The notes: generated by a model from the sequence alone, not told the origin. A stretch of 64,000 nucleotides of DNA from Sphingomonas sp. Root710 (GCF_001429065.1 NZ_LMIB01000015.1:334905-398904); one strand, 5' to 3'. Shown: positions 1 through 64,000, counted from the stretch's first letter. Translations and numbers: made by a program.

Positions 1-1282
1 GGATGGCGAGCCGGGTCAGCGTGGCCTTGAGGTCATCGCGCCGCCAGCGCATCAGCGGCCCCGCCGCCATAACCGCGACGAGCACGAGCGCGAGCGGCCC
101 GGCCGCGCTGTTAAAATAGGGCGGGCCGACCGACAGCTTCTCGCCGGTCACCGCCTCGGCCATCAGCGGATAGAGCGTGCCGACCAGGACGATGCCGAGG
201 ATCGCCGACAGGAGCAGGTTGTTGATGACCAGCGATCCCTCGCGGCTGACCGCGTCGAAGCGCGATCCCTCGCGCACCGTGCCGACGCGTAGCCCGAACA
301 GCGCAAGCGCGCCGCCGATATAGAGCGCGAGCAGCACGAGGATGAACGAACCACGTTTGGGATCGACCGCGAAGGCGTGGACGCTAGTGAGGATGCCCGA
401 TCGAACCAGGAAGGTGCCGACCATCGACATCGAGAAGGCGACCACCGCGAGCATCACCGTCCAGGCGCGCAGGCCTTCGCGGGTCGCCAGCACCGTCACC
501 GAATGAAGCAGCGCGGTCGCGGCGAGCCACGGCATCAGCGAAGCGTTCTCGACTGGGTCCCAGAACCACCAGCCGCCCCAGCCCAGCTCATAATAGGCCC
601 AGTAGCTGCCCGCGGTGATACCGATCGTCAGCAATATCCACGCGCCCAGCACCCAAGGCCGCATCGCCCGGGCAAAAGCCGCGCCGACGTCGCGGGTAAT
701 CAGCGCGCCGACCGCGAAGGAGAAGGCGACCGACAGGCCGACATAACCGAGGTAGAGCGTCGGCGGGTGGAAGGCGAGGCCCGGATCCTGCAGCAGCGGG
801 TTGAGCCCCTGCCCCTCGACCGGCGCGGGGTTGAGCCGCGCGAAGGGGTTGGAGGCGAACAGCAGGAAGGCATAGAAGCCTAGCCCGATCGCCGCCTGCG
901 CCGCCAGCGTCGCGATCAGCGTCCGCTCGTTCAGCCGGCGCTCGAACAGCGCCACCGCGCCGCCCGCCACCGCGAGGATCGTCACCCACATCAGCATCGA
1001 GCCTTCGTGGTTCCCCCAGGTGCCGGCGAACTTATACAGCAGCGGCTTGGTCGATGCGTTGTTGGCGGCGACCAGCTTCACCGACAGGTCGACCGTCACG
1101 AACAGATAGATCAGCGCCAGGAAGGCGAGCCCGGTCAGCACCGCCTGCACCACCGCCACCGGCCGCACCGCGCCCAGCAGGTCGGTCCGGTGGCTCGCCA
1201 CCCCCATCGCGCCCAGCGCCAGCTGCAACGCTGCCAGCGCCGCCGCCAGCCAGAGCAGCGCCAATCCTGCTTCAGCGATCAT
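1..1282 (-). CDS. ccmF: Haem lyase subunit CcmF (3' end off window)
   Basis: Inner-membrane component of System I cytochrome c maturation. It works with CcmH to attach haem delivered by CcmE to apocytochromes in the periplasm. Reading the minus strand from ATG at 1282 gives a hydrophobic multi-span protein with the tryptophan-rich haem-handling motif GWGGWWFWDPVE encoded near 549-588. The frame stays open to base 1, so only about 427 residues are present of a family usually near 650; the rest lies outside the window. The start overlaps the ccmE stop as ATGA (1279-1282), showing translational coupling at the end of a ccmC-D-E-F run. Confidence 0.95.
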   Translation of the reverse strand, partial: MIAEAGLALLWLAAALAALQLALGAMGVASHRTDLLGAVRPVAVVQAVLTGLAFLALIYLFVTVDLSVKLVAANNASTKPLLYKFAGTWGNHEGSMLMWVTILAVAGGAVALFERRLNERTLIATLAAQAAIGLGFYAFLLFASNPFARLNPAPVEGQGLNPLLQDPGLAFHPPTLYLGYVGLSVAFSFAVGALITRDVGAAFARAMRPWVLGAWILLTIGITAGSYWAYYELGWGGWWFWDPVENASLMPWLAATALLHSVTVLATREGLRAWTVMLAVVAFSMSMVGTFLVRSGILTSVHAFAVDPKRGSFILVLLALYIGGALALFGLRVGTVREGSRFDAVSREGSLVINNLLLSAILGIVLVGTLYPLMAEAVTGEKLSVGPPYFNSAAGPLALVLVAVMAAGPLMRWRRDDLKATLTRLAI

Positions 1283-1740
1283 TTCGGTCCCTTTTGCTGG
1301 CCGCCATCGGCCTCCAGGCTTTCGGTCTTGTGCATCTCGCCCGCGATCTGCGGCGGCATGTAACGCTCGTCATGCTTGGCGAGGATGTTGGTGGCCAGGA
1401 AGCTGCCATCGGTCTGGAAGCTGCCTTCCGCGACGACGCCCGAATCCTCCTTGAACAGGTCGGGCACGATCCCGGTGAAGCGCACCGGCACGGTCTCGAT
1501 CCCGTCGGTGACGACGAAGTCGATCGTCACGCCGTCGGCCTGCCGCTTGATCGATCCCTTCTGCACCATGCCGCCCAGCCGCACCGCGCGGCCGACCTCG
1601 ACATGGTCCCTCTTCGCGTCGGCGGGCGTGTAGAAATAGGCCGCCTCGTCCTTCAGCGCGGACATGGCGAGCAGCGCCGCGCCGATGATCGCGACGACCG
1701 CGAGCAAGGCCAGGATCAATCGCTGGTTCTTCGCTTTCAT
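1279..1740 (-). CDS. ccmE: Haem chaperone CcmE
   Basis: Periplasmic haem chaperone that covalently carries haem from CcmC to CcmF. The 153-residue product has an N-terminal membrane anchor (about residues 8-26), a beta-barrel OB-type core, and the haem-attachment motif AKHDERY with the ligand His at residue 123 followed by Tyr127, the usual H-x3-Y arrangement. The tail is short, charged and likely flexible. It lies 14 nt downstream of ccmD and overlaps ccmF by four bases, so the four ccm genes form one transcript. Length and motif are typical. Confidence 0.96.
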   Translation of the reverse strand: MKAKNQRLILALLAVVAIIGAALLAMSALKDEAAYFYTPADAKRDHVEVGRAVRLGGMVQKGSIKRQADGVTIDFVVTDGIETVPVRFTGIVPDLFKEDSGVVAEGSFQTDGSFLATNILAKHDERYMPPQIAGEMHKTESLEADGGQQKGPK

Positions 1741-1754
1741 GCTTTCGGGTCCCC

Positions 1755-1886
1755 TCAGTCCCGGCGGGTGAGCGCGTCGGCCTGCTTCTCGGCGCGGCGC
1801 ATCGCGGCGAAGCTGACCGCGACGACGCCGATCGTGCCGATCATGCTGATCGCATAGGCCGCAATGATGAAGGGCCAGTGGTTCAT
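1755..1886 (-). CDS. ccmD: Haem exporter small protein CcmD
   Basis: A 43-residue single-span protein starting MNHWPFIIAAYAIS and ending in a charged cytoplasmic tail (RRAEKQADALTRRD). CcmD helps release holo-CcmE from the CcmABC complex. The ATG at 1886 overlaps the ccmC stop as ATGA, and ccmE follows after 14 nt, so position and translational coupling support it as much as sequence does. The gene sits inside a longer open frame, but the ATGA junction picks this start. The size is normal for this poorly conserved family. Confidence 0.9.
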   Translation of the reverse strand: MNHWPFIIAAYAISMIGTIGVVAVSFAAMRRAEKQADALTRRD

Positions 1887-2599
1887 TCCGTCGCTATCCT
1901 CTTCAGCCGCGCTTCGACCTTGGCCTGGGCGAGCAGCGCGCGCATCCGCATCAGCACGATCGCGCCGAACAGCAGCGAGAAGCCCAGCGTCGACAGTAGC
2001 AGCGGCCAGAGCAGCGATGGGTCGATCTTCGATCCGCCCAGCCCGATGCTCTGCCCCTGATGGAGCGTGCGCCACCATTCGACCGAATAATGGATGACCG
2101 GGATGTTGACCGCGCCGACCACGCCGAAGATCGCCGAGATGCGGTCGTTGCTGCCGCGCTCCGCGCCCGCCGAGGATAGCGCGATATAAGCGAGGTAAAG
2201 GAAGAACAGCACCAGCATCGAGGTCAGCCGCCCGTCCCATTCCCAATAGGTGCCCCAGGTCGGGCGGCCCCACAGCGAACCGGTGATCAGGCAGATCGCC
2301 GCGAACAGTGCGCCCGGCACCGCGATCGCGCGTGCCGCGACCGACGCCAGCGGGTGCCGCCAGATCAGCTGCATAAGGCTGGAAACTGCGATCCCCGACC
2401 AACCCGCCATGCCCAGCCAGGCGGCGGGGACGTGGACGTACATGATCCGGACGCTCTCCCCCTGCAGATAGTCGGGCGGGGTCAGGAACAGGCCGGCGAC
2501 CAGCGAGACCGCGATCATCGCAGCACCGGCCCAGCCGAGCCACGGCGTCAGCGGGCGGGCGATCGACAGGAAGCGGGCGGGATTTGCGAATATGTGCAC
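1883..2599 (-). CDS. ccmC: Haem exporter CcmC
   Basis: Inner-membrane protein of the haem-handling family that loads haem onto CcmE. The 238-residue product has six hydrophobic segments and a tryptophan-rich periplasmic loop (WGRPTWGTYWEWDGRLTS) corresponding to the WWD domain, plus conserved His residues (YVHVP, VIHYS) expected to ligate haem axially. It is the first ccm gene in the visible run. ccmA and ccmB are not next to it here, since the upstream neighbour is a divergent EamA transporter. The start ATG at 2599 opens with a short cytoplasmic stretch MHIFANPARF. Confidence 0.95.
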   Translation of the reverse strand: MHIFANPARFLSIARPLTPWLGWAGAAMIAVSLVAGLFLTPPDYLQGESVRIMYVHVPAAWLGMAGWSGIAVSSLMQLIWRHPLASVAARAIAVPGALFAAICLITGSLWGRPTWGTYWEWDGRLTSMLVLFFLYLAYIALSSAGAERGSNDRISAIFGVVGAVNIPVIHYSVEWWRTLHQGQSIGLGGSKIDPSLLWPLLLSTLGFSLLFGAIVLMRMRALLAQAKVEARLKRIATE

Positions 2600-2722
2600 G
2601 GGCGGACGCCATAGAACAGCTTGGGGCGGGTGGAAAGTGCGCGGCGCAATAGGGGCCTGTCATCTCATAGATTGATGCCCAAGGGTTGCCCGGACACCGG
2701 TTACGGCCCATGGGGCGGCGCG

Positions 2723-3643
2723 ATGTCACCGTCAAAGCCCCATGACCAGCATCATCACCACCTGCGCGGAATCATTTTGCGCTCACTGGCGGTGCTGGGC
2801 TTCGCCGCGATGATAGCCTCGCTCAAGAAGGCGAGCGAGGGTGGTGCGGGCGTCATCGAGATGGTCTTCTATCGCTCGCTGTTCGGCATGCCCGTCGTGC
2901 TGGTCTGGCTGATGATCGGCCCGGGCCTCGGCATGATCCGCACCCAAAGGCCCCGCGCGCACCTCATCCGCTCGGCGATCGGCATTACGGGCGTTTTGCT
3001 CAATTTCGGCGCGTTGAGCCGGTTGTCGCTTCCCGATGCCGTGACGATCGGCTTTTCCGCACCCATCTTCGCGACGATATTGTCGGCGCTACTGCTCAAC
3101 GACAAGGTCGGCCGCCACCGCTGGACCGCCGTCGCGATCGGCTTTCTAGGGGTCGCGATGATCGTGCGGCCCGGAGGCCAGCCGATCGATCATCTCGGCG
3201 TCATCATCGCGATAGGCGGCGCGATCGGCACCGCGGGCGTCACCGTCACGGTTCGCCAGTTGGGCGGCACCGAACATGTCGGCGCGATCGTCTTCTGGTT
3301 CTTTGTCTGCTCGATGACCGTAAGCGGAGTGGGGATGATCTTTCTGGGTCACACCCACCCGCCCGAAACATGGCTGATGCTCATCCTTGGCGGAATGTTC
3401 GGCGCGGTGGCACAGGTGCTGATGACGATGTCGCTGCAGGCGGCGCCGGTGTCGGTGGTCGCGCCCTTCGACTATGCGCAGATCGTTTGGGCCAGCATCC
3501 TGGGATGGCTGGTCTGGTCGGTCGTCCCAGGCCTTAACATGCTGGCGGGCGCCACGCTGATCGTCGGCAGCGGGCTCTACACCGCATGGCGCGAGCACCG
3601 GCTCAATCGCAACCTGATGCCCGCCACCCCGCCGATCGAATAA
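2723..3643 (+). CDS. EamA/DMT-family membrane transporter
   Basis: Ten-helix drug/metabolite transporter superfamily protein built as two EamA repeats, probably exporting a small metabolite. The product (306 aa from ATG 2723) has evenly spaced hydrophobic helices and the family-typical segment RSAIGITGVLLNFGALSRLSLPDA before the mid-protein repeat boundary. The open frame extends upstream to 2621, but that extension is Arg/Gly-rich and non-hydrophobic, so MSPSKP is preferred. The N-terminus carries a HHHH run after DQ, probably incidental. Substrate cannot be read from sequence. It is divergent from ccmC and followed by a palindromic repeat. Confidence 0.85.
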   Translation: MSPSKPHDQHHHHLRGIILRSLAVLGFAAMIASLKKASEGGAGVIEMVFYRSLFGMPVVLVWLMIGPGLGMIRTQRPRAHLIRSAIGITGVLLNFGALSRLSLPDAVTIGFSAPIFATILSALLLNDKVGRHRWTAVAIGFLGVAMIVRPGGQPIDHLGVIIAIGGAIGTAGVTVTVRQLGGTEHVGAIVFWFFVCSMTVSGVGMIFLGHTHPPETWLMLILGGMFGAVAQVLMTMSLQAAPVSVVAPFDYAQIVWASILGWLVWSVVPGLNMLAGATLIVGSGLYTAWREHRLNRNLMPATPPIE

Positions 3644-3664
3644 AGCTGGCGCAGTAGTTTCATA

Positions 3665-3783
3665 CGTCACCCCGGACAGATCCCGCTTCCGCATGATCTG
3701 TCCACGGTTGCTTGATCCGGGGTCCCGCTTCCGTCGCGTGCAGGCGGTAGAAGAGCGGAATCCCGGATCAAGCCTGGGACGAC
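3665..3783. repeat. Dispersed palindromic element with a nested inverted repeat
   Basis: The intergenic stretch holds a diverged copy of the element seen perfectly at 9877-9967: GTCACCCCGG at the left, CTTGATCCGGGGTCCCGCTT internally, and the complementary ATCCCGGATCAAGC near 3760-3774. Its left arm is interrupted by a small inverted repeat, GGACAGATC (3674-3682) pairing with GATCTGTCC (3695-3703). It can fold into a branched hairpin between the convergent 3' ends of the EamA and leucine dehydrogenase genes and may act as a terminator. Confidence 0.7.
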
Positions 3784-3791
3784 GAAATCGA

Positions 3792-4841
3792 TTAACCCCT
3801 GCCGATCAGCTTCATCGCCATGCGATCGGCGACAACGGCCGACGGAACCCCGCTAGCCGCACTCTCCGTCCAGATCTGATCCAGCCGCTCGGGGATCTTC
3901 GCGACCCGCGCCTCGACCTCAGCGCGATCGCCCTGGCCCAGATATTCGAGCGCGACGTTGATGATTCCGCCTGCGTTGATGACATAGTCGGGCGCATAGA
4001 GGATGCCGCGCGCGTGGATGCGATCGGCATCCGCCGGGGCCGCCAGCTGATTGTTCGCCCCGCCCGCGACGATCGGAACCTGCAGCGCCGCAATCGAACG
4101 CTCGTCGAGGATCGCGCCAAGCGCACAGGGGCTGAGGACATCGGCCTCGACCGTCATGATGTCGGCCGCCGCGACCGCTGTCGCACCCAGTTCGTCGGCC
4201 AGCGCCTTGGCGCGCTTCGCATCGGCGTCGGCCAAGGTCAGCTTGGCGCCGTCCTTGGCCAGCAGCCGGGCCAGCCCGCCGCCGACGCTGCCGACCCCCT
4301 GGATCGCGACATGCACGCCCGCCGCATCCTGCTTGCCCAGCCCGCGCGAAATAGCCGCGCGGACGCCCAAATAGACGCCCTTCGCGGTGGTCGGGCCGGG
4401 ATCGCCGCCCGCATGGCCCGCCGCCACCGGCAGGCCCGAGACATGCTTCGTCTCGCGCGAGATCGCGACCATGTCGGCGTCGGACATGCCGACATCCTCG
4501 GCGGTGATGTAGCGCCCGCCGAGGGCCTCGACCGCGCGGCCGAAGGCGGCCAGCATCTCGGGCGTCTTGGTGCGGAGCGAATCGGCGAGGACCACTGCCT
4601 TGCCGCCGCCCATCGGCAGGCCGGCCATCGCGTTCTTGAAGCTCATGCCCCGCGACAGACGCAGCGCGTCGGTGATCGCGTCGGCCGGATCGGCATAATG
4701 CCAGAACCGTGTGCCGCCCGCGGCCGGCCCGAGATGGGTCGAATGCAGCGCGATGACCGCAGTAAGCCCCGACGCCGCGTCGCGGAACAGGTGGACGCCC
4801 TCATGGTCGTCGAAGTCGGGATAGGTCCAGGGAGCGGTCAT
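3792..4841 (-). CDS. Leucine dehydrogenase-like amino-acid dehydrogenase
   Basis: NAD-dependent oxidative deaminase of the Glu/Leu/Phe/Val dehydrogenase family, interconverting a branched-chain or aromatic amino acid with its 2-oxo acid and ammonia. At 349 residues it is Leu/Phe-DH sized rather than Glu-DH sized. The dimerisation/catalytic half has RGMSFKNAMAGLPMGGGKAV with Lys69 and the catalytic Lys81 at the positions expected for leucine dehydrogenase. The Rossmann half has GVGSVGG at 182-188. Which amino acid is used cannot be decided by eye. A 12-bp AT palindrome lies 35-46 nt before the start and may be an operator. Confidence 0.85.
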   Translation of the reverse strand: MTAPWTYPDFDDHEGVHLFRDAASGLTAVIALHSTHLGPAAGGTRFWHYADPADAITDALRLSRGMSFKNAMAGLPMGGGKAVVLADSLRTKTPEMLAAFGRAVEALGGRYITAEDVGMSDADMVAISRETKHVSGLPVAAGHAGGDPGPTTAKGVYLGVRAAISRGLGKQDAAGVHVAIQGVGSVGGGLARLLAKDGAKLTLADADAKRAKALADELGATAVAAADIMTVEADVLSPCALGAILDERSIAALQVPIVAGGANNQLAAPADADRIHARGILYAPDYVINAGGIINVALEYLGQGDRAEVEARVAKIPERLDQIWTESAASGVPSAVVADRMAMKLIGRG

Positions 4842-4875
4842 GCGAGCCTCGCGAAATTAGATTGCGTGGACGCGC

Positions 4876-4887
4876 AATAATATTATT
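4876..4887. promoter_or_regulatory. AT-rich perfect palindrome upstream of leucine dehydrogenase
   Basis: AATAATATTATT is a perfect 12-bp palindrome flanked by CG on each side, in an otherwise GC-rich region, centred about 40 nt upstream of the leucine dehydrogenase ATG at 4841. Lrp/AsnC-type regulators of amino-acid genes bind AT-rich dyads, so an operator is plausible. The stretch could also contribute to the promoter -10. Confidence 0.45.
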
Positions 4888-4935
4888 CGACGGCGAATGC
4901 CACCCGAAAAATGCCGCTATAGCCGCAAAGGGAAA

Positions 4936-5013
4936 TGGGGCGATCGACGGGGATTGAACCCGCAACCTCCGGTACCACAAACCGGCGCTCTAACCAATTG
5001 AGCTACGATCGCC
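4936..5013 (-). tRNA. tRNA-His (anticodon GTG)
   Basis: The minus strand folds as a cloverleaf: acceptor GCGATCG pairing with CGATCGC, D-arm GCTC...GAGC, anticodon stem CCGGT/ACCGG with loop TTGTGGT (anticodon GTG), and T-arm GCGGGTTCAATCCCC. The extra 5' G (position -1, base 5013) faces C73 (base 4939), the hallmark of tRNA-His identity. The CCA end is encoded at 4938-4936. No other RNA gene is nearby. Confidence 0.97.
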
Positions 5014-5102
5014 ACAGGGACGCCGCTGGGCGTCGCCGACCGGCGCTCCATAGGCAAAGCCCCTTCCGGTGGCAAGCGCGGATCGGGGGTCCACGTAACT
5101 CT

Positions 5103-5118
5103 ACCATTTTAACATGGT
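5103..5118. promoter_or_regulatory. Dyad upstream of the Rrf2 regulator gene
   Basis: ACCAT-TTTAAC-ATGGT is an imperfect 16-bp dyad with 5-bp perfect arms, 42 nt upstream of the GTG at 5160. Rrf2 proteins commonly autoregulate through AT-centred dyads, so this is a candidate autoregulatory operator; no footprint can be inferred. Confidence 0.35.
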
Positions 5119-5159
5119 TGGGCTTGCCTCGCCCGTCGCTTGGTCCCACAAGGCGTTCC

Positions 5160-5573
5160 GTGCTGTCCCAACGAACCCGGTATGCGATCCGCGCGCTCCT
5201 GCATCTGGGCGACCATTATGGCGAGGGGCCGATCCAGCTCGCCGAAATCGCTGACAAGCAGAATATCCCGGGCAAGTTCCTGACGGTGATCCTGTCTGAG
5301 ATGAAGCGCGCCGGCTTCGTCGAGACGATGCGCGGCAAGGAGGGCGGCTACTGGCTGTCGCGCCCGCCGAGTGAGATCACCTATGGCGATATCGTGCGCG
5401 CGACCCGCGGCTCGCTCGCGCTGGTGCCTTGCGCGGCAAGGCTCGCCTATGCGCCGTGCGATCATTGCGTGACCGAGGCCGAATGCCGGCTGCGCGCGGT
5501 GATGCTGTCGGTGCGCGACGAAACGGCCAATATTCTCGACAGGTTGTCGCTCGCCGAAACCGTTGCGATCTGA
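5160..5573 (+). CDS. Rrf2-family transcriptional regulator
   Basis: Winged-helix regulator of the Rrf2/IscR/RirA family, 137 aa. The GTG at 5160 gives the classic opening VLSQRTRYAIRALLHLG; the frame is open upstream but that part reads through the tRNA and is not coding. The HTH region (QLAEIADKQNIPGKFLTVILSEMKRAGFV) and wing (RGKEGGYWLSRP) are clear. The C-terminal part has four Cys in a C-x8-C-x2-C-x5-C pattern, compatible with an Fe-S cluster but not spaced exactly as in IscR. It stands alone between tRNA-His and a lipoprotein gene, with a dyad upstream. Confidence 0.88.
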   Translation: MLSQRTRYAIRALLHLGDHYGEGPIQLAEIADKQNIPGKFLTVILSEMKRAGFVETMRGKEGGYWLSRPPSEITYGDIVRATRGSLALVPCAARLAYAPCDHCVTEAECRLRAVMLSVRDETANILDRLSLAETVAI

Positions 5574-5743
5574 ACCGGCGGACGCCGGAGCCGCCTCCGC
5601 AACGATCCCCGGTTTCCCTCGGATTTTTGACCCCGATTCGTGACATCCCGGGCTACCCGCGGCGACTTCGCGTTAGCGTTAACCCTTCGATTCATGTCGA
5701 TTTTTCGTTGACGGCCCATATGCCCGCGTTATGTCAGCGTTCA

Positions 5744-5773
5744 GGAACGGCATTCGAGCCGGGCCGATATAAT
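5744..5773 (+). promoter_or_regulatory. Promoter of the small lipoprotein gene (TATAAT; EcfG-like overlap)
   Basis: TATAAT lies at 5768-5773, about 18 nt before the lipoprotein ATG. Overlapping it is GGAAC (5744-5748), 16 nt, then CGAT (5765-5768), one mismatch from the alphaproteobacterial general-stress sigma consensus GGAAC-N16/17-CGTT. Either or both may drive the gene. Confidence 0.4.
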
Positions 5774-5791
5774 GCTATGGGAGCTGCTCGA

Positions 5792-6025
5792 ATGAAGAAG
5801 TTCGCACTCGTTTTGGTTGCCGCCGGCCTGATGTCGGTCGCCGCTTGCAGCAAGCAGACGCCGGCTGAGAACGCCGCCGACAATGCCGCTGCGGCGCTTG
5901 AGAACCAGGCCGACGCGCTCGACAACGCTGCTGACCACGCTTCGAACGAAGCCGTCGAAAGCAGCCTCGAGAACGCTGCCGACGCCGCTGAGAACGCTGC
6001 TGACGCGGTCGAAGACAAGAAGTAA
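5792..6025 (+). CDS. Small Ala/Asn/Asp-rich lipoprotein
   Basis: A 77-residue predicted lipoprotein. It has MKKF, a hydrophobic stretch, then the lipobox VAAC, giving a lipidated Cys near residue 20 and a mature chain of about 58 residues. The mature part is almost entirely ENAAD-like units (ENAADNAA, DNAADHAS, ENAADAAENAADAVE), amphipathic and probably helical or coiled-coil, recalling Lpp-type spacers without clear homology. A promoter with TATAAT precedes it and a strong hairpin terminator follows, so it is monocistronic and probably well expressed. Function unknown; an envelope structural or stress role is a guess. Confidence 0.75.
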   Translation: MKKFALVLVAAGLMSVAACSKQTPAENAADNAAAALENQADALDNAADHASNEAVESSLENAADAAENAADAVEDKK

Positions 6026-6060
6026 TCGGCTGGCCTTAGCGGGCCGCCATTACTGAAAAG

Positions 6061-6092
6061 AATGGGCGTCCCTTCGGGGGCGCCCATTTTTT
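6061..6092 (+). terminator. Rho-independent terminator after lipoprotein gene
   Basis: AATGGGCG (6061-6068) pairs with CGCCCATT (6081-6088) around a CTTCGGGG-type loop and is followed by a T run to 6092. It lies 36 nt after the lipoprotein stop and 17 nt before the 3' end of the convergent SDR gene, so it could also serve that gene. Confidence 0.9.
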
Positions 6093-6108
6093 ACTGCCAA
6101 TATTACTC

Positions 6109-6963
6109 TCACCCATTGACGATCGTACCGCCATTGGGATGCAACACTTGCCCCGACATGTAGCTGGCGTCCTCGCAGGCCAGGAACAGGAAGCTCGGCG
6201 CTACCTCGTTGGGCTGGCCAGGCCGCCCCATCGGGGTGCTTTCGCCGAAATGCTCCAGCTTTTCCGGGCTCGCGCCGCCGCTCGGGTTGAGCGGGGTCCA
6301 GATCGGTCCCGGCGCCACCGCATTGACCCGGATGCCCTCGCCGACCAGATTCTCCGACAACGAGCGGGTGAAGGCAGTGATCGCCCCCTTGGTGCTCGAA
6401 TAATCGAGCAACTCCTTGCTGCCCTGGTACATGGTCACCGACGTGCAATTGATGATCGCCGCGCCGGGCTTTAGGTGCGGACGCGCCGCCTGGGTCAGGA
6501 AGAACATCCCGAAGATGTTCGTCTGGAAGGTCCGGCGCAGCTGCGCCTCGCTGATGTCGGTGATATCCTGGTCGGGATGCTGCTCGCCGGCATTGTTGAC
6601 GAGGATGTCGAGCCGCCCCAGCTTCTCGACCGCCTCCGCGACCGCCCGCTCGCAGAAATCCTTGTCGCCGACATCGCCTGCGATGGTGATAGCCTTGCGG
6701 CCTTCGCGCCCGACGATCTCGGCGGTCTTCCGCGCGTCGTCATGCTCGCATAGGTAGAGGATCGCGATGTCGGCCCCCTCGCGGGCATAGAGCGCCGCCA
6801 CCGCGCGGCCGATGCCGCTATCGGCCCCGGTGATCAGCGCAACTTTGCCGTCGAGCCGCCCCGAGCCCGGATAGCGCGGCGCCCAGTCGGGCTTCGGCTC
6901 AAGTTCGCTTTCGTGACCCGGAAGGCCATCCTCATGGATCATCGCCTGCTGCTGGTCGGTCAT
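6109..6963 (-). CDS. Stress-type short-chain dehydrogenase (YghA/YhdF-like)
   Basis: NAD(P)-dependent SDR of the long-N-terminus group that includes E. coli YghA and Bacillus general-stress SDRs. The 284-residue product has the typical 40-residue leader (LPGHESELEPKPDW...), the cofactor motif GADSGIGRA, NNAG, the catalytic YSSTK, and PGPIWTPL after the active site. Substrate unknown. An EcfG-like promoter (TGAAC-N16-CGTT, 6985-7009) sits directly upstream, matching the stress association of this subfamily. It is downstream of the ABM/LigD genes on the same strand but has its own probable promoter. Confidence 0.88.
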   Translation of the reverse strand: MTDQQQAMIHEDGLPGHESELEPKPDWAPRYPGSGRLDGKVALITGADSGIGRAVAALYAREGADIAILYLCEHDDARKTAEIVGREGRKAITIAGDVGDKDFCERAVAEAVEKLGRLDILVNNAGEQHPDQDITDISEAQLRRTFQTNIFGMFFLTQAARPHLKPGAAIINCTSVTMYQGSKELLDYSSTKGAITAFTRSLSENLVGEGIRVNAVAPGPIWTPLNPSGGASPEKLEHFGESTPMGRPGQPNEVAPSFLFLACEDASYMSGQVLHPNGGTIVNG

Positions 6964-6984
6964 GACACTCTCCTTTCGCCGCTC

Positions 6985-7009
6985 AACGAAAGGAAAGCGA
7001 GCCAGTTCA
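6985..7009 (-). promoter_or_regulatory. EcfG-like general-stress promoter of the SDR gene
   Basis: On the minus strand TGAAC (7009-7005), 16 nt, CGTT (6988-6985), then about 20 nt to the SDR ATG at 6963. This matches 4/5 and 4/4 of the GGAAC-N16/17-CGTT consensus bound by EcfG sigma factors. It overlaps the 3' end of the ABM gene. Confidence 0.55.
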
Positions 7010-7345
7010 GTCCGTTGCGGGCGCGGCCCGCGTAACGAGCCGGTCGCTCACCACCTCCATCGTGAAGATCGGGTCGGCATCGGGCGGCACCTCGGCAACC
7101 GCATCCTCGAACGCGGCGCGCGTCTCCGGCTCCTCATAGGTCATCTTGTGATCAAAAGCGTAGCGCCAGGTCGCCTCGTCGGGCCATTCGGCATAGCCGA
7201 CGAAGCGGCCGTCGGCATCGCGGTGCAGCCGCGATCCGTAGCTGCCATATTTGGCCCGGATCAGGTCAGTGCCGCGCGACCATGCCTTGATGAATTGCTC
7301 CTCCTTGCCGGGGTGCACCCGCCACCAGTATACCGCGACGAACAT
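7007..7345 (-). CDS. ABM-domain (antibiotic biosynthesis monooxygenase-like) protein
   Basis: Small dimeric alpha/beta-barrel protein of 112 aa. The opening MFVAVYWWRVHPGKEEQFIKAWSRGTD is the standard first strand and helix of ABM-fold proteins, followed by GSYGSRLHRDADGRFVGYAEWPDEATW. Family members include quinone monooxygenases, haem-degrading enzymes and many of unknown function; no haem ligand or catalytic signature is evident here. It starts 18 nt after the LigD stop on the same strand, so it is probably cotranscribed with ligD, an association with no obvious mechanistic meaning. Confidence 0.75.
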   Translation of the reverse strand: MFVAVYWWRVHPGKEEQFIKAWSRGTDLIRAKYGSYGSRLHRDADGRFVGYAEWPDEATWRYAFDHKMTYEEPETRAAFEDAVAEVPPDADPIFTMEVVSDRLVTRAAPATD

Positions 7346-7363
7346 CCGCGCCTCCCCTCTCGG

Positions 7364-9868
7364 TCATACGTCCGGCAGACGCTGCTCTGCGACGCCCCAT
7401 CCTTTCAACGCCTTGGACGAGGCGCGCGCCAGCAGTTTCTTGACGTCCCGGATCGTGAACGCGCTCGCCTTGTCGAAACCGTCGAGCTCGTCCCAGCTTA
7501 CCGGCGCCGCGACCGGCGCATTCTCGCGCGCCCGTACGCCATAGGGGACGACTGCAGTCGCGCCGCGCTGGTTGCGCAGATAGTCGACGAAGATGCGGCC
7601 CACCCGCTTGGCCTTCGCCATGTTCGCGACGAAGCGATCGGGCTCGGCCTGGGCCAGCGCCTCGGCGAAGCGGTGGCAGAAATCCTTGACCTGCGGCCAT
7701 TCGGCCTCCGGGGTCAACGGCACGATCACATGGATGCCCTTGCCGCCCGACAGCATCGGGAAGCTGACCAGCCCGATGTCGGCCAGCATCGTCCTGATGT
7801 CCTTCGCGGCCCTCTTCACATCGTCAAAGTCGAGCCCGACATCGGGATCGAGGTCGAAGATCAGCCGCTCGGCCTTCTCGATGTCCTCGACCCGCGATCC
7901 CCAGACATGGAACTCGATCGTGCCCATCTGCACGCAGCTCAATATCCCCGCGATGTCCTCGACATAGAGATAATCCTCCACGTCGCCGTCCTTCTCGCGC
8001 ACCGGTACATGGTGGACGGTGTCGCCGAAACTGCCTGAGTCATGCTTCTGGAAGAAGCACTGCTTGCCGCGACCCTGCGGACAGCGGACGAGGCTGACCG
8101 GGCGGCGGGCCAGCCACGGCAGGATCAGCGGCCCGATCGCCTGATAATAGTCGGCGAGGTCGCCCTTGGTCGCCTTGGCCTCAGGGAAGATCACTCGGTC
8201 GCGGTTGCTGATCGTCACCACCGGCTCCGCCTGTTCGATCTCCTTCACCGGCGTCGGCTCCTCGCGTTTCACCTCGGCGGCCTTCTTGTCAGACCGCAGG
8301 CCGAGGAAGCTGGCATGGCGCAGGACATCGTCATGGGTGAACTCGGCGAAAGCGATCTCCGCCACCAGCTCGGGCCGGATCCAGTGTGCGCCGCGCCGCT
8401 CGCTGCGCGGCACATCGGCAGCAGCGCTCTCTTGCGCCAGGGCGGCGAACTTCTCACGCAGCATCTCCATGCTGTCCTGATTGAAGCCGGTACCGACCTT
8501 GCCGGCATAGATCAGCCTGCCGTCCTTGTGCTGGGCAAGCAACAGCGCGCGGAAGCGGCGGCTGCTCTTGTCGCTGCTGGACCAGCCGATGATGACGAAT
8601 TCCTGCCGCCGGGTGCATTTCACCTTCACCCAGCTGGTCGTGCGATCGCCGCGATAGGGGGCGTCGGCCTTCTTGGCGATGATCCCCTCCTGCCCGGCCT
8701 TGCACATCGCCTCGAACAGCTTCTCGCCCGCGCCGACGACATGGTCGGCATAATGGATCACCGGATCGCTGTCGGGCAGTAGCGCGGCGAGCTTTGCCTT
8801 GCGCTCGACATTGCCGAGCTTGGTCAGGTCCTCGCCATTCAGCGACAGCAGGTCGAAGGCGAACAGTTCGAATCCCCCACCTTCGCCCTTGATCGCCCTC
8901 TGCAAGGCAGAGAAACTTGGATTGCCCTTGTCGTCGGGGCTGACGATCTCGCCGTCGATCAGGCAGGGCGGCAGCTCGAGCGCTGCGATCGCCTCGGCGA
9001 TCGGGGCGAACTTCTCGGTCCAGTCAAGCCCGCTACGGGTGTGGATCTTCACCTTGTCCCCGGCCACCCCGATCAGCGCGCGATAGCCGTCGAATTTGAT
9101 CTCATGAATCCAACCATTGCCTGCCGGGACATGATCGACCAGCGTCGCCAGCTGCGGCTTGCGAAAGGCAGGCGGATTGCCCGCCGCCTTCGCCGCCCGA
9201 CTGACGCGCGGCTTGGCCCTGGTCCGGACATGCTTCTCGGTTTCGGCCATGATCGCGTCGAACGCCTTGCCGCGCTTGCCTTTCAGGCTCGCCTCGCCCT
9301 TCTTGTCGGCAGCGATCTCGGCCATGGTCCGGCCGGTCTTCACGCTGGTCAGTTCGCGTGCGACCAGATCGTCGCTGCCGCCCGCCGCATCGTCGTCGAT
9401 CTTGCGGAGCAGCCAGTTCTCGCGCTTCTCGCCGGGCCTGCCCTTGATGCGCACCAACAACCATTCGCCCTTCATCCGCTCGCCATCGAGGGTGAAGTGC
9501 AGATGCCCTTTCTCCAGATCCTTTTCGCTCTTGCCAGCGATCGGCGCCCATGTGCCCTGATCCCAGAGCATCACCGTGCCGCCGCCATATTCGCCCTCGG
9601 GGATCGTCCCCTCGAAGCTCGCATAGGACACCGGATGATCTTCGGTCCGCACCGCCAGCCGCTTGTCCTCGGGGTTAGGGCTCGGTCCGCGCGTCACCGC
9701 CCAGCTTTTCAGGACACCGTCCATCTCCAGCCGGAAGTCGTAATGCAGCCGCGTCGCGTCATGCTTCTGAACGATGAATCGGTGCTGCCCCCGCTTCTCC
9801 AGCCGGCCCGCAGGCTCGCGAGTCTTCTTGAAATCGCGCTTCCGGTTATAGTCGTCGAGCCCGGCCAT
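7364..9868 (-). CDS. ligD: Multifunctional DNA ligase D (PE-Lig-Pol)
   Basis: Bacterial non-homologous end-joining ligase of 834 aa with all three domains. An N-terminal 3'-phosphoesterase spans about 35-150 (LHYDFRLEMDG, HPVSYASFEGTIPEGEYGGG). The ATP-dependent ligase follows (KFDGYR with adenylated Lys258, then its OB domain to about 540). A C-terminal primase-polymerase of the AEP type spans about 560-820 (IFDLDPD metal motif, LSGGKGIHVIVPL). The domain order is the Pseudomonas-type order. Its partner ku lies upstream on the same strand, separated by a 128-nt gap filled by a perfect hairpin repeat. Expected to repair double-strand breaks in non-growing cells. Confidence 0.97.
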   Translation of the reverse strand: MAGLDDYNRKRDFKKTREPAGRLEKRGQHRFIVQKHDATRLHYDFRLEMDGVLKSWAVTRGPSPNPEDKRLAVRTEDHPVSYASFEGTIPEGEYGGGTVMLWDQGTWAPIAGKSEKDLEKGHLHFTLDGERMKGEWLLVRIKGRPGEKRENWLLRKIDDDAAGGSDDLVARELTSVKTGRTMAEIAADKKGEASLKGKRGKAFDAIMAETEKHVRTRAKPRVSRAAKAAGNPPAFRKPQLATLVDHVPAGNGWIHEIKFDGYRALIGVAGDKVKIHTRSGLDWTEKFAPIAEAIAALELPPCLIDGEIVSPDDKGNPSFSALQRAIKGEGGGFELFAFDLLSLNGEDLTKLGNVERKAKLAALLPDSDPVIHYADHVVGAGEKLFEAMCKAGQEGIIAKKADAPYRGDRTTSWVKVKCTRRQEFVIIGWSSSDKSSRRFRALLLAQHKDGRLIYAGKVGTGFNQDSMEMLREKFAALAQESAAADVPRSERRGAHWIRPELVAEIAFAEFTHDDVLRHASFLGLRSDKKAAEVKREEPTPVKEIEQAEPVVTISNRDRVIFPEAKATKGDLADYYQAIGPLILPWLARRPVSLVRCPQGRGKQCFFQKHDSGSFGDTVHHVPVREKDGDVEDYLYVEDIAGILSCVQMGTIEFHVWGSRVEDIEKAERLIFDLDPDVGLDFDDVKRAAKDIRTMLADIGLVSFPMLSGGKGIHVIVPLTPEAEWPQVKDFCHRFAEALAQAEPDRFVANMAKAKRVGRIFVDYLRNQRGATAVVPYGVRARENAPVAAPVSWDELDGFDKASAFTIRDVKKLLARASSKALKGWGVAEQRLPDV

Positions 9869-9876
9869 CAGCGAAA

Positions 9877-9967
9877 TACCGTCACCCCGGGCTTGACCCG
9901 GGGTCCCGCTTTTCTTTGCGGGTGGATTGAAGAAGCGGGACCCCGGGTCAAGCCCGGGGTGACGGTA
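9877..9967. repeat. Perfect 35-bp inverted repeat between ku and ligD
   Basis: Bases 9877-9911 are the exact reverse complement of 9933-9967 (35 bp each, 21-nt loop). The arms contain GTCACCCCGGGCTTGACC and GGGGTCCCGC. A diverged copy is at 3665-3783 and a single arm at 59427-59459, so it belongs to a dispersed family. As RNA it would fold into a very stable stem that could attenuate or protect transcripts between ku and ligD. Confidence 0.95.
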
Positions 9968-9996
9968 AGGATGAGGGGTTCGAACCCGACCATGCC

Positions 9997-10878
9997 TCAG
10001 GCCCGCTTCCGCGCGGGAGCCTTTTCCACCGCGGGCTTCTTCGCGGCGGGCTTCTTCGCCGCCCCCGCCTTGGCCGCCGCGCCGCCACCACTGTCGACCG
10101 ACTTCTTCAGCGCCGCCATCAGGTCGATGACATTGCCCTTGCGCGGCGCGCCGGGCTCCTCGACATCCTCCAATATCTTCTTGCCGCCCTTCGCCTTCTT
10201 CTTTTTCTCGATCAGCCCTTTCAGGGCATCGACATAGCGGTCGTGGAATTCGCTCGCATCGAACTTCGCGCTCTTCTTCTCGATCAGCGTCTCGGCCAGG
10301 TCGAGCAAGTCGGCGTCGGGCTTACTGTCGGGAATGTCGCGGAAATAGCTCTGCGCCTTGCGCACCTCGTCAGCGTAGCGCAGCGTCTCCAGCACCATGC
10401 CGCGCCCGCAGGGCTTCAGGCTCACCACATATTCGCGCCCGCGCATCGCCAGCTGGCCGAGCCCGACCTTCTTCGTCCGGCGCAGCGCCTCGCGCAGCAC
10501 GATGAACGCCTCCTCGGCCAGCTCGTCGGCGGGAACGACATAATAGGGCTTCTCGAAATAGAGCACGTCGATCGCGTCGGCATCGACGAACTGGATCAGC
10601 TCCAGCGTCCGCTTGCTCTCCAGCTTGACCGCGTCGATCTCGTCCTGTTCGAGCAGGACGTAATTGCCCTTCGACACCTCATAGCCTTTGACGATGTCGT
10701 CGGTGTCGACCGGCCCGACGCCGGGCACGACCTTCTCATATTTGATCCGCTTGCCCGACGGTTCGTGGATCTGGTGAAAGGCGACCGTGGCGCTGCTGCT
10801 GGTCGCATTGTAGATCTCGACCGGGATCGACACGAGCGCGAGGCGGATCTGCCCCTGCCAATAGGCACGCGCGGCCAT
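9997..10878 (-). CDS. ku: Ku end-joining protein
   Basis: Homodimeric bacterial Ku that rings DNA ends and recruits LigD. The product (293 aa) begins MAARAYWQGQIRLALVSIPVEIY, a canonical Ku core opening, with IHEPSGKRIKYEKVVPGVG and DLAETLIEKKSAKFD further on. The C-terminus is a Lys/Ala-rich tail (AAKKPAAKKPAVEKAPARKRA) of the extended DNA-binding type. Upstream on the minus strand is GGAAC (10936-10932) with GGTT 15 nt further, a weak EcfG-like arrangement; stress control of ku is known in rhizobia but is only a suggestion here. Confidence 0.96.
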   Translation of the reverse strand: MAARAYWQGQIRLALVSIPVEIYNATSSSATVAFHQIHEPSGKRIKYEKVVPGVGPVDTDDIVKGYEVSKGNYVLLEQDEIDAVKLESKRTLELIQFVDADAIDVLYFEKPYYVVPADELAEEAFIVLREALRRTKKVGLGQLAMRGREYVVSLKPCGRGMVLETLRYADEVRKAQSYFRDIPDSKPDADLLDLAETLIEKKSAKFDASEFHDRYVDALKGLIEKKKKAKGGKKILEDVEEPGAPRKGNVIDLMAALKKSVDSGGGAAAKAGAAKKPAAKKPAVEKAPARKRA

Positions 10879-10981
10879 GATGATTCCTCCTGCGGAATGA
10901 CAGGCTGATTCAAACCTTTAGCGCGCGCTTCGTTCCCCGTTGCAAGAAACTGTTTACCAAGCCGCTCTATACCGCCGTCTA

Positions 10982-12388
10982 ATGGACCAGAGCCCGGTCA
11001 CGACGGAGAGCGCAAAGCTGCATGAGGCGATCGCCGAGATCGCCCGGCGCTGCGGCCGTTTCGCGATCGAGTGCAGCGACGTCGGCGGCAATGTCGTCGG
11101 CGTCGGCGACAAGATCGTCGCCCAGGCCGATCTGCTCGGCCAGCTCCGCCAGGCCGCGACCGACCTGCTCGGCGAGCAGGAACAGGTCACCGACGCTGCC
11201 GCCGAAGCCCGCGAATATGCCAGCCAGGCCCGCCATCATCTCGAACGCTCGAAGCCGGTCGTCGACGGCGCGATCGAAAGCTTCGCCGGGCTCACCGATC
11301 TGGTGCTGCGTCTCGGCGCGCGGATGGATAAACTGGAGGAGGCCCTGCGCGAGGTACAGGGTGTCGCCCTGACGATCGACCGCATCGGCCGCCAGACCAA
11401 TCTCCTTGCGCTCAACGCGACGCTCGAGGCCGCCCGCGCGGGCGAGGCCGGGCGCGGCTTCGCGGTGGTCGCGGGCGAGGTCAAGAAACTCGCATCGGAC
11501 AGCCGCAACGCCACCGAACATATCGCCCGGACGATCGACCGGCTCAGCCAGGAAGCGAAGGGCATCGGCGACGAGATCGACGCCGGGGTCGCCAGCGGCG
11601 GCGAAGCCCGCGCGCGCACCGCTGAACTCGCGCTGGTGCTCGGCGAGACCCTGAACTTTGTCGACGCGCTCGATAGCCGCAGCGGCAACATCGCCGAGGG
11701 ATCGCTCGCGATCCGCCGCACCGTCCATGATTTCCAAATGGGCCTGACCGGCCTCAGCGGCGATGCGCAGGCGAACAGTGCGGCGCTCGGCGAAGCCAGC
11801 GACCGGCTCAACCATCTCGAACACATGTCGAACGAGCTGCTCAACCTGGTGTCGAGCACGGGCGTACCGACTGCCGACACGCCCTTCATCGACAGCGCAC
11901 GCCGCCTGATGTTCGATATCCGGCGCGGCATCGAAAGCGCGCTCGACGACGGGTCGCTGACCGCCGACGCCCTGTTCGATACCGCCTATGCGCCGATCCC
12001 CGGCAGCAACCCCGAACAGTTCAGCAACCGCCTGGTCGCTTTCGCCGATGCCCATGTCCGGCCGCTGCTCGACCACGCGGTCGCCGCCGACCAGCGCGTT
12101 CTGGCCGCCGCGATCATCGACGCCAACGGCTTCCTGCCGACCCATATCAGCAGCCGCTCGCACCCGCAGGGGCCCGATCCGCTGTGGAATGCCGAGCATT
12201 GCCGCAACCGCCGCTTCTTCATGGACCCGCAGACCGCGGCAAACCTGAAGAGCGACGCGCCCTTCGTCCTCGAAACCTACCGCCAGGATCTCGGCGGCGG
12301 CCGCTATCGCCCGGTGAAAAGCGTCAGCCTGCCCCTGTACGTTCGCGGGCGGCGCTGGGGCAACGTCGAATTCGCCTATCTCGACTGA
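10982..12388 (+). CDS. Soluble methyl-accepting chemotaxis-type signalling protein
   Basis: A 468-residue protein with the hallmark MCP hairpin tip ([29 protein letters not shown] is encoded around 11391-11475) flanked by coiled-coil helices. No transmembrane segment or N-terminal sensor domain precedes it. The sensor part appears to be C-terminal: about 150 residues with [30 protein letters not shown] and [24 protein letters not shown], which looks like a small-molecule-binding alpha/beta domain. No che genes are adjacent. The ATG at 10982 is preferred over an upstream TTG at 10940. A strong terminator follows. Confidence 0.85.
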
Positions 12389-12403
12389 GGGGCCACCCAA
12401 AGA

Positions 12404-12436
12404 AAACCCTCCCCGGGACCGGCCCAAGGAGGGTTT
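12404..12436. terminator. Terminator between convergent genes
   Basis: AAACCCTCC (12404-12412) pairs perfectly with GGAGGGTTT (12428-12436) around a 15-nt GC-rich loop. It lies just after the methyl-accepting protein and before the 3' end of the outer-membrane protein gene. The A/T flanks allow function in both directions. Confidence 0.8.
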
Positions 12437-12507
12437 CTGCTATGCGGATGAGCGCTTGTCCCACCCTCCACGAACGGGCCCGGCGGATCGCCAGGCCCCG
12501 CGCATGA

Positions 12508-13035
12508 TCAGAAGCGGATGCCAAATGCGGCGACGCCCTGGTTGCGGCTCAGGCCGGCTTCATAGTTCGAGTAGCGATACTCGACCTTGACGAAGGTCTT
12601 GCCGGAAAGGACATATTCATAGCCGAGGCCGGCGCGGACGCCGTCGCCGTTGCTGCCGCCGAAGCCGTTCACTTCGAGACGCGCATTGGTGTAGCCCGCC
12701 TTCACATAGAGCAGGCCCGAGCCGACGACGGTGCCAAGACGGCCGCCGATGTACAGGTCGCGATCGGTTTCGACGTCGGGACCGACCAGCTTGAGCTTCG
12801 CGGTCGAGTCGGTCGCATCGGCTTCGATGCCGAGGACTACGCCGCCGACAGCCATATCGTAGCCCGCGCCGATGCCGTAGAGAAGGCCATCGGGGTTTTT
12901 CGCGCCGGACACGTTGACATTGTCATAGCCGACGATCGCTTCCACGTGGAAACCGGTGAACGCGGCGTTGTCCTGCGCCATGGCGGGTGCGGCAAAACCA
13001 GCCGCGAGAACAGCCGCCAGAACATACTTCTTCAT
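12508..13035 (-). CDS. Outer-membrane beta-barrel protein (opacity/OmpA-barrel type)
   Basis: A 175-residue secreted barrel. It has a signal peptide (MKKYVLAAVLAAGFAAPAMA, cleaved before QDN), then alternating strands (FTGFHVEAIVGYDN, LYIGGRLGTVV, LLYVKAGYTN, GVRAGLGYEYVL, TFVKVEYRYSNYE), and a terminal Phe (FGIRF) as needed for BAM insertion. The size fits an eight-stranded barrel like Opa/OmpX proteins. Such proteins are abundant structural or adhesion-type OMPs in sphingomonads; no specific role can be read. It is monocistronic with about 200 nt of upstream DNA. Confidence 0.88.
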   Translation of the reverse strand: MKKYVLAAVLAAGFAAPAMAQDNAAFTGFHVEAIVGYDNVNVSGAKNPDGLLYGIGAGYDMAVGGVVLGIEADATDSTAKLKLVGPDVETDRDLYIGGRLGTVVGSGLLYVKAGYTNARLEVNGFGGSNGDGVRAGLGYEYVLSGKTFVKVEYRYSNYEAGLSRNQGVAAFGIRF

Positions 13036-13242
13036 AAAATCCCCTTGAATCTGCTGTAGTTACGATACAGCGGGGCGGCCCCTAGGCGGACCGGCGGCGG
13101 CTGGCAACAACGATGCGCCAGGGTCAGCATATCGGTTCGGACCTGTCACATTACTGCAACAGAAAAGCGCGCTATTCCGCCATTTTCGATGTGATTTCCT
13201 CTTGAAATCGCATTCGAATTCCGATTCCGCGCGCGGGACGCA
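13036..13242. other. Upstream region of the barrel gene; no further gene seen
   Basis: This 207-nt stretch holds the presumed promoter of the barrel gene and the sequence 3' of the downstream-facing ligase gene. It is more AT-rich on its right half, for instance TTTCGATGTGATTTCC near 13184-13199. I find no convincing ORF, RNA fold or repeat in it. Confidence 0.5.
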
Positions 13243-14853
13243 TCAGGTGATCAGCTTGCGCAGATTGGCAATCGTGTCGGCTTCCTCTGGCGGCTTGTCG
13301 CGGCGGATCCGGGCGATCCGGGGAAAGCGCGTCGCGATCCCCGATTTGTGCCGCTTGCTGTCATGGACGCTGTCGAAGGCGAGTTCGACAACCAGCGTCT
13401 TCTCGACCTCTCGCACCGGCCCGAACCGGTTCAGCGTGTTGTTGCGCACGAAGCTGTCGAGCCACTTCAGCTCCTCGTCGGTGAACCCCGAATAGGCCTT
13501 GGCGACGGGCAGCAGCTCACCGCCCTGCGCGGGATCGTCCGACCAGCAGCCAAAGGTATAATCCGAATAGAAGCTCGATCGCTTCCCATGCCCGCGCTGC
13601 GCATACATCATCACGCAGTCGATCGTCAGCGGGTCGCGCTTCCATTTATACCACAGGCCGGCGCGCCGGCCCGCGACATAGGGGCTGTCGCGGCGCTTGA
13701 GCATCACCCCCTCGATCGCCGCGTCGCGTGCGCCGGCGCGGGTCTCGGCCAGCTCGTCGAAGTCGCGTGCCGCGATCACCGCCGATATGTCGAAGCGGTC
13801 CGGATCGAGCCGCGCGGCAAAGGTTTCGAGCCGTTCGCGCCGAGCGGTCCAGGGCAATTCGCGCAGGTCGTCGCCACCGTCGATCAACAGGTCGTAGAGC
13901 CGGACGAAGGCGGGATAGTCGCTCAGCATCTTCGCCGAGACATTCTTGCGCCCCAGCCGCTGCTGCAGCGCGTTGAACGACGCCGCCGACCCGCCATGCT
14001 CGGCCGCGCCCTGTGCCTCGCCGCGCACCAGCATCTCGCCATCGAGCACCGCGTCGATCCCTTCGGCCGCGCGGGCGATGTCGGGAAAGGTCGCGGTGAT
14101 GTCGTCGCCCGCCCGGCTGTAGAGCCGAACCTCACTGCCCACGCCGACGATCTGGACGCGGATGCCGTCCCATTTCCACTCGGCGGCATAGTCGGCAAGG
14201 TCGACCGTCCCGTCCTCGAGCGGATGCGCGAGCATGAACGGCCGGAAGAAGGGCGTGCCACGCGGATCGGGCCTCTCGCCGCCCTGCCCCCAGGCGAACA
14301 GTTCGGCATAAGGCGGCTTCAGCGCGTGCCAGACCTCTTCGACCGCATCGACGTCCAGCCCGAACGCCTGTGCGACGCCGGTCTTGGCGAGCCGCGCCGA
14401 GATGCCGACCCGCAACCCGCCGGTCGCCAGCTTGAGCAGCGCGAACCGCCCGCTCGCGTCGAGATGATCGAGCATCTCGCCCAGCGCGGCAGGCGCATCG
14501 GCGCGGCCGAGCTTCGCCAGCCGCTCGACGACCGCCGACAGGCTCAGCGATCCGTCGTCGATCTCGGCGGGCTGGTCGATCCGTTTAGGCCAGATCAGTG
14601 CTACGGTCTCGGCAAGATCGCCGACATAGTCGCGGCTCATCCGGAACAGCATCGGATCGACCCGCTCGTCGACGATCGCATGGATCGCCGCGCTCTTCAC
14701 CGCGGGCAGGCTCAGGTCGCCGGTCAGCGCCGCCAGCGCCCAGCCGCGATCTGGATCAGGCGCCTCGCGCATATAGTCGGCGATCAGCGCCAGCTTGGCG
14801 TTGCGCGAGCGGGTGTAAACGAGTCCGTCTAGCAGTTGGGAAAAGGCGTGCAT
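13243..14853 (-). CDS. Cisplatin-damage-response-type ATP-dependent DNA ligase
   Basis: ATP-dependent DNA ligase of the bacterial LigB/LigC-like group that pairs with a dedicated exonuclease. The product (536 aa from ATG 14853, MHAFSQLLDGLVYTRSRN) has an N-terminal DNA-binding domain (about 1-200), the adenylation motif KWDGIR, DGEMLVR (motif III), GVMLKRRDSPYVAGRR and WYKWKRDP (motifs IV-V). The C-terminus ends in an OB-fold domain. An upstream in-frame extension to 14904 runs into a palindromic repeat and is discarded. The exonuclease gene is next upstream on the same strand; the helicase often found with this pair is not present here. Confidence 0.93.
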   Translation of the reverse strand: MHAFSQLLDGLVYTRSRNAKLALIADYMREAPDPDRGWALAALTGDLSLPAVKSAAIHAIVDERVDPMLFRMSRDYVGDLAETVALIWPKRIDQPAEIDDGSLSLSAVVERLAKLGRADAPAALGEMLDHLDASGRFALLKLATGGLRVGISARLAKTGVAQAFGLDVDAVEEVWHALKPPYAELFAWGQGGERPDPRGTPFFRPFMLAHPLEDGTVDLADYAAEWKWDGIRVQIVGVGSEVRLYSRAGDDITATFPDIARAAEGIDAVLDGEMLVRGEAQGAAEHGGSAASFNALQQRLGRKNVSAKMLSDYPAFVRLYDLLIDGGDDLRELPWTARRERLETFAARLDPDRFDISAVIAARDFDELAETRAGARDAAIEGVMLKRRDSPYVAGRRAGLWYKWKRDPLTIDCVMMYAQRGHGKRSSFYSDYTFGCWSDDPAQGGELLPVAKAYSGFTDEELKWLDSFVRNNTLNRFGPVREVEKTLVVELAFDSVHDSKRHKSGIATRFPRIARIRRDKPPEEADTIANLRKLIT

Positions 14854-14882
14854 CAGAACGCGCCGCTCCAACCTATCCCCAA

Positions 14883-14987
14883 ACCGCTCATCCTGAGGAG
14901 CCACTGAGCCTGACGAAGTGGCGTCTCGAAGGATCCTTCGAGACGGCGCCTTCGCCTTCGCTCAGTCCCCTCCTCAGGATGAGCGGT
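14883..14987. repeat. Mosaic palindromic repeat between ligase and exonuclease genes
   Basis: ACCGCTCATCCTGAGGAG (14883-14900) is perfectly complementary to bases 14970-14987, and the centre contains a 24-bp perfect palindrome (14922-14945, half-site CGTCTCGAAGGA). Together they can form a cruciform or a long branched RNA hairpin. This CTCATCCTGAGG/TCTCGAAGGA type differs from the GTCACCCCGG family elsewhere in the window. It fills nearly the whole 154-nt gap. Confidence 0.93.
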
Positions 14988-15007
14988 GATGTTATTTTTC
15001 CGCGCCC

Positions 15008-16000
15008 TCACCCCTCGTCCTCATCTTCATAGCCCACCAGCGCCAGCGCCCGCGCCCGCATCTGATGCATCCCGCACCAGTGGACCAGCGCCTCCTCGCG
15101 GCCATGCGTCACCCAGATTTCGGACGGCGCGACCTCGCGGATCGTCGCGGTCAGCTCGTCCCAGTCGGCATGGTCGGAAATCACCAGCGGCAGTTCGACA
15201 TTCTTCTGCCGGGCGCGCTGGCGCACCCGCATCCACCCCGACGCCATCGCGGTGATCGGATCGGGCAGCCGCCGCGACCAGCGGTCGTTGAGTGCGGAGG
15301 GCGGCGACACGACGATCTTGCCGCGCATCTCGGCGGCATTCGCCGCCGTCGCCGGGCGAAGCTCGCCCAGATCGACCCCGAAGTCGCGATAGAGATCGCA
15401 CATGCGCTCCATCGCCCCGTGGATGTAGATCGGGTCGCCGTGGCCATGCGCGCGCAGCTCGGCGATTACCCGCTGCGCCTTGCCCAGCGCATAGGCCCCG
15501 ACCAGCACGCAGCGCTCGGGCGCGGCGTGCAGCGCGCCGAGCAACCGGTCCATCTCCTGTCCGATCTCGGGGTGACGGAACACGGGCAGGCCGAAGGTCG
15601 CTTCGGTGATGAAGATGTCGCAGGGGGTTATTTCGAACGGCGCGCAGGTCGGGTCGTCGCGCCGTTTGTAATCGCCGGTCACCACCACACGCTCGCCGGC
15701 ATGTTCGAGCAATATCTGCGCCGACCCCAGCACATGCCCCGCAGGCACATAGCTGATGTCGACCCCGCCCAGCCGGATGCTTTCGCCATAGCCCACCGGC
15801 GTCCCCGCACTGGTGCCGTAACGCAGCGCCATGATCGCCAAAGTCTCGGGCGTCGCCCAGCTCATGCCATGGCCGCCGCGGGCATGATCGGCATGGCCAT
15901 GGGTGATCAGCGCGCGATCGACCGGGATCGACGGATCGATCCACGCGTCCGCCGGACGGACATAGATTCCCTGTGGTGAAGCCTCGATCCAATGACTCAT
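15008..16000 (-). CDS. Ligase-associated DNA-damage-response exonuclease (metallo-beta-lactamase fold)
   Basis: Metallo-beta-lactamase/beta-CASP-type nuclease, the usual partner of the ligase encoded next to it. The 330-residue product has the metal motif THGHADHARGGHG, PAGHVLGSAQI, VVVTGDYKRRDDP (metal Asp), IFITEATFG, and late His residues (SDHADW, VTHGREEALVHW). The ATG at 16000 is preferred over the adjacent in-frame GTG at 16003. The family is defined by co-occurrence with the ligase; the pair is thought to process and seal damaged ends, though biochemistry is limited. Confidence 0.93.
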   Translation of the reverse strand: MSHWIEASPQGIYVRPADAWIDPSIPVDRALITHGHADHARGGHGMSWATPETLAIMALRYGTSAGTPVGYGESIRLGGVDISYVPAGHVLGSAQILLEHAGERVVVTGDYKRRDDPTCAPFEITPCDIFITEATFGLPVFRHPEIGQEMDRLLGALHAAPERCVLVGAYALGKAQRVIAELRAHGHGDPIYIHGAMERMCDLYRDFGVDLGELRPATAANAAEMRGKIVVSPPSALNDRWSRRLPDPITAMASGWMRVRQRARQKNVELPLVISDHADWDELTATIREVAPSEIWVTHGREEALVHWCGMHQMRARALALVGYEDEDEG

Positions 16001-16178
16001 CACAAGCTAGACGATAGCCCGGCGCGACGGTTCCATCCACCGGGATGCGCGCTGCGCGAACCATGCGGCCCTGCCGGAGCCGAATAGGCGATTTTCGAAA
16101 GCGCCGAGCCGAATGCGCAAGACTGGGCCGGCCGGCCGGCGAAGCAGACCGGTGACAAGCGCGAAATCGGCCGATAGG

Positions 16179-16197
16179 ATGTTACCAACAGTAACAT
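16179..16197. promoter_or_regulatory. Perfect dyad operator before the iorAB genes
   Basis: ATGTTAC-CAACA-GTAACAT is a perfect 7-bp inverted repeat with a 5-nt spacer, 13 nt upstream of the preferred start at 16211. TetR-type repressors bind such TTAC/GTAA dyads. No regulator gene is adjacent, so the factor would act in trans. The right arm covers the alternative ATG at 16196, arguing against that start. Confidence 0.6.
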
Positions 16198-16210
16198 GAG
16201 ATCCCCCGCC

Positions 16211-16669
16211 ATGGCCTTCACGCTCAAAGTCAACGGTGCCGAGCGCAGCATCGATGTAGACGACGACACCCCGCTGCTCTGGGTTATCCGCGACGACCTC
16301 GGCCTCACCGGCACAAAATTCGGCTGCGGTGTCGCGATGTGCGGCGCCTGCACCGTCCATGTCGATGGGCAGCCGATGCGCTCCTGCTCGATCCCGGTGT
16401 CGGCGGTCAGCGGCGAAGTCACCACGATCGAGGCGGTCGATGGGCCCGAGGCCAAGGCAGTGCAGGCCGCCTGGGTCGCGCGGGACGTGCCGCAATGCGG
16501 CTATTGCCAATCGGGCCAGGTGATGAGCGCGGTGGCGCTACTGCGCGAGAATCCGAAGCCCAGCGATCATGACATCGATCTGGCGATGAACGGCAACATC
16601 TGCCGCTGCGCCACCTATGTCCGTATCCGCGCCGCGATCAAGGACGCGGCCAAGGCGCTGGAGGCTTGA
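16211..16669 (+). CDS. iorA: Molybdenum hydroxylase [2Fe-2S] subunit (IorA-type)
   Basis: Electron-transfer subunit of an isoquinoline 1-oxidoreductase/aldehyde-oxidase-type enzyme. It has two [2Fe-2S] domains: a plant-ferredoxin type with [13 protein letters not shown] plus a fourth Cys in MRSCS, and the all-helical domain with [10 protein letters not shown] and [10 protein letters not shown]. Starting at 16211 gives 152 aa ([12 protein letters not shown]). An in-frame ATG at 16196 exists but overlaps a perfect dyad. The large subunit gene begins 2 nt after the stop. Electrons from substrate hydroxylation pass through these clusters to the cytochrome encoded downstream. Confidence 0.92.
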
Positions 16670-16671
16670 CG

Positions 16672-18837
16672 ATGGGCGCACACGACACCCGCTTTTCCCG
16701 CCGCGACGCGCTGAAAGCCGCCGGTGCCTTCACCATAGGCATGTGCCTGCCGCTTGGACACGCACGCGCAGCCGAGCCGGCCAAGGGACCGCCGCCGATC
16801 CATCCCAACGCCTTCATCCGCATCGGCGCGGACGATAGCGTGACGATCATCAGCAAGCATATCGAGTTCGGCCAAGGGCCGTATACCGGCCTAGCCACGA
16901 TCGCCGCCGAGGAGCTGGACGCCGACTGGGCGCAGATGCGTGCCGTCAGTTCGCCCGCCAACGTCGCGATCTATGCGAACACCCTGCTTGGCGCGCAGCT
17001 CACCGGGGGGTCGTCGGCGATCGCCAATTGCTACGACCAGATGCGCCGCGCGGGCGCGATGGCGCGCGCGATGCTGGTTCAGGCCGCCGCCGCCGAATGG
17101 AAGGTCAGCCCCGCCGGCATCGGCGTCGAACAGGGTGTGATAAGCCATAAGGCAAGCGGAAAATCCGCCCGTTTCGGGCAGTTTGCCGCCGCTGCCGCCA
17201 AGCTGCCGGTGCCCAGGCAGGTGAGGCTCAAGGACCCTTCGGCGTTCAGGCTGATCGGCAAGCCAAGCGGCACGCCCAAGGTCGACAGCGCCGACAAGGC
17301 GACCGGCCGCGCCAAGTTCACCATCGACATCGCCGCACCGGACATGCTCACCGTTGTCGTCGCGCGCAGCCCGCGGTTCGGCGGCAAGCTGGTGCGCTTC
17401 GACGCCACCGAGGCGCTCAAGGTGAGGGGCGTCGTAGCGGTCAAGCAGGTCAGCAGCGGTGTCGCCGTCTACGCGACGGGCATGTGGCCGGCATTGAAGG
17501 GCCGCAAGGCGCTCGCCCTCGCCTGGGATGACGGCCAGGCGGAGATGCGCAGTTCCGACGCCATGATCGCCGAATATCTCGAAAAGTCCCGCACGCCGGG
17601 GCTGGTCCACAAGGCAAATGGCGATGTCGATGCCGCGCTGGCCACCCCGGGCGCCGAGGTAATCGAGGTTGCGTTCGCCTTCCCCTATCTCGCCCATGCG
17701 CCGATGGAACCGCTCGACGGCTTCATGGTCTGGGACGGCGCCACCGCGCGGGCCCGGTTCGGCTCGCAGGCACAGACGATCGACCAGGGCGCGATCGCCG
17801 GCGTGTTCGGGATCAAGCCCGACAAGGTGGAGATCGAGACCATGCTCGCGGGCGGCAGCTTCGGCCGTCGGGCTACCCCGAATGCGCATCTGGCGGTCGA
17901 ACTCGCCGAGGTCGCCAAGGCGATGCCCGTCGGTACGCCGGTCAAGCTGGTCTGGACCCGCGAGGACGATATCCATGGCGGCCATTATCGGCCGATGTTC
18001 GTCCACCGCCTCCGCGGCGCGGTGAAGGACGGCAAGATCGTCGCCTGGCACAATACGCTGGTGGGGCAGTCCTTCATGAAAGGATCGCCCTTCGAGGCTG
18101 CGGTCATGAAGAACGGGGTCGATCCGATCATGAGCGAGGGCGCGTCCCGCACGCCTTATGATCTGGCCGACTTCCGTTGCGACGTCCACATCGCCGATTC
18201 CCCGGTCAGCACCCTGTGGTGGCGATCGGTCGGCCATACCCACACCGGCTATGCGGTCGAATGTTTCGTCGACCAGCTCCTCGCCGCGGCCGGACAGGAT
18301 CCGGTTGCCGGACGCCTCGCGATGATGGGCGGCAGCCCGAGGGCGGCCGGCGTGCTCAAGGCGGTGGCCGAACTCGCGCAGTGGAAAGGGCCGCAGCCCG
18401 CCGATGGACGCGCGCGCGGTGTCGCGGTCGTGGAGAGCTTCAACAGCTTCGTCGCGCAGATCGCCGAAGTGTCGGTCGGCGATAATGGCGAACCCCGGGT
18501 GCACAAGGTCTGGGCCGCGGTCGATGTCGGCGTCGCGGTCAATCCCGACATCATCCGCGCCCAGGTCGAAGGCGGCGTCGGCTATGCGCTCGGCCATGCC
18601 CTCTATGCCGAGGTGCCGCTGAAGGACGGCTTGCCCGCCGTCTCCAATTTCAACGACTATCGTTCGCTGAGGATCAATGAGATGCCGGACATCGAAGTGG
18701 TGATCGTCAGGTCGGCCGAAGCGCCGACCGGCATCGGCGAGCCGGGGGTTCCGCCGCTCGCGCCCGCGGTCGCCAACGCCATGGCCGCGCTGGGCCACGC
18801 CCGGCCCAGCCGCCTGCCGATGGTGCGGACCGCATGA
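16672..18837 (+). CDS. iorB: Molybdopterin-binding hydroxylase large subunit (IorB-type)
   Basis: Molybdenum cofactor subunit of the xanthine-oxidase family, IorB branch, 721 aa. The N-terminus has a twin-arginine export signal (RFSRRDALKAAGAF...HARA), so the enzyme is probably exported folded to the periplasm. Conserved features include EFGQGPYTGLATIAAEEL, AHAPMEPLDG, GGSFGRRATPN, and the catalytic-Glu segment GIGEPGVPPLAPA near the C-terminus. Real substrates may be N-heterocycles or aldehydes; the family name reflects the first member studied. The stop overlaps the start of the cytochrome gene by four bases. Confidence 0.92.
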   Translation: MGAHDTRFSRRDALKAAGAFTIGMCLPLGHARAAEPAKGPPPIHPNAFIRIGADDSVTIISKHIEFGQGPYTGLATIAAEELDADWAQMRAVSSPANVAIYANTLLGAQLTGGSSAIANCYDQMRRAGAMARAMLVQAAAAEWKVSPAGIGVEQGVISHKASGKSARFGQFAAAAAKLPVPRQVRLKDPSAFRLIGKPSGTPKVDSADKATGRAKFTIDIAAPDMLTVVVARSPRFGGKLVRFDATEALKVRGVVAVKQVSSGVAVYATGMWPALKGRKALALAWDDGQAEMRSSDAMIAEYLEKSRTPGLVHKANGDVDAALATPGAEVIEVAFAFPYLAHAPMEPLDGFMVWDGATARARFGSQAQTIDQGAIAGVFGIKPDKVEIETMLAGGSFGRRATPNAHLAVELAEVAKAMPVGTPVKLVWTREDDIHGGHYRPMFVHRLRGAVKDGKIVAWHNTLVGQSFMKGSPFEAAVMKNGVDPIMSEGASRTPYDLADFRCDVHIADSPVSTLWWRSVGHTHTGYAVECFVDQLLAAAGQDPVAGRLAMMGGSPRAAGVLKAVAELAQWKGPQPADGRARGVAVVESFNSFVAQIAEVSVGDNGEPRVHKVWAAVDVGVAVNPDIIRAQVEGGVGYALGHALYAEVPLKDGLPAVSNFNDYRSLRINEMPDIEVVIVRSAEAPTGIGEPGVPPLAPAVANAMAALGHARPSRLPMVRTA

Positions 18838-19460
18838 GCGCGCTTCGCCTCACCGCCGCAGCCGCGCTGCTGCTCGCCGCAGCCGCCGGCGCCGCGATCG
18901 CCGCCGGCAAGGACGTCGCCGCGCCGCCGATGGCGGCCAGCCTGAAGCCGCTGTCCGACTTCGCCGCAATCAAGGACCGCAAGGCGCGCTCGCTCGCCCT
19001 ATTCCAGGAGGTCGGCAAGGTGCTCCAGCATCCGCGCTGCCTCAACTGCCACCCGCGCACCGACCGGCCGACCCAGACCGACACGATGCGCCCGCACATG
19101 CCGTGGGTGGTTCGCGGCGATAGCGGCATGGGCGCGCCCGGCCTGCGCTGCCAGACCTGCCATCACGACCGCAATTTCGATCCCGCGGGCGTGCCTGGCA
19201 ACCCGAAATGGCAGCTCGCCCCCGCCGAGATGGCGTGGCAGGGCAAGACGCTCGGCGAGATCTGCGTGCAGATCAAGGACAAGAGCCGCAACGGCGGCAG
19301 GTCGATGCCCGAGCTGATCCACCATATGGCCGAGGACGAACTGGTCGGCTGGGGCTGGAACCCGGGCGGCAAGCGCACCCCCGCGCCTGGTACCCAGGCG
19401 CAGTTCGGCGCATTGTTCGAAGCCTGGGCGAAAAGCGGAGCCGTCTGCCCGGCAGGCTGA
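18834..19460 (+). CDS. Periplasmic dihaem cytochrome c of the IorAB operon
   Basis: A 208-residue secreted c-type cytochrome with an Ala-rich signal peptide (MSALRLTAAAALLLAAAAGAAIAAG) and two haem sites, CLNCH and CQTCHH. Proteins of this type are routinely found as a third gene after iorAB and are sometimes labelled isoquinoline 1-oxidoreductase subunit. It likely accepts electrons from the molybdenum hydroxylase and passes them to the respiratory chain. Translational coupling (ATGA, 18834-18837) supports a stoichiometric partner. Maturation would need the Ccm system also encoded in this window. Confidence 0.88.
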   Translation: MSALRLTAAAALLLAAAAGAAIAAGKDVAAPPMAASLKPLSDFAAIKDRKARSLALFQEVGKVLQHPRCLNCHPRTDRPTQTDTMRPHMPWVVRGDSGMGAPGLRCQTCHHDRNFDPAGVPGNPKWQLAPAEMAWQGKTLGEICVQIKDKSRNGGRSMPELIHHMAEDELVGWGWNPGGKRTPAPGTQAQFGALFEAWAKSGAVCPAG

Positions 19461-19489
19461 GGCCGGATTCGAAACCCGGCTGAGTGGGG

Positions 19490-20581
19490 CTATGCGCGGT
19501 AGTTCGCCAGTTTCTCCGAAACCTTGCCGCTTTTGGCATTGGCTTCGCGGACCTGTGCCGCCGCCTCGTCATAGAAGAAGGGCAGATAGGCATAGCGCCG
19601 TCCGCGCGTCACCGGCATCGCCTCGTGCAGCAGCGAACAGGAGAAGATCACCGCGCCCCCGGTCGGCGCGCGGTACAGCCGGTTGCCATATTCGGGAAAG
19701 CGCAGTTCGCCGCCCTCATAGTCCTCGGCGTTGAGGTTGATCGTGCAGGCGAAGCGTCGGTGAGCGGTGCCGGTGGTGCTGTTGTCGCGATGGGCGCGGA
19801 AAAAGCCGCCTTTGCCGTCGCCGTCATAGCAGGCGACGACGTAGCGCTCGACCCTGCTGACACGAAAATGGAAAGCGCGCTGGATCTGCGGAACCAGGGT
19901 TCGCAGCAGCCGCGCGTTGATCAGTGCGCGCAATTCGGGCTCGTCGTCGAGATGGAAGTCGGATCGCCGCTTGAAGCTGCTGTCGAGCGTGCCGACCGTC
20001 TTGCCCTCCTCTTCACGCATGAATCCTGACGGCTTGCCGCCATGGGCGTCATAAAGATCGATCAGCCGGCGGCATAAGGCCGGGTCGAAGATCCGGGGCA
20101 CGACCAGCACGGGCGCGATGCTCATGTCCTCGGGTTCGCCGGCGAGCGCGGCCAGCCGGTCGAACAGCCGTACCCCCTCGGCGATGCCAGCGCGATCGAT
20201 CACGCGCAGCGCGGGGTCGAGCAACAGCCAGAACGGACGGTAGCGCCCGTCCGCGCCCACCGCGCCATAACCGCGCGACACGCGGGCGTCATAATCGAGG
20301 AACCAGCGAACGCCGGGCATCAACTTGGCGATGCGCCCGGCGGCGGCGTCGTCGGGATCGCACGTCACTCCGAAGAAACAGGCGTGACGATCATCGAACA
20401 GCGCGCGTCGCGCGGCTATCATGCGCAGCGCGGCCTGCCCCGCTTCGGATCCGGCGCTCCCCGCGAACAGCAGCAGGATATGGCGGCCGGCGGCAGTATC
20501 GAATGCGAAATCGGGCCGCCCGTCGAGCGAGGCGGCGCGGAACCACGGTGCGGGATCACCCGCGCTGAACTGTACGGTCAT
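19490..20581 (-). CDS. Thioredoxin-fold/prolyl 4-hydroxylase-type fusion protein
   Basis: A 363-residue two-domain protein. Residues about 1-150 read as an AhpC/TSA-like fold (FSAGDPAPWFRAASLDGRPDFAF, HILLLFAGSAGSEAG, ACFFGVTCDPDD, RPFWLLLDPALRVIDR), but the usual peroxidatic Cys position after the first core strand is Ala/Gly/Ser. Residues about 155-350 are a 2-oxoglutarate/Fe(II) dioxygenase of the prolyl hydroxylase class: HRDNSTTG supplies the H-x-D pair, LLHEAMPVTRGRRYAYLPFFY the distal His and the Arg that binds 2-oxoglutarate. The target is unknown. The gene stands 17 nt downstream of the anti-sigma gene on the same strand. Confidence 0.85.
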   Translation of the reverse strand: MTVQFSAGDPAPWFRAASLDGRPDFAFDTAAGRHILLLFAGSAGSEAGQAALRMIAARRALFDDRHACFFGVTCDPDDAAAGRIAKLMPGVRWFLDYDARVSRGYGAVGADGRYRPFWLLLDPALRVIDRAGIAEGVRLFDRLAALAGEPEDMSIAPVLVVPRIFDPALCRRLIDLYDAHGGKPSGFMREEEGKTVGTLDSSFKRRSDFHLDDEPELRALINARLLRTLVPQIQRAFHFRVSRVERYVVACYDGDGKGGFFRAHRDNSTTGTAHRRFACTINLNAEDYEGGELRFPEYGNRLYRAPTGGAVIFSCSLLHEAMPVTRGRRYAYLPFFYDEAAAQVREANAKSGKVSEKLANYRA

Positions 20582-20598
20582 GCGCGTCGCCTAATCCG

Positions 20599-21354
20599 TC
20601 AGCTCGGGTCCGCGGCGATGTCGTCGGCCACCGAATCGACCTTTTCGGGCGTGCCGTTGCCCGTGAGCGCATAGGACATGTCGCCTTCGCTCCAATAGGC
20701 AACCGATGTCCCCTCATGCCGCACCGTGGTCGGCTGCTCGGGGGAGTCGGTGTCCGCCCGCACCGCGAAGATCGACAATTTCTCCGCCGACGGCGTGCTG
20801 ACCATCAGTTGCAGCGCAGGGCCCTCCTCCGACGGGAATATCTGCGCGTCGGTGACCACCCAGCGCGGCGGCAGCTTCGGCAGGCGGATATGGGTCGTGC
20901 GCTGCACTTCCTTGGCATCGAAAAGCGGGCTTTCGATCTGCGACGCCATATGCGCCCGCAGCAGGCCGGTGCGATAGGCGTCGACCGCGTCGCCGACGAA
21001 TTCGGGCGGACTGGCCAGCACGTTGCGCGCCGGGATCAGGATCAGGACCAGCATCGCCGCGGCGGCGAGCCCGCGCGCCCCCGATCCGCCGAAGAACTGG
21101 CGGAGGCGGTGCAGCGGCGCTTCGTTGAGCCGCGCCGCCAGCCGGGCCGCGGCGGCACTCATCGCGGGCGGAATCTCGCCTGCCTCGGCGGCGAGCATGC
21201 GCAGCGCGGTGCGCAGCCGCAGGTCGGCCATGAAGCGCGCCGCGTCGGCCGGATGCTGGGCGAGATGATCCTCGACCGCGTAGCGCCGGCTGAGTTCGAG
21301 CTCGCCGTCGAGATAAGCGTGTATTTCGGCCTCGGTGATCGTTTCAGCTGACAT
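20599..21354 (-). CDS. Membrane anti-sigma factor
   Basis: A 251-residue anti-sigma factor. The cytoplasmic N-terminal part (ITEAEIHAYLDGELELSRRYAVEDHLAQHPADAARF) matches the anti-sigma domain that binds ECF sigma factors. It keeps the His-x-x-x-His-like helix but lacks the HxxxCxxC zinc motif. One transmembrane segment lies at about 93-112 (GLAAAAMLVLILIPARNVL), followed by a periplasmic sensor domain of about 130 residues. It overlaps the sigma gene by 11 nt, so both are co-translated, with the sigma factor held at the membrane until a signal. Confidence 0.88.
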   Translation of the reverse strand: MSAETITEAEIHAYLDGELELSRRYAVEDHLAQHPADAARFMADLRLRTALRMLAAEAGEIPPAMSAAAARLAARLNEAPLHRLRQFFGGSGARGLAAAAMLVLILIPARNVLASPPEFVGDAVDAYRTGLLRAHMASQIESPLFDAKEVQRTTHIRLPKLPPRWVVTDAQIFPSEEGPALQLMVSTPSAEKLSIFAVRADTDSPEQPTTVRHEGTSVAYWSEGDMSYALTGNGTPEKVDSVADDIAADPS

Positions 21355-21874
21355 CTCTGCCTCCGACGATATGGAGCCGACCCGGTTCGCTGGCCGCTTC
21401 AGGTTCGCGCAGCGCGGCGCGGGCGCGGTGAAGCCGCGACATGACGGTGCCGACCGGCACGCTCAGCGCCGCGGCGGCTTCCTGATAGCTCAGTCCCTGG
21501 ACGCCGATCAGGCTGAGCACCGCGCGATGCTCCTCGGGCAGCGCCGCGAAGCGCGCCGAGACTTCGGCGAGGTACACCACCTGCTCCTGTTCGCCTTCGG
21601 CGATCGCCGGCCGGGTTCCGTCGATCAGCCGCGCGTTGCGCTTCAGCTCACTCGCCGCACGGCGCTTCTGGTCGATGAAGAGGTTGTGAACGATCGACAA
21701 CAGCCAGGACCGCAGCGAATTGCCCGGCCGATAGGTCGCCGCCCGCTCATAGGCGCGCAGCAGTGCCTCCTGCACCAGATCGTCCGCCGCCGCGATGTCA
21801 CGGGTCAGCGCGCGCGCATAGCCGCGCAGACGCGGCAGCTGCTCCTCGATGTCGGCGGTGGTCCAGCGGTCCAT
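21344..21874 (-). CDS. ECF RNA polymerase sigma factor
   Basis: A 176-residue group 4 sigma factor. Region 2 reads LVQEALLRAYERAATYRPGNSLRSWLLSIVHNLFID; region 4 reads EEHRAVLSLIGVQGLSYQEAAAALSVPVGTVMSRLHRARAAL with the helix-turn-helix. It is followed at once by its membrane anti-sigma partner. Upstream is GGAAT-N16-CGTA, an ECF-type promoter that suggests autoregulation. Its -10 element is so close to the ATG that the transcript may have almost no leader. The regulon is not evident, but the fused dioxygenase gene downstream may be one target. Confidence 0.92.
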   Translation of the reverse strand: MDRWTTADIEEQLPRLRGYARALTRDIAAADDLVQEALLRAYERAATYRPGNSLRSWLLSIVHNLFIDQKRRAASELKRNARLIDGTRPAIAEGEQEQVVYLAEVSARFAALPEEHRAVLSLIGVQGLSYQEAAAALSVPVGTVMSRLHRARAALREPEAASEPGRLHIVGGRDVS

Positions 21875-21882
21875 GCGGCATC

Positions 21883-21907
21883 TACGCCGTGGCCGCCGTC
21901 CTATTCC
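21883..21907 (-). promoter_or_regulatory. ECF-type promoter in front of the sigma gene
   Basis: On the minus strand GGAAT (21907-21903), 16 nt, CGTA (21886-21883), 8 nt before the sigma-factor ATG. The layout matches classic ECF autoregulatory promoters and predicts a near-leaderless mRNA. Confidence 0.5.
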
Positions 21908-21927
21908 ATCGGCGATCGATTATTTTG

Positions 21928-22311
21928 TCAGGCCTTGGTCGAACGCCCGCGGTTCGAGCCCTTCAGCGCGCGCGCGGCCAGCAGGTCGGCTGCCGCGACA
22001 GCCGCGACGATGCCCAGCGCGAGGAAGGCCATCTTGCGCTTCGGATTGGCCGGCGCGGCGATATAGCCGAGCGCAGCGAGGTCGAACATATCGCCCGCCA
22101 GCCGCCATTGCACTGGCGCCGCACTGGCTGGCGCCATCAGCCCGGCGATCCCCGTCGCGACTTCGCGCGCGCCGACGATCTGGAACAGCCGCCCGCCCAT
22201 CTCCGAACCCGCGCCGATGCCTTGGCCGAACCGGCGGCCGAACAGCATGTCGGTGATCCCGAACGCCAGACTCGCCACGCCGATCGCGCGGCCGATATCA
22301 TTCTTGTCCAT
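21928..22311 (-). CDS. Small membrane protein of the stress operon
   Basis: A 127-residue protein starting MDKNDIGRAIGVASLAFGITDML, with hydrophobic segments at about 8-25, 50-65 and 95-112 and a basic C-terminus (RALKGSNRGRSTKA). It resembles uncharacterised membrane proteins often found beside SRPBCC/cyclase-dehydrase proteins in sphingomonads; I cannot name a function. The ATG at 22311 is chosen because the upstream extension is Arg-rich and overlaps the SDR gene. It is the last of four co-directional genes behind an EcfG-like promoter. Confidence 0.65.
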   Translation of the reverse strand: MDKNDIGRAIGVASLAFGITDMLFGRRFGQGIGAGSEMGGRLFQIVGAREVATGIAGLMAPASAAPVQWRLAGDMFDLAALGYIAAPANPKRKMAFLALGIVAAVAAADLLAARALKGSNRGRSTKA

Positions 22312-22366
22312 CGCATCCTCTCCCTGCCTTGCCCTGAAACGCCGCAGCGGGGCAGAGGCTCCCATG

Positions 22367-23146
22367 TCACTGATCGCTGCCGGGCTCGGCCAGGCTGCGG
22401 TGCATTTCGGCGAGCGTCGAATTGGGCGTGACGTTGGCGACCGTCTGCTGGACCTTGTTCTTCCAGCCCGACACGATGTGGCGTTCGCCCTTCATCATCG
22501 CCGCCCAACCGTCACGCGCCACCTTGCCGGCGTCGTCCTTCTCCTGCTGTCCCACCTTGGTGTCGAGCAGGTCGGCGCGGTCGAAGAACTCGGTCTCGGT
22601 CGGGCCCGGCATCAGCGTCGTGATCGTCACGCCCTCGACCTCCTTCAGCTCGTTGCGGATCGCATCGGTGAAGTTGTCGATGAACGCCTTTGTGGCATTG
22701 TACACCGCGTTGAAGCTGCCAGGCATGTAGCCCGCGATCGAACCGGTCACCAGCACGCGCCCTTCGCCCCGCGCGGCCATATCGCGGAGCACCTTCTGCA
22801 GCAGATAGACCGTGCCGGTGATATTGGTGTCGACGACGCGGCGCCAGTCGTCCAGATCCTGCTCGAGGAACCCGCGGCCCAGCCCGCGCCCGGCATTCGC
22901 GCATAGCACATCGATCGTCCGTCCGCCCGCCGCTTCGAGCAGGCGGTCGACGCCCTCGATCGTCGCCAGGTCAGCCTCGACCGACTGCACATCGACGCCA
23001 TGTTTGCGAAAGTCGCGGGCCGCTGCGTCGATCAGCGGCTCATCGGCGACGACCAGCAGGTCATAACCCTGCTCGGCGGCAATGCTTGCCAGTTCGAAGC
23101 CGATACCGGTCGACGCCCCGGTCACGATCGCGAATTTTTCGGCCAT
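22367..23146 (-). CDS. Short-chain dehydrogenase
   Basis: NAD(P)-dependent SDR of 259 aa with TGASTGIG cofactor motif, CANAG, catalytic YNATK (Ser in VTGSIAGY), and PGPTETEF. It resembles the group annotated as SDR in oxidative or osmotic stress clusters rather than a defined metabolic enzyme. It starts 10 nt after the zinc dehydrogenase stop, so the two are cotranscribed and may handle related aldehyde/alcohol substrates. Substrate unknown. Confidence 0.85.
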   Translation of the reverse strand: MAEKFAIVTGASTGIGFELASIAAEQGYDLLVVADEPLIDAAARDFRKHGVDVQSVEADLATIEGVDRLLEAAGGRTIDVLCANAGRGLGRGFLEQDLDDWRRVVDTNITGTVYLLQKVLRDMAARGEGRVLVTGSIAGYMPGSFNAVYNATKAFIDNFTDAIRNELKEVEGVTITTLMPGPTETEFFDRADLLDTKVGQQEKDDAGKVARDGWAAMMKGERHIVSGWKNKVQQTVANVTPNSTLAEMHRSLAEPGSDQ

Positions 23147-23156
23147 TGGTCTCTCC

Positions 23157-24344
23157 TTACTGCGCCACGGTCATGCCGGGTTTCAGCACGATCTTGGTCA
23201 CGTCATTCTGTTCGTCGTGGAACATGCGATAGCCGTCGGGCGCCCGTTCGAGCGGCAAGCGGTGGCTGATCAGGAAGGTGGTATCCACCTTGCCCTCCAT
23301 GATCGCATTGAGCAGCCCGGGCATATAATGCTGGACATGGGTCTGGCCGGTCTTGAGCGTCAGCCCCTTCTCCATCAGCGCACCAAGCGGGAATTTGTCG
23401 ACGATGCCACCATAGACTGCGGGCATCGACACTCGTCCGCCCTTGCGGCACGCGACGATCGCCTGGCGGATCGAATGGATGCGGTCGGTGCCGAGGAAGG
23501 TCGACGCCTTGATCTGGTCGATGACATTGTCGAAGAAGAAACCGTGCGCCTCCAGGCCAACCGCGTCGATCACCGCGTCGGGGCCGATGCCCCCGGTCAT
23601 CTCCATCAGCGCCTCATAGGTCTTGCTCTCCTCGAAGTTGATCGTCTCCGCGCCGAAGCGCTTCGCGAGTTCCAGCCGCCGGGGGGAATGGTCGATCGCG
23701 ATCACCCGCTCCGCGCCCATCAGGAAGGCCGACTGGACCGCGAACAACCCGACCGGGCCGCAACCCCACACCGCAACGGTGTCGCCCGGCTCGATCTCGG
23801 CATTCTCCGCCGCCATCCATCCGGTCGGCAATATGTCCGACAGGAACAGCACCTTGTCGTCCTCGACCCCGTCAGGGATGACGATCGGGCCGACGTCTGA
23901 AAAGGGCACGCGGACATATTCGGCCTGGCCGCCGGCATAGCCGCCAGTCATGTGGCTGTAGCCGAACAGCCCCGCCATCGGCTGGCCGTACAGCTCCATC
24001 GCGATGTCCTGGTTATCGACGGGGTTGCCGTTGTCGCAGGCCGAATATTGATGCTTGCCGCAATGATAGCAGCTGCCGCACGAGATGGTGAACGGGACGA
24101 CGACGCGCTGCCCCTTCTGCAAGGTCGATTTTGGCCCGGTCTCGACCACCTCGCCCATGAATTCGTGGCCCAGGATGTCGCCCTTCTGCATCGTCGGGAT
24201 ATAATGATCGTAAAGGTGGAGGTCCGACCCGCAGATCGCGGTCGACGTGATCTTGATGATCGCATCACGCGGGTTGACGATCTCGGGATCGTCGACCGTC
24301 TCCATGCGGACGTCATGCTTGCCGTGCCATGTCAGTGCGCGCAT
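23157..24344 (-). CDS. Zinc-dependent alcohol dehydrogenase (formaldehyde dehydrogenase-like)
   Basis: Medium-chain Zn dehydrogenase of 395 aa. The catalytic zinc site is shown by [13 protein letters not shown] and [12 protein letters not shown]. The structural zinc lobe [15 protein letters not shown] carries four Cys. The NAD-binding motif is [14 protein letters not shown]. It falls in the branch with glutathione-independent formaldehyde dehydrogenases (FdhA-like) that is common in stress clusters. The SRPBCC gene ends 4 nt upstream and an SDR follows. A detoxifying aldehyde/alcohol role is inferred from family and operon. Confidence 0.88.
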
Positions 24345-24348
24345 CGGC

Positions 24349-24942
24349 TCAGTCCTTCTCTTCTTCGCGCGCGGCGCGGGTGCGCGCGGCGGTGGCGATC
24401 TCGCCGGTTTCCATCAGCTGCTTGAAGCGGCGCAGGTCGCGCCGCGCCTGGATCGCGGGCTCGCGCTGAAACATCTTGGCGATCAGCTTGCCGACCACGC
24501 CCGCGGGCGGATCATAGACGATCGTCGCGGTGACGACCGTGCCGCGCCCGCCCGGCGCGTCGCGGAAGTCGATCCGCCCGCTGTTCGGCACGTCGGCGCC
24601 CTCCGTGGACGCCCAGGCGATCGTCTCGCCCTCGCGCTCCTCGGTGATCACCGCGTCCCACTCGACGGTCTTTCCGCCAGGCGCCTTGACCACCCAGTGC
24701 GAGCGGGCGTCATCGACGACATCGACCCGCACGACATTGTCCATGAAGCTCGGCAGCTTCGCGAAGTCGCGCCAATAGGCATAGAGCTCGGCGCGCGGGC
24801 GGTTGATCGTCACGGTCCGCCCGATCAGCGTGTCGCCCTTGGGTTCGACGAGCGCAGCGGTGGCCTCGTCGGCCGCGTCGCCGCGCTTCGACGCCGTCAG
24901 CGGCGCATCGTCCCTGATATCGGAATCGCGGGCATCGCCCAT
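24349..24942 (-). CDS. SRPBCC (cyclase/dehydrase-type) protein
   Basis: A 197-residue START/SRPBCC-fold protein. The N-terminal 35 residues are charged and probably disordered. The fold begins at [39 protein letters not shown], followed by [30 protein letters not shown] and a C-terminal helix ([25 protein letters not shown]), typical of the polyketide-cyclase/dehydrase family. It is the first gene of a four-gene operon with an EcfG-like promoter just upstream. Ligand unknown; lipid-like molecules are common for the fold. Confidence 0.82.
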
Positions 24943-24976
24943 AACTTCCTCCGCGCTGTGGTGAATAGGCGGGGAG

Positions 24977-25002
24977 AACCGTGCAGAGCACAGCGCCGTT
25001 CC
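24977..25002 (-). promoter_or_regulatory. EcfG-like general-stress promoter of the four-gene operon
   Basis: On the minus strand GGAAC (25002-24998), 17 nt, GGTT (24980-24977), then 34 nt to the SRPBCC ATG at 24942. The -35 is a perfect EcfG match and the -10 has 3 of 4 bases of CGTT. A second GGAAC lies a few bases further upstream. Confidence 0.6.
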
Positions 25003-25135
25003 TATCGTTCCGGCGATGATTTTACTTTTCTGGCAATCGCTTGATGCAGGTTAGTCGATCCCTGAGAATCGCTCGCAGAGGGCACCAGCGGTGAAACGAA
25101 GCGTTGGACGGCGAACTGCAAGAGGAGCTACGATC

Positions 25136-25648
25136 ATGGCGCAACAGGAGTTCACCGACGCGATAGCATTGCTCAAGGCCGATCACCGCACGGTCGAGGA
25201 GCTGTTCGAGAAATTCGAGAAGACCAGCAGCTCGACCCAGAAGGAAAAGCTGTGCCGTCAGATCTGCACCGAGCTCAAGATCCACACGATGCTCGAAGAG
25301 GAGATTTTCTATCCCGCGCTGCGCGGCAAGATCGAGGACGACACGCTCGACGAAGCCTATGTCGAGCATGACGGGGCCAAGGTGCTGATCAATGACCTCG
25401 AGAGCGCCGGACCCGATGCCGATTTCTATGACGCCAAGGTCACCGTGCTGTCCGAGGAGATCAAGCACCACGTCAAGGAAGAGGAGATGCCCAAGGAGGG
25501 CATGTTCGCCCAGGCGCGCGCGACCGATGTCGATCTCGTCGCGCTCCGCGATCAGATGCTCGCCCGCAAGCAGGAGCTGATGGCGCAGGCCAAGGCCGGC
25601 GGCCTCCCGATCGCGAAGCCCAGCGCGGTCAACCTCGTCACTGCCTGA
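25136..25648 (+). CDS. Hemerythrin-domain protein
   Basis: A 170-residue four-helix protein with the di-iron ligand pattern of hemerythrin HHE proteins: KADHRTVEELFEKFE, IHTMLEEEIFYPAL, VEHDGAKVLI and IKHHVKEEEMP supply His and Glu ligands in order. Such proteins bind oxygen or nitric oxide or store iron in stress. The ATG at 25136 has AGAGGAG about 9 nt upstream; the longer frame from 25091 is rejected. It is divergent from the stress operon, and a GC hairpin follows. Confidence 0.88.
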   Translation: MAQQEFTDAIALLKADHRTVEELFEKFEKTSSSTQKEKLCRQICTELKIHTMLEEEIFYPALRGKIEDDTLDEAYVEHDGAKVLINDLESAGPDADFYDAKVTVLSEEIKHHVKEEEMPKEGMFAQARATDVDLVALRDQMLARKQELMAQAKAGGLPIAKPSAVNLVTA

Positions 25649-25656
25649 TTTCGTTT

Positions 25657-25689
25657 CCGCCGCCCGGTGCGCGCCGGGCGGCGGCGTTT
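25657..25689 (+). terminator. GC hairpin after the hemerythrin gene
   Basis: CCGCCGCCCGG (25657-25667) pairs perfectly with CCGGGCGGCGG (25674-25684) around TGCGCG, followed by CGTTT. It is 9 nt after the stop. The T tract is short, so termination may be partial. Confidence 0.6.
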
Positions 25690-25738
25690 CGCCGTCCCCG
25701 GTTCCGCGCCTCCGGACGGCGCATCCGGGAGCACGCCC

Positions 25739-26143
25739 ATGAAACGCTATGCCTATGGCTGGCTCACCGCCGCCTTCTTCCTCATCTCGATCGCGCTGCA
25801 CTGGATCTTCGGCTGGTACGCCTATGTCGACGACGCGGCCCAGCACGGCCAGGTCGTCCAGGTCTCCAGCTACCTCGTCGAGATGGGCCGCGACACCTTC
25901 GAGAACTGGCAGTCCGAATTCCTCCAGCTGATCTGGCAGGTCGTCGGCCTCGCCTATTTTCTCTATGTCGGATCGCCAGCGTCGAAGGAGAATGACGACC
26001 GGCTCGAAGCCAAGGTTGATGCGCTGCTCAAGCTGAGCGGCGAGAAGGGCGAGGCGATCATCGCCGATCTCGACCACCGCTATTTGCGCACCCACGGCCA
26101 TGCCCAGCCGCACGGCCACAACGAGCCCCCGGTGGCCGAATGA
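25739..26143 (+). CDS. DUF6766-type membrane protein
   Basis: A 134-residue protein with two likely membrane segments (YGWLTAAFFLISIALHWIFG and LIWQVVGLAYFLYVG) separated by a conserved stretch containing AQHGQVV and ENWQSEFLQL, the signature I associate with DUF6766. The C-terminus is charged and His-rich (THGHAQPHGHNEPP). Function unknown. The ATG at 25739 follows GGGAGCACGCCC; the upstream frame lies inside a hairpin. The stop overlaps the next gene (ATGA, 26140-26143), so it is translated together with the PncC-type amidase. Confidence 0.75.
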   Translation: MKRYAYGWLTAAFFLISIALHWIFGWYAYVDDAAQHGQVVQVSSYLVEMGRDTFENWQSEFLQLIWQVVGLAYFLYVGSPASKENDDRLEAKVDALLKLSGEKGEAIIADLDHRYLRTHGHAQPHGHNEPPVAE

Positions 26144-26661
26144 CCGAGACGCTCTCCGCCACCATGCCCGGCGACGTCGAGGCGCTCACCCACGCCTTGC
26201 TCGAACGCGCGGCGGCGAAGGACATCAGCCTCGTCACCGCCGAAAGCTGCACCGGCGGCATGCTCGCCTCGCTGCTCACCGATGTCGAAGGCGCGAGCCA
26301 CGCCTTCGAACGCGGCTTCGTTACCTATAGCGAGCCCGCCAAGTGCGAGCTGCTCGGCCTGTCGCAGGCGATGATCGACGATTGCGGCGCTGTCAGCGAG
26401 CCGGTCGCCCGCGCGATGGCGGCGGGCGCGCTCGCCGCCTCGCATGGCGATGTCGCGCTCGCCATTACCGGTTTCGCGGGGCCCGCCGGTCCCAATGACG
26501 AGCAGGGCCTGGTGCACTTCGCCTGTGCGGTGCGCGACGGTCCGGTCGCGCATCGCGAGGTCCATCTCGGCCCGCTGCCGCGCGGGCCCATCCGCATCGC
26601 CTGCATGCGGATCGCGCTGGAGATGCTGCGGGAGGCCGTCGAGGCGCGATCAGGGGGGTAG
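26140..26661 (+). CDS. pncC: CinA C-terminal domain protein (NMN amidohydrolase, PncC-type)
   Basis: Stand-alone CinA C-terminal domain of 173 aa, the nicotinamide-nucleotide amidase that deamidates NMN in pyridine nucleotide recycling. Signature segments are LVTAESCTGGMLASLLTDVEGASHAFERGFVTYS and ALAITGFAGPAGPNDEQGLVHFA. The stretch SCTGG carries the catalytic Ser. No N-terminal MoaB-like domain is fused. Coupled by ATGA to the DUF6766 gene; 33 nt separate it from purL. Confidence 0.9.
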   Translation: MTETLSATMPGDVEALTHALLERAAAKDISLVTAESCTGGMLASLLTDVEGASHAFERGFVTYSEPAKCELLGLSQAMIDDCGAVSEPVARAMAAGALAASHGDVALAITGFAGPAGPNDEQGLVHFACAVRDGPVAHREVHLGPLPRGPIRIACMRIALEMLREAVEARSGG

Positions 26662-26694
26662 GCGCGCGCGCTCCAAATCGCTATCGGCGCGTGC

Positions 26695-28878
26695 ATGACC
26701 GATTCCGCCGCCATCACCCCGCAAGTCGTCGCCGAGCATGGCCTGTCCCCCGAGGAATATGAGCGCATCCTGCATGCGATGGGCCGCACGCCCAATCTGA
26801 CCGAGCTGGGCATCTTCTCGGTGATGTGGTCGGAGCATTGCAGCTACAAATCGAGCCGCATCCACCTCAAGAAGCTGCCGACCACCGGCCCGCAGGTCAT
26901 CTGCGGCCCCGGCGAGAATGCCGGCGTGGTCGACATCGGCGACGGCCAGGCCGCCATCTTCAAGATGGAGAGCCACAACCACCCGAGCTATATCGAGCCT
27001 TATCAGGGCGCGGCGACCGGCGTCGGCGGCATCCTGCGCGACGTCTTCACCATGGGCGCGCGGCCGGTCGCCAACATGAACGCGCTGCGCTTCGGCCGTC
27101 CCGATCACCCGAAGATGCGCCACCTCATCTCGGGCGTCGTCCACGGCATCGGCGGCTACGGCAATTGCGTCGGGGTGCCGACCGTCGGCGGCGAGGTCAA
27201 TTTCCACCCCGCCTATGACGGCAACATCCTCGTCAACGCGATGACTGTCGGCGTCGCGGAAACCGACAAGATCTTCTATTCCGCCGCCTCGGGCGTCGGC
27301 AATCCGATCGTCTATGTCGGGTCGAAGACCGGCCGCGACGGCATCCACGGCGCGACGATGGCGTCGGCCGACTTCTCCGAGGATTCGGAGGAGAAGCGCC
27401 CCACCGTCCAGGTCGGCGATCCCTTCACCGAGAAGCTGCTGATCGAAGCCTGCCTCGAGCTCATGTCATCCGACGCGATCGTCGCGATCCAGGATATGGG
27501 CGCGGCGGGCCTCACCTCCTCCTCGGTCGAGATGGCGTCGAAGGGCGGGGTCGGCATCGAGCTCGACATGAACGCCGTGCCGTGCCGCGAGACCGGCATG
27601 ACCCCCTATGAGATGATGCTGTCGGAATCGCAGGAGCGGATGCTGATGGTGCTCAAGCCCGGCCGCGAGGCCGAGGCCGAGGCGATCTTCCATAAATGGG
27701 AGCTCGACTTCGCGGTGATCGGCCGCGTCACCGACACCGGCCACATGATCCTGCGCTTCAATGGCGAGGTCGTCTGCGACATCCCGCTCGGCCCGCTCGC
27801 CGACGAGGCCCCCGCTTATGACCGCCCCTGGGTGAAGACCCCGCCGCGCGCACCACTCGGCGACGTCGCGCCCAAGGGCACGATCGCCGACAATCTCCTC
27901 GCCCTGATGGCGACCCCCGATCTCGCCAGCCGCCGCTGGATCTGGGAACAATATGACCACATGGTCGGCGCCGACACCGTCCAGCGCCCCGGCGGCGACG
28001 CCGCCGTCGTCCGCGTGCATGGCTCGAAAAAGGGCATCGCGATCAGCACCGATTGCACGCCGCGCTATGTCTTCGCCGATCCGGTAGAGGGCGGGAAGCA
28101 GGCGATCGCCGAATGCTGGCGCAACATCACCGCGGTCGGCGCGAAGCCGCTCGCGACCACCGACTGCATGAACTTCGGCAACCCGCAACGGCCCGAGATC
28201 ATGGGCCAGTTCGTCGGCGCGATCGAAGGCATGGCGCAGGCCTGCTCGGCGCTCGACTTCCCGATCGTCTCGGGCAATGTCAGCCTCTACAACGAAACCA
28301 AGAATGACGACGGCTCGGGCAGCGCGATCCTGCCGACCCCGGCGATCGGCGGCATCGGCCTGCTCGCCGACGTCGACCAGATGGCGACCCTCGCCTTCAA
28401 GGCGGCGGGCGAACATATCGTCCTGATCGGCGACAGCGAAGCCGGCGGCGGCCATCTCGGCCAGTCGCTGTGGCTGCGCTATATCGCCGGCCGCGAAGAC
28501 GGCCCCCCGCCCCCGGTCGACCTCGACCTGGAAAAGCGCAACGGCGACTTCGTCCGCGACCTGATCCTGAATGGACAAGTCAGCGCGGTCCACGACATCG
28601 CCGACGGCGGACTCCTCGTCGCGGTCGCGGAAATGGCGCTCGCCGGCAACATAGGCGCGGACATCGGTGATCTTGGCCACCCCGAAGCCTTCGGCGAGGA
28701 CCAGGCCCGCTACCTCGTCACCACCGCCAACGCCGACGCCATCCTGGCCGCCGCATTAACTGCCGGCGTCACCGCCCGCCGCCTCGGCACCACCGGCGGC
28801 GACAAGGTCGCGGGCGTGGCGCTCGCCGACCTGCGCAGCGCACATGAAGGCTTCTTCCCGGAGTTGATGGGCGCGTAA
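26695..28878 (+). CDS. purL: Phosphoribosylformylglycinamidine synthase subunit PurL
   Basis: Large subunit of the FGAM synthase used in purine synthesis step 4: ATP and ammonia convert FGAR to FGAM together with PurQ and PurS. The 727-residue small-PurL form contains [52 protein letters not shown], and [14 protein letters not shown], with two ADP-forming repeats. purS/purQ are not in the window. A terminator of the opposite-strand glycan gene lies just downstream. Standard housekeeping gene. Confidence 0.97.
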
Positions 28879-28880
28879 CC

Positions 28881-28911
28881 AAAAAATCTTTCCTGTCCGT
28901 AGGACAGGGAA
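28881..28911 (-). terminator. Terminator of the minus-strand glycosyltransferase gene
   Basis: Read on the minus strand, TTCCCTGTCC pairs with GGACAGGAAA around TAC (one G-U pair; bases 28911-28889) and is followed by GATTTTTT (to 28881). It lies 88 nt after the glycosyltransferase stop and directly abuts the purL 3' end. Confidence 0.8.
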
Positions 28912-28998
28912 GAGGGACCGCCCGAAGGGTGGCCGAGGGGTAATCCACGCTCGAAAACTGCCATTTGCAGGCCGGTATGGGCTGAATGCCGATCCGGC

Positions 28999-30207
28999 CT
29001 AAACCCTCCGCCTGACAAGGTCCAAGATGCGCGATGCGACCGAAGCAGCCGAGTATAACTGATGCGCCGCCGCTATCCGCTGTTCGCGAGAATGGGCAAG
29101 GGCTTCGGCCTGATCGACATAAGCTGCGATCTGCTCGGCGCAGACCTTCCGGTCCAGGACATCAAGAGGAAAGAGATGGGGGCGGATGTCGGCGGGTGCA
29201 TCGCGATAACTCGAGGTCAGAACAGTACCGCAGGTGCCGAGATACTCTATGACCTTGAAAGGCCAGCTGCCCCCCGCATGCATCTCGGGATGATGCGGGT
29301 CGATGGCCATATCGGCTGAGCACATGGCAAGCAGGAGCTCGGAGCGTGGAACCATGCCATGAAAGCGCACTCTATGCCGGCTCCCCCGGATCGCGTCCTC
29401 AAGCGCGCTGACCTCCGGCCCTCCGCCATATATATCGAGCTCGATTTTTCTATCGACCTGATCGAGCGTACGAACGAAATCGACGATGCCCTTCGAGCGA
29501 TCGATCCCGCCGGCATAGATGAGCCTGACACCTCGTCCGGGTGCCGGCCCGGCATCGTCTGTACGAGAGAACGCCCGGTCCTTCGTGATGTCCCCCCCGA
29601 GCACGCCGGCGATATGCAGCGAACGTTGCGACTTCACGGTTCGCGCGAGTGTCTCGCTGGGCGCAAAAACCATATCTGCCAGAAAACCGAAGATGATCTC
29701 GTAAAGCCGGAAAACACTCTTCAATCGCCAACCTCGTCCGGTTCGGAACGTGGTCGCCGAATCTTCATATTCCAGCACGACCGGAATGTTTTTCAGTCTG
29801 GCGGATATCCCGATCAGCAGGGATTCCAGCGATAGATTGTACACGATGACCAGGTCCGGTCTCGCATGGCGGAGGGTGGTCCATAGCTCCGCCGCAACGG
29901 CGCAAAAGCTCCAGAACGGTCGCAAAAGGCGATTGTCTATATTGGACACCGATACGATGCTGGTCGGGTGCCGCCGCCGTTCGACGACTTCGTGATGCCT
30001 CGGATGTATCCCGCCCGCGCGCTCGCACACCGAAGCCGGGCTTATTATCCTCACCGAATAGCCATTTTCATTCAGACCTGCGGCGATGGCCAAGACCTTC
30101 GAGGTGCCTGCTGCGCTGTAATTCCGCTTGATCGCCCGTAGCTTCGTGACCTCCGGGGCATGGATATCAGCATAGTAAAGCACCGAAGGACAATCTTCCG
30201 CAGTCAA
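28999..30207 (-). CDS. Glycosyltransferase family 4-type protein
   Basis: GT-B fold glycosyltransferase of 402 aa. The N-terminal half has TSKVLAIAAGLNENGYSVRIISP and DLVIVYNLSLES. The C-terminal half has LIYAGGIDRSKGIVDFVRTLD, IYGGGPEVSALEDAI, VRFHGMVPRSELLLAMCSAD and the acceptor-side GGSWPFKVIEYLGTCGTVL with the expected Glu. I choose TTG 30207, which has AGGAG 7 nt upstream; an upstream in-frame extension to 30390 is Arg/Pro-rich and unlikely coding. Divergent from the flippase gene, it opens the glycan locus. Donor sugar unknown. Confidence 0.85.
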   Translation of the reverse strand: MTAEDCPSVLYYADIHAPEVTKLRAIKRNYSAAGTSKVLAIAAGLNENGYSVRIISPASVCERAGGIHPRHHEVVERRRHPTSIVSVSNIDNRLLRPFWSFCAVAAELWTTLRHARPDLVIVYNLSLESLLIGISARLKNIPVVLEYEDSATTFRTGRGWRLKSVFRLYEIIFGFLADMVFAPSETLARTVKSQRSLHIAGVLGGDITKDRAFSRTDDAGPAPGRGVRLIYAGGIDRSKGIVDFVRTLDQVDRKIELDIYGGGPEVSALEDAIRGSRHRVRFHGMVPRSELLLAMCSADMAIDPHHPEMHAGGSWPFKVIEYLGTCGTVLTSSYRDAPADIRPHLFPLDVLDRKVCAEQIAAYVDQAEALAHSREQRIAAAHQLYSAASVASRILDLVRRRV

Positions 30208-30428
30208 GGTGGCACTCCTGCACGGATCGCGGCGGTCGACGGTTAGACTGCGAGGCAACTCGCCACGCCCAAAGGGGTCAGGACACACACCACCAGCCCT
30301 GCCCGGGCGCAATAGGCTGAGCACGGGCCCTGCTGTCAAGCGACCTGCATTTGACTTGATCGCGGAAGTGGAGAACACCGCCTCCCTCATCGTTCTGAAT
30401 CGGTGCGGGCCCGTACCCAGGATAAAGC

Positions 30429-31769
30429 ATGTTGCCGAGAATTATGCGCCGCCGCTTCGCTGGCCGGCCAGCGCTCCCCAAGACGGTACGCAACATGGCA
30501 TGGCTGTCTGCGGACAGCGTGATCCGCATGGCGTTGGGCGTGGTAGTCGGCGCATGGATGGCCCGCTATCTCGGTGTCGATCAATATGGCCAGTTCAACT
30601 ACGCGCTATCCTTTGTCGCACTGATTACCCCTATCGCTGCGGCGGGGCTGAACGGCATAACGGTCCGGGAGATCATCAGATCACCGGACTCCGCTGATCA
30701 GATAATCGGCACCTCCTTCGCTATCCAGATCGTAGCCGCTGCGACAACGCTGCTTCTCGCCCTCATCGCGATAACGGTGGTCCGGCCGCACGACGATCTG
30801 GCCAAGGCTCTGGTGCTGATCCTCAGCCTCGCCATGTTTTTCCGTTCCACCGACACGATAAAATACTGGTTCGAATCCAGAGTAGAGGCGAAATACGTCG
30901 TCCTCGTAGAAAATAGCGCCCTGTTCATCTCGGCAGCCGGGAGAATCGGCCTGATGCTGGCGGGCGCCAGTCTCATCTGGTTCGCGGTGATCGTGATGGT
31001 CGAGGCGATTATCGTCAGTACCGGCTTGCTGCTCACCTACCGGCGAATGGGCGGCGATTTTGGCCGGTGGCGAATGAGCCTTGAGCAGGCGCGTTGGCTG
31101 CTCAGCGAAAGCTGGCCCCAGCTCGTCTCCAGCCTTGCCGTCATCGTCTACATGCGCATCGATCAGCTCATGCTGGGCGAAATGCTGGGCAACGCGGCGG
31201 TGGGCATATTTTCGGCGGCGGTACGCATCAGCGAAATCTGGTATTTCATTCCGGTCGCGATCGTGTCGTCACTCTTCCCGGCCCTGCTTGAAGCTAAAAA
31301 GACCGATGAGGCACTGTATCTCTCCAAGCTGCAGCATCTGCACGATGTCATGGCCCTGCTCGGCGTCTCGGTCGCGATCCTCGTCACCTTTAGCGCAAAC
31401 TGGATCATATGGCTGCTGTTCGGCCCCCAATATCATGAATCCGCAACGGTGCTGGCAATACACACATGGGGAGCGGTTTTCGTCTTCCTGTCGCTTGCCA
31501 GCGGGCGATGGTTCCTCGCCGAAAACCTTCAGATATATGCGGTATATCGGACGTTGTGCGGCGTCGTCGTCAATATCGCGCTGAACCTGTATTGCATCCC
31601 CAGATACGGCCCGATCGGTGCGGCATTCGCCACGCTTTTCTCCCAGGCCGCGTCATGCATGTTCTTCAATATCGTCAATCGCCGGACGAGGCCGGTTTTC
31701 ACTATGCAGATGCGCGCCTTGTTCGCGAACCGGCTGGTGCTCGATCTGGCGCGTCAGGCGCGTCGTTGA
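30429..31769 (+). CDS. Polysaccharide flippase (Wzx/MATE-like)
   Basis: Integral membrane protein of 446 aa with about 12-14 hydrophobic helices, of the oligosaccharide flippase family that moves lipid-linked sugar units across the inner membrane. Typical features are TVRNMAWLSADSVIRMALGVVVGAWMARYLG at the N-terminus, YALSFVALITPIAAAGLNGITVREI, and SWPQLVSSLAVIVYMRIDQLMLGEMLGNAAVGIFSAAVRI. The 221-nt gap before it is shared with a divergent glycosyltransferase gene. No Wzy polymerase gene follows, so the unit may be short or polymerised elsewhere. Confidence 0.9.
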   Translation: MLPRIMRRRFAGRPALPKTVRNMAWLSADSVIRMALGVVVGAWMARYLGVDQYGQFNYALSFVALITPIAAAGLNGITVREIIRSPDSADQIIGTSFAIQIVAAATTLLLALIAITVVRPHDDLAKALVLILSLAMFFRSTDTIKYWFESRVEAKYVVLVENSALFISAAGRIGLMLAGASLIWFAVIVMVEAIIVSTGLLLTYRRMGGDFGRWRMSLEQARWLLSESWPQLVSSLAVIVYMRIDQLMLGEMLGNAAVGIFSAAVRISEIWYFIPVAIVSSLFPALLEAKKTDEALYLSKLQHLHDVMALLGVSVAILVTFSANWIIWLLFGPQYHESATVLAIHTWGAVFVFLSLASGRWFLAENLQIYAVYRTLCGVVVNIALNLYCIPRYGPIGAAFATLFSQAASCMFFNIVNRRTRPVFTMQMRALFANRLVLDLARQARR

Positions 31770-31791
31770 GCCCGAGCGGATCCAAGACCCG

Positions 31792-33150
31792 ATGCATATG
31801 ACCAAGGCCATGTACGAGGTAACCAAGCCTATCCTGCGACGAATCCCCCTTCTCAGGAAAGTCAGATCGCTGTTCGACGAACGCCGCAATCGGGCCGTCG
31901 AACGCAACATCTTGGCTGATCAGGGTCGGGTGCGCGAACGCATCGCCCGGCAGCGGTCCGCGAACGAAAAGACGAAGATTTATTTCGTCTTCACGCAGAG
32001 CCAGCTGTGGGGCCTCCAGGCATTTTACGACCTGCTGTGGGAGAGCGAGGATTTCGACCCCTATGTAGTCGTCATGCCGAACACCGAAGATTCAAGCACG
32101 CCTCATCGGGTTAGCCTGGCAAAAAATCTGGCCGAATTCGGAAGACTGGGGGTAAGGATCATATCCGGCGCTACCGATGACGGAACCATCGCGTCCTGCA
32201 CGACGATCATCACCGACGGTTCGATCGTCTTCGTCGACCAGCCTCATCCCGGTCTTCCCGGAGACTGGAGCTATGAGCAACTCTCGAAGAGATCTTTGAT
32301 CTGCTACGTTCCCTATGGCTTCAAGGTCGCGAACGCCCATGATGGGCATTTCAACCAGCTCCTGCACAACATTGCGTGGAGGGTTTTCTGCGAGACCGAT
32401 TGGCATAAGGCCCAGTTCGCGAAATATGGAAAACGCGATGCCGCGAACATCGTCGTCAGCGGCTATCCCAAGTTCGATGAATATCGGCGTTCCGACAAGA
32501 CGGCAGGCCTCGACCCTAAGGTGGTCGGTGCTCTCGAGGCTGGGAAAAAAATAGTGATCTGGGCGCCGCATTGGTCGGTCCAGGACGACTATCTCGGCTA
32601 TTCAACATTCGATCGATATTATCGGGACTTCCAGCGCCTTGCCGCGTCGCGGCCGGAGCTGATGTGGATATTTCGCCCTCATCAACGGCTACGTTATCAT
32701 CTTGAGGAAATAGGCTTCCTGCCAGCAATCGAGATTGAAAAATATTATGAATGGTGGTGCCACCAGGACAATACGGCCTGCTCTACGGAGAGCAATTATA
32801 TCAACATGTTTCGTGCATCGAGCGCGATGATCACGGATTCCGGTTCGTTTCTGGCCGAGTATCTTCCGTCTGCCAAGCCGGTCCTCGTTCTGAGATCGAA
32901 AGGTTCGGTAGGGTATAATGAGCTCGGAGAGGCGATCATCGCCAGCTATCATCATGCGGACACTGCGGAAGGCATCGAGCGGTTCGTTTCCGATGTGGTC
33001 TTGAATGGAAACGACGCGTTGATCGCGCAACGCAACGGGCTTTCGCGTCTGATATTCAATCAGGAAATTGAAAGTTCGTCGCGGATCTTGATTTCGGAGC
33101 TACGGTCTTCGCTAAGCTCGTCTGAGGTTCGATGCTCGCGCTGGCTTTAA
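31792..33150 (+). CDS. CDP-glycerol glycerophosphotransferase-like protein
   Basis: A 452-residue soluble protein with the TagB/TagF-like transferase fold: SQLWGLQAFYDLLWESEDFDPYVVV, VDQPHPGLPGDW, ICYVPYGFKV, VVSGYPKFDEYR, VIWAPHWSVQDDYLGYSTF, WIFRPHQRLRYHL and MITDSGSFLAEYLPSAKPVLVLRS. The conserved HPGLPG/HW and RPHQR motifs match the family that moves glycerol- or ribitol-phosphate from CDP carriers. Here it probably adds a phosphate-bearing unit to the surface glycan. ATG 31792 (or 31798) follows the flippase by 22 nt. Confidence 0.82.
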   Translation: MHMTKAMYEVTKPILRRIPLLRKVRSLFDERRNRAVERNILADQGRVRERIARQRSANEKTKIYFVFTQSQLWGLQAFYDLLWESEDFDPYVVVMPNTEDSSTPHRVSLAKNLAEFGRLGVRIISGATDDGTIASCTTIITDGSIVFVDQPHPGLPGDWSYEQLSKRSLICYVPYGFKVANAHDGHFNQLLHNIAWRVFCETDWHKAQFAKYGKRDAANIVVSGYPKFDEYRRSDKTAGLDPKVVGALEAGKKIVIWAPHWSVQDDYLGYSTFDRYYRDFQRLAASRPELMWIFRPHQRLRYHLEEIGFLPAIEIEKYYEWWCHQDNTACSTESNYINMFRASSAMITDSGSFLAEYLPSAKPVLVLRSKGSVGYNELGEAIIASYHHADTAEGIERFVSDVVLNGNDALIAQRNGLSRLIFNQEIESSSRILISELRSSLSSSEVRCSRWL

Positions 33151-33274
33151 AGGGCCATGGCCCGAAAACCCGCCATATTTTGCTGTTTGCCCCGCCATTT
33201 GGAATTTACTAAGTGCTCCCCACCCTTCCACCCCATCCATGTCCTGCATTGACGTGCAATCTATCGGAGATGCC

Positions 33275-33712
33275 ATGATAGAGTATATCGCAGAGGATGG
33301 GGAGCAACTGGCGATTATCCTGCGCAGCAACTATGTGAAGGATGGCATCGAGTTCTTCACGCCTGATAGCTACTCTCAGCAACTGGGTTACATGAATCGG
33401 CCCGCTGGCTATGCGATTCCTCCGCACGTCCACAATTTGGCGCGCCGAGAGGTATTATATACTAGTGAGGTGTTATTCATAAAATCCGGCAAGGTTCGTG
33501 TGGATTTCTATAGCCAAGGCAAAACCTATCTGGAGAGCAGAATCCTCTACCCGAATGATGTCATTCTGCTAGCCTCCGGCGGACATGGATTCGAAATGCT
33601 TGAACAGAGCGAGATCATAGAGGTGAAGCAAGGCCCCTACGCTGGCGAACATGATAAAACGCGCTTTGCTTCGGCCGATCCCTCCGATATCTTGCTCAAG
33701 GATAACGAGTAG
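33275..33712 (+). CDS. Cupin-fold protein of the glycan locus
   Basis: A 145-residue single-domain cupin: GYAIPPHVHNLARREVLYTSEVLFIKSGKVRVDFY contains the metal-type PPHVHN (two His) and the strand pair, and ILYPNDVILLASGGHGFEMLEQSEIIEVKQGPY closes the barrel with a further His. Cupins in glycan loci are usually sugar isomerases/epimerases or WbuC-like proteins; this sequence fits neither exactly. ATG 33275 has GGAGA 5 nt upstream; an ATG at 33239 has no Shine-Dalgarno. The gene is clearly more AT-rich than its surroundings, suggesting horizontal origin. Confidence 0.7.
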   Translation: MIEYIAEDGEQLAIILRSNYVKDGIEFFTPDSYSQQLGYMNRPAGYAIPPHVHNLARREVLYTSEVLFIKSGKVRVDFYSQGKTYLESRILYPNDVILLASGGHGFEMLEQSEIIEVKQGPYAGEHDKTRFASADPSDILLKDNE

Positions 33713-34464
33713 TGGCCTTAGCCTTCAGTGAGTATAGTCGTTATTATGATCTGCTCTATGCAGACAAAGACTATAATGGCGAAGTTCGATATGTCCTGAA
33801 GCTGCTGGCGGCACAGAATATCCGCGGCGGCCGGCTGCTCGAGCTCGGGTCGGGAACCGGGAAGCACGGACGACTGCTCGCTGAAGCGGGCTTCGAGGTG
33901 CACGGCATCGAACGAAGTTCGGACATGGTGGCGCAGGCCGTGACCACGCCGTCTTTCACGTGCGAACAGGGAGATATCCGGCACGCGCGCGTCGGGAAGA
34001 CGTTCGATGCCGTCCTCTCGCTTTTCCACGTGATCAGCTATTTGACCGATATCGAAGACCTGCGGGAGGTCTTGTCTAGGGCAAGAGAACATCTCACGAA
34101 CGGGGGCGTCTTCATCTTCGATGTCTGGTACACACCCGCGGTGCTGGCCCAGCAGCCCGAAGTTCGGGTCAAGCGCGTGGCCGACCGGGATTGCCAGGTG
34201 CTTCGTATCGCCGAACCGGAGTCCTATCCGAACGACAGCCGGGTTGACGTCAAATATTCCATTTTTGTCAAGAATCGCGAAACCGGCCTGACTTCGACGT
34301 TCGAGGAGGTTCACGCCATGCGGCACTTCACTCTCACGGAGATTGATCTCTTGGCGGCTGCCACCGGGTTCGAGCGGATCGGAGCGGAGGAGTTCGGTAC
34401 GGGTGCTGCGCCAGGCACCGACACCTGGGGTGTCTGTTTTACCATGCGGGCTGTTGGGCCATGA
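33712..34464 (+). CDS. SAM-dependent methyltransferase
   Basis: Class I methyltransferase of 250 aa. The SAM-binding motif is LLELGSGTGKHGRLLAEAGFEVHGIERS, followed by FTCEQGDIRHARVGKTFDAVLSLFHVISYL and GGVFIFDVWYTPAVL. Start is GTG 33712, overlapping the cupin stop by one base (TAGTG). Its stop overlaps the aminotransferase start as ATGA. The tight cupin-methyltransferase-aminotransferase coupling suggests they build one modified sugar, for example an N- or O-methylated amino sugar. Confidence 0.85.
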   Translation: MALAFSEYSRYYDLLYADKDYNGEVRYVLKLLAAQNIRGGRLLELGSGTGKHGRLLAEAGFEVHGIERSSDMVAQAVTTPSFTCEQGDIRHARVGKTFDAVLSLFHVISYLTDIEDLREVLSRAREHLTNGGVFIFDVWYTPAVLAQQPEVRVKRVADRDCQVLRIAEPESYPNDSRVDVKYSIFVKNRETGLTSTFEEVHAMRHFTLTEIDLLAAATGFERIGAEEFGTGAAPGTDTWGVCFTMRAVGP

Positions 34465-35579
34465 GCGATTTCGTTCCTGTCAACGAGCCCTTGCTGGATG
34501 GCCGGGAGGAAGATTATCTCGTCGCCTGCTTACGGAGCGGATGGATTTCGTCCGAGGGCCCGATGGTCCGGGAATTCGAAGAAAAGTTCGCACAAAGCGT
34601 CGGGCGCAAATATGGCATTGCGGTTTCTAATGGAACCGCAGCGCTCGATGCTGCGGTAGAGGCTCTCGGCATTGGCCCAGGCGACGAGGTGATCCTCCCG
34701 TCCTTCACCATTATCTCCTGCATCGGACAGATCATCCGCAGTGGCGCCACGCCCGTCGTCGTCGATAGCGATCCCCTGACGTGGAATATGGATGTCACCG
34801 CGATCGAGGAGAAGATCACGGCGAGAACGAAAGCCATTATGGCCGTTCACATCTACGGTCTCCCCGTAGACATGGATCCAATCTTCGATCTGGCGCGGAA
34901 GTACGGGTTGCGGGTGATCGAGGACGCCGCGCAGATGCACGGACAGCTTTACCGGGGAAAACCCTGCGGAAGCTTCGGCGACCTGAGTACGTTCAGCTTC
35001 TATCCGAACAAACACATCACGACAGGCGAAGGCGGTATGATCGTCACCGACGATCCCGACCTCGCCGACCAGTGCCGCAGCTTGCGCAATCTCTGCTTCG
35101 AGCCCAACCGGCGATTTGTCCATGAGCGGCTGGGCTGGAATCTGCGGATGACCAGCATGCAAGCCGCGCTCGGCCTGGCCCAACTCGAGCGCCTCGACGA
35201 GTTCGTGGGCCGCAAACGGCGGATGGGCGCCTTCTATCAGGAACGGCTGAGCCGCATCCCGTCTATACAATTGCCTTTATCGGAAACCGGATATGCCAGG
35301 AGCATCTACTGGGTGTTCGGTATCATTCTTGGCGACGATATTCCGATGGATGCCGTTGAAGCGATGAAGCGCCTCGCCGCCGAAGGGATTGGCACCCGCC
35401 CATTCTTCTATCCAATGCATCAACAACCGGTATTGCGGCGTCAGGGCTTGTTCGAAAACCTAACCCTGCCCCATGCGGAAAAAATGTATGCTCGCGGCTT
35501 CTACTTGCCCAGCGGGCTGGCGCTCACCGAAGGACAGATGGAGCAGGTGGTCGCGGCGATGTCGCGGATTTTCGGCTGA
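34461..35579 (+). CDS. DegT/DnrJ/EryC1-type sugar aminotransferase
   Basis: PLP-dependent aminotransferase acting on nucleotide-linked keto-sugars, 372 aa. The opening FVPVNEPLLDGREEDYLVACLRSGWISSEGPMV is typical of perosamine-synthase-like members. AVSNGTAALDAAVEAL begins the PLP phosphate site, VIEDAAQMHGQ carries the ring-stacking Asp, and FSFYPNKHITTGEGGM contains the Schiff-base Lys184. GDP-perosamine or a related 4-amino sugar is likely; the nucleotide cannot be deduced. No dehydratase gene that would supply the keto-sugar lies nearby. Confidence 0.9.
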   Translation: MSDFVPVNEPLLDGREEDYLVACLRSGWISSEGPMVREFEEKFAQSVGRKYGIAVSNGTAALDAAVEALGIGPGDEVILPSFTIISCIGQIIRSGATPVVVDSDPLTWNMDVTAIEEKITARTKAIMAVHIYGLPVDMDPIFDLARKYGLRVIEDAAQMHGQLYRGKPCGSFGDLSTFSFYPNKHITTGEGGMIVTDDPDLADQCRSLRNLCFEPNRRFVHERLGWNLRMTSMQAALGLAQLERLDEFVGRKRRMGAFYQERLSRIPSIQLPLSETGYARSIYWVFGIILGDDIPMDAVEAMKRLAAEGIGTRPFFYPMHQQPVLRRQGLFENLTLPHAEKMYARGFYLPSGLALTEGQMEQVVAAMSRIFG

Positions 35580-35592
35580 GGGCGATTGAATC

Positions 35593-36780
35593 GTGAAGAT
35601 AGTCGCTGTCCTGGATTATCGGATTGACGCCGGGGGAGGCTTCAATCAGGCGCTGAACGCCATCGTTCAGATGCACAGGATCAGCCTCGACCGCTTCGAG
35701 TTCGAAGTCATCACCTTCGTCGAAGAGAATATAAGCTTTCTCCAGCAACTGGGGATCGCGGCATCATATTATCATTATGGATGGCGCGATCGGCTGGTGG
35801 CAACGCTGTTGTCGAGATTTGAAACCTTCCAATCCCGGCTAAGGCTGCGCTCGGCATTTGAAAGGCGTCTCGAAGCGGCGGGTTGCGACCTCGTCTATTT
35901 CGTGGCGCCATCGGGCCTGTCCAAGGCGTTGCAGCGGTTGAATTACATCGCCACCGTCTGGGATATATGCCACCGGGACTGGCCCGAATTTCCCGAGGTC
36001 CGGGATTTTGGCGAATTTCTCGTCCGCGATCGGCTCTACGCAAGCGTGCTGCCGCGGGCCGCAGCGGTCATCGCCGACTCGCCGGAACTCTCCAATCGTT
36101 TGGCGGACCTGTATGGCGTGGCTCCGGCGCGCATTATCGCCATGCCCTTCCTGCCGTCGCCCTTCCTGGGAACGGCTTCACCGGTTCGGCAAAGCGCCAC
36201 CCTCGACAAACATCATCTGACGCCGGGCTATTTCTACTATCCGGCGCAATTCTGGGCGCACAAAAACCACGTCGCCATACTCGACGCGCTCATCCTCTTG
36301 CGCCAGCGCGGGATCGAACCGCGCGTCGTTTTCACGGGTAAGGACCACGGAAATCTTTCCCATATAAGCGACTATGTCGCCCGGAACATGCTTGCGGATC
36401 AGGTCAAAATCCTCGGCTTCGTCGATGCAGGCGATATAAAGGGGCTCTATGAGGGAGCGTCGGCACTGCTGATGCCCACCTATTTCGGCCCCACCAATAT
36501 TCCGCCGCTCGAAGCATGGAGCCTGGGCATCCCGGTCATCTATTCGGACTTCCTCAAAGGCCAGGTGGGCGATGCGGCCCTTCTGGTCGACCCGTCGAGC
36601 GCGACGTCCATTGCGGACGCGATGATCGAGTGTGACAGTCCGCAGACGCGCGAGCGGCTCATCGCTGCCGGGCGCGAAAGAGCGAGGGTGTTGGAAACTG
36701 CAAGAACCGCCGCCGAAGGCGAACTGTCGCGCCTTCTCGAGCAATTTGCGTCAATCAGGCGCTGCTGGGGCCGCGACTAA
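35593..36780 (+). CDS. Glycosyltransferase family 4
   Basis: GT-B glycosyltransferase of 395 aa, last gene of the plus-strand glycan run. Features: VLDYRIDAGGGFNQALNAIVQM (nucleotide-sugar side), DLVYFVAPSGLSKALQRLNYIATVWDICHRDWPEFPEV, YFYYPAQFWAHKNHVAILDALILLRQRG, KILGFVDAGDIKGLYEGASALLMPTYFGPTNIPPLEAWSLGIPVI with the Glu of the EX7E-like motif. It starts 13 nt after the aminotransferase stop. Linkage and sugar unknown. Confidence 0.87.
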   Translation: MKIVAVLDYRIDAGGGFNQALNAIVQMHRISLDRFEFEVITFVEENISFLQQLGIAASYYHYGWRDRLVATLLSRFETFQSRLRLRSAFERRLEAAGCDLVYFVAPSGLSKALQRLNYIATVWDICHRDWPEFPEVRDFGEFLVRDRLYASVLPRAAAVIADSPELSNRLADLYGVAPARIIAMPFLPSPFLGTASPVRQSATLDKHHLTPGYFYYPAQFWAHKNHVAILDALILLRQRGIEPRVVFTGKDHGNLSHISDYVARNMLADQVKILGFVDAGDIKGLYEGASALLMPTYFGPTNIPPLEAWSLGIPVIYSDFLKGQVGDAALLVDPSSATSIADAMIECDSPQTRERLIAAGRERARVLETARTAAEGELSRLLEQFASIRRCWGRD

Positions 36781-36954
36781 ACATCTACGCCGGATCGACA
36801 TTCATCATAACCGGATCACCGCCCGCGCCTCGATCCGAGCGATCGCCTGGCGTCACCCTTTACTGTCATAGGTCAGCGAGCATGTGGATGTTGGAGGTCA
36901 GCCCTTTTGGGAATCCTGAATGTCGATCGGCCCTGGCCGTCTGACGCTGCCGGC

Positions 36955-37542
36955 TCAGCTTTTTTGGGGCGGCTTGGCCATGTCCTGCAGCACTTCGCCG
37001 AGCCATTTGCTGACGAAGGCGTCCTGATCGGCCTCGTCTTCCTGCATCGGCACCAGGATGCGCATCACCGTATAGCCGAGCGACAATATCGCGACGATCC
37101 GCGCCCGTGCGCCCGCGCTGTCGTCATCGGAGGCAAAGGCCTCCGCCAGGGGCTCGATGATCTTCTTGCGCATCAGTTCGACCGATATCTCGCGCGCCTG
37201 CGGGTCGCCAATCGACAGCGCGAACATCGCCGCCGACCGGACCGAATTGGCGTCGTCGTCATGCAATTCGCGCATCAGATTTTCGCCGAACCGGTCCAGC
37301 GGCACCGACATCATCGGCGAGATGTTGAGGGTCTTCTCCAGTGCCTTTTCGAACAGCGCTTCCTTGCCGCCGAAATAGCGCGAGACCAGCGCCGGATTGA
37401 CGTCGGCCAGTTGGGCGATGTCGCGCACGCCACTGCTGCCATAGCCGTGCTGCGAAAAGACGATCTGCGCCGCATCGAGAATCCTCGCCTGCGTCATTTC
37501 CGCGTCGCGCGGCCGCGTCTGCTTCACCGGGGCTTTGGCCAT
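36955..37542 (-). CDS. TetR-family transcriptional regulator
   Basis: A 195-residue TetR repressor: MTQARILDAAQIVFSQHGYGSSGVRDIAQLADVNPALVSRYFGGKEALFEKALEK is the standard DNA-binding domain (about 15-70), followed by an all-helical ligand domain. ATG 37542 (MAKAPVKQTRPRD) is preferred over an upstream extension to 37614. It stands alone between the glycan locus and a small oxidase-like gene, and its targets are unclear. The gap on its 3' side (36781-36954) holds nothing I recognise. Confidence 0.88.
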   Translation of the reverse strand: MAKAPVKQTRPRDAEMTQARILDAAQIVFSQHGYGSSGVRDIAQLADVNPALVSRYFGGKEALFEKALEKTLNISPMMSVPLDRFGENLMRELHDDDANSVRSAAMFALSIGDPQAREISVELMRKKIIEPLAEAFASDDDSAGARARIVAILSLGYTVMRILVPMQEDEADQDAFVSKWLGEVLQDMAKPPQKS

Positions 37543-37644
37543 AAACTCTGTTAACACTCCGCTGCGCCGAAACAAGCGCCGACCATGGAGTGCATACAAA
37601 ATGCCCGCCCCCACCCTGACCCACGAAAGGGCGGGCCGGTGATT

Positions 37645-38079
37645 CTAGCGCGATTGACTGAACGGCCCGGTCGCCAGCGACATGCCCGACAGCGCGTCGA
37701 CGTCGATGATCACCGCAACACCCTTCTTGTCGGCGTCGAACTTGCGCTCATTCTCGATCATGCCGTCATAAACCTCGTCGTTGCGCGCGGGGTCTGCATG
37801 GGCACGGCCCTGCCCGGTCAGCAGCATTTTCCCGCCGCCTTCTATCTCACCGAAGAACAGCAGCGATACCTGCGGGTTGGCGCGGATTGCCTTTGCCAGC
37901 CCCTCGTCAGTCTTGCGCGCCCACAGGCCAACCTGATCGGCGTTGAGCACCTGCGCGCTGCCGCGCAGCGACAGGCACGGCTTGCCCTGCTCGTCGACAT
38001 AGGCGAGCGCGACCGGGTGGCCGCGCTCATAGGCCTTGTCGATCGCCTTGGTTGGGTCGCCGCTCAGATCAATCGCCAT
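37645..38079 (-). CDS. Pyridoxamine-phosphate-oxidase-fold flavin protein
   Basis: A 144-residue split-barrel protein: GHPVALAYVDEQGKPCLSLRGSAQVLNADQVGLWARKTDEGLAKAIRANPQVSLLFF, the common PPOX-type FMN or F420 binding core. Similar proteins reduce flavins or small enones. ATG 38079 is chosen because AGGAG sits 7 nt upstream; an in-frame ATG at 38085 is only 1 nt from it. It follows the SDR gene on the same strand (36-nt gap) and may be cotranscribed with it. Confidence 0.78.
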   Translation of the reverse strand: MAIDLSGDPTKAIDKAYERGHPVALAYVDEQGKPCLSLRGSAQVLNADQVGLWARKTDEGLAKAIRANPQVSLLFFGEIEGGGKMLLTGQGRAHADPARNDEVYDGMIENERKFDADKKGVAVIIDVDALSGMSLATGPFSQSR

Positions 38080-38115
38080 GTTCATTCTCCTATATTCTTG
38101 CAAATTCGCTGGGCG

Positions 38116-38886
38116 TCAGCCCGCGCCGCTGCCGCCATCGAGCGGCACCGCCGCCCCGGTCATGAATGCGGTCGCCGGGCTCAGCATCCACGCCGCCGCC
38201 TGCGCGACCTCATCGGGATCGGCGATCCGGCCGAGCGGCAGTTTCGCGCCGAACATCGCCACCGCCTCGTCGATCGGGGTGCCGGGCATCGCCGCCTCGA
38301 TGATGCGGTCGAATTGAGCGGTGCGGGTCGGCCCGGGGCATAGCGCGTTGATCCGCACCCCCGATGATGCCGCCTCCAGCGCGGCGGATTTGGTCAGTCC
38401 GATCACGGCATGTTTTGCGGCGCTGTACAGCGCGCCATGCGCGGTGCCGACCAGGCCCGCCCGCGAGGCGATGTTGACGATCGCCCCGCCGCCCGCCGCG
38501 GCGATCGCCGGGATCTCATATTTCATCGCCAGCCACGCCGCCTTCAGATTGGCGTCGATCATATGATCGAAGAGCGCCACATCCGATCCGGCCGCCGTGC
38601 CGACCCCTGCCGCCCCCGCCGCGTTTACCGCGAAGTCGAGCCGCCCATAGGCGGCAAGCGCCGCCGCGACCATCGCCTCGGCATCCAGTTCCACCGACAG
38701 GTCTGCCTTGAACGCCGTCGCTCTTCCGCCATCGGCGGCGATCGCGGTGAGGGTTTCGGTCAGCGCATCCATCCGGCGCCCTGCGACCAGGACCGATGCC
38801 CCGAGCCCCGCCAGGTGCCGCGCGGCTGCCGCGCCGATCCCCGATCCGCCACCCGTTACGAGCACAGTCTTGCCGGAAAACACCAT
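38116..38886 (-). CDS. Short-chain dehydrogenase
   Basis: Classical SDR, about 256 aa from ATG 38886 (a GTG at 38904 is the alternative). TGGGSGIGAAAARHL binds the cofactor, NAAGA and SRAGLVGTAHGALYSAAKHA give the Ser-Tyr-Lys triad, and PGPTRTAQF with LDGGSGAG closes it. It is divergent from the TonB receptor gene at 39108, and the 221 nt between them hold two copies of a GGATRCA-like 12-mer, suggesting shared control. Substrate unknown, presumably a secondary alcohol imported by the receptor. Confidence 0.85.
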   Translation of the reverse strand: MVFSGKTVLVTGGGSGIGAAAARHLAGLGASVLVAGRRMDALTETLTAIAADGGRATAFKADLSVELDAEAMVAAALAAYGRLDFAVNAAGAAGVGTAAGSDVALFDHMIDANLKAAWLAMKYEIPAIAAAGGGAIVNIASRAGLVGTAHGALYSAAKHAVIGLTKSAALEAASSGVRINALCPGPTRTAQFDRIIEAAMPGTPIDEAVAMFGAKLPLGRIADPDEVAQAAAWMLSPATAFMTGAAVPLDGGSGAG

Positions 38887-38913
38887 ATCCCTCGCTTTCG
38901 GCACCTTCCAATA

Positions 38914-38925
38914 AGTGTATGGAGT
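38914..38925. promoter_or_regulatory. Variant of the GGATRCA-type motif between SDR and TonB genes
   Basis: AGTGTATGGAGT differs at two positions from the AGTGGATGCAGT copy at 49214-49225. It sits 28 nt upstream of the minus-strand SDR start at 38886. It is a weak member of the proposed regulon motif. Confidence 0.3.
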
Positions 38926-39053
38926 TTTTTGTCAACAGCGGTTTACTTATCGAAATGCCGCGCGTAATAAGATCATGCCACGGACGATGGCGGGACGGAT
39001 TGTCGCAGGGCCTCAGCCCGAGAAATCGGCGCCTTCCCGAACATCCGAATCCA

Positions 39054-39065
39054 AGTGGATGCACT
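39054..39065. promoter_or_regulatory. GGATRCA-type motif upstream of TonB receptor
   Basis: AGTGGATGCACT is a pseudo-palindrome (AGTG-GATG-CACT) 42 nt before the receptor start at 39108. It is the cleanest copy of a motif repeated near other promoters in the 39-53 kb region. Confidence 0.45.
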
Positions 39066-39107
39066 CTAAGGCGTCAACGAACGCCGGATCGATATGGGGA
39101 GGCGCTT

Positions 39108-41402
39108 GTGAGAAGATCCTATGTGAAATTCGCCCTGACTTGCGGGACCATGCTGGCGGGCATCAGCGTCGCGTCGCCCCTTCTCGCGCAGGCCGCCGCC
39201 GACAATGGCGGCTTCGAAGAAATCATCGTTACCGCCCGTAAGTCGCAGGAACGCGCCCGTGATGTACCGGTGTCGATCACCGCGGTGTCGGGCGCCTCGC
39301 TGGCGGAAGCCAAGATTACCCAGATCGGCGACCTGACCGCGCGCATTCCGACCCTGTCGATCTCCTATGGCGCGACCCAGCCGCTCGTGCTGATCCGCGG
39401 TTTCGGCACCGGTAACGGCCAGTCCTTCGATCAGGCAGTCGGCAAGTTCATCGACAATATCTCCTATGGCCGCGATCAGGACGCGCGCCTGCCGCTGTTC
39501 GACATCGAGCGGCTGGAGGTGCTCAAGGGCCCGCAGGTCCTGCTCTACGGCAACAGCTCGACCGCCGGCGCGCTCAACATCACGACCCGCAAGCCCGGCA
39601 CGACCTTCGCCGCCGACGGCTCGGTCGCCTATGAGTTCAACCAGAACGAGACCGTGGCGCAGGGCGGGATGACCATTCCGCTGGCCGAGACCGTCGCGGT
39701 CCGCCTGTCGGGCCTCTATCAGCGCCTCGCCAAGGGGCCCAACTTCAACGTCGCGACCGGCAAGCATGTCTCGACCGACCGCAACTATGCGGGCCGCGCG
39801 ATCCTGCGCTTCACCCCGAGCGCCGACCTCGAAGTACTGCTGAAGGCCGAATATGACCATATCCGCAACAAGGGCCTGGTCGGCGAGCCGATCGCCCAGC
39901 CGCTCGCGGGCTATCAGTTCCCCGAGGTGAATTTCGACGGACGGGTCAACGCCAACAACAATGTCGCGCCGATGTTTCAGCGCGATTATCAGGCGCTCGA
40001 CAACGAGACCTACCAGATAGACATCAACTATGATGTCCTCGGCGGCAGGATCAGCTCGACCACCGGCTATCGCCGCCTCGAAACCGGGCTGGCGTCGAGC
40101 GGCGGGCAAAGTGTCCCGCTGTTCAGCGGCTATATCGCCTATCTCAACAAGCAGTTCAGCCAGGAGCTGCGCTATGCAGGCAAGTTCGGTGCGCTCGACC
40201 TGACCGTCGGCGGCTTCTACCAGCACGAGAAGCGGGACAATTTCACCGTTGCCGATTTCAACGCGGCTGCGATCGGTATTCCCGTCCCCGCCTTCTCGCT
40301 CAACCTCGTGTCGCCGCAGAAGGCGGAAAGCTGGTCGATCTTCGGCGAGTTCACCTATCACCTGAGCGAGCAGCTCAGCATCGCCGCCGGGGCGCGCTAC
40401 AGCGACATCAGCCGTGACGCCGATCAGTCGGCCAACCCCGGGCTGGTCGTCCCCAACCGCAGCTTCGGCCAGAGCGCGGGCTGGCTCGCTCCGGCCCCGT
40501 TCCTCGACGGTCTCTACACCGGCTTCTTCGGGGTGCCACCGCACAGCTTCACCGGGCTGCACCTGCACGAAACCCATTTCCAGCCGCAGGTGATCGTCCA
40601 GTACAAGCCGAGCGACCGGGCGCAGGTCTATGCCAAATATGTGAAGGGCGACAAATCGGGCGGCTTCGACGTCGCCTATCAGGGTGCGCCGGGCAACGTC
40701 ACGCCTGCCGGAGCCCGGTTCGAACCCGAAAAGGCCGAAGGCTTCGAAGTCGGTCTCAAGGGCGTCAGCGACGACAACCGCTTCGACTATGCGCTCGCCG
40801 CCTACCGCACCACCTTCACCAACCTCCAGACCAACGCCTATGTCGGCACCGCGACCGTCGCGGTCGTCACGAATGTCGGCAAGGCGCGGACCCAGGGCGT
40901 CGAGGCCGAGTTCCATTATACCCCGATGCGCGGCCTGCGTTTCGGCGCGTCGCTCGCCTATACCGACGCCAAATATCTCGACTTCCCGGGCGGCTCGTGC
41001 ACACGCGCACAGGAAGCGGCGACCCCGGTCGGCTGCCGTCAGGACCTGTCGGGTTCGCGCACACCCTTCTCGTCGAAATGGGCGGGCACGGTCAGCATCG
41101 ACTATGAGCAGCTGGTCGGCAGCTATGTGCTGAGCGGCGGCGTGCTGGCCGCGGGCCGGTCGAGCTACAATCCGTCCAGCAACCTCGAACCGCTCGAACA
41201 GCAGGGCGCCTATGTGCAGATCGACGCGCATGTCGACCTGAAGCCCGATGCCGGCCCCTGGTCGCTGTCGCTGTTCGTCCGCAACCTCACCGACATCCGC
41301 TACAATGAATATGGCAGCATCTCGCCGGGCACCACCCAGGGCCTGCTCGGCTATCTGTCGCGTGGCCGGCAGCTCGGCATCCGCGCAGGCTTCAACTTTT
41401 AA
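39108..41402 (+). CDS. TonB-dependent outer-membrane receptor
   Basis: A 764-residue receptor. GTG 39108 has a strong GGGGAGG 5 nt upstream and gives a signal peptide ending ASPLLAQA. The TonB box FEEIIVTAR follows at once, then the plug (VPVSITAVSGASLAEAKI, LFDIERLEVLKGPQVLLYGNSSTAGALNI) and a 22-strand-type barrel ending in Phe (LGIRAGFNF). Such receptors in sphingomonad catabolic clusters usually import aromatic or lignin-like compounds. The open frame extends far upstream but is out of context. An SDR follows after a terminator. Confidence 0.93.
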   Translation: MRRSYVKFALTCGTMLAGISVASPLLAQAAADNGGFEEIIVTARKSQERARDVPVSITAVSGASLAEAKITQIGDLTARIPTLSISYGATQPLVLIRGFGTGNGQSFDQAVGKFIDNISYGRDQDARLPLFDIERLEVLKGPQVLLYGNSSTAGALNITTRKPGTTFAADGSVAYEFNQNETVAQGGMTIPLAETVAVRLSGLYQRLAKGPNFNVATGKHVSTDRNYAGRAILRFTPSADLEVLLKAEYDHIRNKGLVGEPIAQPLAGYQFPEVNFDGRVNANNNVAPMFQRDYQALDNETYQIDINYDVLGGRISSTTGYRRLETGLASSGGQSVPLFSGYIAYLNKQFSQELRYAGKFGALDLTVGGFYQHEKRDNFTVADFNAAAIGIPVPAFSLNLVSPQKAESWSIFGEFTYHLSEQLSIAAGARYSDISRDADQSANPGLVVPNRSFGQSAGWLAPAPFLDGLYTGFFGVPPHSFTGLHLHETHFQPQVIVQYKPSDRAQVYAKYVKGDKSGGFDVAYQGAPGNVTPAGARFEPEKAEGFEVGLKGVSDDNRFDYALAAYRTTFTNLQTNAYVGTATVAVVTNVGKARTQGVEAEFHYTPMRGLRFGASLAYTDAKYLDFPGGSCTRAQEAATPVGCRQDLSGSRTPFSSKWAGTVSIDYEQLVGSYVLSGGVLAAGRSSYNPSSNLEPLEQQGAYVQIDAHVDLKPDAGPWSLSLFVRNLTDIRYNEYGSISPGTTQGLLGYLSRGRQLGIRAGFNF

Positions 41403-41414
41403 CCCTTCCTCACC

Positions 41415-41448
41415 TGCCGGCGGTGCCACCAGCATCGCCGGCATTTTT
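41415..41448 (+). terminator. Terminator after the first TonB receptor gene
   Basis: TGCCGGCG (41415-41422) pairs perfectly with CGCCGGCA (41436-41443), followed by TTTTT. It lies 12 nt after the receptor stop and 18 nt before the next SDR ATG, so read-through to the SDR may be reduced but not excluded. Confidence 0.75.
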
Positions 41449-41465
41449 GTGTCTGGAGAAGATAG

Positions 41466-42215
41466 ATGACCTCCTTGTCGGGCAAGACCGCCCTCATCAC
41501 CGGCGCGGCGCGCGGCATGGGCCGGGCTTTCGCCGAAACCCTCGCGCGGATGGGCGCGAACATCGTCGCGATCGACCTGCTCGATTGCGGCGAGACCGCT
41601 GCGGCGGTCGAGGCGGCGGGCGAGCAGTGCCTCGCCCTCTCCGCCGACATCGCCTCGCCCGAAGCGATAACGGCGCTCGCCGAACAGGCGGCGGCGCGCT
41701 TCGGCACCGTCCAGATCCTCGTCAACAATGCGGGCATCCACCCGGTGCCGATGCCGTTCGAGGATACCGATCCGGCCTATTGGCGGCGGACGATGGCGGT
41801 GAACCTCGACGCACCCTTCCTGCTGATCCGCGCGCTGCTGCCCGCGATGAAGGCCAGCGGCTGGGGCCGCATCGTCAACATCTCCTCGGCATCGGTGAAC
41901 AACAGCCCGCCGATGGGGGGGGCCTATGTCGCCAGCAAGGCAGGCCTCGTCGGCCTGACCCGCACACTCGCCGCCGAAGTCGGCCGCTTCGGCATCACCG
42001 TCAACGCGGTCGCCCCCAATCCGGTGCGCACGCCGGGCGCCAGCGTGCCGCTGTCGAACGAGATGTTCGAAGCCATCGCCGCCACCCAGCCGATTCCGCG
42101 CGTGATGGAGTCCGAAGATGTCGCGGGCACCGTCGCCTTCCTGTGCGGTGAGGGCTCGGCCTTCATCACCGGCCAGAACCTCCACGTCGATGGCGGGGCT
42201 ATTCGCGCGGGTTAG
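41466..42215 (+). CDS. Short-chain dehydrogenase
   Basis: Classical SDR of 249 aa: TGAARGMGRAFAETLARMGANIVAIDL, NNAGIHPV, SSASVNNSPPMGGAYVASKAG (catalytic Tyr/Lys), VAPNPVRTPGAS and VDGGAIRAG. It starts with GGAGAAGATAG upstream and sits downstream of the TonB receptor, on the same strand. It may oxidise an alcohol on the imported substrate; no specific subfamily can be named by eye. Confidence 0.88.
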   Translation: MTSLSGKTALITGAARGMGRAFAETLARMGANIVAIDLLDCGETAAAVEAAGEQCLALSADIASPEAITALAEQAAARFGTVQILVNNAGIHPVPMPFEDTDPAYWRRTMAVNLDAPFLLIRALLPAMKASGWGRIVNISSASVNNSPPMGGAYVASKAGLVGLTRTLAAEVGRFGITVNAVAPNPVRTPGASVPLSNEMFEAIAATQPIPRVMESEDVAGTVAFLCGEGSAFITGQNLHVDGGAIRAG

Positions 42216-42413
42216 CAACAGGATCGCGGCGCCGCCGACGACCGGCCTTGATCGCTCTTCAATAAACCGCCAGGATAGGAAAGCCGAAAATAGAGCGGCA
42301 GGTCGGTAGCTCCTGCACCCCTCATGGGGTTCTTCCCAGCCACGGCGTCACCCGGATTCGGGAGGCGCGCACTTGGGTTTGGCGTCTCCTCGAACCAACA
42401 TCGAGGATCGGTC
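42216..42413. other. Intergenic stretch, no gene or clear riboswitch seen
   Basis: This 198-nt gap before the DUF1772 gene has short imperfect complementarities, such as GGGAGGCGC with GCGTCTCC near 42359-42390. I could not match it to any riboswitch or RNA family. Confidence 0.4.
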
Positions 42414-42845
42414 ATGACATTCGCTCTCGTCGCCCTGATCAGCGCCACGCTGTTCGCCGGAGCCGCCTCCTATATCAGTCTTGTCGAACACCCTGCCCGG
42501 CTCGTCCTGGACGATGGGCCGCTGCTTCAACAATGGCAGCCAAGCTACAGGCGAGCGTTACCCATTCAGTCCGCCCTGGCGGTGATCAGCGGCGTGGCCG
42601 GGCTGGCGGTCGCCTATGCTTCGGGTGACTGGCGCTGGGCTGCGGGTGGCGCGGCCCTTCTGGCCAACTGGCCGTTCACGCTCCTGATCATCATGCCCGT
42701 CAACAAGCGCCTGATGGCCATGAGCCCGGGTCAGGCTGGTCCCGAAAGCCGCCGGATGCTGGTGCGATGGGGCAAGCTGCACGATGTTCGAAGCGCGCTC
42801 GGGCTCGTGGCCACGCTGCTGTTCGCTTGGGCGTCGGCGGGATGA
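42414..42845 (+). CDS. DUF1772 (anthrone-oxygenase-like) membrane protein
   Basis: A 143-residue protein with four membrane helices: VALISATLFAGAASYISLVEHPARL, LPIQSALAVISGVAGLAVAYAS, WAAGGAALLANWPFTLLIIMPVN and DVRSALGLVATLLFAWASA. The pattern of a conserved EHPAR after helix 1 and NWPFT-x-MPVN in the middle matches DUF1772, a family containing fungal anthrone oxygenases but also many bacterial proteins of unknown role. ATG 42414 follows GAGGATCGGTC. Convergent with the GntR gene. Confidence 0.8.
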   Translation: MTFALVALISATLFAGAASYISLVEHPARLVLDDGPLLQQWQPSYRRALPIQSALAVISGVAGLAVAYASGDWRWAAGGAALLANWPFTLLIIMPVNKRLMAMSPGQAGPESRRMLVRWGKLHDVRSALGLVATLLFAWASAG

Positions 42846-42869
42846 CGGCCGGCCCGCGACACTCGATAA

Positions 42870-43616
42870 TCAGAGGCCAGCCGCGCCAGCGATCGCGAAG
42901 TTCAGCGCATTGCGTAGCCGCGCCGTGTCATATTCGGGGGCGAGCGCGGCCAGCAGTTCGAGCGCGGTGCGCGCGAGATGGCGGGCTGCCAGCTCACCCG
43001 CATAAGGTGCATTGCCGCCCGAGATCGCCGCGAACAGTTCGCGATGCTCGGCCTCGCCGCGCTGCCACCAGCCGAGCAGATGCGCGCCCTTATAGGCCGA
43101 CTGATAGCGTTCGCTGCGCAGCTCGAGCTGTTCGAGTTCGTTCGCCAGCGTGTCGCCGGTTTCGGAGACGATCAGGCGGTGGAGGCGGCGGTGCAGCGTT
43201 TGCCACATCTCGAAATTGTCGTGCGCCGCGTCGCTCTCCAGTTCGCCGACCACCGAGCGCAGCTCTTCCATCAGCTCGGGGTTCATCCGGCGGGTTGTAA
43301 TCGCGACGCCCATCGCCTCGAGCGCGAGCCGCTTCATGTAGAGCGCCTCGATGTCGCGGGGATCGAAGCCGACGACGCGGCTGCGATAATTGGGCTCGCC
43401 GACCAGCAGCCCGCCTTCCTGCAGCATCCGCATCGCCTCGCGCACCGGGGTGCGGCTGACATTCAGCGCCTTGGCGAGTTCGACCTGCGACAGGATGGTA
43501 CCGGGCTTGAGCTGCCCGCTGAGGATCGATTGCTGGAGAGATTCATAGACCTCGACAGCCGTCCGACGCCCGTCCCCACGGTCGATCGGTTTCAAAAGAT
43601 CAGCAAGAACTACCAT
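42870..43616 (-). CDS. GntR-family (FCD) transcriptional regulator
   Basis: A 248-residue regulator with N-terminal winged helix (TAVEVYESLQQSILSGQLKPGTILSQVELAKALNVSRTPVREAMRMLQEGGLL) and a C-terminal FCD ligand domain (MKRLALEAMGVAITTRRM, WQTLHRRLHRLIVSETGD, EHRELFAAI). FCD members respond to organic acids and usually repress catabolic genes. The region upstream of its start contains three GGATRCA-type 12-mers, consistent with autoregulation, and similar 12-mers precede the decarboxylase operon and both TonB receptors. It lies downstream of that operon on the same strand, making it the leading candidate regulator. Confidence 0.9.
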   Translation of the reverse strand: MVVLADLLKPIDRGDGRRTAVEVYESLQQSILSGQLKPGTILSQVELAKALNVSRTPVREAMRMLQEGGLLVGEPNYRSRVVGFDPRDIEALYMKRLALEAMGVAITTRRMNPELMEELRSVVGELESDAAHDNFEMWQTLHRRLHRLIVSETGDTLANELEQLELRSERYQSAYKGAHLLGWWQRGEAEHRELFAAISGGNAPYAGELAARHLARTALELLAALAPEYDTARLRNALNFAIAGAAGL

Positions 43617-43630
43617 GCCATGGCGATAAC

Positions 43631-43642
43631 ACCGGATGCAAT
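43631..43642. promoter_or_regulatory. GGATRCA-type motif before gntR (proximal)
   Basis: ACCGGATGCAAT lies 14-26 nt upstream of the gntR start at 43616, a position suited to repression. Confidence 0.4.
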
Positions 43643-43685
43643 TTGGTCAATAGCAAGAAGCGGATTTGAAACATTCTTGCACTTA

Positions 43686-43697
43686 GCTGCATCCATT
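43686..43697. promoter_or_regulatory. GGATRCA-type motif before gntR (distal)
   Basis: On the minus strand AATGGATGCAGC lies about 70-81 nt upstream of the gntR start. With the proximal copy it forms a pair 55 bp apart, about five helical turns. Confidence 0.4.
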
Positions 43698-43761
43698 TCA
43701 GCCTTTTAATGCGCCATTTTCGGACATGACAGCCTTTAAGCAGGCAAAATGACAGGGCAAT

Positions 43762-43773
43762 AGTGTGTACAGA
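43762..43773. promoter_or_regulatory. Degenerate motif near the operon 3' end
   Basis: AGTGTGTACAGA resembles the 12-mer (AGTG, then TGTA, then CA) and sits between the HtaA gene stop and the gntR promoter. It is weaker than the other copies and could be chance. Confidence 0.25.
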
Positions 43774-43787
43774 TTAGCGGATCCGTA

Positions 43788-44258
43788 TCAGCCGATCAGG
43801 TGTAGGATGAAGGAATCCAGCTCGGTCCCCTCGCCATAGGCGCTGCCGAACAATTCGGCCCCAGCTGCGGTCAGCGCCAGCGCCTCGCCACGGGCATCGC
43901 GATGTGCCGCATCGTCCCAGGCCAACCGGAAGCTCGCGAGATCGAGGCGTTTATCCGCACCGGCGGCGATAGACAATATGCCCGTGTCCCCGTCGATCCG
44001 CAGCCAGGGGTCGGCGATGTCGACGCGCAGCATTCCGAAATGGCCGGTGAAGCCGATGCCACCGCTAAAGCGTAGCACGCCCGTTCCGCTGCCCCCGTCG
44101 AAATTGCCGCCGTCCGCCAGCGGAAAGACGAGGCCGGTGCGTTGCGACGCCTTGATCGGATCGCGCAGCGCCGCGCGCCCGTCGGGCAGACTGCCGACAT
44201 AGCGCGCGAAGCTGGTCTTGATCGGCCAGCCGAGGCCCGAAAAATCATTCTCGTCCAC
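43788..44258 (-). CDS. HtaA-domain protein without export signal
   Basis: A 156-residue single HtaA domain: GLGWPIKTSFARYVGSLPDGRA begins it, followed by RTGLVFPLADGGNFDGGSGTGVLRFSGGIGFTGHFGMLRVDIADPWLRIDGDTGILSIAAG, which matches the domain pattern of paired beta-strands with a conserved W-x-x-K-x-S-F-x-x-Y and F-x-G-H. Characterised HtaA domains bind haem at the cell surface in corynebacteria. Here no signal peptide or anchor is visible (MDENDFSG), so it is probably cytosolic. It is the last gene of the aromatic operon, 12 nt after the dienelactone hydrolase gene. Role unknown. Confidence 0.75.
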   Translation of the reverse strand: MDENDFSGLGWPIKTSFARYVGSLPDGRAALRDPIKASQRTGLVFPLADGGNFDGGSGTGVLRFSGGIGFTGHFGMLRVDIADPWLRIDGDTGILSIAAGADKRLDLASFRLAWDDAAHRDARGEALALTAAGAELFGSAYGEGTELDSFILHLIG

Positions 44259-44270
44259 GGCGCTGCGCCA

Positions 44271-44996
44271 TTACGCGAAGACGCCGTCGAACAGCGCCAT
44301 CATCGCCGCCCAGGATCGCTTGTCGGCACTGGCGTCATAGCGGGCGAATTCGGGGCGGCCGAACTTTTCGGCGTCAGTGTTGGTGAAGCTGTGCACGACG
44401 CCGCCATAGAGGTGCATCGTCCAGTCGACGCCCCCGGCGCGCATCTCCTCCTCGAACGCGGCGCGCTGCGCAGGCGGAATGCCGGGGTCGTCCGCGCCGA
44501 TACACACCAGCACCGGGCAGCCGATGTTGCGCGCATCCTGCGGCGCGGCGGTGGCGAGGCCGCTGTGGAAGCCGACGATCCCGGCGATGGCCGCGCCGCT
44601 GCGCCCGAGTTCGAGCGCCATCGTCCCGCCGAAGCAATAGCCGATCGCCGCGATCCGCGCCGGATCGACCAGCGGGCTGGCGCGTAACGCCTCGAGCGCG
44701 CTGCCCGCACGCGCCCGGATCCGGGCGGGGTTGGGACGCAGCTCGTCGAGGATCGACATGATCTCCGCCATGTCGGTCTTTATCGTGCCGCCGCCATGGA
44801 GGTCGCACGCCATCGCCGCATAGCCGGCCTCGGCCAGCCGCCGCGCGCGGCCCTGCACCTGGTTGCCCGGTCCGGGCGCTTCGGGAAAGAGCAGCACCGC
44901 CGGCCGGGGGCCGCTCTGCGCCGTATCGGCATAGAGCGTGCCGACCATCGCCAGCCCGTCACCTGAATATTCTATCGTCTGGGTCTCGATCGCCAT
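44271..44996 (-). CDS. Dienelactone hydrolase-family protein
   Basis: Alpha/beta hydrolase of 241 aa with the family nucleophile motif IGYCFGGTMALELGR (catalytic Cys), ADDPGIP (Asp region) and VVHSFTNTDAEKFGR (His). ATG 44996 is 1 nt after the hydroxyquinol dioxygenase stop, so it is part of the same transcript. Dienelactone hydrolases open chloro- or methyl-substituted lactones to maleylacetate. In a hydroxyquinol pathway such a step is optional, so this protein may clear spontaneously formed lactones. An upstream in-frame extension to 45107 overlaps the dioxygenase and is rejected. Confidence 0.87.
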   Translation of the reverse strand: MAIETQTIEYSGDGLAMVGTLYADTAQSGPRPAVLLFPEAPGPGNQVQGRARRLAEAGYAAMACDLHGGGTIKTDMAEIMSILDELRPNPARIRARAGSALEALRASPLVDPARIAAIGYCFGGTMALELGRSGAAIAGIVGFHSGLATAAPQDARNIGCPVLVCIGADDPGIPPAQRAAFEEEMRAGGVDWTMHLYGGVVHSFTNTDAEKFGRPEFARYDASADKRSWAAMMALFDGVFA

Positions 44997-44997
44997 C

Positions 44998-45903
44998 TCA
45001 GTTATCCGCTCCCTGCAACGCGCCTTCGCGCGCAAGCACGAAGTTCCATTCGACCGACCAATAGGGTCCGTCGAAACCCCGTTCGGCCGCCTGCGCGGGA
45101 TCGTCAACCTTCTGGAAGTCGGCGATCAGCGAATGCTTGACCCCGAACACCGCATCCTCGGGCAGATAGGGGCAGTCTGGGGTGAAGATATGCGTCACCA
45201 CCCGGTCATATCCCGGCGCCGAGACGATGAAGTGAAGATGCGCCGCGCGATTGGGATGGCGGTCGAGCGCGGCCAGCATCTTGCCGACCGGGCCGTCGTC
45301 AGGGATCGGGTACCAGCGTGGCTTGCACGACCGGAACCAGTATTCTCCCTTCGCATCGCTCTCGAAGATGCCGCGCAGGTTGAAGTCGGGCTGGATGCCC
45401 TTCTGCTGGACGTCGTAGAAGCCGTCCTCATTCGCCTGCCACACGTCGAGCGTCGCGCCCTCGATCGGGCGGCCCTCGGTGTCGACGACCCGGCCGCGCA
45501 CGACCAGCGGCTCGCCCTTGCCGTCGAGGCAGATATTGTCGCCATGCGCATAGCGCGGCGCATTCGAGACATAGAACGGCCCGAGCACGGTATTCTCGGT
45601 CGATCCTTCGGGCCGCTGATGGTTGAGCGCATCGACCAGCATCGACACGCCCAGCACGTCGGACAGCAGGATGAACTCCTGCCGCCATTCGCTGCACATA
45701 TGGCCAGTGTCGGTCAGGAACTGGATCGCCGCCATCCATTCGTCGGAGGTGATATTGGCCTCGCGGGTCGCGGCATGGAGATGGCGCACGACCACCGACA
45801 TGATCTCGCGCAGCCGCGGATCGGTCTTGGGCCCCATCCGGTTGATGACGACCTCGGCGGACCGCCCCGCCTCGAAATAGGCCGCTTCCTCGGCGTCTGC
45901 CAT
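44998..45903 (-). CDS. Hydroxyquinol 1,2-dioxygenase
   Basis: Intradiol Fe(III) dioxygenase that cleaves hydroxyquinol (1,2,4-trihydroxybenzene) to maleylacetate. The 301-residue product has an N-terminal helical dimerisation domain and the iron site as Tyr163 (GFYDVQ), Tyr198 (PRWYPIPDDGPVG), His222 and His224 (AAHLHF). That spacing matches well-studied hydroxyquinol dioxygenases better than catechol or protocatechuate enzymes. Neighbours (maleylacetate reductase upstream, decarboxylase two genes before) support hydroxyquinol as substrate. Equivalent to GraB/TsdC of gamma-resorcylate pathways. Confidence 0.93.
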   Translation of the reverse strand: MADAEEAAYFEAGRSAEVVINRMGPKTDPRLREIMSVVVRHLHAATREANITSDEWMAAIQFLTDTGHMCSEWRQEFILLSDVLGVSMLVDALNHQRPEGSTENTVLGPFYVSNAPRYAHGDNICLDGKGEPLVVRGRVVDTEGRPIEGATLDVWQANEDGFYDVQQKGIQPDFNLRGIFESDAKGEYWFRSCKPRWYPIPDDGPVGKMLAALDRHPNRAAHLHFIVSAPGYDRVVTHIFTPDCPYLPEDAVFGVKHSLIADFQKVDDPAQAAERGFDGPYWSVEWNFVLAREGALQGADN

Positions 45904-45918
45904 GCTGTTCTCCTGTCG

Positions 45919-46980
45919 TCAGGCCGCGGGCGGATCGCCGGCCCAGGCGCGGGCGATCAACGCGCGCAGCGGACCGGCGTCGAGCGGCCGGGGATTCCAA
46001 TAGGGATTGGCCATGGCGCGGCTAACCGCCTCGTCGATCGCCATCTCGTCCATGCCCAGATGCCGCAGCCCGCGCTTCGCGCCGACCGCGCCCGCCAGAT
46101 CATAGAGCGCCCGCGCCGGATCGCGGCCCAGCACCGGCAGCAGCCGCGTCATCACCTCTGGGATCGCCGGGGCGTTATAGGCCAGTGCGTGCGGCAGCAC
46201 GATCGTATGCGTTTCGGCGTGCGGCAAGTCGAACGAACCGCCGAGCACATGGCAAAGCTTGTGGTGCAGCGCCATGCCGACCGCGCCGAGACAGCTTCCG
46301 CACAGCCAGGCGCCATAGAGCGCGTCGGATCGCGCCGCCTTGTCCGCCGGATCGGCGGCGATCACCGGCAGCGCGCGGACCAGCGCGCCGATCCCCTCGA
46401 CCGCCATCAGCGAGATAATCGGATTGCGGTCGCGCGCATAGAGCGCCTCGATCGCATGGGCGATCGCGTTGATCCCGCTGGTCCCCGATAGCGCGGCGGG
46501 CAGCGTCATCGTCAGATCGACGTCGTAGATCACCACCTCGGGCAATATCTTCGCGTCGCTGCGTGTCGTCTTTGCGCCGTCGCTGGTCTCGCCCAGGATC
46601 GGGGTCATCTCCGATCCCGCATAGGTGGTCGGGATGACGATCTGCGGCAGGTCGGTGCGATACGCGATCGCCTTGCCCAGCCCGATCGTCGATCCGCCAC
46701 CGATCGCCACGACGCCATCCACGCCACGCTCGGCGACGATCGCCATTGCGCGCTCGGTCACCTCGACCGGCGTGTGCATCACCGCCCCCGCGAACACCCC
46801 CGCCGAATGATCGCCCAGCCTGTCGGCAAGCCGCTCGGCGTCGGCCTCCTGCTGCGGCGTGGCGAGGAGCAGCACCCGGGCAAGCCCCAGCCGCTCGACC
46901 TCCTCGGGCAGCCGCGCGATCGTGCCTTCGCCGAAGATCACGCGGCCCGGATTGGCGGTGTAGACGAAGGGCTCGGCCAT
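45919..46980 (-). CDS. Maleylacetate reductase
   Basis: NAD(P)H-dependent reductase of maleylacetate to 3-oxoadipate, an iron-type alcohol dehydrogenase fold, 353 aa. Features: FVYTANPGRVIFGEGTIARLPEEVERLG, GVVAIGGGSTIGLGKAIAYRTDLPQIVIPTTYAGSEMTPILGET, ALHHKLCHVLGGSFDLPHAETHTIVLPHALAYN. The GGSTIGLGKA and TTYAGSEMTPI motifs are characteristic of this enzyme rather than of general Fe-ADHs. It starts 12 nt after the decarboxylase stop and ends 15 nt before the dioxygenase, joining two pathway steps in one transcript. Confidence 0.95.
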   Translation of the reverse strand: MAEPFVYTANPGRVIFGEGTIARLPEEVERLGLARVLLLATPQQEADAERLADRLGDHSAGVFAGAVMHTPVEVTERAMAIVAERGVDGVVAIGGGSTIGLGKAIAYRTDLPQIVIPTTYAGSEMTPILGETSDGAKTTRSDAKILPEVVIYDVDLTMTLPAALSGTSGINAIAHAIEALYARDRNPIISLMAVEGIGALVRALPVIAADPADKAARSDALYGAWLCGSCLGAVGMALHHKLCHVLGGSFDLPHAETHTIVLPHALAYNAPAIPEVMTRLLPVLGRDPARALYDLAGAVGAKRGLRHLGMDEMAIDEAVSRAMANPYWNPRPLDAGPLRALIARAWAGDPPAA

Positions 46981-46992
46981 CGGCTCAGCCGA

Positions 46993-48015
46993 TCAGCGCG
47001 CGAAGGGCGGGTTGGTCGCGACCGGGGCGCTGTCGTCGAGACCCAGGTTGAACAACCTGTTGGCGTTGTTGCGCCCGATCTTCAGCCGGTCGGCCTCGCT
47101 GATCGTCGCCCGGTCGAACCAATTGGCGGCGTGATCGACATTCTCGAACGGCCAGTCGGCCGAGAAGAGGATGCGGTCCGATCCGATCTCCAGCATCGTG
47201 TCGATAAGCGACTGGGTGCGGAAATTGCCCGAGGTCGTGACGTAGAAATTATTGTGGAAATAATGCGCGATCGGGTGCTTCGCGGGATGCTTCTTGGGCA
47301 GCGTGACCCAGGCATTGCGGTTGTCGACCCGCCACATCGAGATCGGCAGCCCCTCGCCCATGTGCCCGATGATAATGGTGAGGTTCGGATGCTCGTCGAA
47401 GAGCCCCGATCCCATCAGCCGCAGTGCATGGACCGCGGTCTCCTGTCCGAAGGCCCAGGTCGGCCCGAGCAGCCATTCATGCCCGGCATAGATTTGCGCG
47501 TGCTGTGGCAGCGGGTTGCGCGGGTGCAGGTAGAAGGGAACTCCCAGCCGCTCGACCTCGGCCCAGAAGGGCCGGAACAGCGGCAGGTCGTAATAGAGCA
47601 TCTCGCTGCCGTCGCCGGCCTGCGAGAAGCCGTTGACCAGCGCGCCCTTGAAGCCGAGTTCGGTGATGCAACGGGTCATCTCGCGGGTCGCGGCGTCGGG
47701 ATCTTGGAGCGGCAGCGCGGCAAAGCCCTGAAAACGATCGGGCCGCTTGGCGACCTGTTCGGCCAGATAATCGTTGGCGCGCTGCGCGATCTCGGTCGCT
47801 TTCGCTTTATCGGGAATCCCCTGCACCGCCGGAGCATTGAGCGACAGGATCATCATCTCGATCCCGTTGGCATCCATCTCGCGCAGCCGGCGGTCCTGGA
47901 TGTCCATGATCCGCGCGGAGAGTTCGGCCAGGAACTCGCCGGGCACGAAGATCGCCGAATCCTGCAATGTCTCCGGGATGGCGAAATGCTCTTCGAGCGC
48001 GATCTTCCCCTTCAT
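46993..48015 (-). CDS. Gamma-resorcylate decarboxylase (amidohydrolase family)
   Basis: Zinc/Mn amidohydrolase-fold decarboxylase of 340 aa turning 2,6-dihydroxybenzoate into resorcinol. The N-terminus KIALEEHFAIPETLQDS is closely family-typical. The expected metal and catalytic residues are all present at their family positions: Glu8, His10, His164 (YLHPRNP), His218 (GHMGEG) and Asp287 (FSADWPFE). Other amidohydrolase decarboxylases (OMPDC/ACMSD type) keep parts of this pattern, but the overall fit to gamma-resorcylate enzymes is strong. It is the entry point for the ring-hydroxylation and hydroxyquinol steps encoded around it. Confidence 0.93.
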   Translation of the reverse strand: MKGKIALEEHFAIPETLQDSAIFVPGEFLAELSARIMDIQDRRLREMDANGIEMMILSLNAPAVQGIPDKAKATEIAQRANDYLAEQVAKRPDRFQGFAALPLQDPDAATREMTRCITELGFKGALVNGFSQAGDGSEMLYYDLPLFRPFWAEVERLGVPFYLHPRNPLPQHAQIYAGHEWLLGPTWAFGQETAVHALRLMGSGLFDEHPNLTIIIGHMGEGLPISMWRVDNRNAWVTLPKKHPAKHPIAHYFHNNFYVTTSGNFRTQSLIDTMLEIGSDRILFSADWPFENVDHAANWFDRATISEADRLKIGRNNANRLFNLGLDDSAPVATNPPFAR

Positions 48016-48039
48016 ACACTACTCTCCGTGCTTTGCCTG

Positions 48040-48939
48040 TCAGCCGATTGGCGTGACGAGTTCGCCGCACGGGCCGATTTCCATCCGCACCACGTCGCCC
48101 GCCTTCAGATATTCGCCCTTGCCATGGCCGACGCCCGCGGGGGTGCCGGTGGCGATGATGTCGCCCGGATAGAGCGTCATGATCGATGTCAGATGCTCGA
48201 TGATCGGGGCGACGCCGAACACCATTTGCTGGGTGTTGGAGTCCTGCTTCATCACGCCGTTGACGCTCAGCTTGACCGGCATGTCCTGCGGATCGGCGAC
48301 GAAACGTGCCGGCACCAGATAGGGACCGAAGGGCGCGAAACCGTCAAACGCCTTGTGCTGCACCCAGTCGATCCCGACCGGCGGACGGCTGGCGAGCCAG
48401 TCGCGCGCCGACAGGTCGTTGAAGTTAAGATAGCCCGCGACCACCGACAGCGCATCGCCCTCGGAAACCTCGCTGCAGGTGCAGCCGATCACCACGCCCA
48501 GCTCGGCCTCCCAGTCCATCATCTTGGCCTTCTTCGGCACCGGCACCGATTCCCCCGGACCGCGCACCGTGTTGTTGACCGGCTTCATGAAGGCATAGGG
48601 ATAGCTGGGCGTCATCGGGATCGCCATTTCGGCGATATGGTCGTGATAGTTGGAACCGATGCAGGCGATCTTGCCGGGGTTGGCGATCGGCGCCAGGAAA
48701 TCCGCTTCCGCCGCAGCCGAGCCCGCTGCGAAGGCCGCGCTATTTGTATCCACATATTGCGCGATAGCCGCGTCGACACTCTCCCAGTCGTCGAGCAGCG
48801 GCTGCAGATCAGACGGTGGCGTGGCGAACTTTCCGGGCAGCACCGTCTCGAGCGGCAGCAGCTTGCCGCCATGCTCGACGACCACCTGGCCGCCGCCCTT
48901 GGCCGCCCGCACAACGGCCAGACGATAGATATTGCTCAT
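48040..48939 (-). CDS. Fumarylacetoacetate-hydrolase-family enzyme
   Basis: A 299-residue FAH-superfamily protein: IACIGSNYHDHIAEM, PYAFMKPVNNTVRGPGE, MDWEAELGVVIG (metal-binding E-x-E type), GYLNFNDLSARDW, PFGPYLVPARFV, DIIATGTPAGVGHGKGEYL. Members hydrolyse or decarboxylate 2-oxo acid intermediates in meta-cleavage, homoprotocatechuate or tyrosine routes. It starts with ATGA coupling to the tautomerase and precedes the decarboxylase by 24 nt. It is not needed for a plain hydroxyquinol pathway, so it implies an additional intermediate or a broader substrate. Confidence 0.88.
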   Translation of the reverse strand: MSNIYRLAVVRAAKGGGQVVVEHGGKLLPLETVLPGKFATPPSDLQPLLDDWESVDAAIAQYVDTNSAAFAAGSAAAEADFLAPIANPGKIACIGSNYHDHIAEMAIPMTPSYPYAFMKPVNNTVRGPGESVPVPKKAKMMDWEAELGVVIGCTCSEVSEGDALSVVAGYLNFNDLSARDWLASRPPVGIDWVQHKAFDGFAPFGPYLVPARFVADPQDMPVKLSVNGVMKQDSNTQQMVFGVAPIIEHLTSIMTLYPGDIIATGTPAGVGHGKGEYLKAGDVVRMEIGPCGELVTPIG

Positions 48940-49136
48940 GCCCCGTTCCTCTCGATCTCAGCCTTGGTGGTAGTGCCGATTCCCCAATGTTCTGGGTCTA
49001 TTTCGGTCAGGATGACGCGGACCGACTGTTCGGGCGCACCCAGCGTCCGAACCGCGGCCTCGGCCAGTTCCTTCATCAGCGCACGCTTCATCTCGGGGGT
49101 TCGCCCACGGATGAGTTGAACGGAAATGATCGGCAT
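48936..49136 (-). CDS. 4-oxalocrotonate tautomerase-family protein
   Basis: A 66-residue tautomerase: MPIISVQLIRGRTPEMKRALMKELAEAAVRTLGAPEQSVRVILTEIDPEHWGIG. Removal of Met exposes the catalytic Pro1; Arg11-like (IRGR) and downstream Arg residues fit the family. It is the first gene of the seven-gene operon and is coupled by ATGA to the FAH-family gene. Tautomerase plus FAH is a signature of meta-cleavage pathways, yet no extradiol dioxygenase gene is present in the window. A GGATRCA-type motif lies 78 nt upstream. Confidence 0.9.
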   Translation of the reverse strand: MPIISVQLIRGRTPEMKRALMKELAEAAVRTLGAPEQSVRVILTEIDPEHWGIGTTTKAEIERNGA

Positions 49137-49213
49137 CGACCTCGTCCTCCTTTCGCCATCAATGTGATGGCGGTGTCACCACCCCTTAAAGGCTTCGCAT
49201 CAACGTTCAATAG

Positions 49214-49225
49214 AGTGGATGCAGT
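49214..49225. promoter_or_regulatory. GGATRCA-type motif upstream of the decarboxylase operon
   Basis: AGTGGATGCAGT sits between the GST stop codon (49226) and the tautomerase start (49136), the only gap in front of the seven-gene operon. It differs from the motif at 39054 by one base, so the operon and the TonB receptor could share a regulator. Confidence 0.45.
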
Positions 49226-49921
49226 TTATTGTGCAGCCGGCTGCTTCGCTGGCTCGACATGACGGAACATCGCTTGCCGCGCCTCCTTATCGAACTCGGC
49301 CTTGAATGCATGCTTCTCGCGGAGCCCCGCGGCGGCCTGCGCGGCGGGCCGGGCGTCGATCGCCGCGAGCAGCCGCACGACATTGGGAAGCTCGGCGCGC
49401 GCATCGGGGCCGAGGACATAATCCATGTTCCGGATCCACCCCCATGTCGCCATGTCGACGATGCTGAAGGCGTCCCCGACCATCCATTGCCGGTTCGCGA
49501 GATGACCTTCGAGCACGTCGTAATGGCGGCGCGCCTCGAACGCATAGCGCTGTACCGCGTAGTCCTTGGGCTCGGGCGCATAATGGCGGAAGTGGACCGC
49601 CTGGCCCGAATAGGGGCCGAGCCCGGTCGCGACGAACATCAGCCAGGACAAAAGCTGGGCGCGATGCTCCGCGGCGGGCAGGAATCGCTGATATTTCTCG
49701 GCGAGATAGAGCAGGATCGCGTTGCTGTCGAAGATTGCGACCCCGTCGTCGACCACGATCGGCAGCTTGCTGTTCGGGTTGAGCTCCACGATCTCGGGCG
49801 AGAACTGCTCACCCCGCAGCATGTCCACTGGAACCAGCCGATAGGGAAGCCCGGCCTCTTCGAGGAACAGGGCGACCTTCATCGGGTTGGGCCCGAAATT
49901 ATAATAGAAGTCGATCATCAT
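49226..49921 (-). CDS. Glutathione S-transferase-family protein
   Basis: Cytosolic GST of 231 aa: IDFYYNFGPNPMKVALFLEEAGLPYRLVPVDMLRGEQFSPEIVELNPNSKLPIVVDDGVAIFDSNAILLYLAEKY is the thioredoxin-like N-domain with the GSH-binding SNAI (Ser) stretch; an all-helical C-domain follows (WMVGDAFSIVDMATWGW). It resembles bacterial beta/nu-like GSTs, including ring-fission isomerases and disulfide reductases. Placement upstream of the tautomerase operon, with an operon-sized gap, suggests a role in the same catabolism. Substrate not defined. Confidence 0.85.
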   Translation of the reverse strand: MMIDFYYNFGPNPMKVALFLEEAGLPYRLVPVDMLRGEQFSPEIVELNPNSKLPIVVDDGVAIFDSNAILLYLAEKYQRFLPAAEHRAQLLSWLMFVATGLGPYSGQAVHFRHYAPEPKDYAVQRYAFEARRHYDVLEGHLANRQWMVGDAFSIVDMATWGWIRNMDYVLGPDARAELPNVVRLLAAIDARPAAQAAAGLREKHAFKAEFDKEARQAMFRHVEPAKQPAAQ

Positions 49922-50002
49922 CCTCTCCCTCGGCCCTTGGTGGTTCGGTAGAAACGGTGGGACCGCCTGAGGCCGACCAGCGCGGCGGCGGGAAAGCGGA
50001 TA

Positions 50003-50602
50003 TCAGGCGCTCAGCTTGGCTGCGATCGACGCGACATGTTTGCCGAGGTAGCGCGCGCCCTCGAGATCGGCCTGGCTCGGCTGGCGGGAGCCATTGCCGT
50101 CGGACAGCGTGCTAGCGCCATAGGGCGTCCCGCCCTTCACCTCTTCAAGCCCCATCTGCCCCTGAAAGGCATAAGGCAGGCCCGTGACGACCAGCCCGTG
50201 GTGAATCAGGTTGGTGAGGATCGAGAAGAGCGTGGTCTCCTGCCCGCCATGCTGGGTAGCGGTCGAGGTGAAGGCCGCGCCGACCTTGCCGGTCAACGCA
50301 CCGGTGAACCATAAGGGGCCGGTCTGATCCCAGAACTGCGCCATCTGCGACGGCATGCGGCCGAAGCGGGTCGGTGCACCGACGATGATCGCGTCATAGC
50401 CCGGCAGTTCCTCGACGGTGGCAAGGGGAGCTTCCTGGTCCAGCTTGAAATGAGCGGCCTGCGCGATTTCGGCGGGCACCAGTTCGGGCACGCGGCGGAT
50501 GTCGACCTGCGCACCACCAGCGGCGGCGCCCTCCGCCACCGCAGCGGCCATTGTCTCGATATGACCATAAGAGGAGTAATAGAGCACGAGCACCTTGGCC
50601 AT
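50003..50602 (-). CDS. wrbA: NAD(P)H:quinone oxidoreductase (WrbA-type)
   Basis: Tetrameric flavodoxin-fold quinone reductase of 199 aa: [38 protein letters not shown] (FMN phosphate loop), [26 protein letters not shown], and [31 protein letters not shown], all typical WrbA signatures. In this setting it could keep hydroxyquinol or hydroxybenzoquinone reduced, avoiding redox cycling. A GGATRCA-like motif lies 26-37 nt upstream of its ATG. Confidence 0.92.
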
Positions 50603-50627
50603 ATCTTGATCTTCCTGCGTTCAAAAA

Positions 50628-50639
50628 TGTGGATACAGA
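50628..50639. promoter_or_regulatory. GGATRCA-type motif before wrbA
   Basis: TGTGGATACAGA lies 26-37 nt before the wrbA start at 50602, where it would overlap the promoter -10/-35 region. It keeps the GGATRCA core but loses the outer A and T. Confidence 0.35.
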
Positions 50640-50683
50640 TTTCCCACGGTCGCATCTCCGAGTCAAGATAGGACTTGTGCGTC

Positions 50684-51628
50684 TTATATGGCCATCGGCA
50701 TTTTTGCTACTCTCGGTTCCGGATATTCGGCACACATGTCGAGCACGATGCCGCGCAGCCATTCATGCGCGGGATCATGGTCGTGCCGCATATGCCAGAG
50801 CATCTTGATCGCGGCGCGCGCGGTCTCGCGCGGCAGCTCGATCTTTCGCACACCCCCATAGCTGCACATCTGCGGCGCGAGGCGGCCCGGGACGACGCCG
50901 ATCGAATCGGTGCCAATGACCATCGGTGCGATCGACAGGAAGCTGGGCACCCTTACCCGAGGCGGGTGCCGGTCGGACAGGCCATCGATGGCATTGTCCT
51001 CCACCGGCAATTTGCTGCCGAGGAAATGGGTCGCGACATGCGGATAGGCGAGCAGGTCGTCCACCGTCGCAGAATCGCGCAGCGGGTGCTCGCTGTCGAC
51101 GATGCCGACGAAACGGTCCTCCATCAGCGTTCTGGTGCGTACCGCGCGCGCCGCTTCTCCCGCCGCATGGGTTATGACGTCCCCGGTCAGGCATAATTCG
51201 ATACTGCCCGAATAGACGCTGTCGACGGGCTTATCGATCGCCACCATTTCGAAGGTCACATGCGGCGCGATTTTCCCGACGCGCGCTATGATCTGGGGCA
51301 GCAGCAGGAACAACCCGAACTCCGAGGACATAATCCGGAAATGCCGGCGCAACGCCGCGGGATCGAAATCGGAATCGACCGACGTCAGCTTTTCGAGCGC
51401 CAGCAGCATCTGCCGCACTTCGGGCATCAGCGACGCGCCGCGCGCGGTCAGTTCCATCGTGCGCCCGACGCGCACGAGCAGCGGATCGTCGAGCTGCTCG
51501 CGCAGGCGTCCGAGCATACCGCTCATCGTCGGCTGGCTCACTCCGAGCTGCCGAGCGGCAGCCGTCACATTGCGATGGCTGAGCAGCGCGTCGAGCGCAG
51601 GCAGCAAGTTCAGATCGAGATTGGACAT
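50684..51628 (-). CDS. LysR-family transcriptional regulator
   Basis: A 314-residue LTTR: MSNLDLNLLPALDALLSHRNVTAAARQLGVSQPTMSGMLGRLREQLDDPLLVRVGR is a textbook N-terminal wHTH, followed by the two-lobed effector domain. It resembles NodD/NahR-type regulators (LALEKLTSVDSDFDPAALRRHFRI). ATG 51628 has GGAGGG upstream; seven extra residues from 51646 are not needed. Divergent from the flavin monooxygenase at 51788, with a T-N11-A dyad (51664-51680) in between, so it probably activates that gene with an aromatic co-inducer. Confidence 0.9.
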   Translation of the reverse strand: MSNLDLNLLPALDALLSHRNVTAAARQLGVSQPTMSGMLGRLREQLDDPLLVRVGRTMELTARGASLMPEVRQMLLALEKLTSVDSDFDPAALRRHFRIMSSEFGLFLLLPQIIARVGKIAPHVTFEMVAIDKPVDSVYSGSIELCLTGDVITHAAGEAARAVRTRTLMEDRFVGIVDSEHPLRDSATVDDLLAYPHVATHFLGSKLPVEDNAIDGLSDRHPPRVRVPSFLSIAPMVIGTDSIGVVPGRLAPQMCSYGGVRKIELPRETARAAIKMLWHMRHDHDPAHEWLRGIVLDMCAEYPEPRVAKMPMAI

Positions 51629-51663
51629 AGTCCCTCCAGCTACCAAGACAAAGTGTACACAAC

Positions 51664-51680
51664 TATCGAGGAAGCCGATA
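51664..51680. promoter_or_regulatory. LysR-type dyad between lysR and the monooxygenase
   Basis: TATCG-AGGAAGC-CGATA contains the T-N11-A core (T51666, A51678) and lies in the 159-nt divergent gap. A separate GTGTACAC palindrome is at 51653-51660. Confidence 0.5.
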
Positions 51681-51787
51681 CCATCATCGCGGCCGGAGAT
51701 TTTTCGCCGCTGGATCCGGGGGGTAATCAGGGTGCGACAGCCGCGCCGGAGCCGGAAAGGCGCCGGGCAGCAGGAGAGGGATCACCG

Positions 51788-53017
51788 ATGAACCAGTTCG
51801 CACCGACCGCCCCCCGTGCGTCCGCCGCAGACCCCGCGATCGCCGACGAAATGGTCGCACGCGCGGCGGCGCTGCGCCCGCTTCTGGCGGAGCGCGCGCG
51901 CCAGACCGAGATCGACGGACGCGTTTCCGACGACATCACCCGCATGCTGGCCGAAGCCGGAATCTTCGCGCTCGGCCAGCCGCGAAGCTTCGGCGGCACC
52001 GCGCAGCCGCCATCGGTGATGGTGCGGGTGGCCTTCGAACTGGGCCGCGGCTGCGGCAGCACCGCCTGGTGCGCCTCGATCGGCGCGGTCAACGCCTGGC
52101 TCGCCTCCTATTGGCCGATCGAGGCGCAGCGCGAGATTTGGGAGAACAGCCCAGGCAACCTCGTTATCGGTACCTTCGTTCCTACCGGGCACTGCGAGCC
52201 TGTCGAAGGCGGGTACCGGGTCCGGGGCCGCTGGCCGTTCGGCAGCAATTGCGACAGCGCCAACTGGATGTTCGTGTCGGCCACCCTGCCCCCCTCCGGC
52301 GACAGGCCCGCGGATGTGGGCTGGTTCATGGTCCCGGCCGCGGAACTCGCGATCGATCATGACAGCTGGCGGGTCAGCGGCATGCAGGGCACTGGCAGCA
52401 AGACCCTCTTCGCTGGCGAGCCGCTGTTCGTGCCCGAGCATCGCGTCATCCGCTTCTCCGACGTGGTGAAGGTGTCGACGCCCGGCCGAGCGATCGACGG
52501 CAACACCATGGCGCATTTCGGCTTCACCACCTTCGGCGCGGCCACCCTCGTCGCGCCGATGCTCGGCATGGCGCAGGGTGCGCTCGACTGGTTCGTCGCG
52601 GCCATGGCGAAAAAGGCGAAGACCAGCCTTAAGCCGGGCGGTGCGGGGCTGGTGGCGCAAAGCCCCTTCGTCCAGGCCCGCGTCGGCGCGGCATCGGCGG
52701 CGATCGACAGCGCGATGACCCTGCTGCTGGCCGACCTCGCCCCCGTTGAGGCCAAGGTTCTGGCGGGCGGGACGCTCGAGCCCGCCGAACGCATCCGTAT
52801 CCGGCGCAACATCGGCTTCGCCGCGCAACAGGCGGTCCATGCGGTCAACCTGCTGTTCGAAGGGGCGGGCGGCTCGGCGACCGCGCTGGATACACCTATC
52901 CAGCGCTTCTGGCGGGACATCAACGCAGCGGCGCGCCACGCCTCACTCGAAGTGCAACCCATTTACGCCCTGTACGGGGAAGAGCGATTCGGCCTGCCGC
53001 CGGTCGGCCAGTTCTGA
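51788..53017 (+). CDS. Group D flavin-dependent monooxygenase (candidate resorcinol hydroxylase)
   Basis: A 409-residue acyl-CoA-dehydrogenase-fold protein of the type used as the oxygenase of two-component FMNH2/FADH2 monooxygenases (HpaH, HsaA, GraA group). It has the N-terminal helical domain (AAALRPLLAERARQTEIDGRVSDDITRMLAEAGIFAL), GGTAQPPSVMVRVAFELGRGCGSTAWCASIGAVNAWLASYWP, GRWPFGSNCDSANWMFVSA, and a late RNIGFAAQQAVHAVNLLFEGAGGSATALDTPIQRFWRDI. Because a resorcinol-forming decarboxylase and hydroxyquinol dioxygenase are nearby, resorcinol to hydroxyquinol is the best guess. The small flavin reductase such enzymes require is absent from the window. Confidence 0.85.
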   Translation: MNQFAPTAPRASAADPAIADEMVARAAALRPLLAERARQTEIDGRVSDDITRMLAEAGIFALGQPRSFGGTAQPPSVMVRVAFELGRGCGSTAWCASIGAVNAWLASYWPIEAQREIWENSPGNLVIGTFVPTGHCEPVEGGYRVRGRWPFGSNCDSANWMFVSATLPPSGDRPADVGWFMVPAAELAIDHDSWRVSGMQGTGSKTLFAGEPLFVPEHRVIRFSDVVKVSTPGRAIDGNTMAHFGFTTFGAATLVAPMLGMAQGALDWFVAAMAKKAKTSLKPGGAGLVAQSPFVQARVGAASAAIDSAMTLLLADLAPVEAKVLAGGTLEPAERIRIRRNIGFAAQQAVHAVNLLFEGAGGSATALDTPIQRFWRDINAAARHASLEVQPIYALYGEERFGLPPVGQF

Positions 53018-53165
53018 AGGTACGTTCGAAAAGGCGGTAATTTTTTAGTGGTGCCCATATCGCCGAACCGCTTTGGCTACCGATTATCCCGGAATTGCGG
53101 GAAACGACCGAAACAAAAATATTGGAAGTATAAGTCTTATCTTGACGACGGGGGCGCAACATGAA

Positions 53166-53177
53166 AGAGGATACACT
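53166..53177. promoter_or_regulatory. GGATRCA-type motif before the second TonB receptor
   Basis: AGAGGATACACT lies 92 nt upstream of the receptor ATG at 53269 and matches AGTGGATGCACT except at two bases. The gap around it (53018-53268) shows no gene. Confidence 0.35.
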
Positions 53178-53268
53178 TTGAAGGCATAGTTCATATGCGC
53201 TTCGGACGTGACCCCCATATGCCGGCAAAGACCGACGCAGTGAAAAACAGTCAGAGGAGGATGTGATC

Positions 53269-55404
53269 ATGAGGAACGCCCGTAAATTCCAGCTGATCGG
53301 CGCGAGCGTCGCCGCGCTCGTGCTGGGCGGCGCTGCGCAGGCGCAAGACGCGCAGCAGGCCGAAGGCGCCGCCAGCGGCGGCCTGGAAGAGATCGTCGTC
53401 ACCGCACAGAAGCGCAGCGAGAACCTTCAGAAGACGCCGGCCGCAGTCACCGCCTTCACCGGCAACTCGCTGGTCCAGAGCGGCACCACCGACCTGCGCG
53501 CCGTGCAGAACATCGTCCCCGCCGCCCGCTTCCAGCAGGAAGGCGCCACCACCCAGGTCATCCTGCGCGGCGTCGGCTCCAACCTCGACTTCGGCAACGT
53601 CGAGCCGACGGTCGCCTTCAACGTCAACGGCATCTTCACCCCGCGCGAGGGCACCAGCCAGCCGCTGTTCGACCTCGACCGCATCGAAGTCCTGCCTGGA
53701 CCGCAGGGCACCCTGTACGGCCGCAACGCACTGGGCGGCACGATCAACATCTCGTTCAAGCGTCCGACACACGACCTCGAAACCAGCGGCGTCCTCGAAG
53801 GCGGCAATTACGACCTGATGCACGCCACGGTGGTGCAGAACGTGCCGCTGGGTGAAGGCGTCGCCGCCCGCGCCGCGATCGATTTCACCAAGCGTGACGG
53901 TTATATGGAATCGGGCGCCTATTCGAAGGACGACATCGCCGCCCGCCTCGGCCTGCTGTTCGACCGCACCGAGGGCTTCACCGCCTATCTGTGGGGCCAG
54001 TATACGAAGCGCGACGGTTCGCCGTCGAACCTCGTCAACAAGGGGTTCGACCCGAACACCGGCCAGTTCAGCGAGAACGCCTTCCTGCGCGGCGATCCGT
54101 GGGACGATCTGCGCGTCGGCGCCTTCGCCGCGCCGGGCGCCCTACCCTTCGGCCAGCCGATCAAGGAAAAGCAGAAGTATAATCTCTATAATTTCGGCGC
54201 TCAGTTCGATCTCGAGGTCGCCGACGGGCTCACCCTCACCTATGTCCCCGGCTATTTCCGCCTCGACTCGAACTCGTCCTACTGGCTGGGCGTCATTCCC
54301 GATTTCAAGGAAGACAATTATCGCCTGATCACCCAGGAACTGCGCCTGTCGGGCAAGTCCGACCGGTTCGACTGGCTGGCCGGTATTTACGCCTACACGC
54401 AGAAAACCTACGGCTATTCCTTCGTCGGCAAGGCCGCCGGTCCGTTCGGCTTCATCGCCTCGGGCGTGCTGCACCACCGGGTGAAGGGCATCGCCGCCTT
54501 CGGCCAGGGCACCTACAAGATCAGCGACATGTTCCGCGTCACCGTTGGCGGCCGCGCCAGCTACGACAAGCGCAAGGCCAACGGCATTTCGCCGGATGTC
54601 GGCAATCCGCTCTATGATTTCGAGAAGTCGTTCAAGCGGTTCGATTACAAGGTCGGCGTCGAATATGACGTCGCGCCGACCGCGATGGTGTACCTCACCT
54701 ATCAGACCGCCTACCAGCCCGGCACCTTCAACGAAGTCCCGTCGACGCCGCTGAAGTCCAACCTGATCAGCTCGCCGAAGCTGTCGTCGTTCACCGGCGG
54801 CCTCAAGACCCGCTTCCTCGACAACACGCTGCAGATCAACGTTGAAGGCTTCTACTACAAATATAACGACCTGCTGCTGCAGGCTTATGATGCGAGCAAG
54901 CCGTATAACGAGATCTTCAACGCCAGGGCTGAGACCTACGGCGTGCAGATCGACACGGTGTTCCAGCCGACTCCCGACGATCGCTTCTCGGCGTCGCTGG
55001 GCTACCTCCATGCGCGGACGAAGAGCTATAAGGTTCCGGGCCTGACGGCGTTCGAGAATCTCAGCCTGCCCTATGCGGCCGACTGGACGATCAACGTCGC
55101 CTATCATCACGACTTCCACCTCTCGAACGGCTATATCCGTCCGGCGGTCGATGCGCGCTACGAAAGCTCCTACTTCGCCGACTTCGTCCACACGCCCGGC
55201 ACCCGGCAGAAGCCGACCTGGCGCGAGAACGCCTCGCTCACCTACTTTGCGGACAGCAACAAGTGGAGCGCGGGTCTCTGGATCAAGAACATCACCAACA
55301 AGGCGGTGATCGCCGCGACCGCCGCCGCCGGCATCCCCGGCCCGGCGACCGCCTATCTCGAAGAGCCGCGCACCTACGGCGCGCGCGTCACCTTCAACTT
55401 CTAA
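53269..55404 (+). CDS. TonB-dependent outer-membrane receptor
   Basis: A 711-residue receptor with signal peptide MRNARKFQLIGASVAALVLG ending near AQAQ, the TonB box LEEIVVTAQKR, plug motifs (TTDLRAVQNIVPAARFQQEGATTQVILRGVGSN, LDRIEVLPGPQGTLYGRNALGGTINI) and a C-terminal Phe (ARVTFNF). AGGAGG 8 nt upstream selects ATG 53269. It is followed 15 nt later by an SDR and then five to six small enzymes on the same strand, so it heads a catabolic operon and likely imports the operon substrate. It is distinct from the first receptor, with a shorter plug-barrel connection. Confidence 0.93.
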   Translation: MRNARKFQLIGASVAALVLGGAAQAQDAQQAEGAASGGLEEIVVTAQKRSENLQKTPAAVTAFTGNSLVQSGTTDLRAVQNIVPAARFQQEGATTQVILRGVGSNLDFGNVEPTVAFNVNGIFTPREGTSQPLFDLDRIEVLPGPQGTLYGRNALGGTINISFKRPTHDLETSGVLEGGNYDLMHATVVQNVPLGEGVAARAAIDFTKRDGYMESGAYSKDDIAARLGLLFDRTEGFTAYLWGQYTKRDGSPSNLVNKGFDPNTGQFSENAFLRGDPWDDLRVGAFAAPGALPFGQPIKEKQKYNLYNFGAQFDLEVADGLTLTYVPGYFRLDSNSSYWLGVIPDFKEDNYRLITQELRLSGKSDRFDWLAGIYAYTQKTYGYSFVGKAAGPFGFIASGVLHHRVKGIAAFGQGTYKISDMFRVTVGGRASYDKRKANGISPDVGNPLYDFEKSFKRFDYKVGVEYDVAPTAMVYLTYQTAYQPGTFNEVPSTPLKSNLISSPKLSSFTGGLKTRFLDNTLQINVEGFYYKYNDLLLQAYDASKPYNEIFNARAETYGVQIDTVFQPTPDDRFSASLGYLHARTKSYKVPGLTAFENLSLPYAADWTINVAYHHDFHLSNGYIRPAVDARYESSYFADFVHTPGTRQKPTWRENASLTYFADSNKWSAGLWIKNITNKAVIAATAAAGIPGPATAYLEEPRTYGARVTFNF

Positions 55405-55419
55405 CTATGGAGACATTGC

Positions 55420-56187
55420 TTGACCGGCATGCTGAATAATCTTTCGGTCCTGGTCACGGGTGCCGGTGGCGGAATTGGTTCCGCCACCGCTCTCGTTCTG
55501 GCGGGGCATGGCGCCCGCCTGATCCTGACCGACGTCAACAAGGATGCCGGTGAAGCCGCCACCCAGGCGGTCACCGCCGCCGGCGGCGAGGCTTATTTCG
55601 TTCCCGCCGATCTCGGTTCCGAAAGCGAGATCGCGGGGCTGGTGAAGGCGACCGTCGACCGCTTCGGCCGGATCGACGGCGCGTTCAACAATGCGGCGGT
55701 CGAGCAATCGAACAAGCCGCTCGACGAGATCACCACCGAGGAATGGGACCGCGTCGTCCGTATCAACCTCTCCGCGGTGTTCTTCTGCATGAAATATCAG
55801 GCGCGGGCGATGCTGGCGCAGGGCGGCGGCTCGATCGTCAACACCGCCTCCTCGCTGGCCCAGGTCGGGCTGGCCGGCGCCTCCGATTATTCCGCCGCCA
55901 AGCATGGCGTGCTCGGCCTCACCCGCTCGGGTGGTGCCGACTATGGCGAACGCGGCATCCGCGTGAACGCGATCCTGCCGGGCATCACCCGCACGCCGAT
56001 GATCAAGCGGCTGAGCGAGGATCCCCAGCTGTCGGCAGTGTTCGACCGGCTGCGCCTGCGGCACTCAATGGGCCGCTTCGGCGAACCGAGCGAGATCGGT
56101 GAATCGGTTGCCTGGCTGCTCTCGCCGCAGGCATCCTTCGTCAACGGCGCGGCTATCGCGGTCGACGGCGGCTATCTCTCGATCTGA
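55420..56187 (+). CDS. Short-chain dehydrogenase
   Basis: Classical SDR of 255 aa: TGAGGGIGSATALVLAGHGARLILTDVNKDAGEA (the acid after the second strand hints at NAD preference), NNAAVEQSNKP, ASSLAQVGLAGASDYSAAKHG (catalytic Tyr-Lys), PGITRTPMIK, VDGGYLSI. TTG 55420 is 7 nt after GGAGA and preferred; an ATG at 55429 is the alternative. Second gene of the TonB-led operon. An alcohol dehydrogenase step on an imported substrate is plausible. Confidence 0.88.
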   Translation: MTGMLNNLSVLVTGAGGGIGSATALVLAGHGARLILTDVNKDAGEAATQAVTAAGGEAYFVPADLGSESEIAGLVKATVDRFGRIDGAFNNAAVEQSNKPLDEITTEEWDRVVRINLSAVFFCMKYQARAMLAQGGGSIVNTASSLAQVGLAGASDYSAAKHGVLGLTRSGGADYGERGIRVNAILPGITRTPMIKRLSEDPQLSAVFDRLRLRHSMGRFGEPSEIGESVAWLLSPQASFVNGAAIAVDGGYLSI

Positions 56188-56200
56188 AGCGGAGGCACGC

Positions 56201-56656
56201 ATGTACACTCTCTCCCACGCCATCCCGATCAACCCCGAAGGGGTCGAACCGAAGCTGACTCGCGAGCAGGTCTGGGCCGGGCTCGAACTCAAGGCGGTCG
56301 ACGCAAAGCCGTTCGTGAACGGCATGAGCCAGTGCGATCTGATCGAGCGCACGGCAACGACCATCAAGCGCGAGATCACTTTCGCGGGTGCTCAGAGCCA
56401 GGAATTCATTACCTTGTTCGCTCCGGTGAAGGTCCAGTTCGAGCGCCTCGACGGCACCGGCTGGATCGACAATGTCATCAGCGATTCCGAATATGGCATG
56501 TTGCTGTCCTTCACCTTCGGGATCATCTTTCCCGGCATCGAGGAGGGCTCGCCAGAAGAGACGGCGAAGGGCGACAGCATGCGAGGCGCCTATACCGGCG
56601 CGGTCGCGGCGACCCTCAAGAAGGTCCGCGAAATGGTAGCCGCCGGCGAACTTTGA
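56201..56656 (+). CDS. DUF1857 (AtaL-like) SRPBCC-fold protein
   Basis: A 151-residue protein opening with MYTLSHAIPINPEGVEPKLTREQVWAGLELKAVDAKPFVNGMSQCDLIERTATTIKREITFAG, which fits DUF1857, a Bet v1/SRPBCC-like family with no firm biochemical role; fungal members occur in polyketide-related clusters. Core strands continue through QEFITLFAPVKVQFERLDG and SEYGMLLSFTFGIIFPGIEEGS. ATG 56201 has GGAGG just upstream. It lies 13 nt after the SDR stop. Confidence 0.78.
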   Translation: MYTLSHAIPINPEGVEPKLTREQVWAGLELKAVDAKPFVNGMSQCDLIERTATTIKREITFAGAQSQEFITLFAPVKVQFERLDGTGWIDNVISDSEYGMLLSFTFGIIFPGIEEGSPEETAKGDSMRGAYTGAVAATLKKVREMVAAGEL

Positions 56657-56682
56657 ACGGCGGCATCAGGAGGAGAGAGGCA

Positions 56683-57060
56683 GTGGCTCTGGAATGGGTG
56701 GCGGATTTCTTCCGCGACGCCGACACGGTGAAGATCGACAATCTGGCGAAATGGTTCGCCGACGACATCGACCTGCGCTTTGCCAACAACCCCGCGATCC
56801 GCGACAAACAGACCGCTGTGGAGGTGATGGGCGGCTTCTATTCGTCGATCGCCGGCATGAAGCATGAGCCGGTCCATATGTACGCGGCCGGCGACGACGA
56901 CACCGCCTCGCAATATGCGATCGTCACCTACACCCGCCATGACGGGCGCGACGTGCCGCTGCCGGTCTCCAGCCTGCTCCACCGCAACGCGGCGGGCCAG
57001 CTCGACAAGCTGTGGATCTATATCGACATCGCTCCGCTCTATGCCGAGGCCACCGCGTGA
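56683..57060 (+). CDS. NTF2/SnoaL-like protein (short form)
   Basis: A 125-residue cone-shaped NTF2-fold protein: LEWVADFFRDADTVKIDNLAKWFADDIDLRFANNPAIRDKQTAVEVMGGFYSSIAGMKHEPVHMY, then strands ASQYAIVTYTRHDGRDVPLPVSSLLHRNAAGQLDKLWIYIDIAPLY. GTG 56683 has AGGAGGAGAGAGG upstream. The stop overlaps the next SDR start (TGATG). It lacks the His-rich motif seen in the two larger NTF2-fold paralogues at 57832 and 58878, so it probably has another role, binding or isomerisation. Confidence 0.78.
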   Translation: MALEWVADFFRDADTVKIDNLAKWFADDIDLRFANNPAIRDKQTAVEVMGGFYSSIAGMKHEPVHMYAAGDDDTASQYAIVTYTRHDGRDVPLPVSSLLHRNAAGQLDKLWIYIDIAPLYAEATA

Positions 57061-57815
57061 TGCGCCGCTTCGAAGGCAAGTCCGTCATCGTCACCGGATC
57101 GGGCGGCAGCATCGGCCGCGCCGCCGCAATCCGCTTCGCATCGGAGGGGGCCAATGTCGTCGGCTGCGATGTCGTTGCGCCCGGCAATGACGAAACCGCG
57201 CGCCTGATCAAGGAGGCCGGCGGCACGATGGTCGCTGTGACCGCCGACCTGACCGACAAGACCGAATGCGAGCGGCTGGTGAAAACCGCGGCCGATAGCT
57301 TCGGCGGGATCGACGTCCTCTTCAACAACGGCGCGATGGCCTATTTCGCCTGGATCGAGGATATGGACGACGACACCTGGTACAAGACGATAAACCAGGA
57401 ACTCGACCTCGTCTTCCTGCTCACCCGCGCGGCTTGGCCCGAGCTGATCAAGAGCAAGGGCAATATCGTCAACACCGCGTCGATGTCGGCCTGGGTCGGC
57501 ATAGAATTGCTTCCCGGCCTCGCCCACACCGCGGCCAAGGGCGGCGTGCTGTCGATGACCCGCCAGCTCGCGATGGAAGGCCGCAAGCACGGCATCCGCG
57601 CCAACACCGTGTCGCCGGGCACGATCGAGACCAACCAGACCCGCTTCATCCTCGAAGACCCCGAATGGTGCAAGATCCAGCTCGGCCGCGCGATGATCAA
57701 CCGCATGGGCCAGCCGTCGGAAGTCGCCAGCGTGGTCGCCTTCCTGGCGAGCGACGACGCGTCCTATGTCACCGGCGCCGACATCGCGGTCGACGGCGGC
57801 GTACGGGCCTGGTGA
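57060..57815 (+). CDS. Short-chain dehydrogenase
   Basis: SDR of 251 aa: GSGGSIGRAAAIRFASEGANVVGCDVV, NNGAMAYFAWIEDMDD, TASMSAWVGIELLPGLAHTAAKGG, in which the usual catalytic Tyr is replaced by His in HTAAKG. SPGTIETNQTRFI and VDGGVRAW complete it. The missing catalytic Tyr is notable because the Lys is kept: activity may be altered or the protein may be a partner subunit. Its start overlaps the preceding NTF2 gene by one base (TGATG), so the two are translationally coupled. Confidence 0.85.
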   Translation: MRRFEGKSVIVTGSGGSIGRAAAIRFASEGANVVGCDVVAPGNDETARLIKEAGGTMVAVTADLTDKTECERLVKTAADSFGGIDVLFNNGAMAYFAWIEDMDDDTWYKTINQELDLVFLLTRAAWPELIKSKGNIVNTASMSAWVGIELLPGLAHTAAKGGVLSMTRQLAMEGRKHGIRANTVSPGTIETNQTRFILEDPEWCKIQLGRAMINRMGQPSEVASVVAFLASDDASYVTGADIAVDGGVRAW

Positions 57816-57831
57816 GCGGCGGAGAGACGAT

Positions 57832-58371
57832 ATGACCAACGAAGAAAAGCTGCTTGAGCTGTGGGAAGACAAGCAGGTCATGCGCACCATGCTGAACTTC
57901 GGCCGTGCGCTCGACCTGGGCGATTGGGCGCTCTACCGCTCGACCTTCACCGACATAGTCAACATCGATTTCACCCGGCTGACGACGATGCCCGAAGTGC
58001 GCGTCTCGGCCGACCTGTGGACGAAGTTCGCCGAACAGATCCTCAGCCCGGTCCGCCGCCACCATGTCTACACCAACTGGGACATCAAGGTGGACGGCGA
58101 CAAGGCCTATGCGCTGGTCTACATGACTGCGCGCCACTTCAAGGCAGGCGATCGCGGCGCCAGCGACAACGCCCAATATGGCTGGTACGATGTGTGGCTG
58201 GAACGCTCACCCAAGGGCTGGCTGATCTACCGGCTCAAGCATGATTTCCAGTGGATAGAGGGTAATGACTCGCTGCTCGACGTGCATCAGCCAGAGCTGA
58301 TGAAGACGATGTACGAGATCTTCACAGAAGAGAATATCAAGGCCGCCCAGGCCGCGCTTACCGCAGCCTGA
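57832..58371 (+). CDS. NTF2/SnoaL-like lyase candidate (long form A)
   Basis: A 179-residue NTF2-fold protein (MTNEEKLLELWEDKQVMRTMLNFGRALDLGDWALYRSTFTDIVNIDFTRL, then AEQILSPVRRHHVYTNWDIKVDGDKAYALVYMTARHF). The Asp after GDW...FTD, the His in RRHHVYTN and the late His in ARHF recall the Asp-His-His set of scytalone dehydratase and related lyases. Similar folds in sphingomonads act on lignin-derived dimers (LdpA/LsdE-like formaldehyde lyases), but that equivalence is only a hypothesis. A close paralogue lies at 58878. Starts 16 nt after the SDR. Confidence 0.78.
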   Translation: MTNEEKLLELWEDKQVMRTMLNFGRALDLGDWALYRSTFTDIVNIDFTRLTTMPEVRVSADLWTKFAEQILSPVRRHHVYTNWDIKVDGDKAYALVYMTARHFKAGDRGASDNAQYGWYDVWLERSPKGWLIYRLKHDFQWIEGNDSLLDVHQPELMKTMYEIFTEENIKAAQAALTAA

Positions 58372-58461
58372 CGACGGACATGCCGCGCTCGCCGCGGTCT
58401 GAAACAGGACGATGGCGCCTGCCGGCAAGACGACCGGCAGCGCCGTGAGGAGGAGAGGGAC

Positions 58462-58851
58462 ATGAGCGTGAGCGACCACTGGGTACTCGAGCGTTTCCGC
58501 GCGGTCGACCGCAAGGATATCGACGGCTTCATCGACATGCTGACCGACGATCATGTCTTCCTCTTCGGCGGCCGCCCGCCGGTCGTCGGCAAGGACGACG
58601 CGCGCGAACAGGTGCTGATCTTCTGGTCGATGATCGGCCGGCTGAAGCATAATATCTGGCGCGTGACCGAGGCGGGCGACCTCGTCTTCGTCGAGGCCAA
58701 TGTCGATTATGAGCGGCCCGACGGCACCTGGGTGGTCGTCCCCTGCTGCGACGTCATCCGCATTCGCGGCGACAAGATCTGCGAACAGCGCGCCTATCTC
58801 GACCAGAGCGCAGTGTTCGCCGACGAACCCGGCGAAGTCCGCGCCGCCTGA
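58462..58851 (+). CDS. NTF2/SnoaL-like protein
   Basis: A 129-residue NTF2-fold protein: VLERFRAVDRKDIDGFIDMLTDDHVFLFGGRPPVVGKDDAREQVLIFWSMIGRLKHNIW, then GDLVFVEANVDYERPDGTWVVVPCCDVIRIRGDKICEQRAYLDQSAVF, the standard SnoaL-like pattern ending in the sheet. It follows a 90-nt gap, with GAGGAGAGGGAC upstream of ATG 58462, the largest gap in this operon. Function unknown; SnoaL-type proteins bind or cyclise aromatic polyketides, or act as isomerases. Confidence 0.78.
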   Translation: MSVSDHWVLERFRAVDRKDIDGFIDMLTDDHVFLFGGRPPVVGKDDAREQVLIFWSMIGRLKHNIWRVTEAGDLVFVEANVDYERPDGTWVVVPCCDVIRIRGDKICEQRAYLDQSAVFADEPGEVRAA

Positions 58852-58877
58852 ACTGCTACCTCTTACGAAAGCCGATC

Positions 58878-59417
58878 ATGACTGACGCCGCGAAGCTCGC
58901 TACCATCTGGGACGAGCGCAACATCCGCAACGCGATGCTCCAGTTCGGCGCGACACTCGATTCCGGCGACTGGGCCGCGCATCGCGCCTGCTTCATGGAT
59001 GTCGCCAATATCGATTTCGAACGGCTGACCGGCCAGAAGGAAATCCGCCTCAATACCGACCTGTGGGTCGCATTCGCCGACGCGATCCTCTCTCCAGTCC
59101 GGCGCCACCACACCTATTCCAACTTCCGCATCGACGTGCAAGGCGACCGCGCCTTCGTCCGCCTCAAGCACACCTCGCGCCACTGGAAGCTCAGCGACAG
59201 CGGCGGCGTCGAATATAACCAATATGGCTCCTATGATGTCTGGTTCCGCCGTGTAGCAACCGATGTCTGGAAGATCGAATATCTCAAGCACGACTTCACC
59301 TGGTCGAACGGCAACAACGCGATGTTCGACATGCGCGAACCCAAGCTGATCGAGGCGATGGCCAAGGTGTTCGTCCCGGAGCATTTCGCCGCCGCGGTCA
59401 GCAACCCGGTCGGTTAG
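58878..59417 (+). CDS. NTF2/SnoaL-like lyase candidate (long form B)
   Basis: A 179-residue paralogue of the protein at 57832: MLQFGATLDSGDWAAHRACFMDVANIDFERLTGQKEIRLNTDLWVAFADAILSPVRRHHTYSNFRIDVQGD, then RLKHTSRHWKLS. The GDW-Asp, RRHH and RHW His positions are conserved between both copies although much of the rest differs. This suggests two related active enzymes rather than a recent inactive duplicate. It is the last gene of the plus-strand operon before a repeat half-element and a convergent LysR gene. Confidence 0.78.
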   Translation: MTDAAKLATIWDERNIRNAMLQFGATLDSGDWAAHRACFMDVANIDFERLTGQKEIRLNTDLWVAFADAILSPVRRHHTYSNFRIDVQGDRAFVRLKHTSRHWKLSDSGGVEYNQYGSYDVWFRRVATDVWKIEYLKHDFTWSNGNNAMFDMREPKLIEAMAKVFVPEHFAAAVSNPVG

Positions 59418-59426
59418 GCACCATCC

Positions 59427-59459
59427 TGTCACCCGTGCTTGTCTCGGGGTCCCGCTTTT
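59427..59459. repeat. Single arm of the GTCACCCCGG palindromic family
   Basis: TGTCACCCGTGCTTGTCTCG followed by GGGTCCCGCTTTT matches the left arm of the element at 9877-9911 with a few changes, but no complementary right arm follows. It lies between two convergent gene ends and may be a remnant. Confidence 0.6.
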
Positions 59460-59465
59460 CTGCCC

Positions 59466-60350
59466 TCACCCCCGCCCCGGATCGATCTCCAACCCCGCGA
59501 TCTGCTGGAAGATCGTCCGCACCAGCGGATCGCGTTCCTGCGTCCGGATCGCGGCGTGGAACATGATCGAGCGATTCAGGTCGGGGCGTAGCGGCACCAG
59601 CGCACCCTGCGCCAAGTGGTCGCGCACCATCACCTCTGGAACATAGCTGGTACCGCCGCCGCGCAGCGCGATATCGATCAGGGCGCGCGCATTGTTGGTC
59701 GTGTTGATCATCGCTTCAGGTGGAGCCCGGTCGCCCAGGCCCGCAAGTGCCGTGCCGTGGATCGGCGAGTGGCGATGCAGCAGCCAGATCGGCGCAGCCG
59801 CCGGGTCGTCGCCGATCGCCGCAGCGGTCGCCGGGCTCGCTATCCAGATCAGCGCCACATTCCCGATCGGCGCAGTCTCGAGCTGCGCGCTCGCCACCGG
59901 CCCGGCGACGATGATCAGGTCGCTGTTCGCGCCGAGCAGCTTCTGGAGGAGGCTTTGCGACAGGTCGATCTCGATCTCCAGCCGGGCACGCGGCAATTCG
60001 GTCTTCAGCGCCGCCAGGAAGGGCGGCAGGCAGGTTGCGGCGGCGATCTCCCCCGCGCCGATCCGCACCGTGCCCGACGCCCCCGCGAACTGCCCCGATT
60101 GCAGCAGCATCGTCTCGATCGACGCCCAGAGCGGTTCGCATTCGGTGACGAACTGCCGCCCCCTTATCGTCAGCACCATGTTGCGCCCCGCCCGCTGAAA
60201 CAGCGCGAAGCCGATCTGGTTTTCGAGCTCGCGGATCCGCGCCGATACCGCGGGCTGGGTCGTGTTGAGCCGTTCCGCGGCGGCGGCGAAGGTGCCCAGG
60301 CGGCTGATCCACAGCAGCGTCTCGATATGGTAGAGTGCGATACGCTTCAT
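59466..60350 (-). CDS. LysR-family transcriptional regulator
   Basis: A 294-residue LTTR with the wHTH MKRIALYHIETLLWISRLGTFAAAAERLNTTQPAVSARIRELENQIGFALFQRAGRNMVL and effector domain (GTVRIGAGEIAAATCLPPFLAALKTELPRARLEIEIDLSQSLLQKL). It is divergent from the CoA-transferase genes, with a 5-7-5 dyad (60356-60372) in the 85-nt gap, the classical LTTR arrangement, so it likely controls the 3-oxoadipate CoA-transferase. Confidence 0.9.
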   Translation of the reverse strand: MKRIALYHIETLLWISRLGTFAAAAERLNTTQPAVSARIRELENQIGFALFQRAGRNMVLTIRGRQFVTECEPLWASIETMLLQSGQFAGASGTVRIGAGEIAAATCLPPFLAALKTELPRARLEIEIDLSQSLLQKLLGANSDLIIVAGPVASAQLETAPIGNVALIWIASPATAAAIGDDPAAAPIWLLHRHSPIHGTALAGLGDRAPPEAMINTTNNARALIDIALRGGGTSYVPEVMVRDHLAQGALVPLRPDLNRSIMFHAAIRTQERDPLVRTIFQQIAGLEIDPGRG

Positions 60351-60355
60351 AGATA

Positions 60356-60372
60356 TCGATTATGGATATCGA
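60356..60372. promoter_or_regulatory. LysR-type dyad between lysR and the CoA-transferase genes
   Basis: TCGAT-TATGGAT-ATCGA has perfect 5-bp arms with a 7-nt spacer, the same geometry as the site at 51664. It starts 6 nt upstream of the lysR ATG. Confidence 0.5.
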
Positions 60373-60435
60373 ACAAGAAGAACAATTAGATTTTATACAT
60401 CCGTACCCTATAGGCCGCTGCGAGGAGGATCGCCG

Positions 60436-61143
60436 ATGACCAAGATTTATTCATCCGCCGCGGCGGCGCTTGAAGGCCTGCTGTTTGATGGAATGACCAT
60501 CGCATCGGGCGGATTCGGCCTGTGCGGCGTGCCCGAGCGGCTGATCGACGCGATCGTCGCCTCGGGGGTAAAGGGCCTCACCGTTGCCTCGAACAATGCC
60601 GGTATCGACGGCGAAGGGCTCGGCAAATTGCTCCGCAGCCGCCAGATCGCCAAGATGATCAGTTCCTATGTCGGCGAGAACAAGGAGTTCGAGCGGCAAT
60701 ATCTGGCTGGCGAACTCGAGGTCGAGTTTTGCCCGCAGGGCACGCTGGCAGAGCGGATGCGCGCGGGCGGCGCGGGCATTCCGGGCTTCTACACCAAGAC
60801 CGGCGTCGGCACGCTGGTCGAGGAAGGCAAGGAGACCAAGGAGTTCGACGGACAGACCTATATCCTCGAACGCGGCATCCGTGCCGATGTCTCGATCATC
60901 AAGGGCTGGAAGGCCGATGAGAGCGGCAACCTCGTCTTCCGCAAGACGGCGCGCAACTTCAATCACCCCGCCGCCACCTCGGGCAAGATCTGCGTCGCCG
61001 AGGTGGAGGAAATCGTCCCCACCGGCAGCCTCGATCCCGACTCGATCCACCTTCCCGGCGTCTATGTGAAGCGCATCGTGCTCGGGGCGCCCTATGACAA
61101 GAAGATCGAGTTCCGCACCGTCCGGCAGAAGGAGACCGCATGA
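60436..61143 (+). CDS. pcaI: 3-oxoacid (3-oxoadipate) CoA-transferase subunit A
   Basis: Alpha subunit of a succinyl-CoA:3-oxoacid CoA-transferase, 235 aa: [51 protein letters not shown] is the glycine-rich CoA-binding start, followed by [42 protein letters not shown]. Because the pathway here ends in 3-oxoadipate, PcaI-type activity is inferred, but 3-oxoacid transferases for acetoacetate are very similar and cannot be separated by eye. AGGAGGATCGCCG precedes ATG 60436. Coupled by ATGA to the beta gene. Confidence 0.9.
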
Positions 61144-61793
61144 TGGCCACGCTGATCAAGGGCTGGGACCGCAACCAGATGGCGGCACGCGCCGCGAAGG
61201 AACTGCGCGACGGCTATTATGTGAACCTCGGCATCGGCATTCCGACGCTGGTCGCCAACAACATCCCGGAAGGGATGACCGTCACGCTGCAATCGGAGAA
61301 CGGTATGCTCGGCATCGGCCCCTTCCCCTATGAGGGCGAAGAGGATGCCGACCTGATCAACGCGGGCAAGCAGACGATCAGCGAACTGCCCTCGTCGAGC
61401 TACTTCTCCTCGGCGGACAGCTTCGCGATGATCCGCGGCGGCCATATCGACCTTACCGTGCTCGGCGCGATGGAAGTGTCGGAAACCGGCGACATCGCCA
61501 ACTGGATGATCCCCGGCAAGATGGTCAAGGGCATGGGCGGCGCGATGGATCTGGTCGCGGGCGTCAAGCGGATCATCGTCGTGATGGAGCACACGTCGAA
61601 GAACGGCGACCCGAAGTTCATCCCGGCCTGCACCCTGCCGCTGACCGGCAAGAATGTCGTCGACATGATCATCACCGATCTGGCGGTGTTCCAGCGGCCC
61701 GATCACAACTCGCCGTTCAAGCTGATCGAGACCGCCCCCGGCGTCACTCCCGAGGACGTCGCGGCGCGCACCACGGCGCACTATCTGGTCTGA
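61140..61793 (+). CDS. pcaJ: 3-oxoacid (3-oxoadipate) CoA-transferase subunit B
   Basis: Beta subunit, 217 aa, with the catalytic-Glu motif [84 protein letters not shown]. Glu in SENG forms the CoA thioester intermediate. The start overlaps the alpha stop (ATGA, 61140-61143) so the two subunits are made together. Its thiolase partner is not in the window. A hairpin terminator follows. Confidence 0.9.
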
Positions 61794-61833
61794 GCGAGGC
61801 GGCCGGGGACGGCCTTTCCTCTTCCTTCAGGCG

Positions 61834-61870
61834 AAAACGGGATCGTAGCGGCTCCGCCCGGTCCCGTTTT
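61834..61870. terminator. Bidirectional terminator after the CoA-transferase genes
   Basis: AAAACGGGA (61834-61842) pairs exactly with TCCCGTTTT (61862-61870), giving a 9-bp stem with T runs on both sides. It lies between the CoA-transferase stop (61793) and the convergent flavoprotein stop (61870). Confidence 0.85.
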
Positions 61871-63552
61871 CATGCGCCGGCGTTGGCTGCCGCACGCCCG
61901 GCGCGGCGGCCTGAGAAGACGCCGTCGCCGATCGACAGCCCGCTCAGATATCCGTTCGAGCAGAGCCCCACCGCGGCACGGCCCGCGGCATAGAGCCCGG
62001 CGATCGCCGTCCCATCCGCCCGCAGCACCGCGCCGCTGTCTTCATCCACGCGCAGCCCGCCGAGCGTGAACATATAGGTGAAAGCATAGATGTTCGGGAT
62101 CGACATGTTCACCGCATAGAAGGGCCCCTGGCCGAAGAGCTTTCGCATCGCCATCGCCTTCCCGAAAGGATCGGCAAGACCCGCCCGCAACTCGGTGTCG
62201 GCCTCGGTCGCGCTTCGCTCGAGGCCGGCAGGATCGATACCGCATTTCCGGGCCAGTTTCCCCAGCGTGGCGCCGCGGCGGGTGCCACCCAGGGCGAAGT
62301 TGAGCAGCGCGGGCACGCCATAATATTTGAAGAACAGGAAGCCGCCGAACAGCGACTGGCGAACGGCCTGCCAAAAGCTGTCGGCGCGCAGGATCAGCCA
62401 TGCCTTGCCGCCCTCCTGCGCGGCGATGGCGAGGCCGAGATGGCCCGAATAGGCTTCCTCGTTGATGAAGCGCTTCCCCGCCGGATTGACGAGCATGCCT
62501 TCGAGCAGCGCATTGGGCGGGGCCATGTTACGCGCGGCATAGAGATTGGACATCCGGCCGGTCTCTCCGCCCGCGGTCTGCCCCAGCATTATGCCGCTGC
62601 CGTCGCAGCCGAGCGAACCGAGCCGCATCAGCGCCCGGAAATTGTCTGCGTAGAAGGGCTGGTGGGCGCGCAGCATGTCCAGGTTCATCGCGAAGCCACC
62701 CGTCGCAAGCACGACGCCCCGGCGCGCGCCTATGCGCCGAACGATCGAATGCGCTTCTTCGAGCTTGCGCGCGGCCGCCGAGGAGCGCTCGGCAAGCACC
62801 GCCTTTAAGGGAAGCATCGGCACGACCTTGTCGTACAGCCGCTGGTGCTGCCCCTTCGCACTGTCGGCGAGTTGCGCCACCTCGACGCCGATCACCCGCC
62901 CGCCGCGATCCATGATCAGCCGGACCGCGCGCTGCTGCTGCGCCAGCTTCACGCCGAGGCCGGCAGCCGCCCTGGCAAGCGCGGCGAAATAGACATGGCC
63001 GGTCAGCCCGGCCCCCACGGGCCGGTGCCCGCGCGGCGCGGGCCGGGCGCGGGCCGCATGTTCGGGCATCTTCTCGTTGCCGGCATAATAGAGATATTTG
63101 CCGTCGGGCGGGTACAGCGTCTTTTCGACATAGGCCTCGGATGAATAGGGCACGCCATGCCCCTCCAGCCATGTGAGGTTCGCCGCGCTTTCGTCGCAAT
63201 AGCGGCGCAGCGTCGCGGGCGAGACGACATCGCCGACCTCCGCCGAAAGATAGTCGTACATCTGACCGGCGTCGTCGTCGAAGCCGGCGTCGCGCTGGTG
63301 CCGGGTCCCGCCCGCGTAGATGATGCCGCCGCTGAACGCGGTGGCCCCGCCTCCCGCGAAGCGATCGATTGCGATCACGCTGGCCCCCTGTTCGCGCGCC
63401 TCGATCGCGGCGCACGCACCTGCCCCGCCGAAGCCGACCACGACGACGTCGGCTTCTTGGTCCCAGCGCATGTCCGCGGGATCGACGATCAGCGGGTCGA
63501 GGACCGCGGCCGGAACGTCGCCGCGCATTGGTCCACCTGCTTGCCCTGCCAT
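61870..63552 (-). CDS. FAD-dependent oxidoreductase (3-ketosteroid dehydrogenase/fumarate reductase type)
   Basis: A 560-residue flavoprotein of the fumarate-reductase/KstD superfamily. It has the dinucleotide motif ADVVVVGFGGAGACAAIEAREQGASVIAIDRF, GGATAFSGGIIYAGG, a substrate domain, ARRGVVLATGGFAMN, and the C-terminal FAD segment IAGLYAAGRAAVGLCSNGYLSGLSIGDGVFSGRRAG. Sphingomonad members dehydrogenate steroids, but cyclic enones and other substrates are possible. Its position at the edge of the catabolic block, convergent to the CoA-transferase genes, does not fix the substrate. Confidence 0.83.
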   Translation of the reverse strand: MAGQAGGPMRGDVPAAVLDPLIVDPADMRWDQEADVVVVGFGGAGACAAIEAREQGASVIAIDRFAGGGATAFSGGIIYAGGTRHQRDAGFDDDAGQMYDYLSAEVGDVVSPATLRRYCDESAANLTWLEGHGVPYSSEAYVEKTLYPPDGKYLYYAGNEKMPEHAARARPAPRGHRPVGAGLTGHVYFAALARAAAGLGVKLAQQQRAVRLIMDRGGRVIGVEVAQLADSAKGQHQRLYDKVVPMLPLKAVLAERSSAAARKLEEAHSIVRRIGARRGVVLATGGFAMNLDMLRAHQPFYADNFRALMRLGSLGCDGSGIMLGQTAGGETGRMSNLYAARNMAPPNALLEGMLVNPAGKRFINEEAYSGHLGLAIAAQEGGKAWLILRADSFWQAVRQSLFGGFLFFKYYGVPALLNFALGGTRRGATLGKLARKCGIDPAGLERSATEADTELRAGLADPFGKAMAMRKLFGQGPFYAVNMSIPNIYAFTYMFTLGGLRVDEDSGAVLRADGTAIAGLYAAGRAAVGLCSNGYLSGLSIGDGVFSGRRAGRAAANAGA

Positions 63553-63818
63553 GACCCCTCCCGCCTTTTATCGAATGATCAGATGGTCGCGGCGATGGGA
63601 TGGTGACTCAATACCGCAGACTATCGCGTGACGCTCTTTACCTGACCAATCTGTCCCTGCCGCACCCAGGGTCCGTCTTCAAAAGAGATGAACATTTATG
63701 AACAGGCTCGGTGGTTGCCCGTTCGCTGATCCAGGGCGACACAAAGTGTCCGGCCAGGCGGCAGCGGTCCAACGCTGCGCCTAGTTCGGCCGAGAGGAAG
63801 CAAGAGGCAGGTACCGCC
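63553..63818. other. Divergent promoter region, no gene seen
   Basis: This 266-nt gap separates the flavoprotein and the regulator-like gene at 63819. It should hold both promoters. I see no repeat, RNA or conserved motif. Confidence 0.4.
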
Positions 63819-64000
63819 ATGCAAGCCGGTCTTCAGCAATGCCATGTGCGGGTCATCGCGGAGCATCGCTCCGAAGATGCGCTGGTGAGCCTGGTCGATT
63901 ATGAATGGCCGCAGGCCTTCATCTTCCACAACCATAACAACAGCGTCCATTACCGGCTGATGCCGGTCAACCTGGGCCTGCGCGGCAGGGTGGGCGGCCA
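63819..64000 (+). CDS. Probable AraC-family regulator (5' end only)
   Basis: About 60 residues before the window edge: MQAGLQQCHVRVIAEHR, then SEDALVSLVDYEWPQAFIFHNHNNSVHYRLMPVNLGLRGRVGG. The HVRV...VDYEWP...HYRL pattern is like the start of sphingomonad AraC/XylS regulators that sense aromatic or steroid compounds, but the DNA-binding domain is outside the window. AGAGGCAG precedes ATG 63819. Divergent from the flavoprotein at 61870. Identity is tentative. Confidence 0.5.
   Translation, partial: MQAGLQQCHVRVIAEHRSEDALVSLVDYEWPQAFIFHNHNNSVHYRLMPVNLGLRGRVGG

What the first reader, a model, noticed from the sequence alone, without database searches (positions are those of the whole stretch)
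53269..59417. TonB receptor-led operon with two SDRs, DUF1857 and four NTF2-fold proteins: possible undescribed pathway
Eight genes on one strand, mostly with 0-26 nt gaps, join an outer-membrane importer to two SDRs, a DUF1857 SRPBCC-like protein and four NTF2/SnoaL-fold proteins. Such small-enzyme sets can carry out oxidation, dehydration, retro-aldol or C-C cleavage on a complex imported molecule. Being next to a resorcinol/hydroxyquinol route suggests the operon feeds an aromatic product such as gamma-resorcylate into it. I know of no described pathway with this exact gene set.
Basis: partly seen in the sequence, partly recalled or inferred. Interest (0 to 1): 0.75.

Follow-up and report, generated by a model that had tools for sequence, protein, structure and literature searches.

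The report
Sphingomonad operon for an unknown polyphenol
Eight linked genes in a sphingomonad bacterium look like the uptake and first-breakdown steps for an unidentified multi-ring phenolic compound, and they share a promoter element with genes that open single aromatic rings, so they mark out a breakdown pathway whose starting compound is still unknown.

Summary
In detail: eight same-strand genes at 53269-59417, six of seven gaps -1 to 26 nt, one 90 nt. They encode a TonB receptor, two SDRs, an AtaL/DUF1857 protein and four SnoaL/NTF2 proteins. The set recurs, with losses and one split, in five further sphingomonad genomes. A promoter element found upstream of the receptor in 6 of 6 genomes also precedes the minus-strand wrbA-GST-FAH-gamma-resorcylate decarboxylase-dioxygenase genes (3 of 4 tested). 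A related palindrome precedes a catechol meta-cleavage operon outside the window (6 of 6, partly circular). This is the best evidence for one catabolic regulon, probably for a compound with at least two aromatic rings. The gamma-resorcylate branch is present in only 3 of 6, so it is a strain-specific outlet. A lignin-dimer/stilbene route is unlikely because this genome has no RPE65-family stilbene dioxygenase. The NTF2b model falls among NTF2 proteins that include scytalone dehydratase, BaiE and LdpA. SDR2 is atypical: its catalytic Tyr and Asn are His and Glu in all ten SDR2-type sequences aligned. Substrate, regulator and the NTF2 reactions are inferred, not shown. New variant of a known kind.

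The parts
53269..55404 (+). TonB-dependent outer-membrane receptor (711 aa), first gene of the operon
   Evidence: Pfam PF00593 4.2e-24, PF07715 5.6e-13; orthologue heads the set in 6 of 6 loci
55420..56187 (+). SDR1, classical SDR with intact YxxxK (TTG start; ATG at 55429 possible)
   Evidence: PF13561 2.1e-65; motif
56201..56656 (+). AtaL/DUF1857 protein, START/Bet v 1-type fold
   Evidence: PF08982 4.7e-35; model pLDDT 90, best fold hit 2ffs
56683..57060 (+). NTF2a, SnoaL_2 protein (GTG start)
   Evidence: PF12680 1.2e-06; 49-83% identical orthologues in 4 of the 5 other operon-positive genomes
57060..57815 (+). SDR2, atypical SDR with His for the catalytic Tyr and Glu for the catalytic Asn
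   Evidence: PF13561 5.2e-59; 10 of 10 SDR2-type rows of A6
57832..58371 (+). NTF2b, SnoaL_4 protein (179 aa), fold of the NTF2 group that includes scytalone dehydratase, BaiE and LdpA
   Evidence: PF13577 2.5e-16; model pLDDT 85.7 and fold search
58462..58851 (+). NTF2c, SnoaL_2 protein
   Evidence: PF12680 4.9e-16; 77-94% identical copies in the 5 other operon-positive genomes
58878..59417 (+). NTF2d, SnoaL_4 paralogue of NTF2b (45% identical)
   Evidence: PF13577 1.4e-12; at the operon locus, orthologue seen only in SRS2
53123..53146 (+). Promoter element el1 (19-mer at 53128-53146 plus left half of palindrome O1), upstream of the receptor
   Evidence: 6 of 6 loci (from which the consensus was read); for controls
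53164..53179 (.). Palindromic element el2 (AAAGAGGATACACTTT)
50662..50680 (-). Second copy of el1, upstream of wrbA
   Evidence: 2 mismatches of 19; 0 matches in 100 shuffles of the window; also in SRS2 and G204
50626..50641 (.). el2-like site upstream of wrbA
   Evidence: 3 mismatches of 16
51812..53017 (+). HsaA-like flavin-dependent phenol monooxygenase, oxygenase component
   Evidence: NF045629 305 bits, cut-off 450; 5 of 6 operon-positive genomes at E<=1e-60
50684..51646 (-). LysR regulator
   Evidence: PF00126/PF03466; seen at 4 of 6 loci
50003..50602 (-). WrbA NAD(P)H:quinone oxidoreductase, first gene of the minus-strand group
   Evidence: PRK03767 327 bits, cut-off 141
49226..49921 (-). 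Glutathione S-transferase family protein
   Evidence: PRK13972 4.4e-46, below cut-off
48040..48939 (-). Fumarylacetoacetate hydrolase family protein
   Evidence: PF01557 1.8e-64; seen in all six operon-positive genomes
46993..48015 (-). Gamma-resorcylate decarboxylase
   Evidence: E 1.5e-168 to 2dvt over residues 1-324
45919..46980 (-). Iron-type alcohol dehydrogenase, probable maleylacetate reductase
   Evidence: PF25137/PF00465; function from context
44998..45903 (-). Intradiol dioxygenase, probable hydroxyquinol 1,2-dioxygenase
   Evidence: PF00775/PF04444; NCBIfam catechol models below cut-off
44271..45107 (-). Dienelactone hydrolase family protein
   Evidence: PF01738 1.4e-41
42870..43616 (-). 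GntR/FCD regulator, candidate regulator of the set
   Evidence: PF00392/PF07729; of the four regulators compared, the only one seen at all six operon loci
60436..61793 (+). Two-subunit 3-oxoacid CoA-transferase, probable 3-oxoadipate step
   Evidence: TIGR02429 234 bits (cut-off 128.5) and TIGR02428 318.9 bits (cut-off 243.55); 92-93% identical pair beside the operon in SRS2

Best explanation
The eight genes are the uptake and upper-pathway operon of a catabolic island. The TonB receptor imports a phenolic compound, probably of at least two rings. SDR1 oxidises or reduces a hydroxyl/keto group. SDR2, the START-fold AtaL protein and the NTF2 proteins carry out cofactor-free or redox-neutral steps (dehydration, isomerisation or retro-aldol C-C cleavage) that prepare the molecule for splitting. 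NTF2b and NTF2d would act as Asp-His acid/base catalysts of the scytalone dehydratase/BaiE type. The rings released go to two outlets: a catechol-type ring to meta-cleavage (all six genomes) and, in this strain, a 2,6-dihydroxybenzoate-type ring via gamma-resorcylate decarboxylase to the hydroxyquinol-type ring-opening genes and CoA transferase. A shared operator, perhaps read by the conserved GntR/FCD protein, switches the operons together. Shown: gene set, conservation, shared promoter element, sequence identity of the decarboxylase, of 2-hydroxymuconic semialdehyde dehydrogenase and of the CoA transferase family. Inferred: substrate, order of steps, the reactions of the SDR, AtaL and NTF2 proteins, co-transcription, and which regulator binds.
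For: Conserved gene set in six genomes: the window's genus (four genomes), the separate genus of G094, and SC_3, filed under Sphingobium. Element el1, read from six TonB promoters, is found again upstream of wrbA in the window, SRS2 and G204; in the window, 0 matches in 100 shuffles at up to 3 mismatches. In 14 genomes, sites with 0-1 mismatch number ten, all in the six operon-positive genomes. Palindrome O1 with at most 4 mismatches: TonB 6 of 6, meta-cleavage ALDH 6 of 6, wrbA 3 of 4, pirin-NTF2c-FAH 1 of 1, each reached by at most 1 of 200 shuffles. Gamma-resorcylate decarboxylase by sequence. ALDH above the TIGR03216 cut-off, 839.6 against 693.25. P450 at 65% identity or more, and the meta-cleavage ALDH, dioxygenase, aldolase-type and DmpE/H-like genes, in 6 of 6. 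NTF2b fold among dehydratases, with D28 and H78 in 12 of 12 relatives, aligned to scytalone dehydratase.
Against: No substrate, expression or enzyme data. el1 was read from the TonB promoters, and O1 from TonB and ALDH promoters, so those 6 of 6 counts are partly circular; the wrbA sites and the genome searches are the more independent part. At up to 2 mismatches the reversed control pattern gave 3 matches in the own genome against 2 for el1, and 18 over the 14 genomes against 17; only the 0-1-mismatch sites separate the genomes, and mismatch numbers of the control were not shown. In the whole window O1 at up to 4 mismatches has two further, unrelated sites (10655, 23911). O1 is not found upstream of HsaA, GntR, the CoA transferase or TonB38 in the window, nor of wrbA in G094 or NTF2a in G204. 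The scytalone dehydratase match is weak (E about 0.006) and its tyrosine positions differ. The gamma-resorcylate branch is missing from three operon-positive genomes. The meta-cleavage genes were not looked for in operon-negative genomes. A flavin reductase partner for the HsaA-like enzyme was not searched for.
Confidence: 0.6

Rival explanations
1. A lignin-dimer pathway of the LdpA/PcfL type: an NTF2 protein removes formaldehyde from a dimer to give a stilbene, which a stilbene dioxygenase cleaves.
For: SDR plus NTF2 is the published logic of that route (PMC12997858 and PMC11323797, passages). LdpA structures appear in the fold search with TMq 0.59-0.61, as good as BaiE's 0.51-0.62.
Against: No PF03055 match in this genome at E<=1e-20 (0 candidates), although 29 of 59 family genomes have one. 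LdpA chains are 236-244 aa against 179, 17-18% identity, ranks 45-46 by E-value.
Confidence: 0.09
2. A steroid or bile-salt pathway: NTF2b is a BaiE/Hsh2-like dehydratase and the flavin enzyme is HsaA.
For: BaiE structures rank 10, 20, 26 and 37 in the fold search; HsaA is the best-named relative of the monooxygenase; Hsh2 is an NTF2-like dehydratase of a sphingomonad (PMC12175502, passages).
Against: HsaA model score 305 against a cut-off of 450. The linked ring-opening genes are catechol and resorcylate type. Ring-A/B steroid genes were not searched for.
Confidence: 0.08
3. A tailoring set for making an aromatic polyketide (AtaL, SnoaL cyclases, ketoreductases) rather than degrading one.
For: AtaL and SnoaL are named after biosynthetic proteins; the DUF1857 model also matches WhiE ORFVI aromatase/cyclase.
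Against: Importer at the head; promoter element shared with ring-cleavage genes; no polyketide synthase among the neighbours scanned; the rest of the window was not family-scanned.
Confidence: 0.05
4. The operon and the resorcylate/hydroxyquinol genes are unrelated neighbours.
For: Three operon-positive genomes lack the decarboxylase; at loose tolerance el1 is no commoner than its reversed control.
Against: el1 with 0 and 1 mismatch of 17 lies before each of the two operons and nowhere else in 4.77 Mb at up to 2; the decarboxylase occurs only in operon-positive genomes among 14; the arrangement is kept in SRS2 and, rearranged, in SC_3.
Confidence: 0.09

Closest known systems
Gamma-resorcylate/resorcinol catabolic clusters (tsd, gra; names recalled)
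   Same: Gamma-resorcylate decarboxylase, intradiol dioxygenase, iron-type alcohol dehydrogenase and 3-oxoacid CoA transferase in one neighbourhood
   Different: Here linked by a promoter element to an importer-led SDR/AtaL/NTF2 operon; resorcinol hydroxylase and its reductase are not established
LdpA/PcfL lignin-dimer routes of Novosphingobium and SYK-6
   Same: SDR redox steps and an NTF2-superfamily enzyme on a two-ring compound in sphingomonads; comparable TM-score
   Different: No stilbene dioxygenase in this genome; NTF2b is shorter and only 17-18% identical to LdpA
Scytalone dehydratase and bile-acid 7-alpha dehydratase BaiE/Hsh2
   Same: Fold (TMq 0.51-0.66) and, for scytalone dehydratase, an aligned Asp and His
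   Different: 14-18% identity; scytalone dehydratase tyrosines not conserved; genomic context differs
Anthraquinone degradation by Sphingobium sp. AntQ-1 (PMC9836352, passages)
   Same: Polycyclic aromatic taken to catechol, which enters meta-cleavage, plus a second acid
   Different: That route is proposed to start with Baeyer-Villiger monooxygenases and give phthalate; main-text counts are 0 for SnoaL, TonB and short-chain dehydrogenase, though a BtuB transporter is mentioned
Isoflavone catabolism (ifc) cluster of Variovorax (PMC11069340, passages)
   Same: Dedicated cluster for a two-ring plant phenolic in bacteria that also hold catechol meta-cleavage genes
   Different: Starts with an 8-hydroxylase; main-text counts are 0 for dehydratase, short-chain dehydrogenase, TonB and resorcylate

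Membership tests
Gamma-resorcylate catabolic pathway | Gamma-resorcylate decarboxylase | tested here: met
   E 1.5e-168 to 2dvt and 2.6e-154 to 3s4t/4qro, over residues 1-324 or 1-325 of 340
Gamma-resorcylate catabolic pathway | Resorcinol hydroxylase with reductase | tested here: inconclusive
   HsaA-like oxygenase, below the HsaA cut-off; the reductase was not searched for
Gamma-resorcylate catabolic pathway | Hydroxyquinol dioxygenase and maleylacetate reductase | tested here: inconclusive
   Right Pfam families, but no specific NCBIfam model reached its cut-off
LdpA/PcfL gamma-formaldehyde lyase route | Partner lignostilbene dioxygenase (RPE65 family) | tested here: not met
   0 matches in the own genome
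LdpA/PcfL gamma-formaldehyde lyase route | Close sequence similarity of the NTF2 enzyme to LdpA | tested here: not met
   17-18% identity; chain length 236-244 against 179; TMq 0.59-0.61
Scytalone dehydratase/BaiE-type dehydratases | NTF2 fold of this class | tested here: met
   pLDDT 85.7 model; 4std, 1std, 4leh and 4l8p among the top 30, as are uncharacterised proteins
Scytalone dehydratase/BaiE-type dehydratases | Catalytic Asp and His (scytalone dehydratase D31/H85, recalled numbers) | tested here: met
   D28 and H78 in 12 of 12 relatives, aligned to an Asp and a His of 4std
Scytalone dehydratase/BaiE-type dehydratases | Carbonyl-binding tyrosines (Y30/Y50, recalled) | tested here: not met
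   Position 27 is Leu in 12 of 12, position 47 Phe in 11 of 12 (alignment)
Classical short-chain dehydrogenases (SDR2) | Glycine-rich cofactor motif, catalytic Ser and Lys | tested here: met
   T12, G13, G19, S141 and K160 invariant in A6
Classical short-chain dehydrogenases (SDR2) | Catalytic Tyr and Asn | tested here: not met
   His and Glu in 10 of 10 SDR2-type rows; Tyr and Asn in the 3 other rows
Catechol meta-cleavage pathway (island, outside the window) | 2-hydroxymuconic semialdehyde dehydrogenase | tested here: met
   TIGR03216 839.6 bits, cut-off 693.25, own-genome protein
Catechol meta-cleavage pathway (island, outside the window) | Extradiol dioxygenase | tested here: inconclusive
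   Two-domain VOC protein, TIGR03213 96.7 bits against a cut-off of 366
Catechol meta-cleavage pathway (island, outside the window) | Hydratase/decarboxylase, aldolase and acetaldehyde dehydrogenase | tested here: inconclusive
   DmpE/DmpH-like proteins below cut-off; DmpG and DmpF above cut-off but scanned only from SC_3
Steroid 9,10-seco pathway | HsaA and ring-A/B genes | tested here: inconclusive
   HsaA below cut-off; other genes not searched

The most novel reading that the evidence does not exclude
The operon encodes an undescribed way to split a two-ring phenolic (for example a flavonoid-, xanthone-, benzophenone- or hydroxyanthraquinone-type compound) into a catechol and a 2,6-dihydroxybenzoyl unit. 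In it, an SDR-fold enzyme with an E-S-H-K active site works with a START-fold AtaL protein and several NTF2 proteins. That SDR would not be an ordinary dehydrogenase, and the AtaL family would gain a catabolic function.
Probability: 0.3. Interest if true: 0.78.

Novelty: new variant of a known kind. Interest (0 to 1): 0.55.

Why it matters
NTF2 proteins are abundant and largely unassigned in sphingomonads (one review counts 62 NTF2 homologues in SYK-6; PMC12997858, passages). Here four NTF2 proteins and one AtaL protein sit in a rare gene set tied by a promoter element to ring-opening enzymes. If that link holds, it narrows the products to a catechol and, in three strains, a gamma-resorcylate, and so makes the substrate findable. 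SDR2 is a compact test case for an altered SDR active site.

Tried and rejected
Lignin-dimer route: rejected as main reading, on the missing dioxygenase and the low identity to LdpA. I first took SnoaL_4 proteins lying near stilbene dioxygenases (L081, L096, L098) for LdpA/PcfL relatives; they share 16-23% identity with NTF2b and NTF2d. The fold search then showed that solved LdpA chains are 236-244 aa, so I withdraw that label; they count only as NTF2 proteins near such dioxygenases.

Gamma-resorcylate as the universal product: rejected, because three operon-positive genomes lack the decarboxylase. I also first thought that the P450 and the meta-cleavage genes marked a different variant from the resorcylate type; two searches showed both in all six genomes, so that idea was dropped.

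AtaL/DUF1857 homologues on the Rhizobium and Agrobacterium plasmids that I opened gave no useful context; the Caballeronia copy lies among aromatic genes; the Novosphingobium PP1Y record opened carries no annotation. Sigma-70 and terminator scans gave nothing above shuffles. el2 alone is too weak for a genome-wide search and was used only locally. A literature search for an SDR with His for Tyr listed nothing direct.

Full report
OBSERVATION. Six of seven gaps run from -1 to 26 nt; the gap before NTF2c is 90 nt. Pfam assigns a TonB receptor, two adh_short_C2 SDRs, AtaL (DUF1857), two SnoaL_2 and two SnoaL_4 proteins. NTF2b and NTF2d are 179-residue paralogues, 45% identical.

DISTRIBUTION. The window lies in G000:C15:334905-398904. 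NTF2b is rare. In a family sample, 11 of 199 genomes had a match at E<=1e-10, but only G000, G174 and G094 had one at 59% identity or more. In an order sample 2 of 396 matched at 1e-30 (own and G127, the latter with 39-53% relatives), and in a phylum sample 1 of 398 at 1e-25 (own). These are samples, and the order and phylum samples did not pick up the other operon genomes. In the genus, 4 of 14 have SDR2 at 1e-60. A pattern-based scan of named genomes gave Sphingobium phenoxybenzoativorans SC_3, Sphingomonas sp. SRS2 and Rhizorhabdus histidinilytica UM2. Six operon-positive genomes were studied: the window genome, SRS2 (= G202), UM2 (= G174) and G204 of one genus, G094 of another, and SC_3 (= G884).

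GENE ORDER. SRS2 keeps all eight genes plus HsaA, LysR, WrbA, GST, FAH, decarboxylase, dioxygenase and CoA transferase; the iron-type alcohol dehydrogenase and dienelactone hydrolase were not seen in that stretch. UM2 keeps TonB to NTF2b, with NTF2c behind a pirin gene and before FAH elsewhere on the same contig. G094 has the set with a P450 between NTF2c and NTF2b. SC_3 lacks NTF2a and NTF2d in the operon but has a 46% NTF2a relative nearby. G204 has the set split over two contigs. TonB, SDR1, AtaL, SDR2, NTF2b, NTF2c, FAH and GntR were seen in all six.

REGULON. Aligning the six TonB upstream regions shows a 19-base element (el1) ending in TTGAC and a 16-base near-palindrome (el2) downstream. 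el1 with up to 3 mismatches occurs twice in the window, before TonB and before wrbA on the other strand, with none in 100 shuffles. A 17-base core with up to 2 mismatches occurs at just these two places in the 4.77-Mb genome (0 and 1 mismatch), but the reversed control pattern gave three matches at that tolerance. Among 14 genomes, 17 sites match at up to 2 mismatches against 18 for the reversed control; the ten sites with 0-1 mismatch all lie in the six operon-positive genomes, and the seven with 2 mismatches are scattered over four operon-negative and three operon-positive genomes. The element also precedes wrbA in SRS2 and G204 and the pirin-NTF2c-FAH genes in UM2. Its left part resembles a palindrome, AGGACGTATACGTCCT, that I read from the ALDH and TonB promoters. 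With at most 4 mismatches it is found before the meta-cleavage ALDH in 6 of 6, TonB in 6 of 6, wrbA in 3 of 4 (not G094) and the pirin gene in UM2, each reached by at most 1 of 200 shuffles; it is not found before HsaA, GntR, the CoA transferase or TonB38 in the window, nor before NTF2a in G204, and the second LysR gene gave 5 mismatches (4 of 200 shuffles as good). Two unrelated sites with 4 mismatches also lie in the window. Of four regulators compared (GntR, two LysR, TetR), only GntR/FCD was seen at all six loci; a MarR-type gene beside the meta-cleavage genes was seen in four. GntR is therefore the best candidate, not a demonstrated regulator.

RING-OPENING BRANCHES. The minus-strand genes include a gamma-resorcylate decarboxylase (E 1.5e-168 to 2dvt), an intradiol dioxygenase, an iron-type alcohol dehydrogenase and a dienelactone hydrolase; a 3-oxoacid CoA transferase lies on the plus strand. 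The decarboxylase is in the window genome, SRS2 and SC_3, not at E<=1e-80 in UM2, G204 or G094, nor in the eight operon-negative genomes. A second branch lies outside the window at G000:C15:313387-318611: a 2-hydroxymuconic semialdehyde dehydrogenase above its cut-off, a two-domain VOC dioxygenase, a class II aldolase-type protein and DmpE/DmpH-like proteins. These are in all six operon-positive genomes; the operon-negative ones were not searched for them. A P450 at 65% identity or more is also in all six, at C15:296846-297997 in the own genome; the only operon-negative match at 1e-60 is 38% (G114). The HsaA-like enzyme is in five of six, not in G204; G208, operon-negative, has a 46% relative. 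Two outlets suggest at least two aromatic rings in the substrate; that is inference.

PROTEINS. The NTF2b model (six sequences, pLDDT 85.7) matches 4gb5 best, then several uncharacterised proteins, BaiE (rank 10), scytalone dehydratase (rank 11) and, at ranks 45-46, LdpA. By TM-score these three are alike (BaiE 0.51-0.62, scytalone dehydratase 0.60-0.66, LdpA 0.59-0.61), so the fold does not choose between them. D28 and H78 are present in 12 of 12 relatives and align with an Asp and a His of scytalone dehydratase, while its tyrosine positions hold Leu (12 of 12) and Phe (11 of 12). The AtaL model (pLDDT 90) is a START/Bet v 1 fold, nearest 2ffs, with a polyketide aromatase/cyclase among its matches. 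SDR2 and nine relatives, one from a Caballeronia plasmid, have His for Tyr in YxxxK and Glu for the catalytic Asn, while SDR1 and two other window SDRs are canonical.

RIVALS. A stilbene-forming lignin route is disfavoured by the absence of RPE65 proteins in this genome, although 29 of 59 family genomes have them. Bile-salt degradation shares the NTF2 fold and an HsaA-like enzyme but not the linked ring-opening genes; steroid ring genes were not searched. A biosynthetic role fits the family names but not the importer and the shared promoter element.

LITERATURE. Ten library searches listed no description of the gene set. Passages were read in PMC12997858, PMC11323797, PMC12175502, PMC11069340 and PMC9836352. 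Catalytic residue numbers of scytalone dehydratase, the SDR catalytic tetrad, the tsd/gra gene names and the substrate classes named as candidates are recalled.

VERDICT. The pathway class is known (sphingomonad aromatic catabolism); the combination and the altered SDR are a new variant. The substrate remains unknown.

Noticed in passing
L030 (G000:C1:1560001-1580000) and L043 (G000:C1:148001-168000): Two further clusters in the same genome combine SDR2-type His-for-Tyr SDRs with NTF2 or AtaL proteins and aromatic-type enzymes, so the module seems to be reused for other substrates.
   Followed up: partly
window 36955-42215: TetR, PNPOx-type protein, SDR, a second TonB receptor (38796-41402) and another SDR. 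SC_3 carries similar TetR, PNPOx-type, SDR and receptor genes beside its operon; the receptor and last SDR matched at 67% and 73%. An el2-like site at 39052-39067 precedes the receptor's likely start.
   Followed up: partly
window 43788-44258: HtaA-domain protein (PF04213, 5.9e-21) at the end of the decarboxylase gene group, 66% identical in SRS2; an odd companion for ring-cleavage genes.
   Followed up: no
window 29000-36780: Block of polysaccharide flippase, methyltransferase, DegT aminotransferase and glycosyltransferase genes with lower third-position GC than most called genes, possibly acquired.
   Followed up: no
L047 (NZ_CP084287.1, Caballeronia plasmid): AtaL-family protein beside FAH, FCD regulator, VOC proteins and an SDR2-type SDR, next to gentisate dioxygenase genes: a betaproteobacterial cluster with the same building blocks.
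   Followed up: partly
L138 13330-14688 and L027 16064-17344: A second HsaA-like flavin enzyme is shared by the window genome's island and SC_3, 67% identical; 134.9 bits to the HsaA model, cut-off 450.
   Followed up: no
L027 10531-11457: A 308-residue protein with no Pfam match at 1e-5 sits between NTF2b and NTF2c in SC_3.
   Followed up: no
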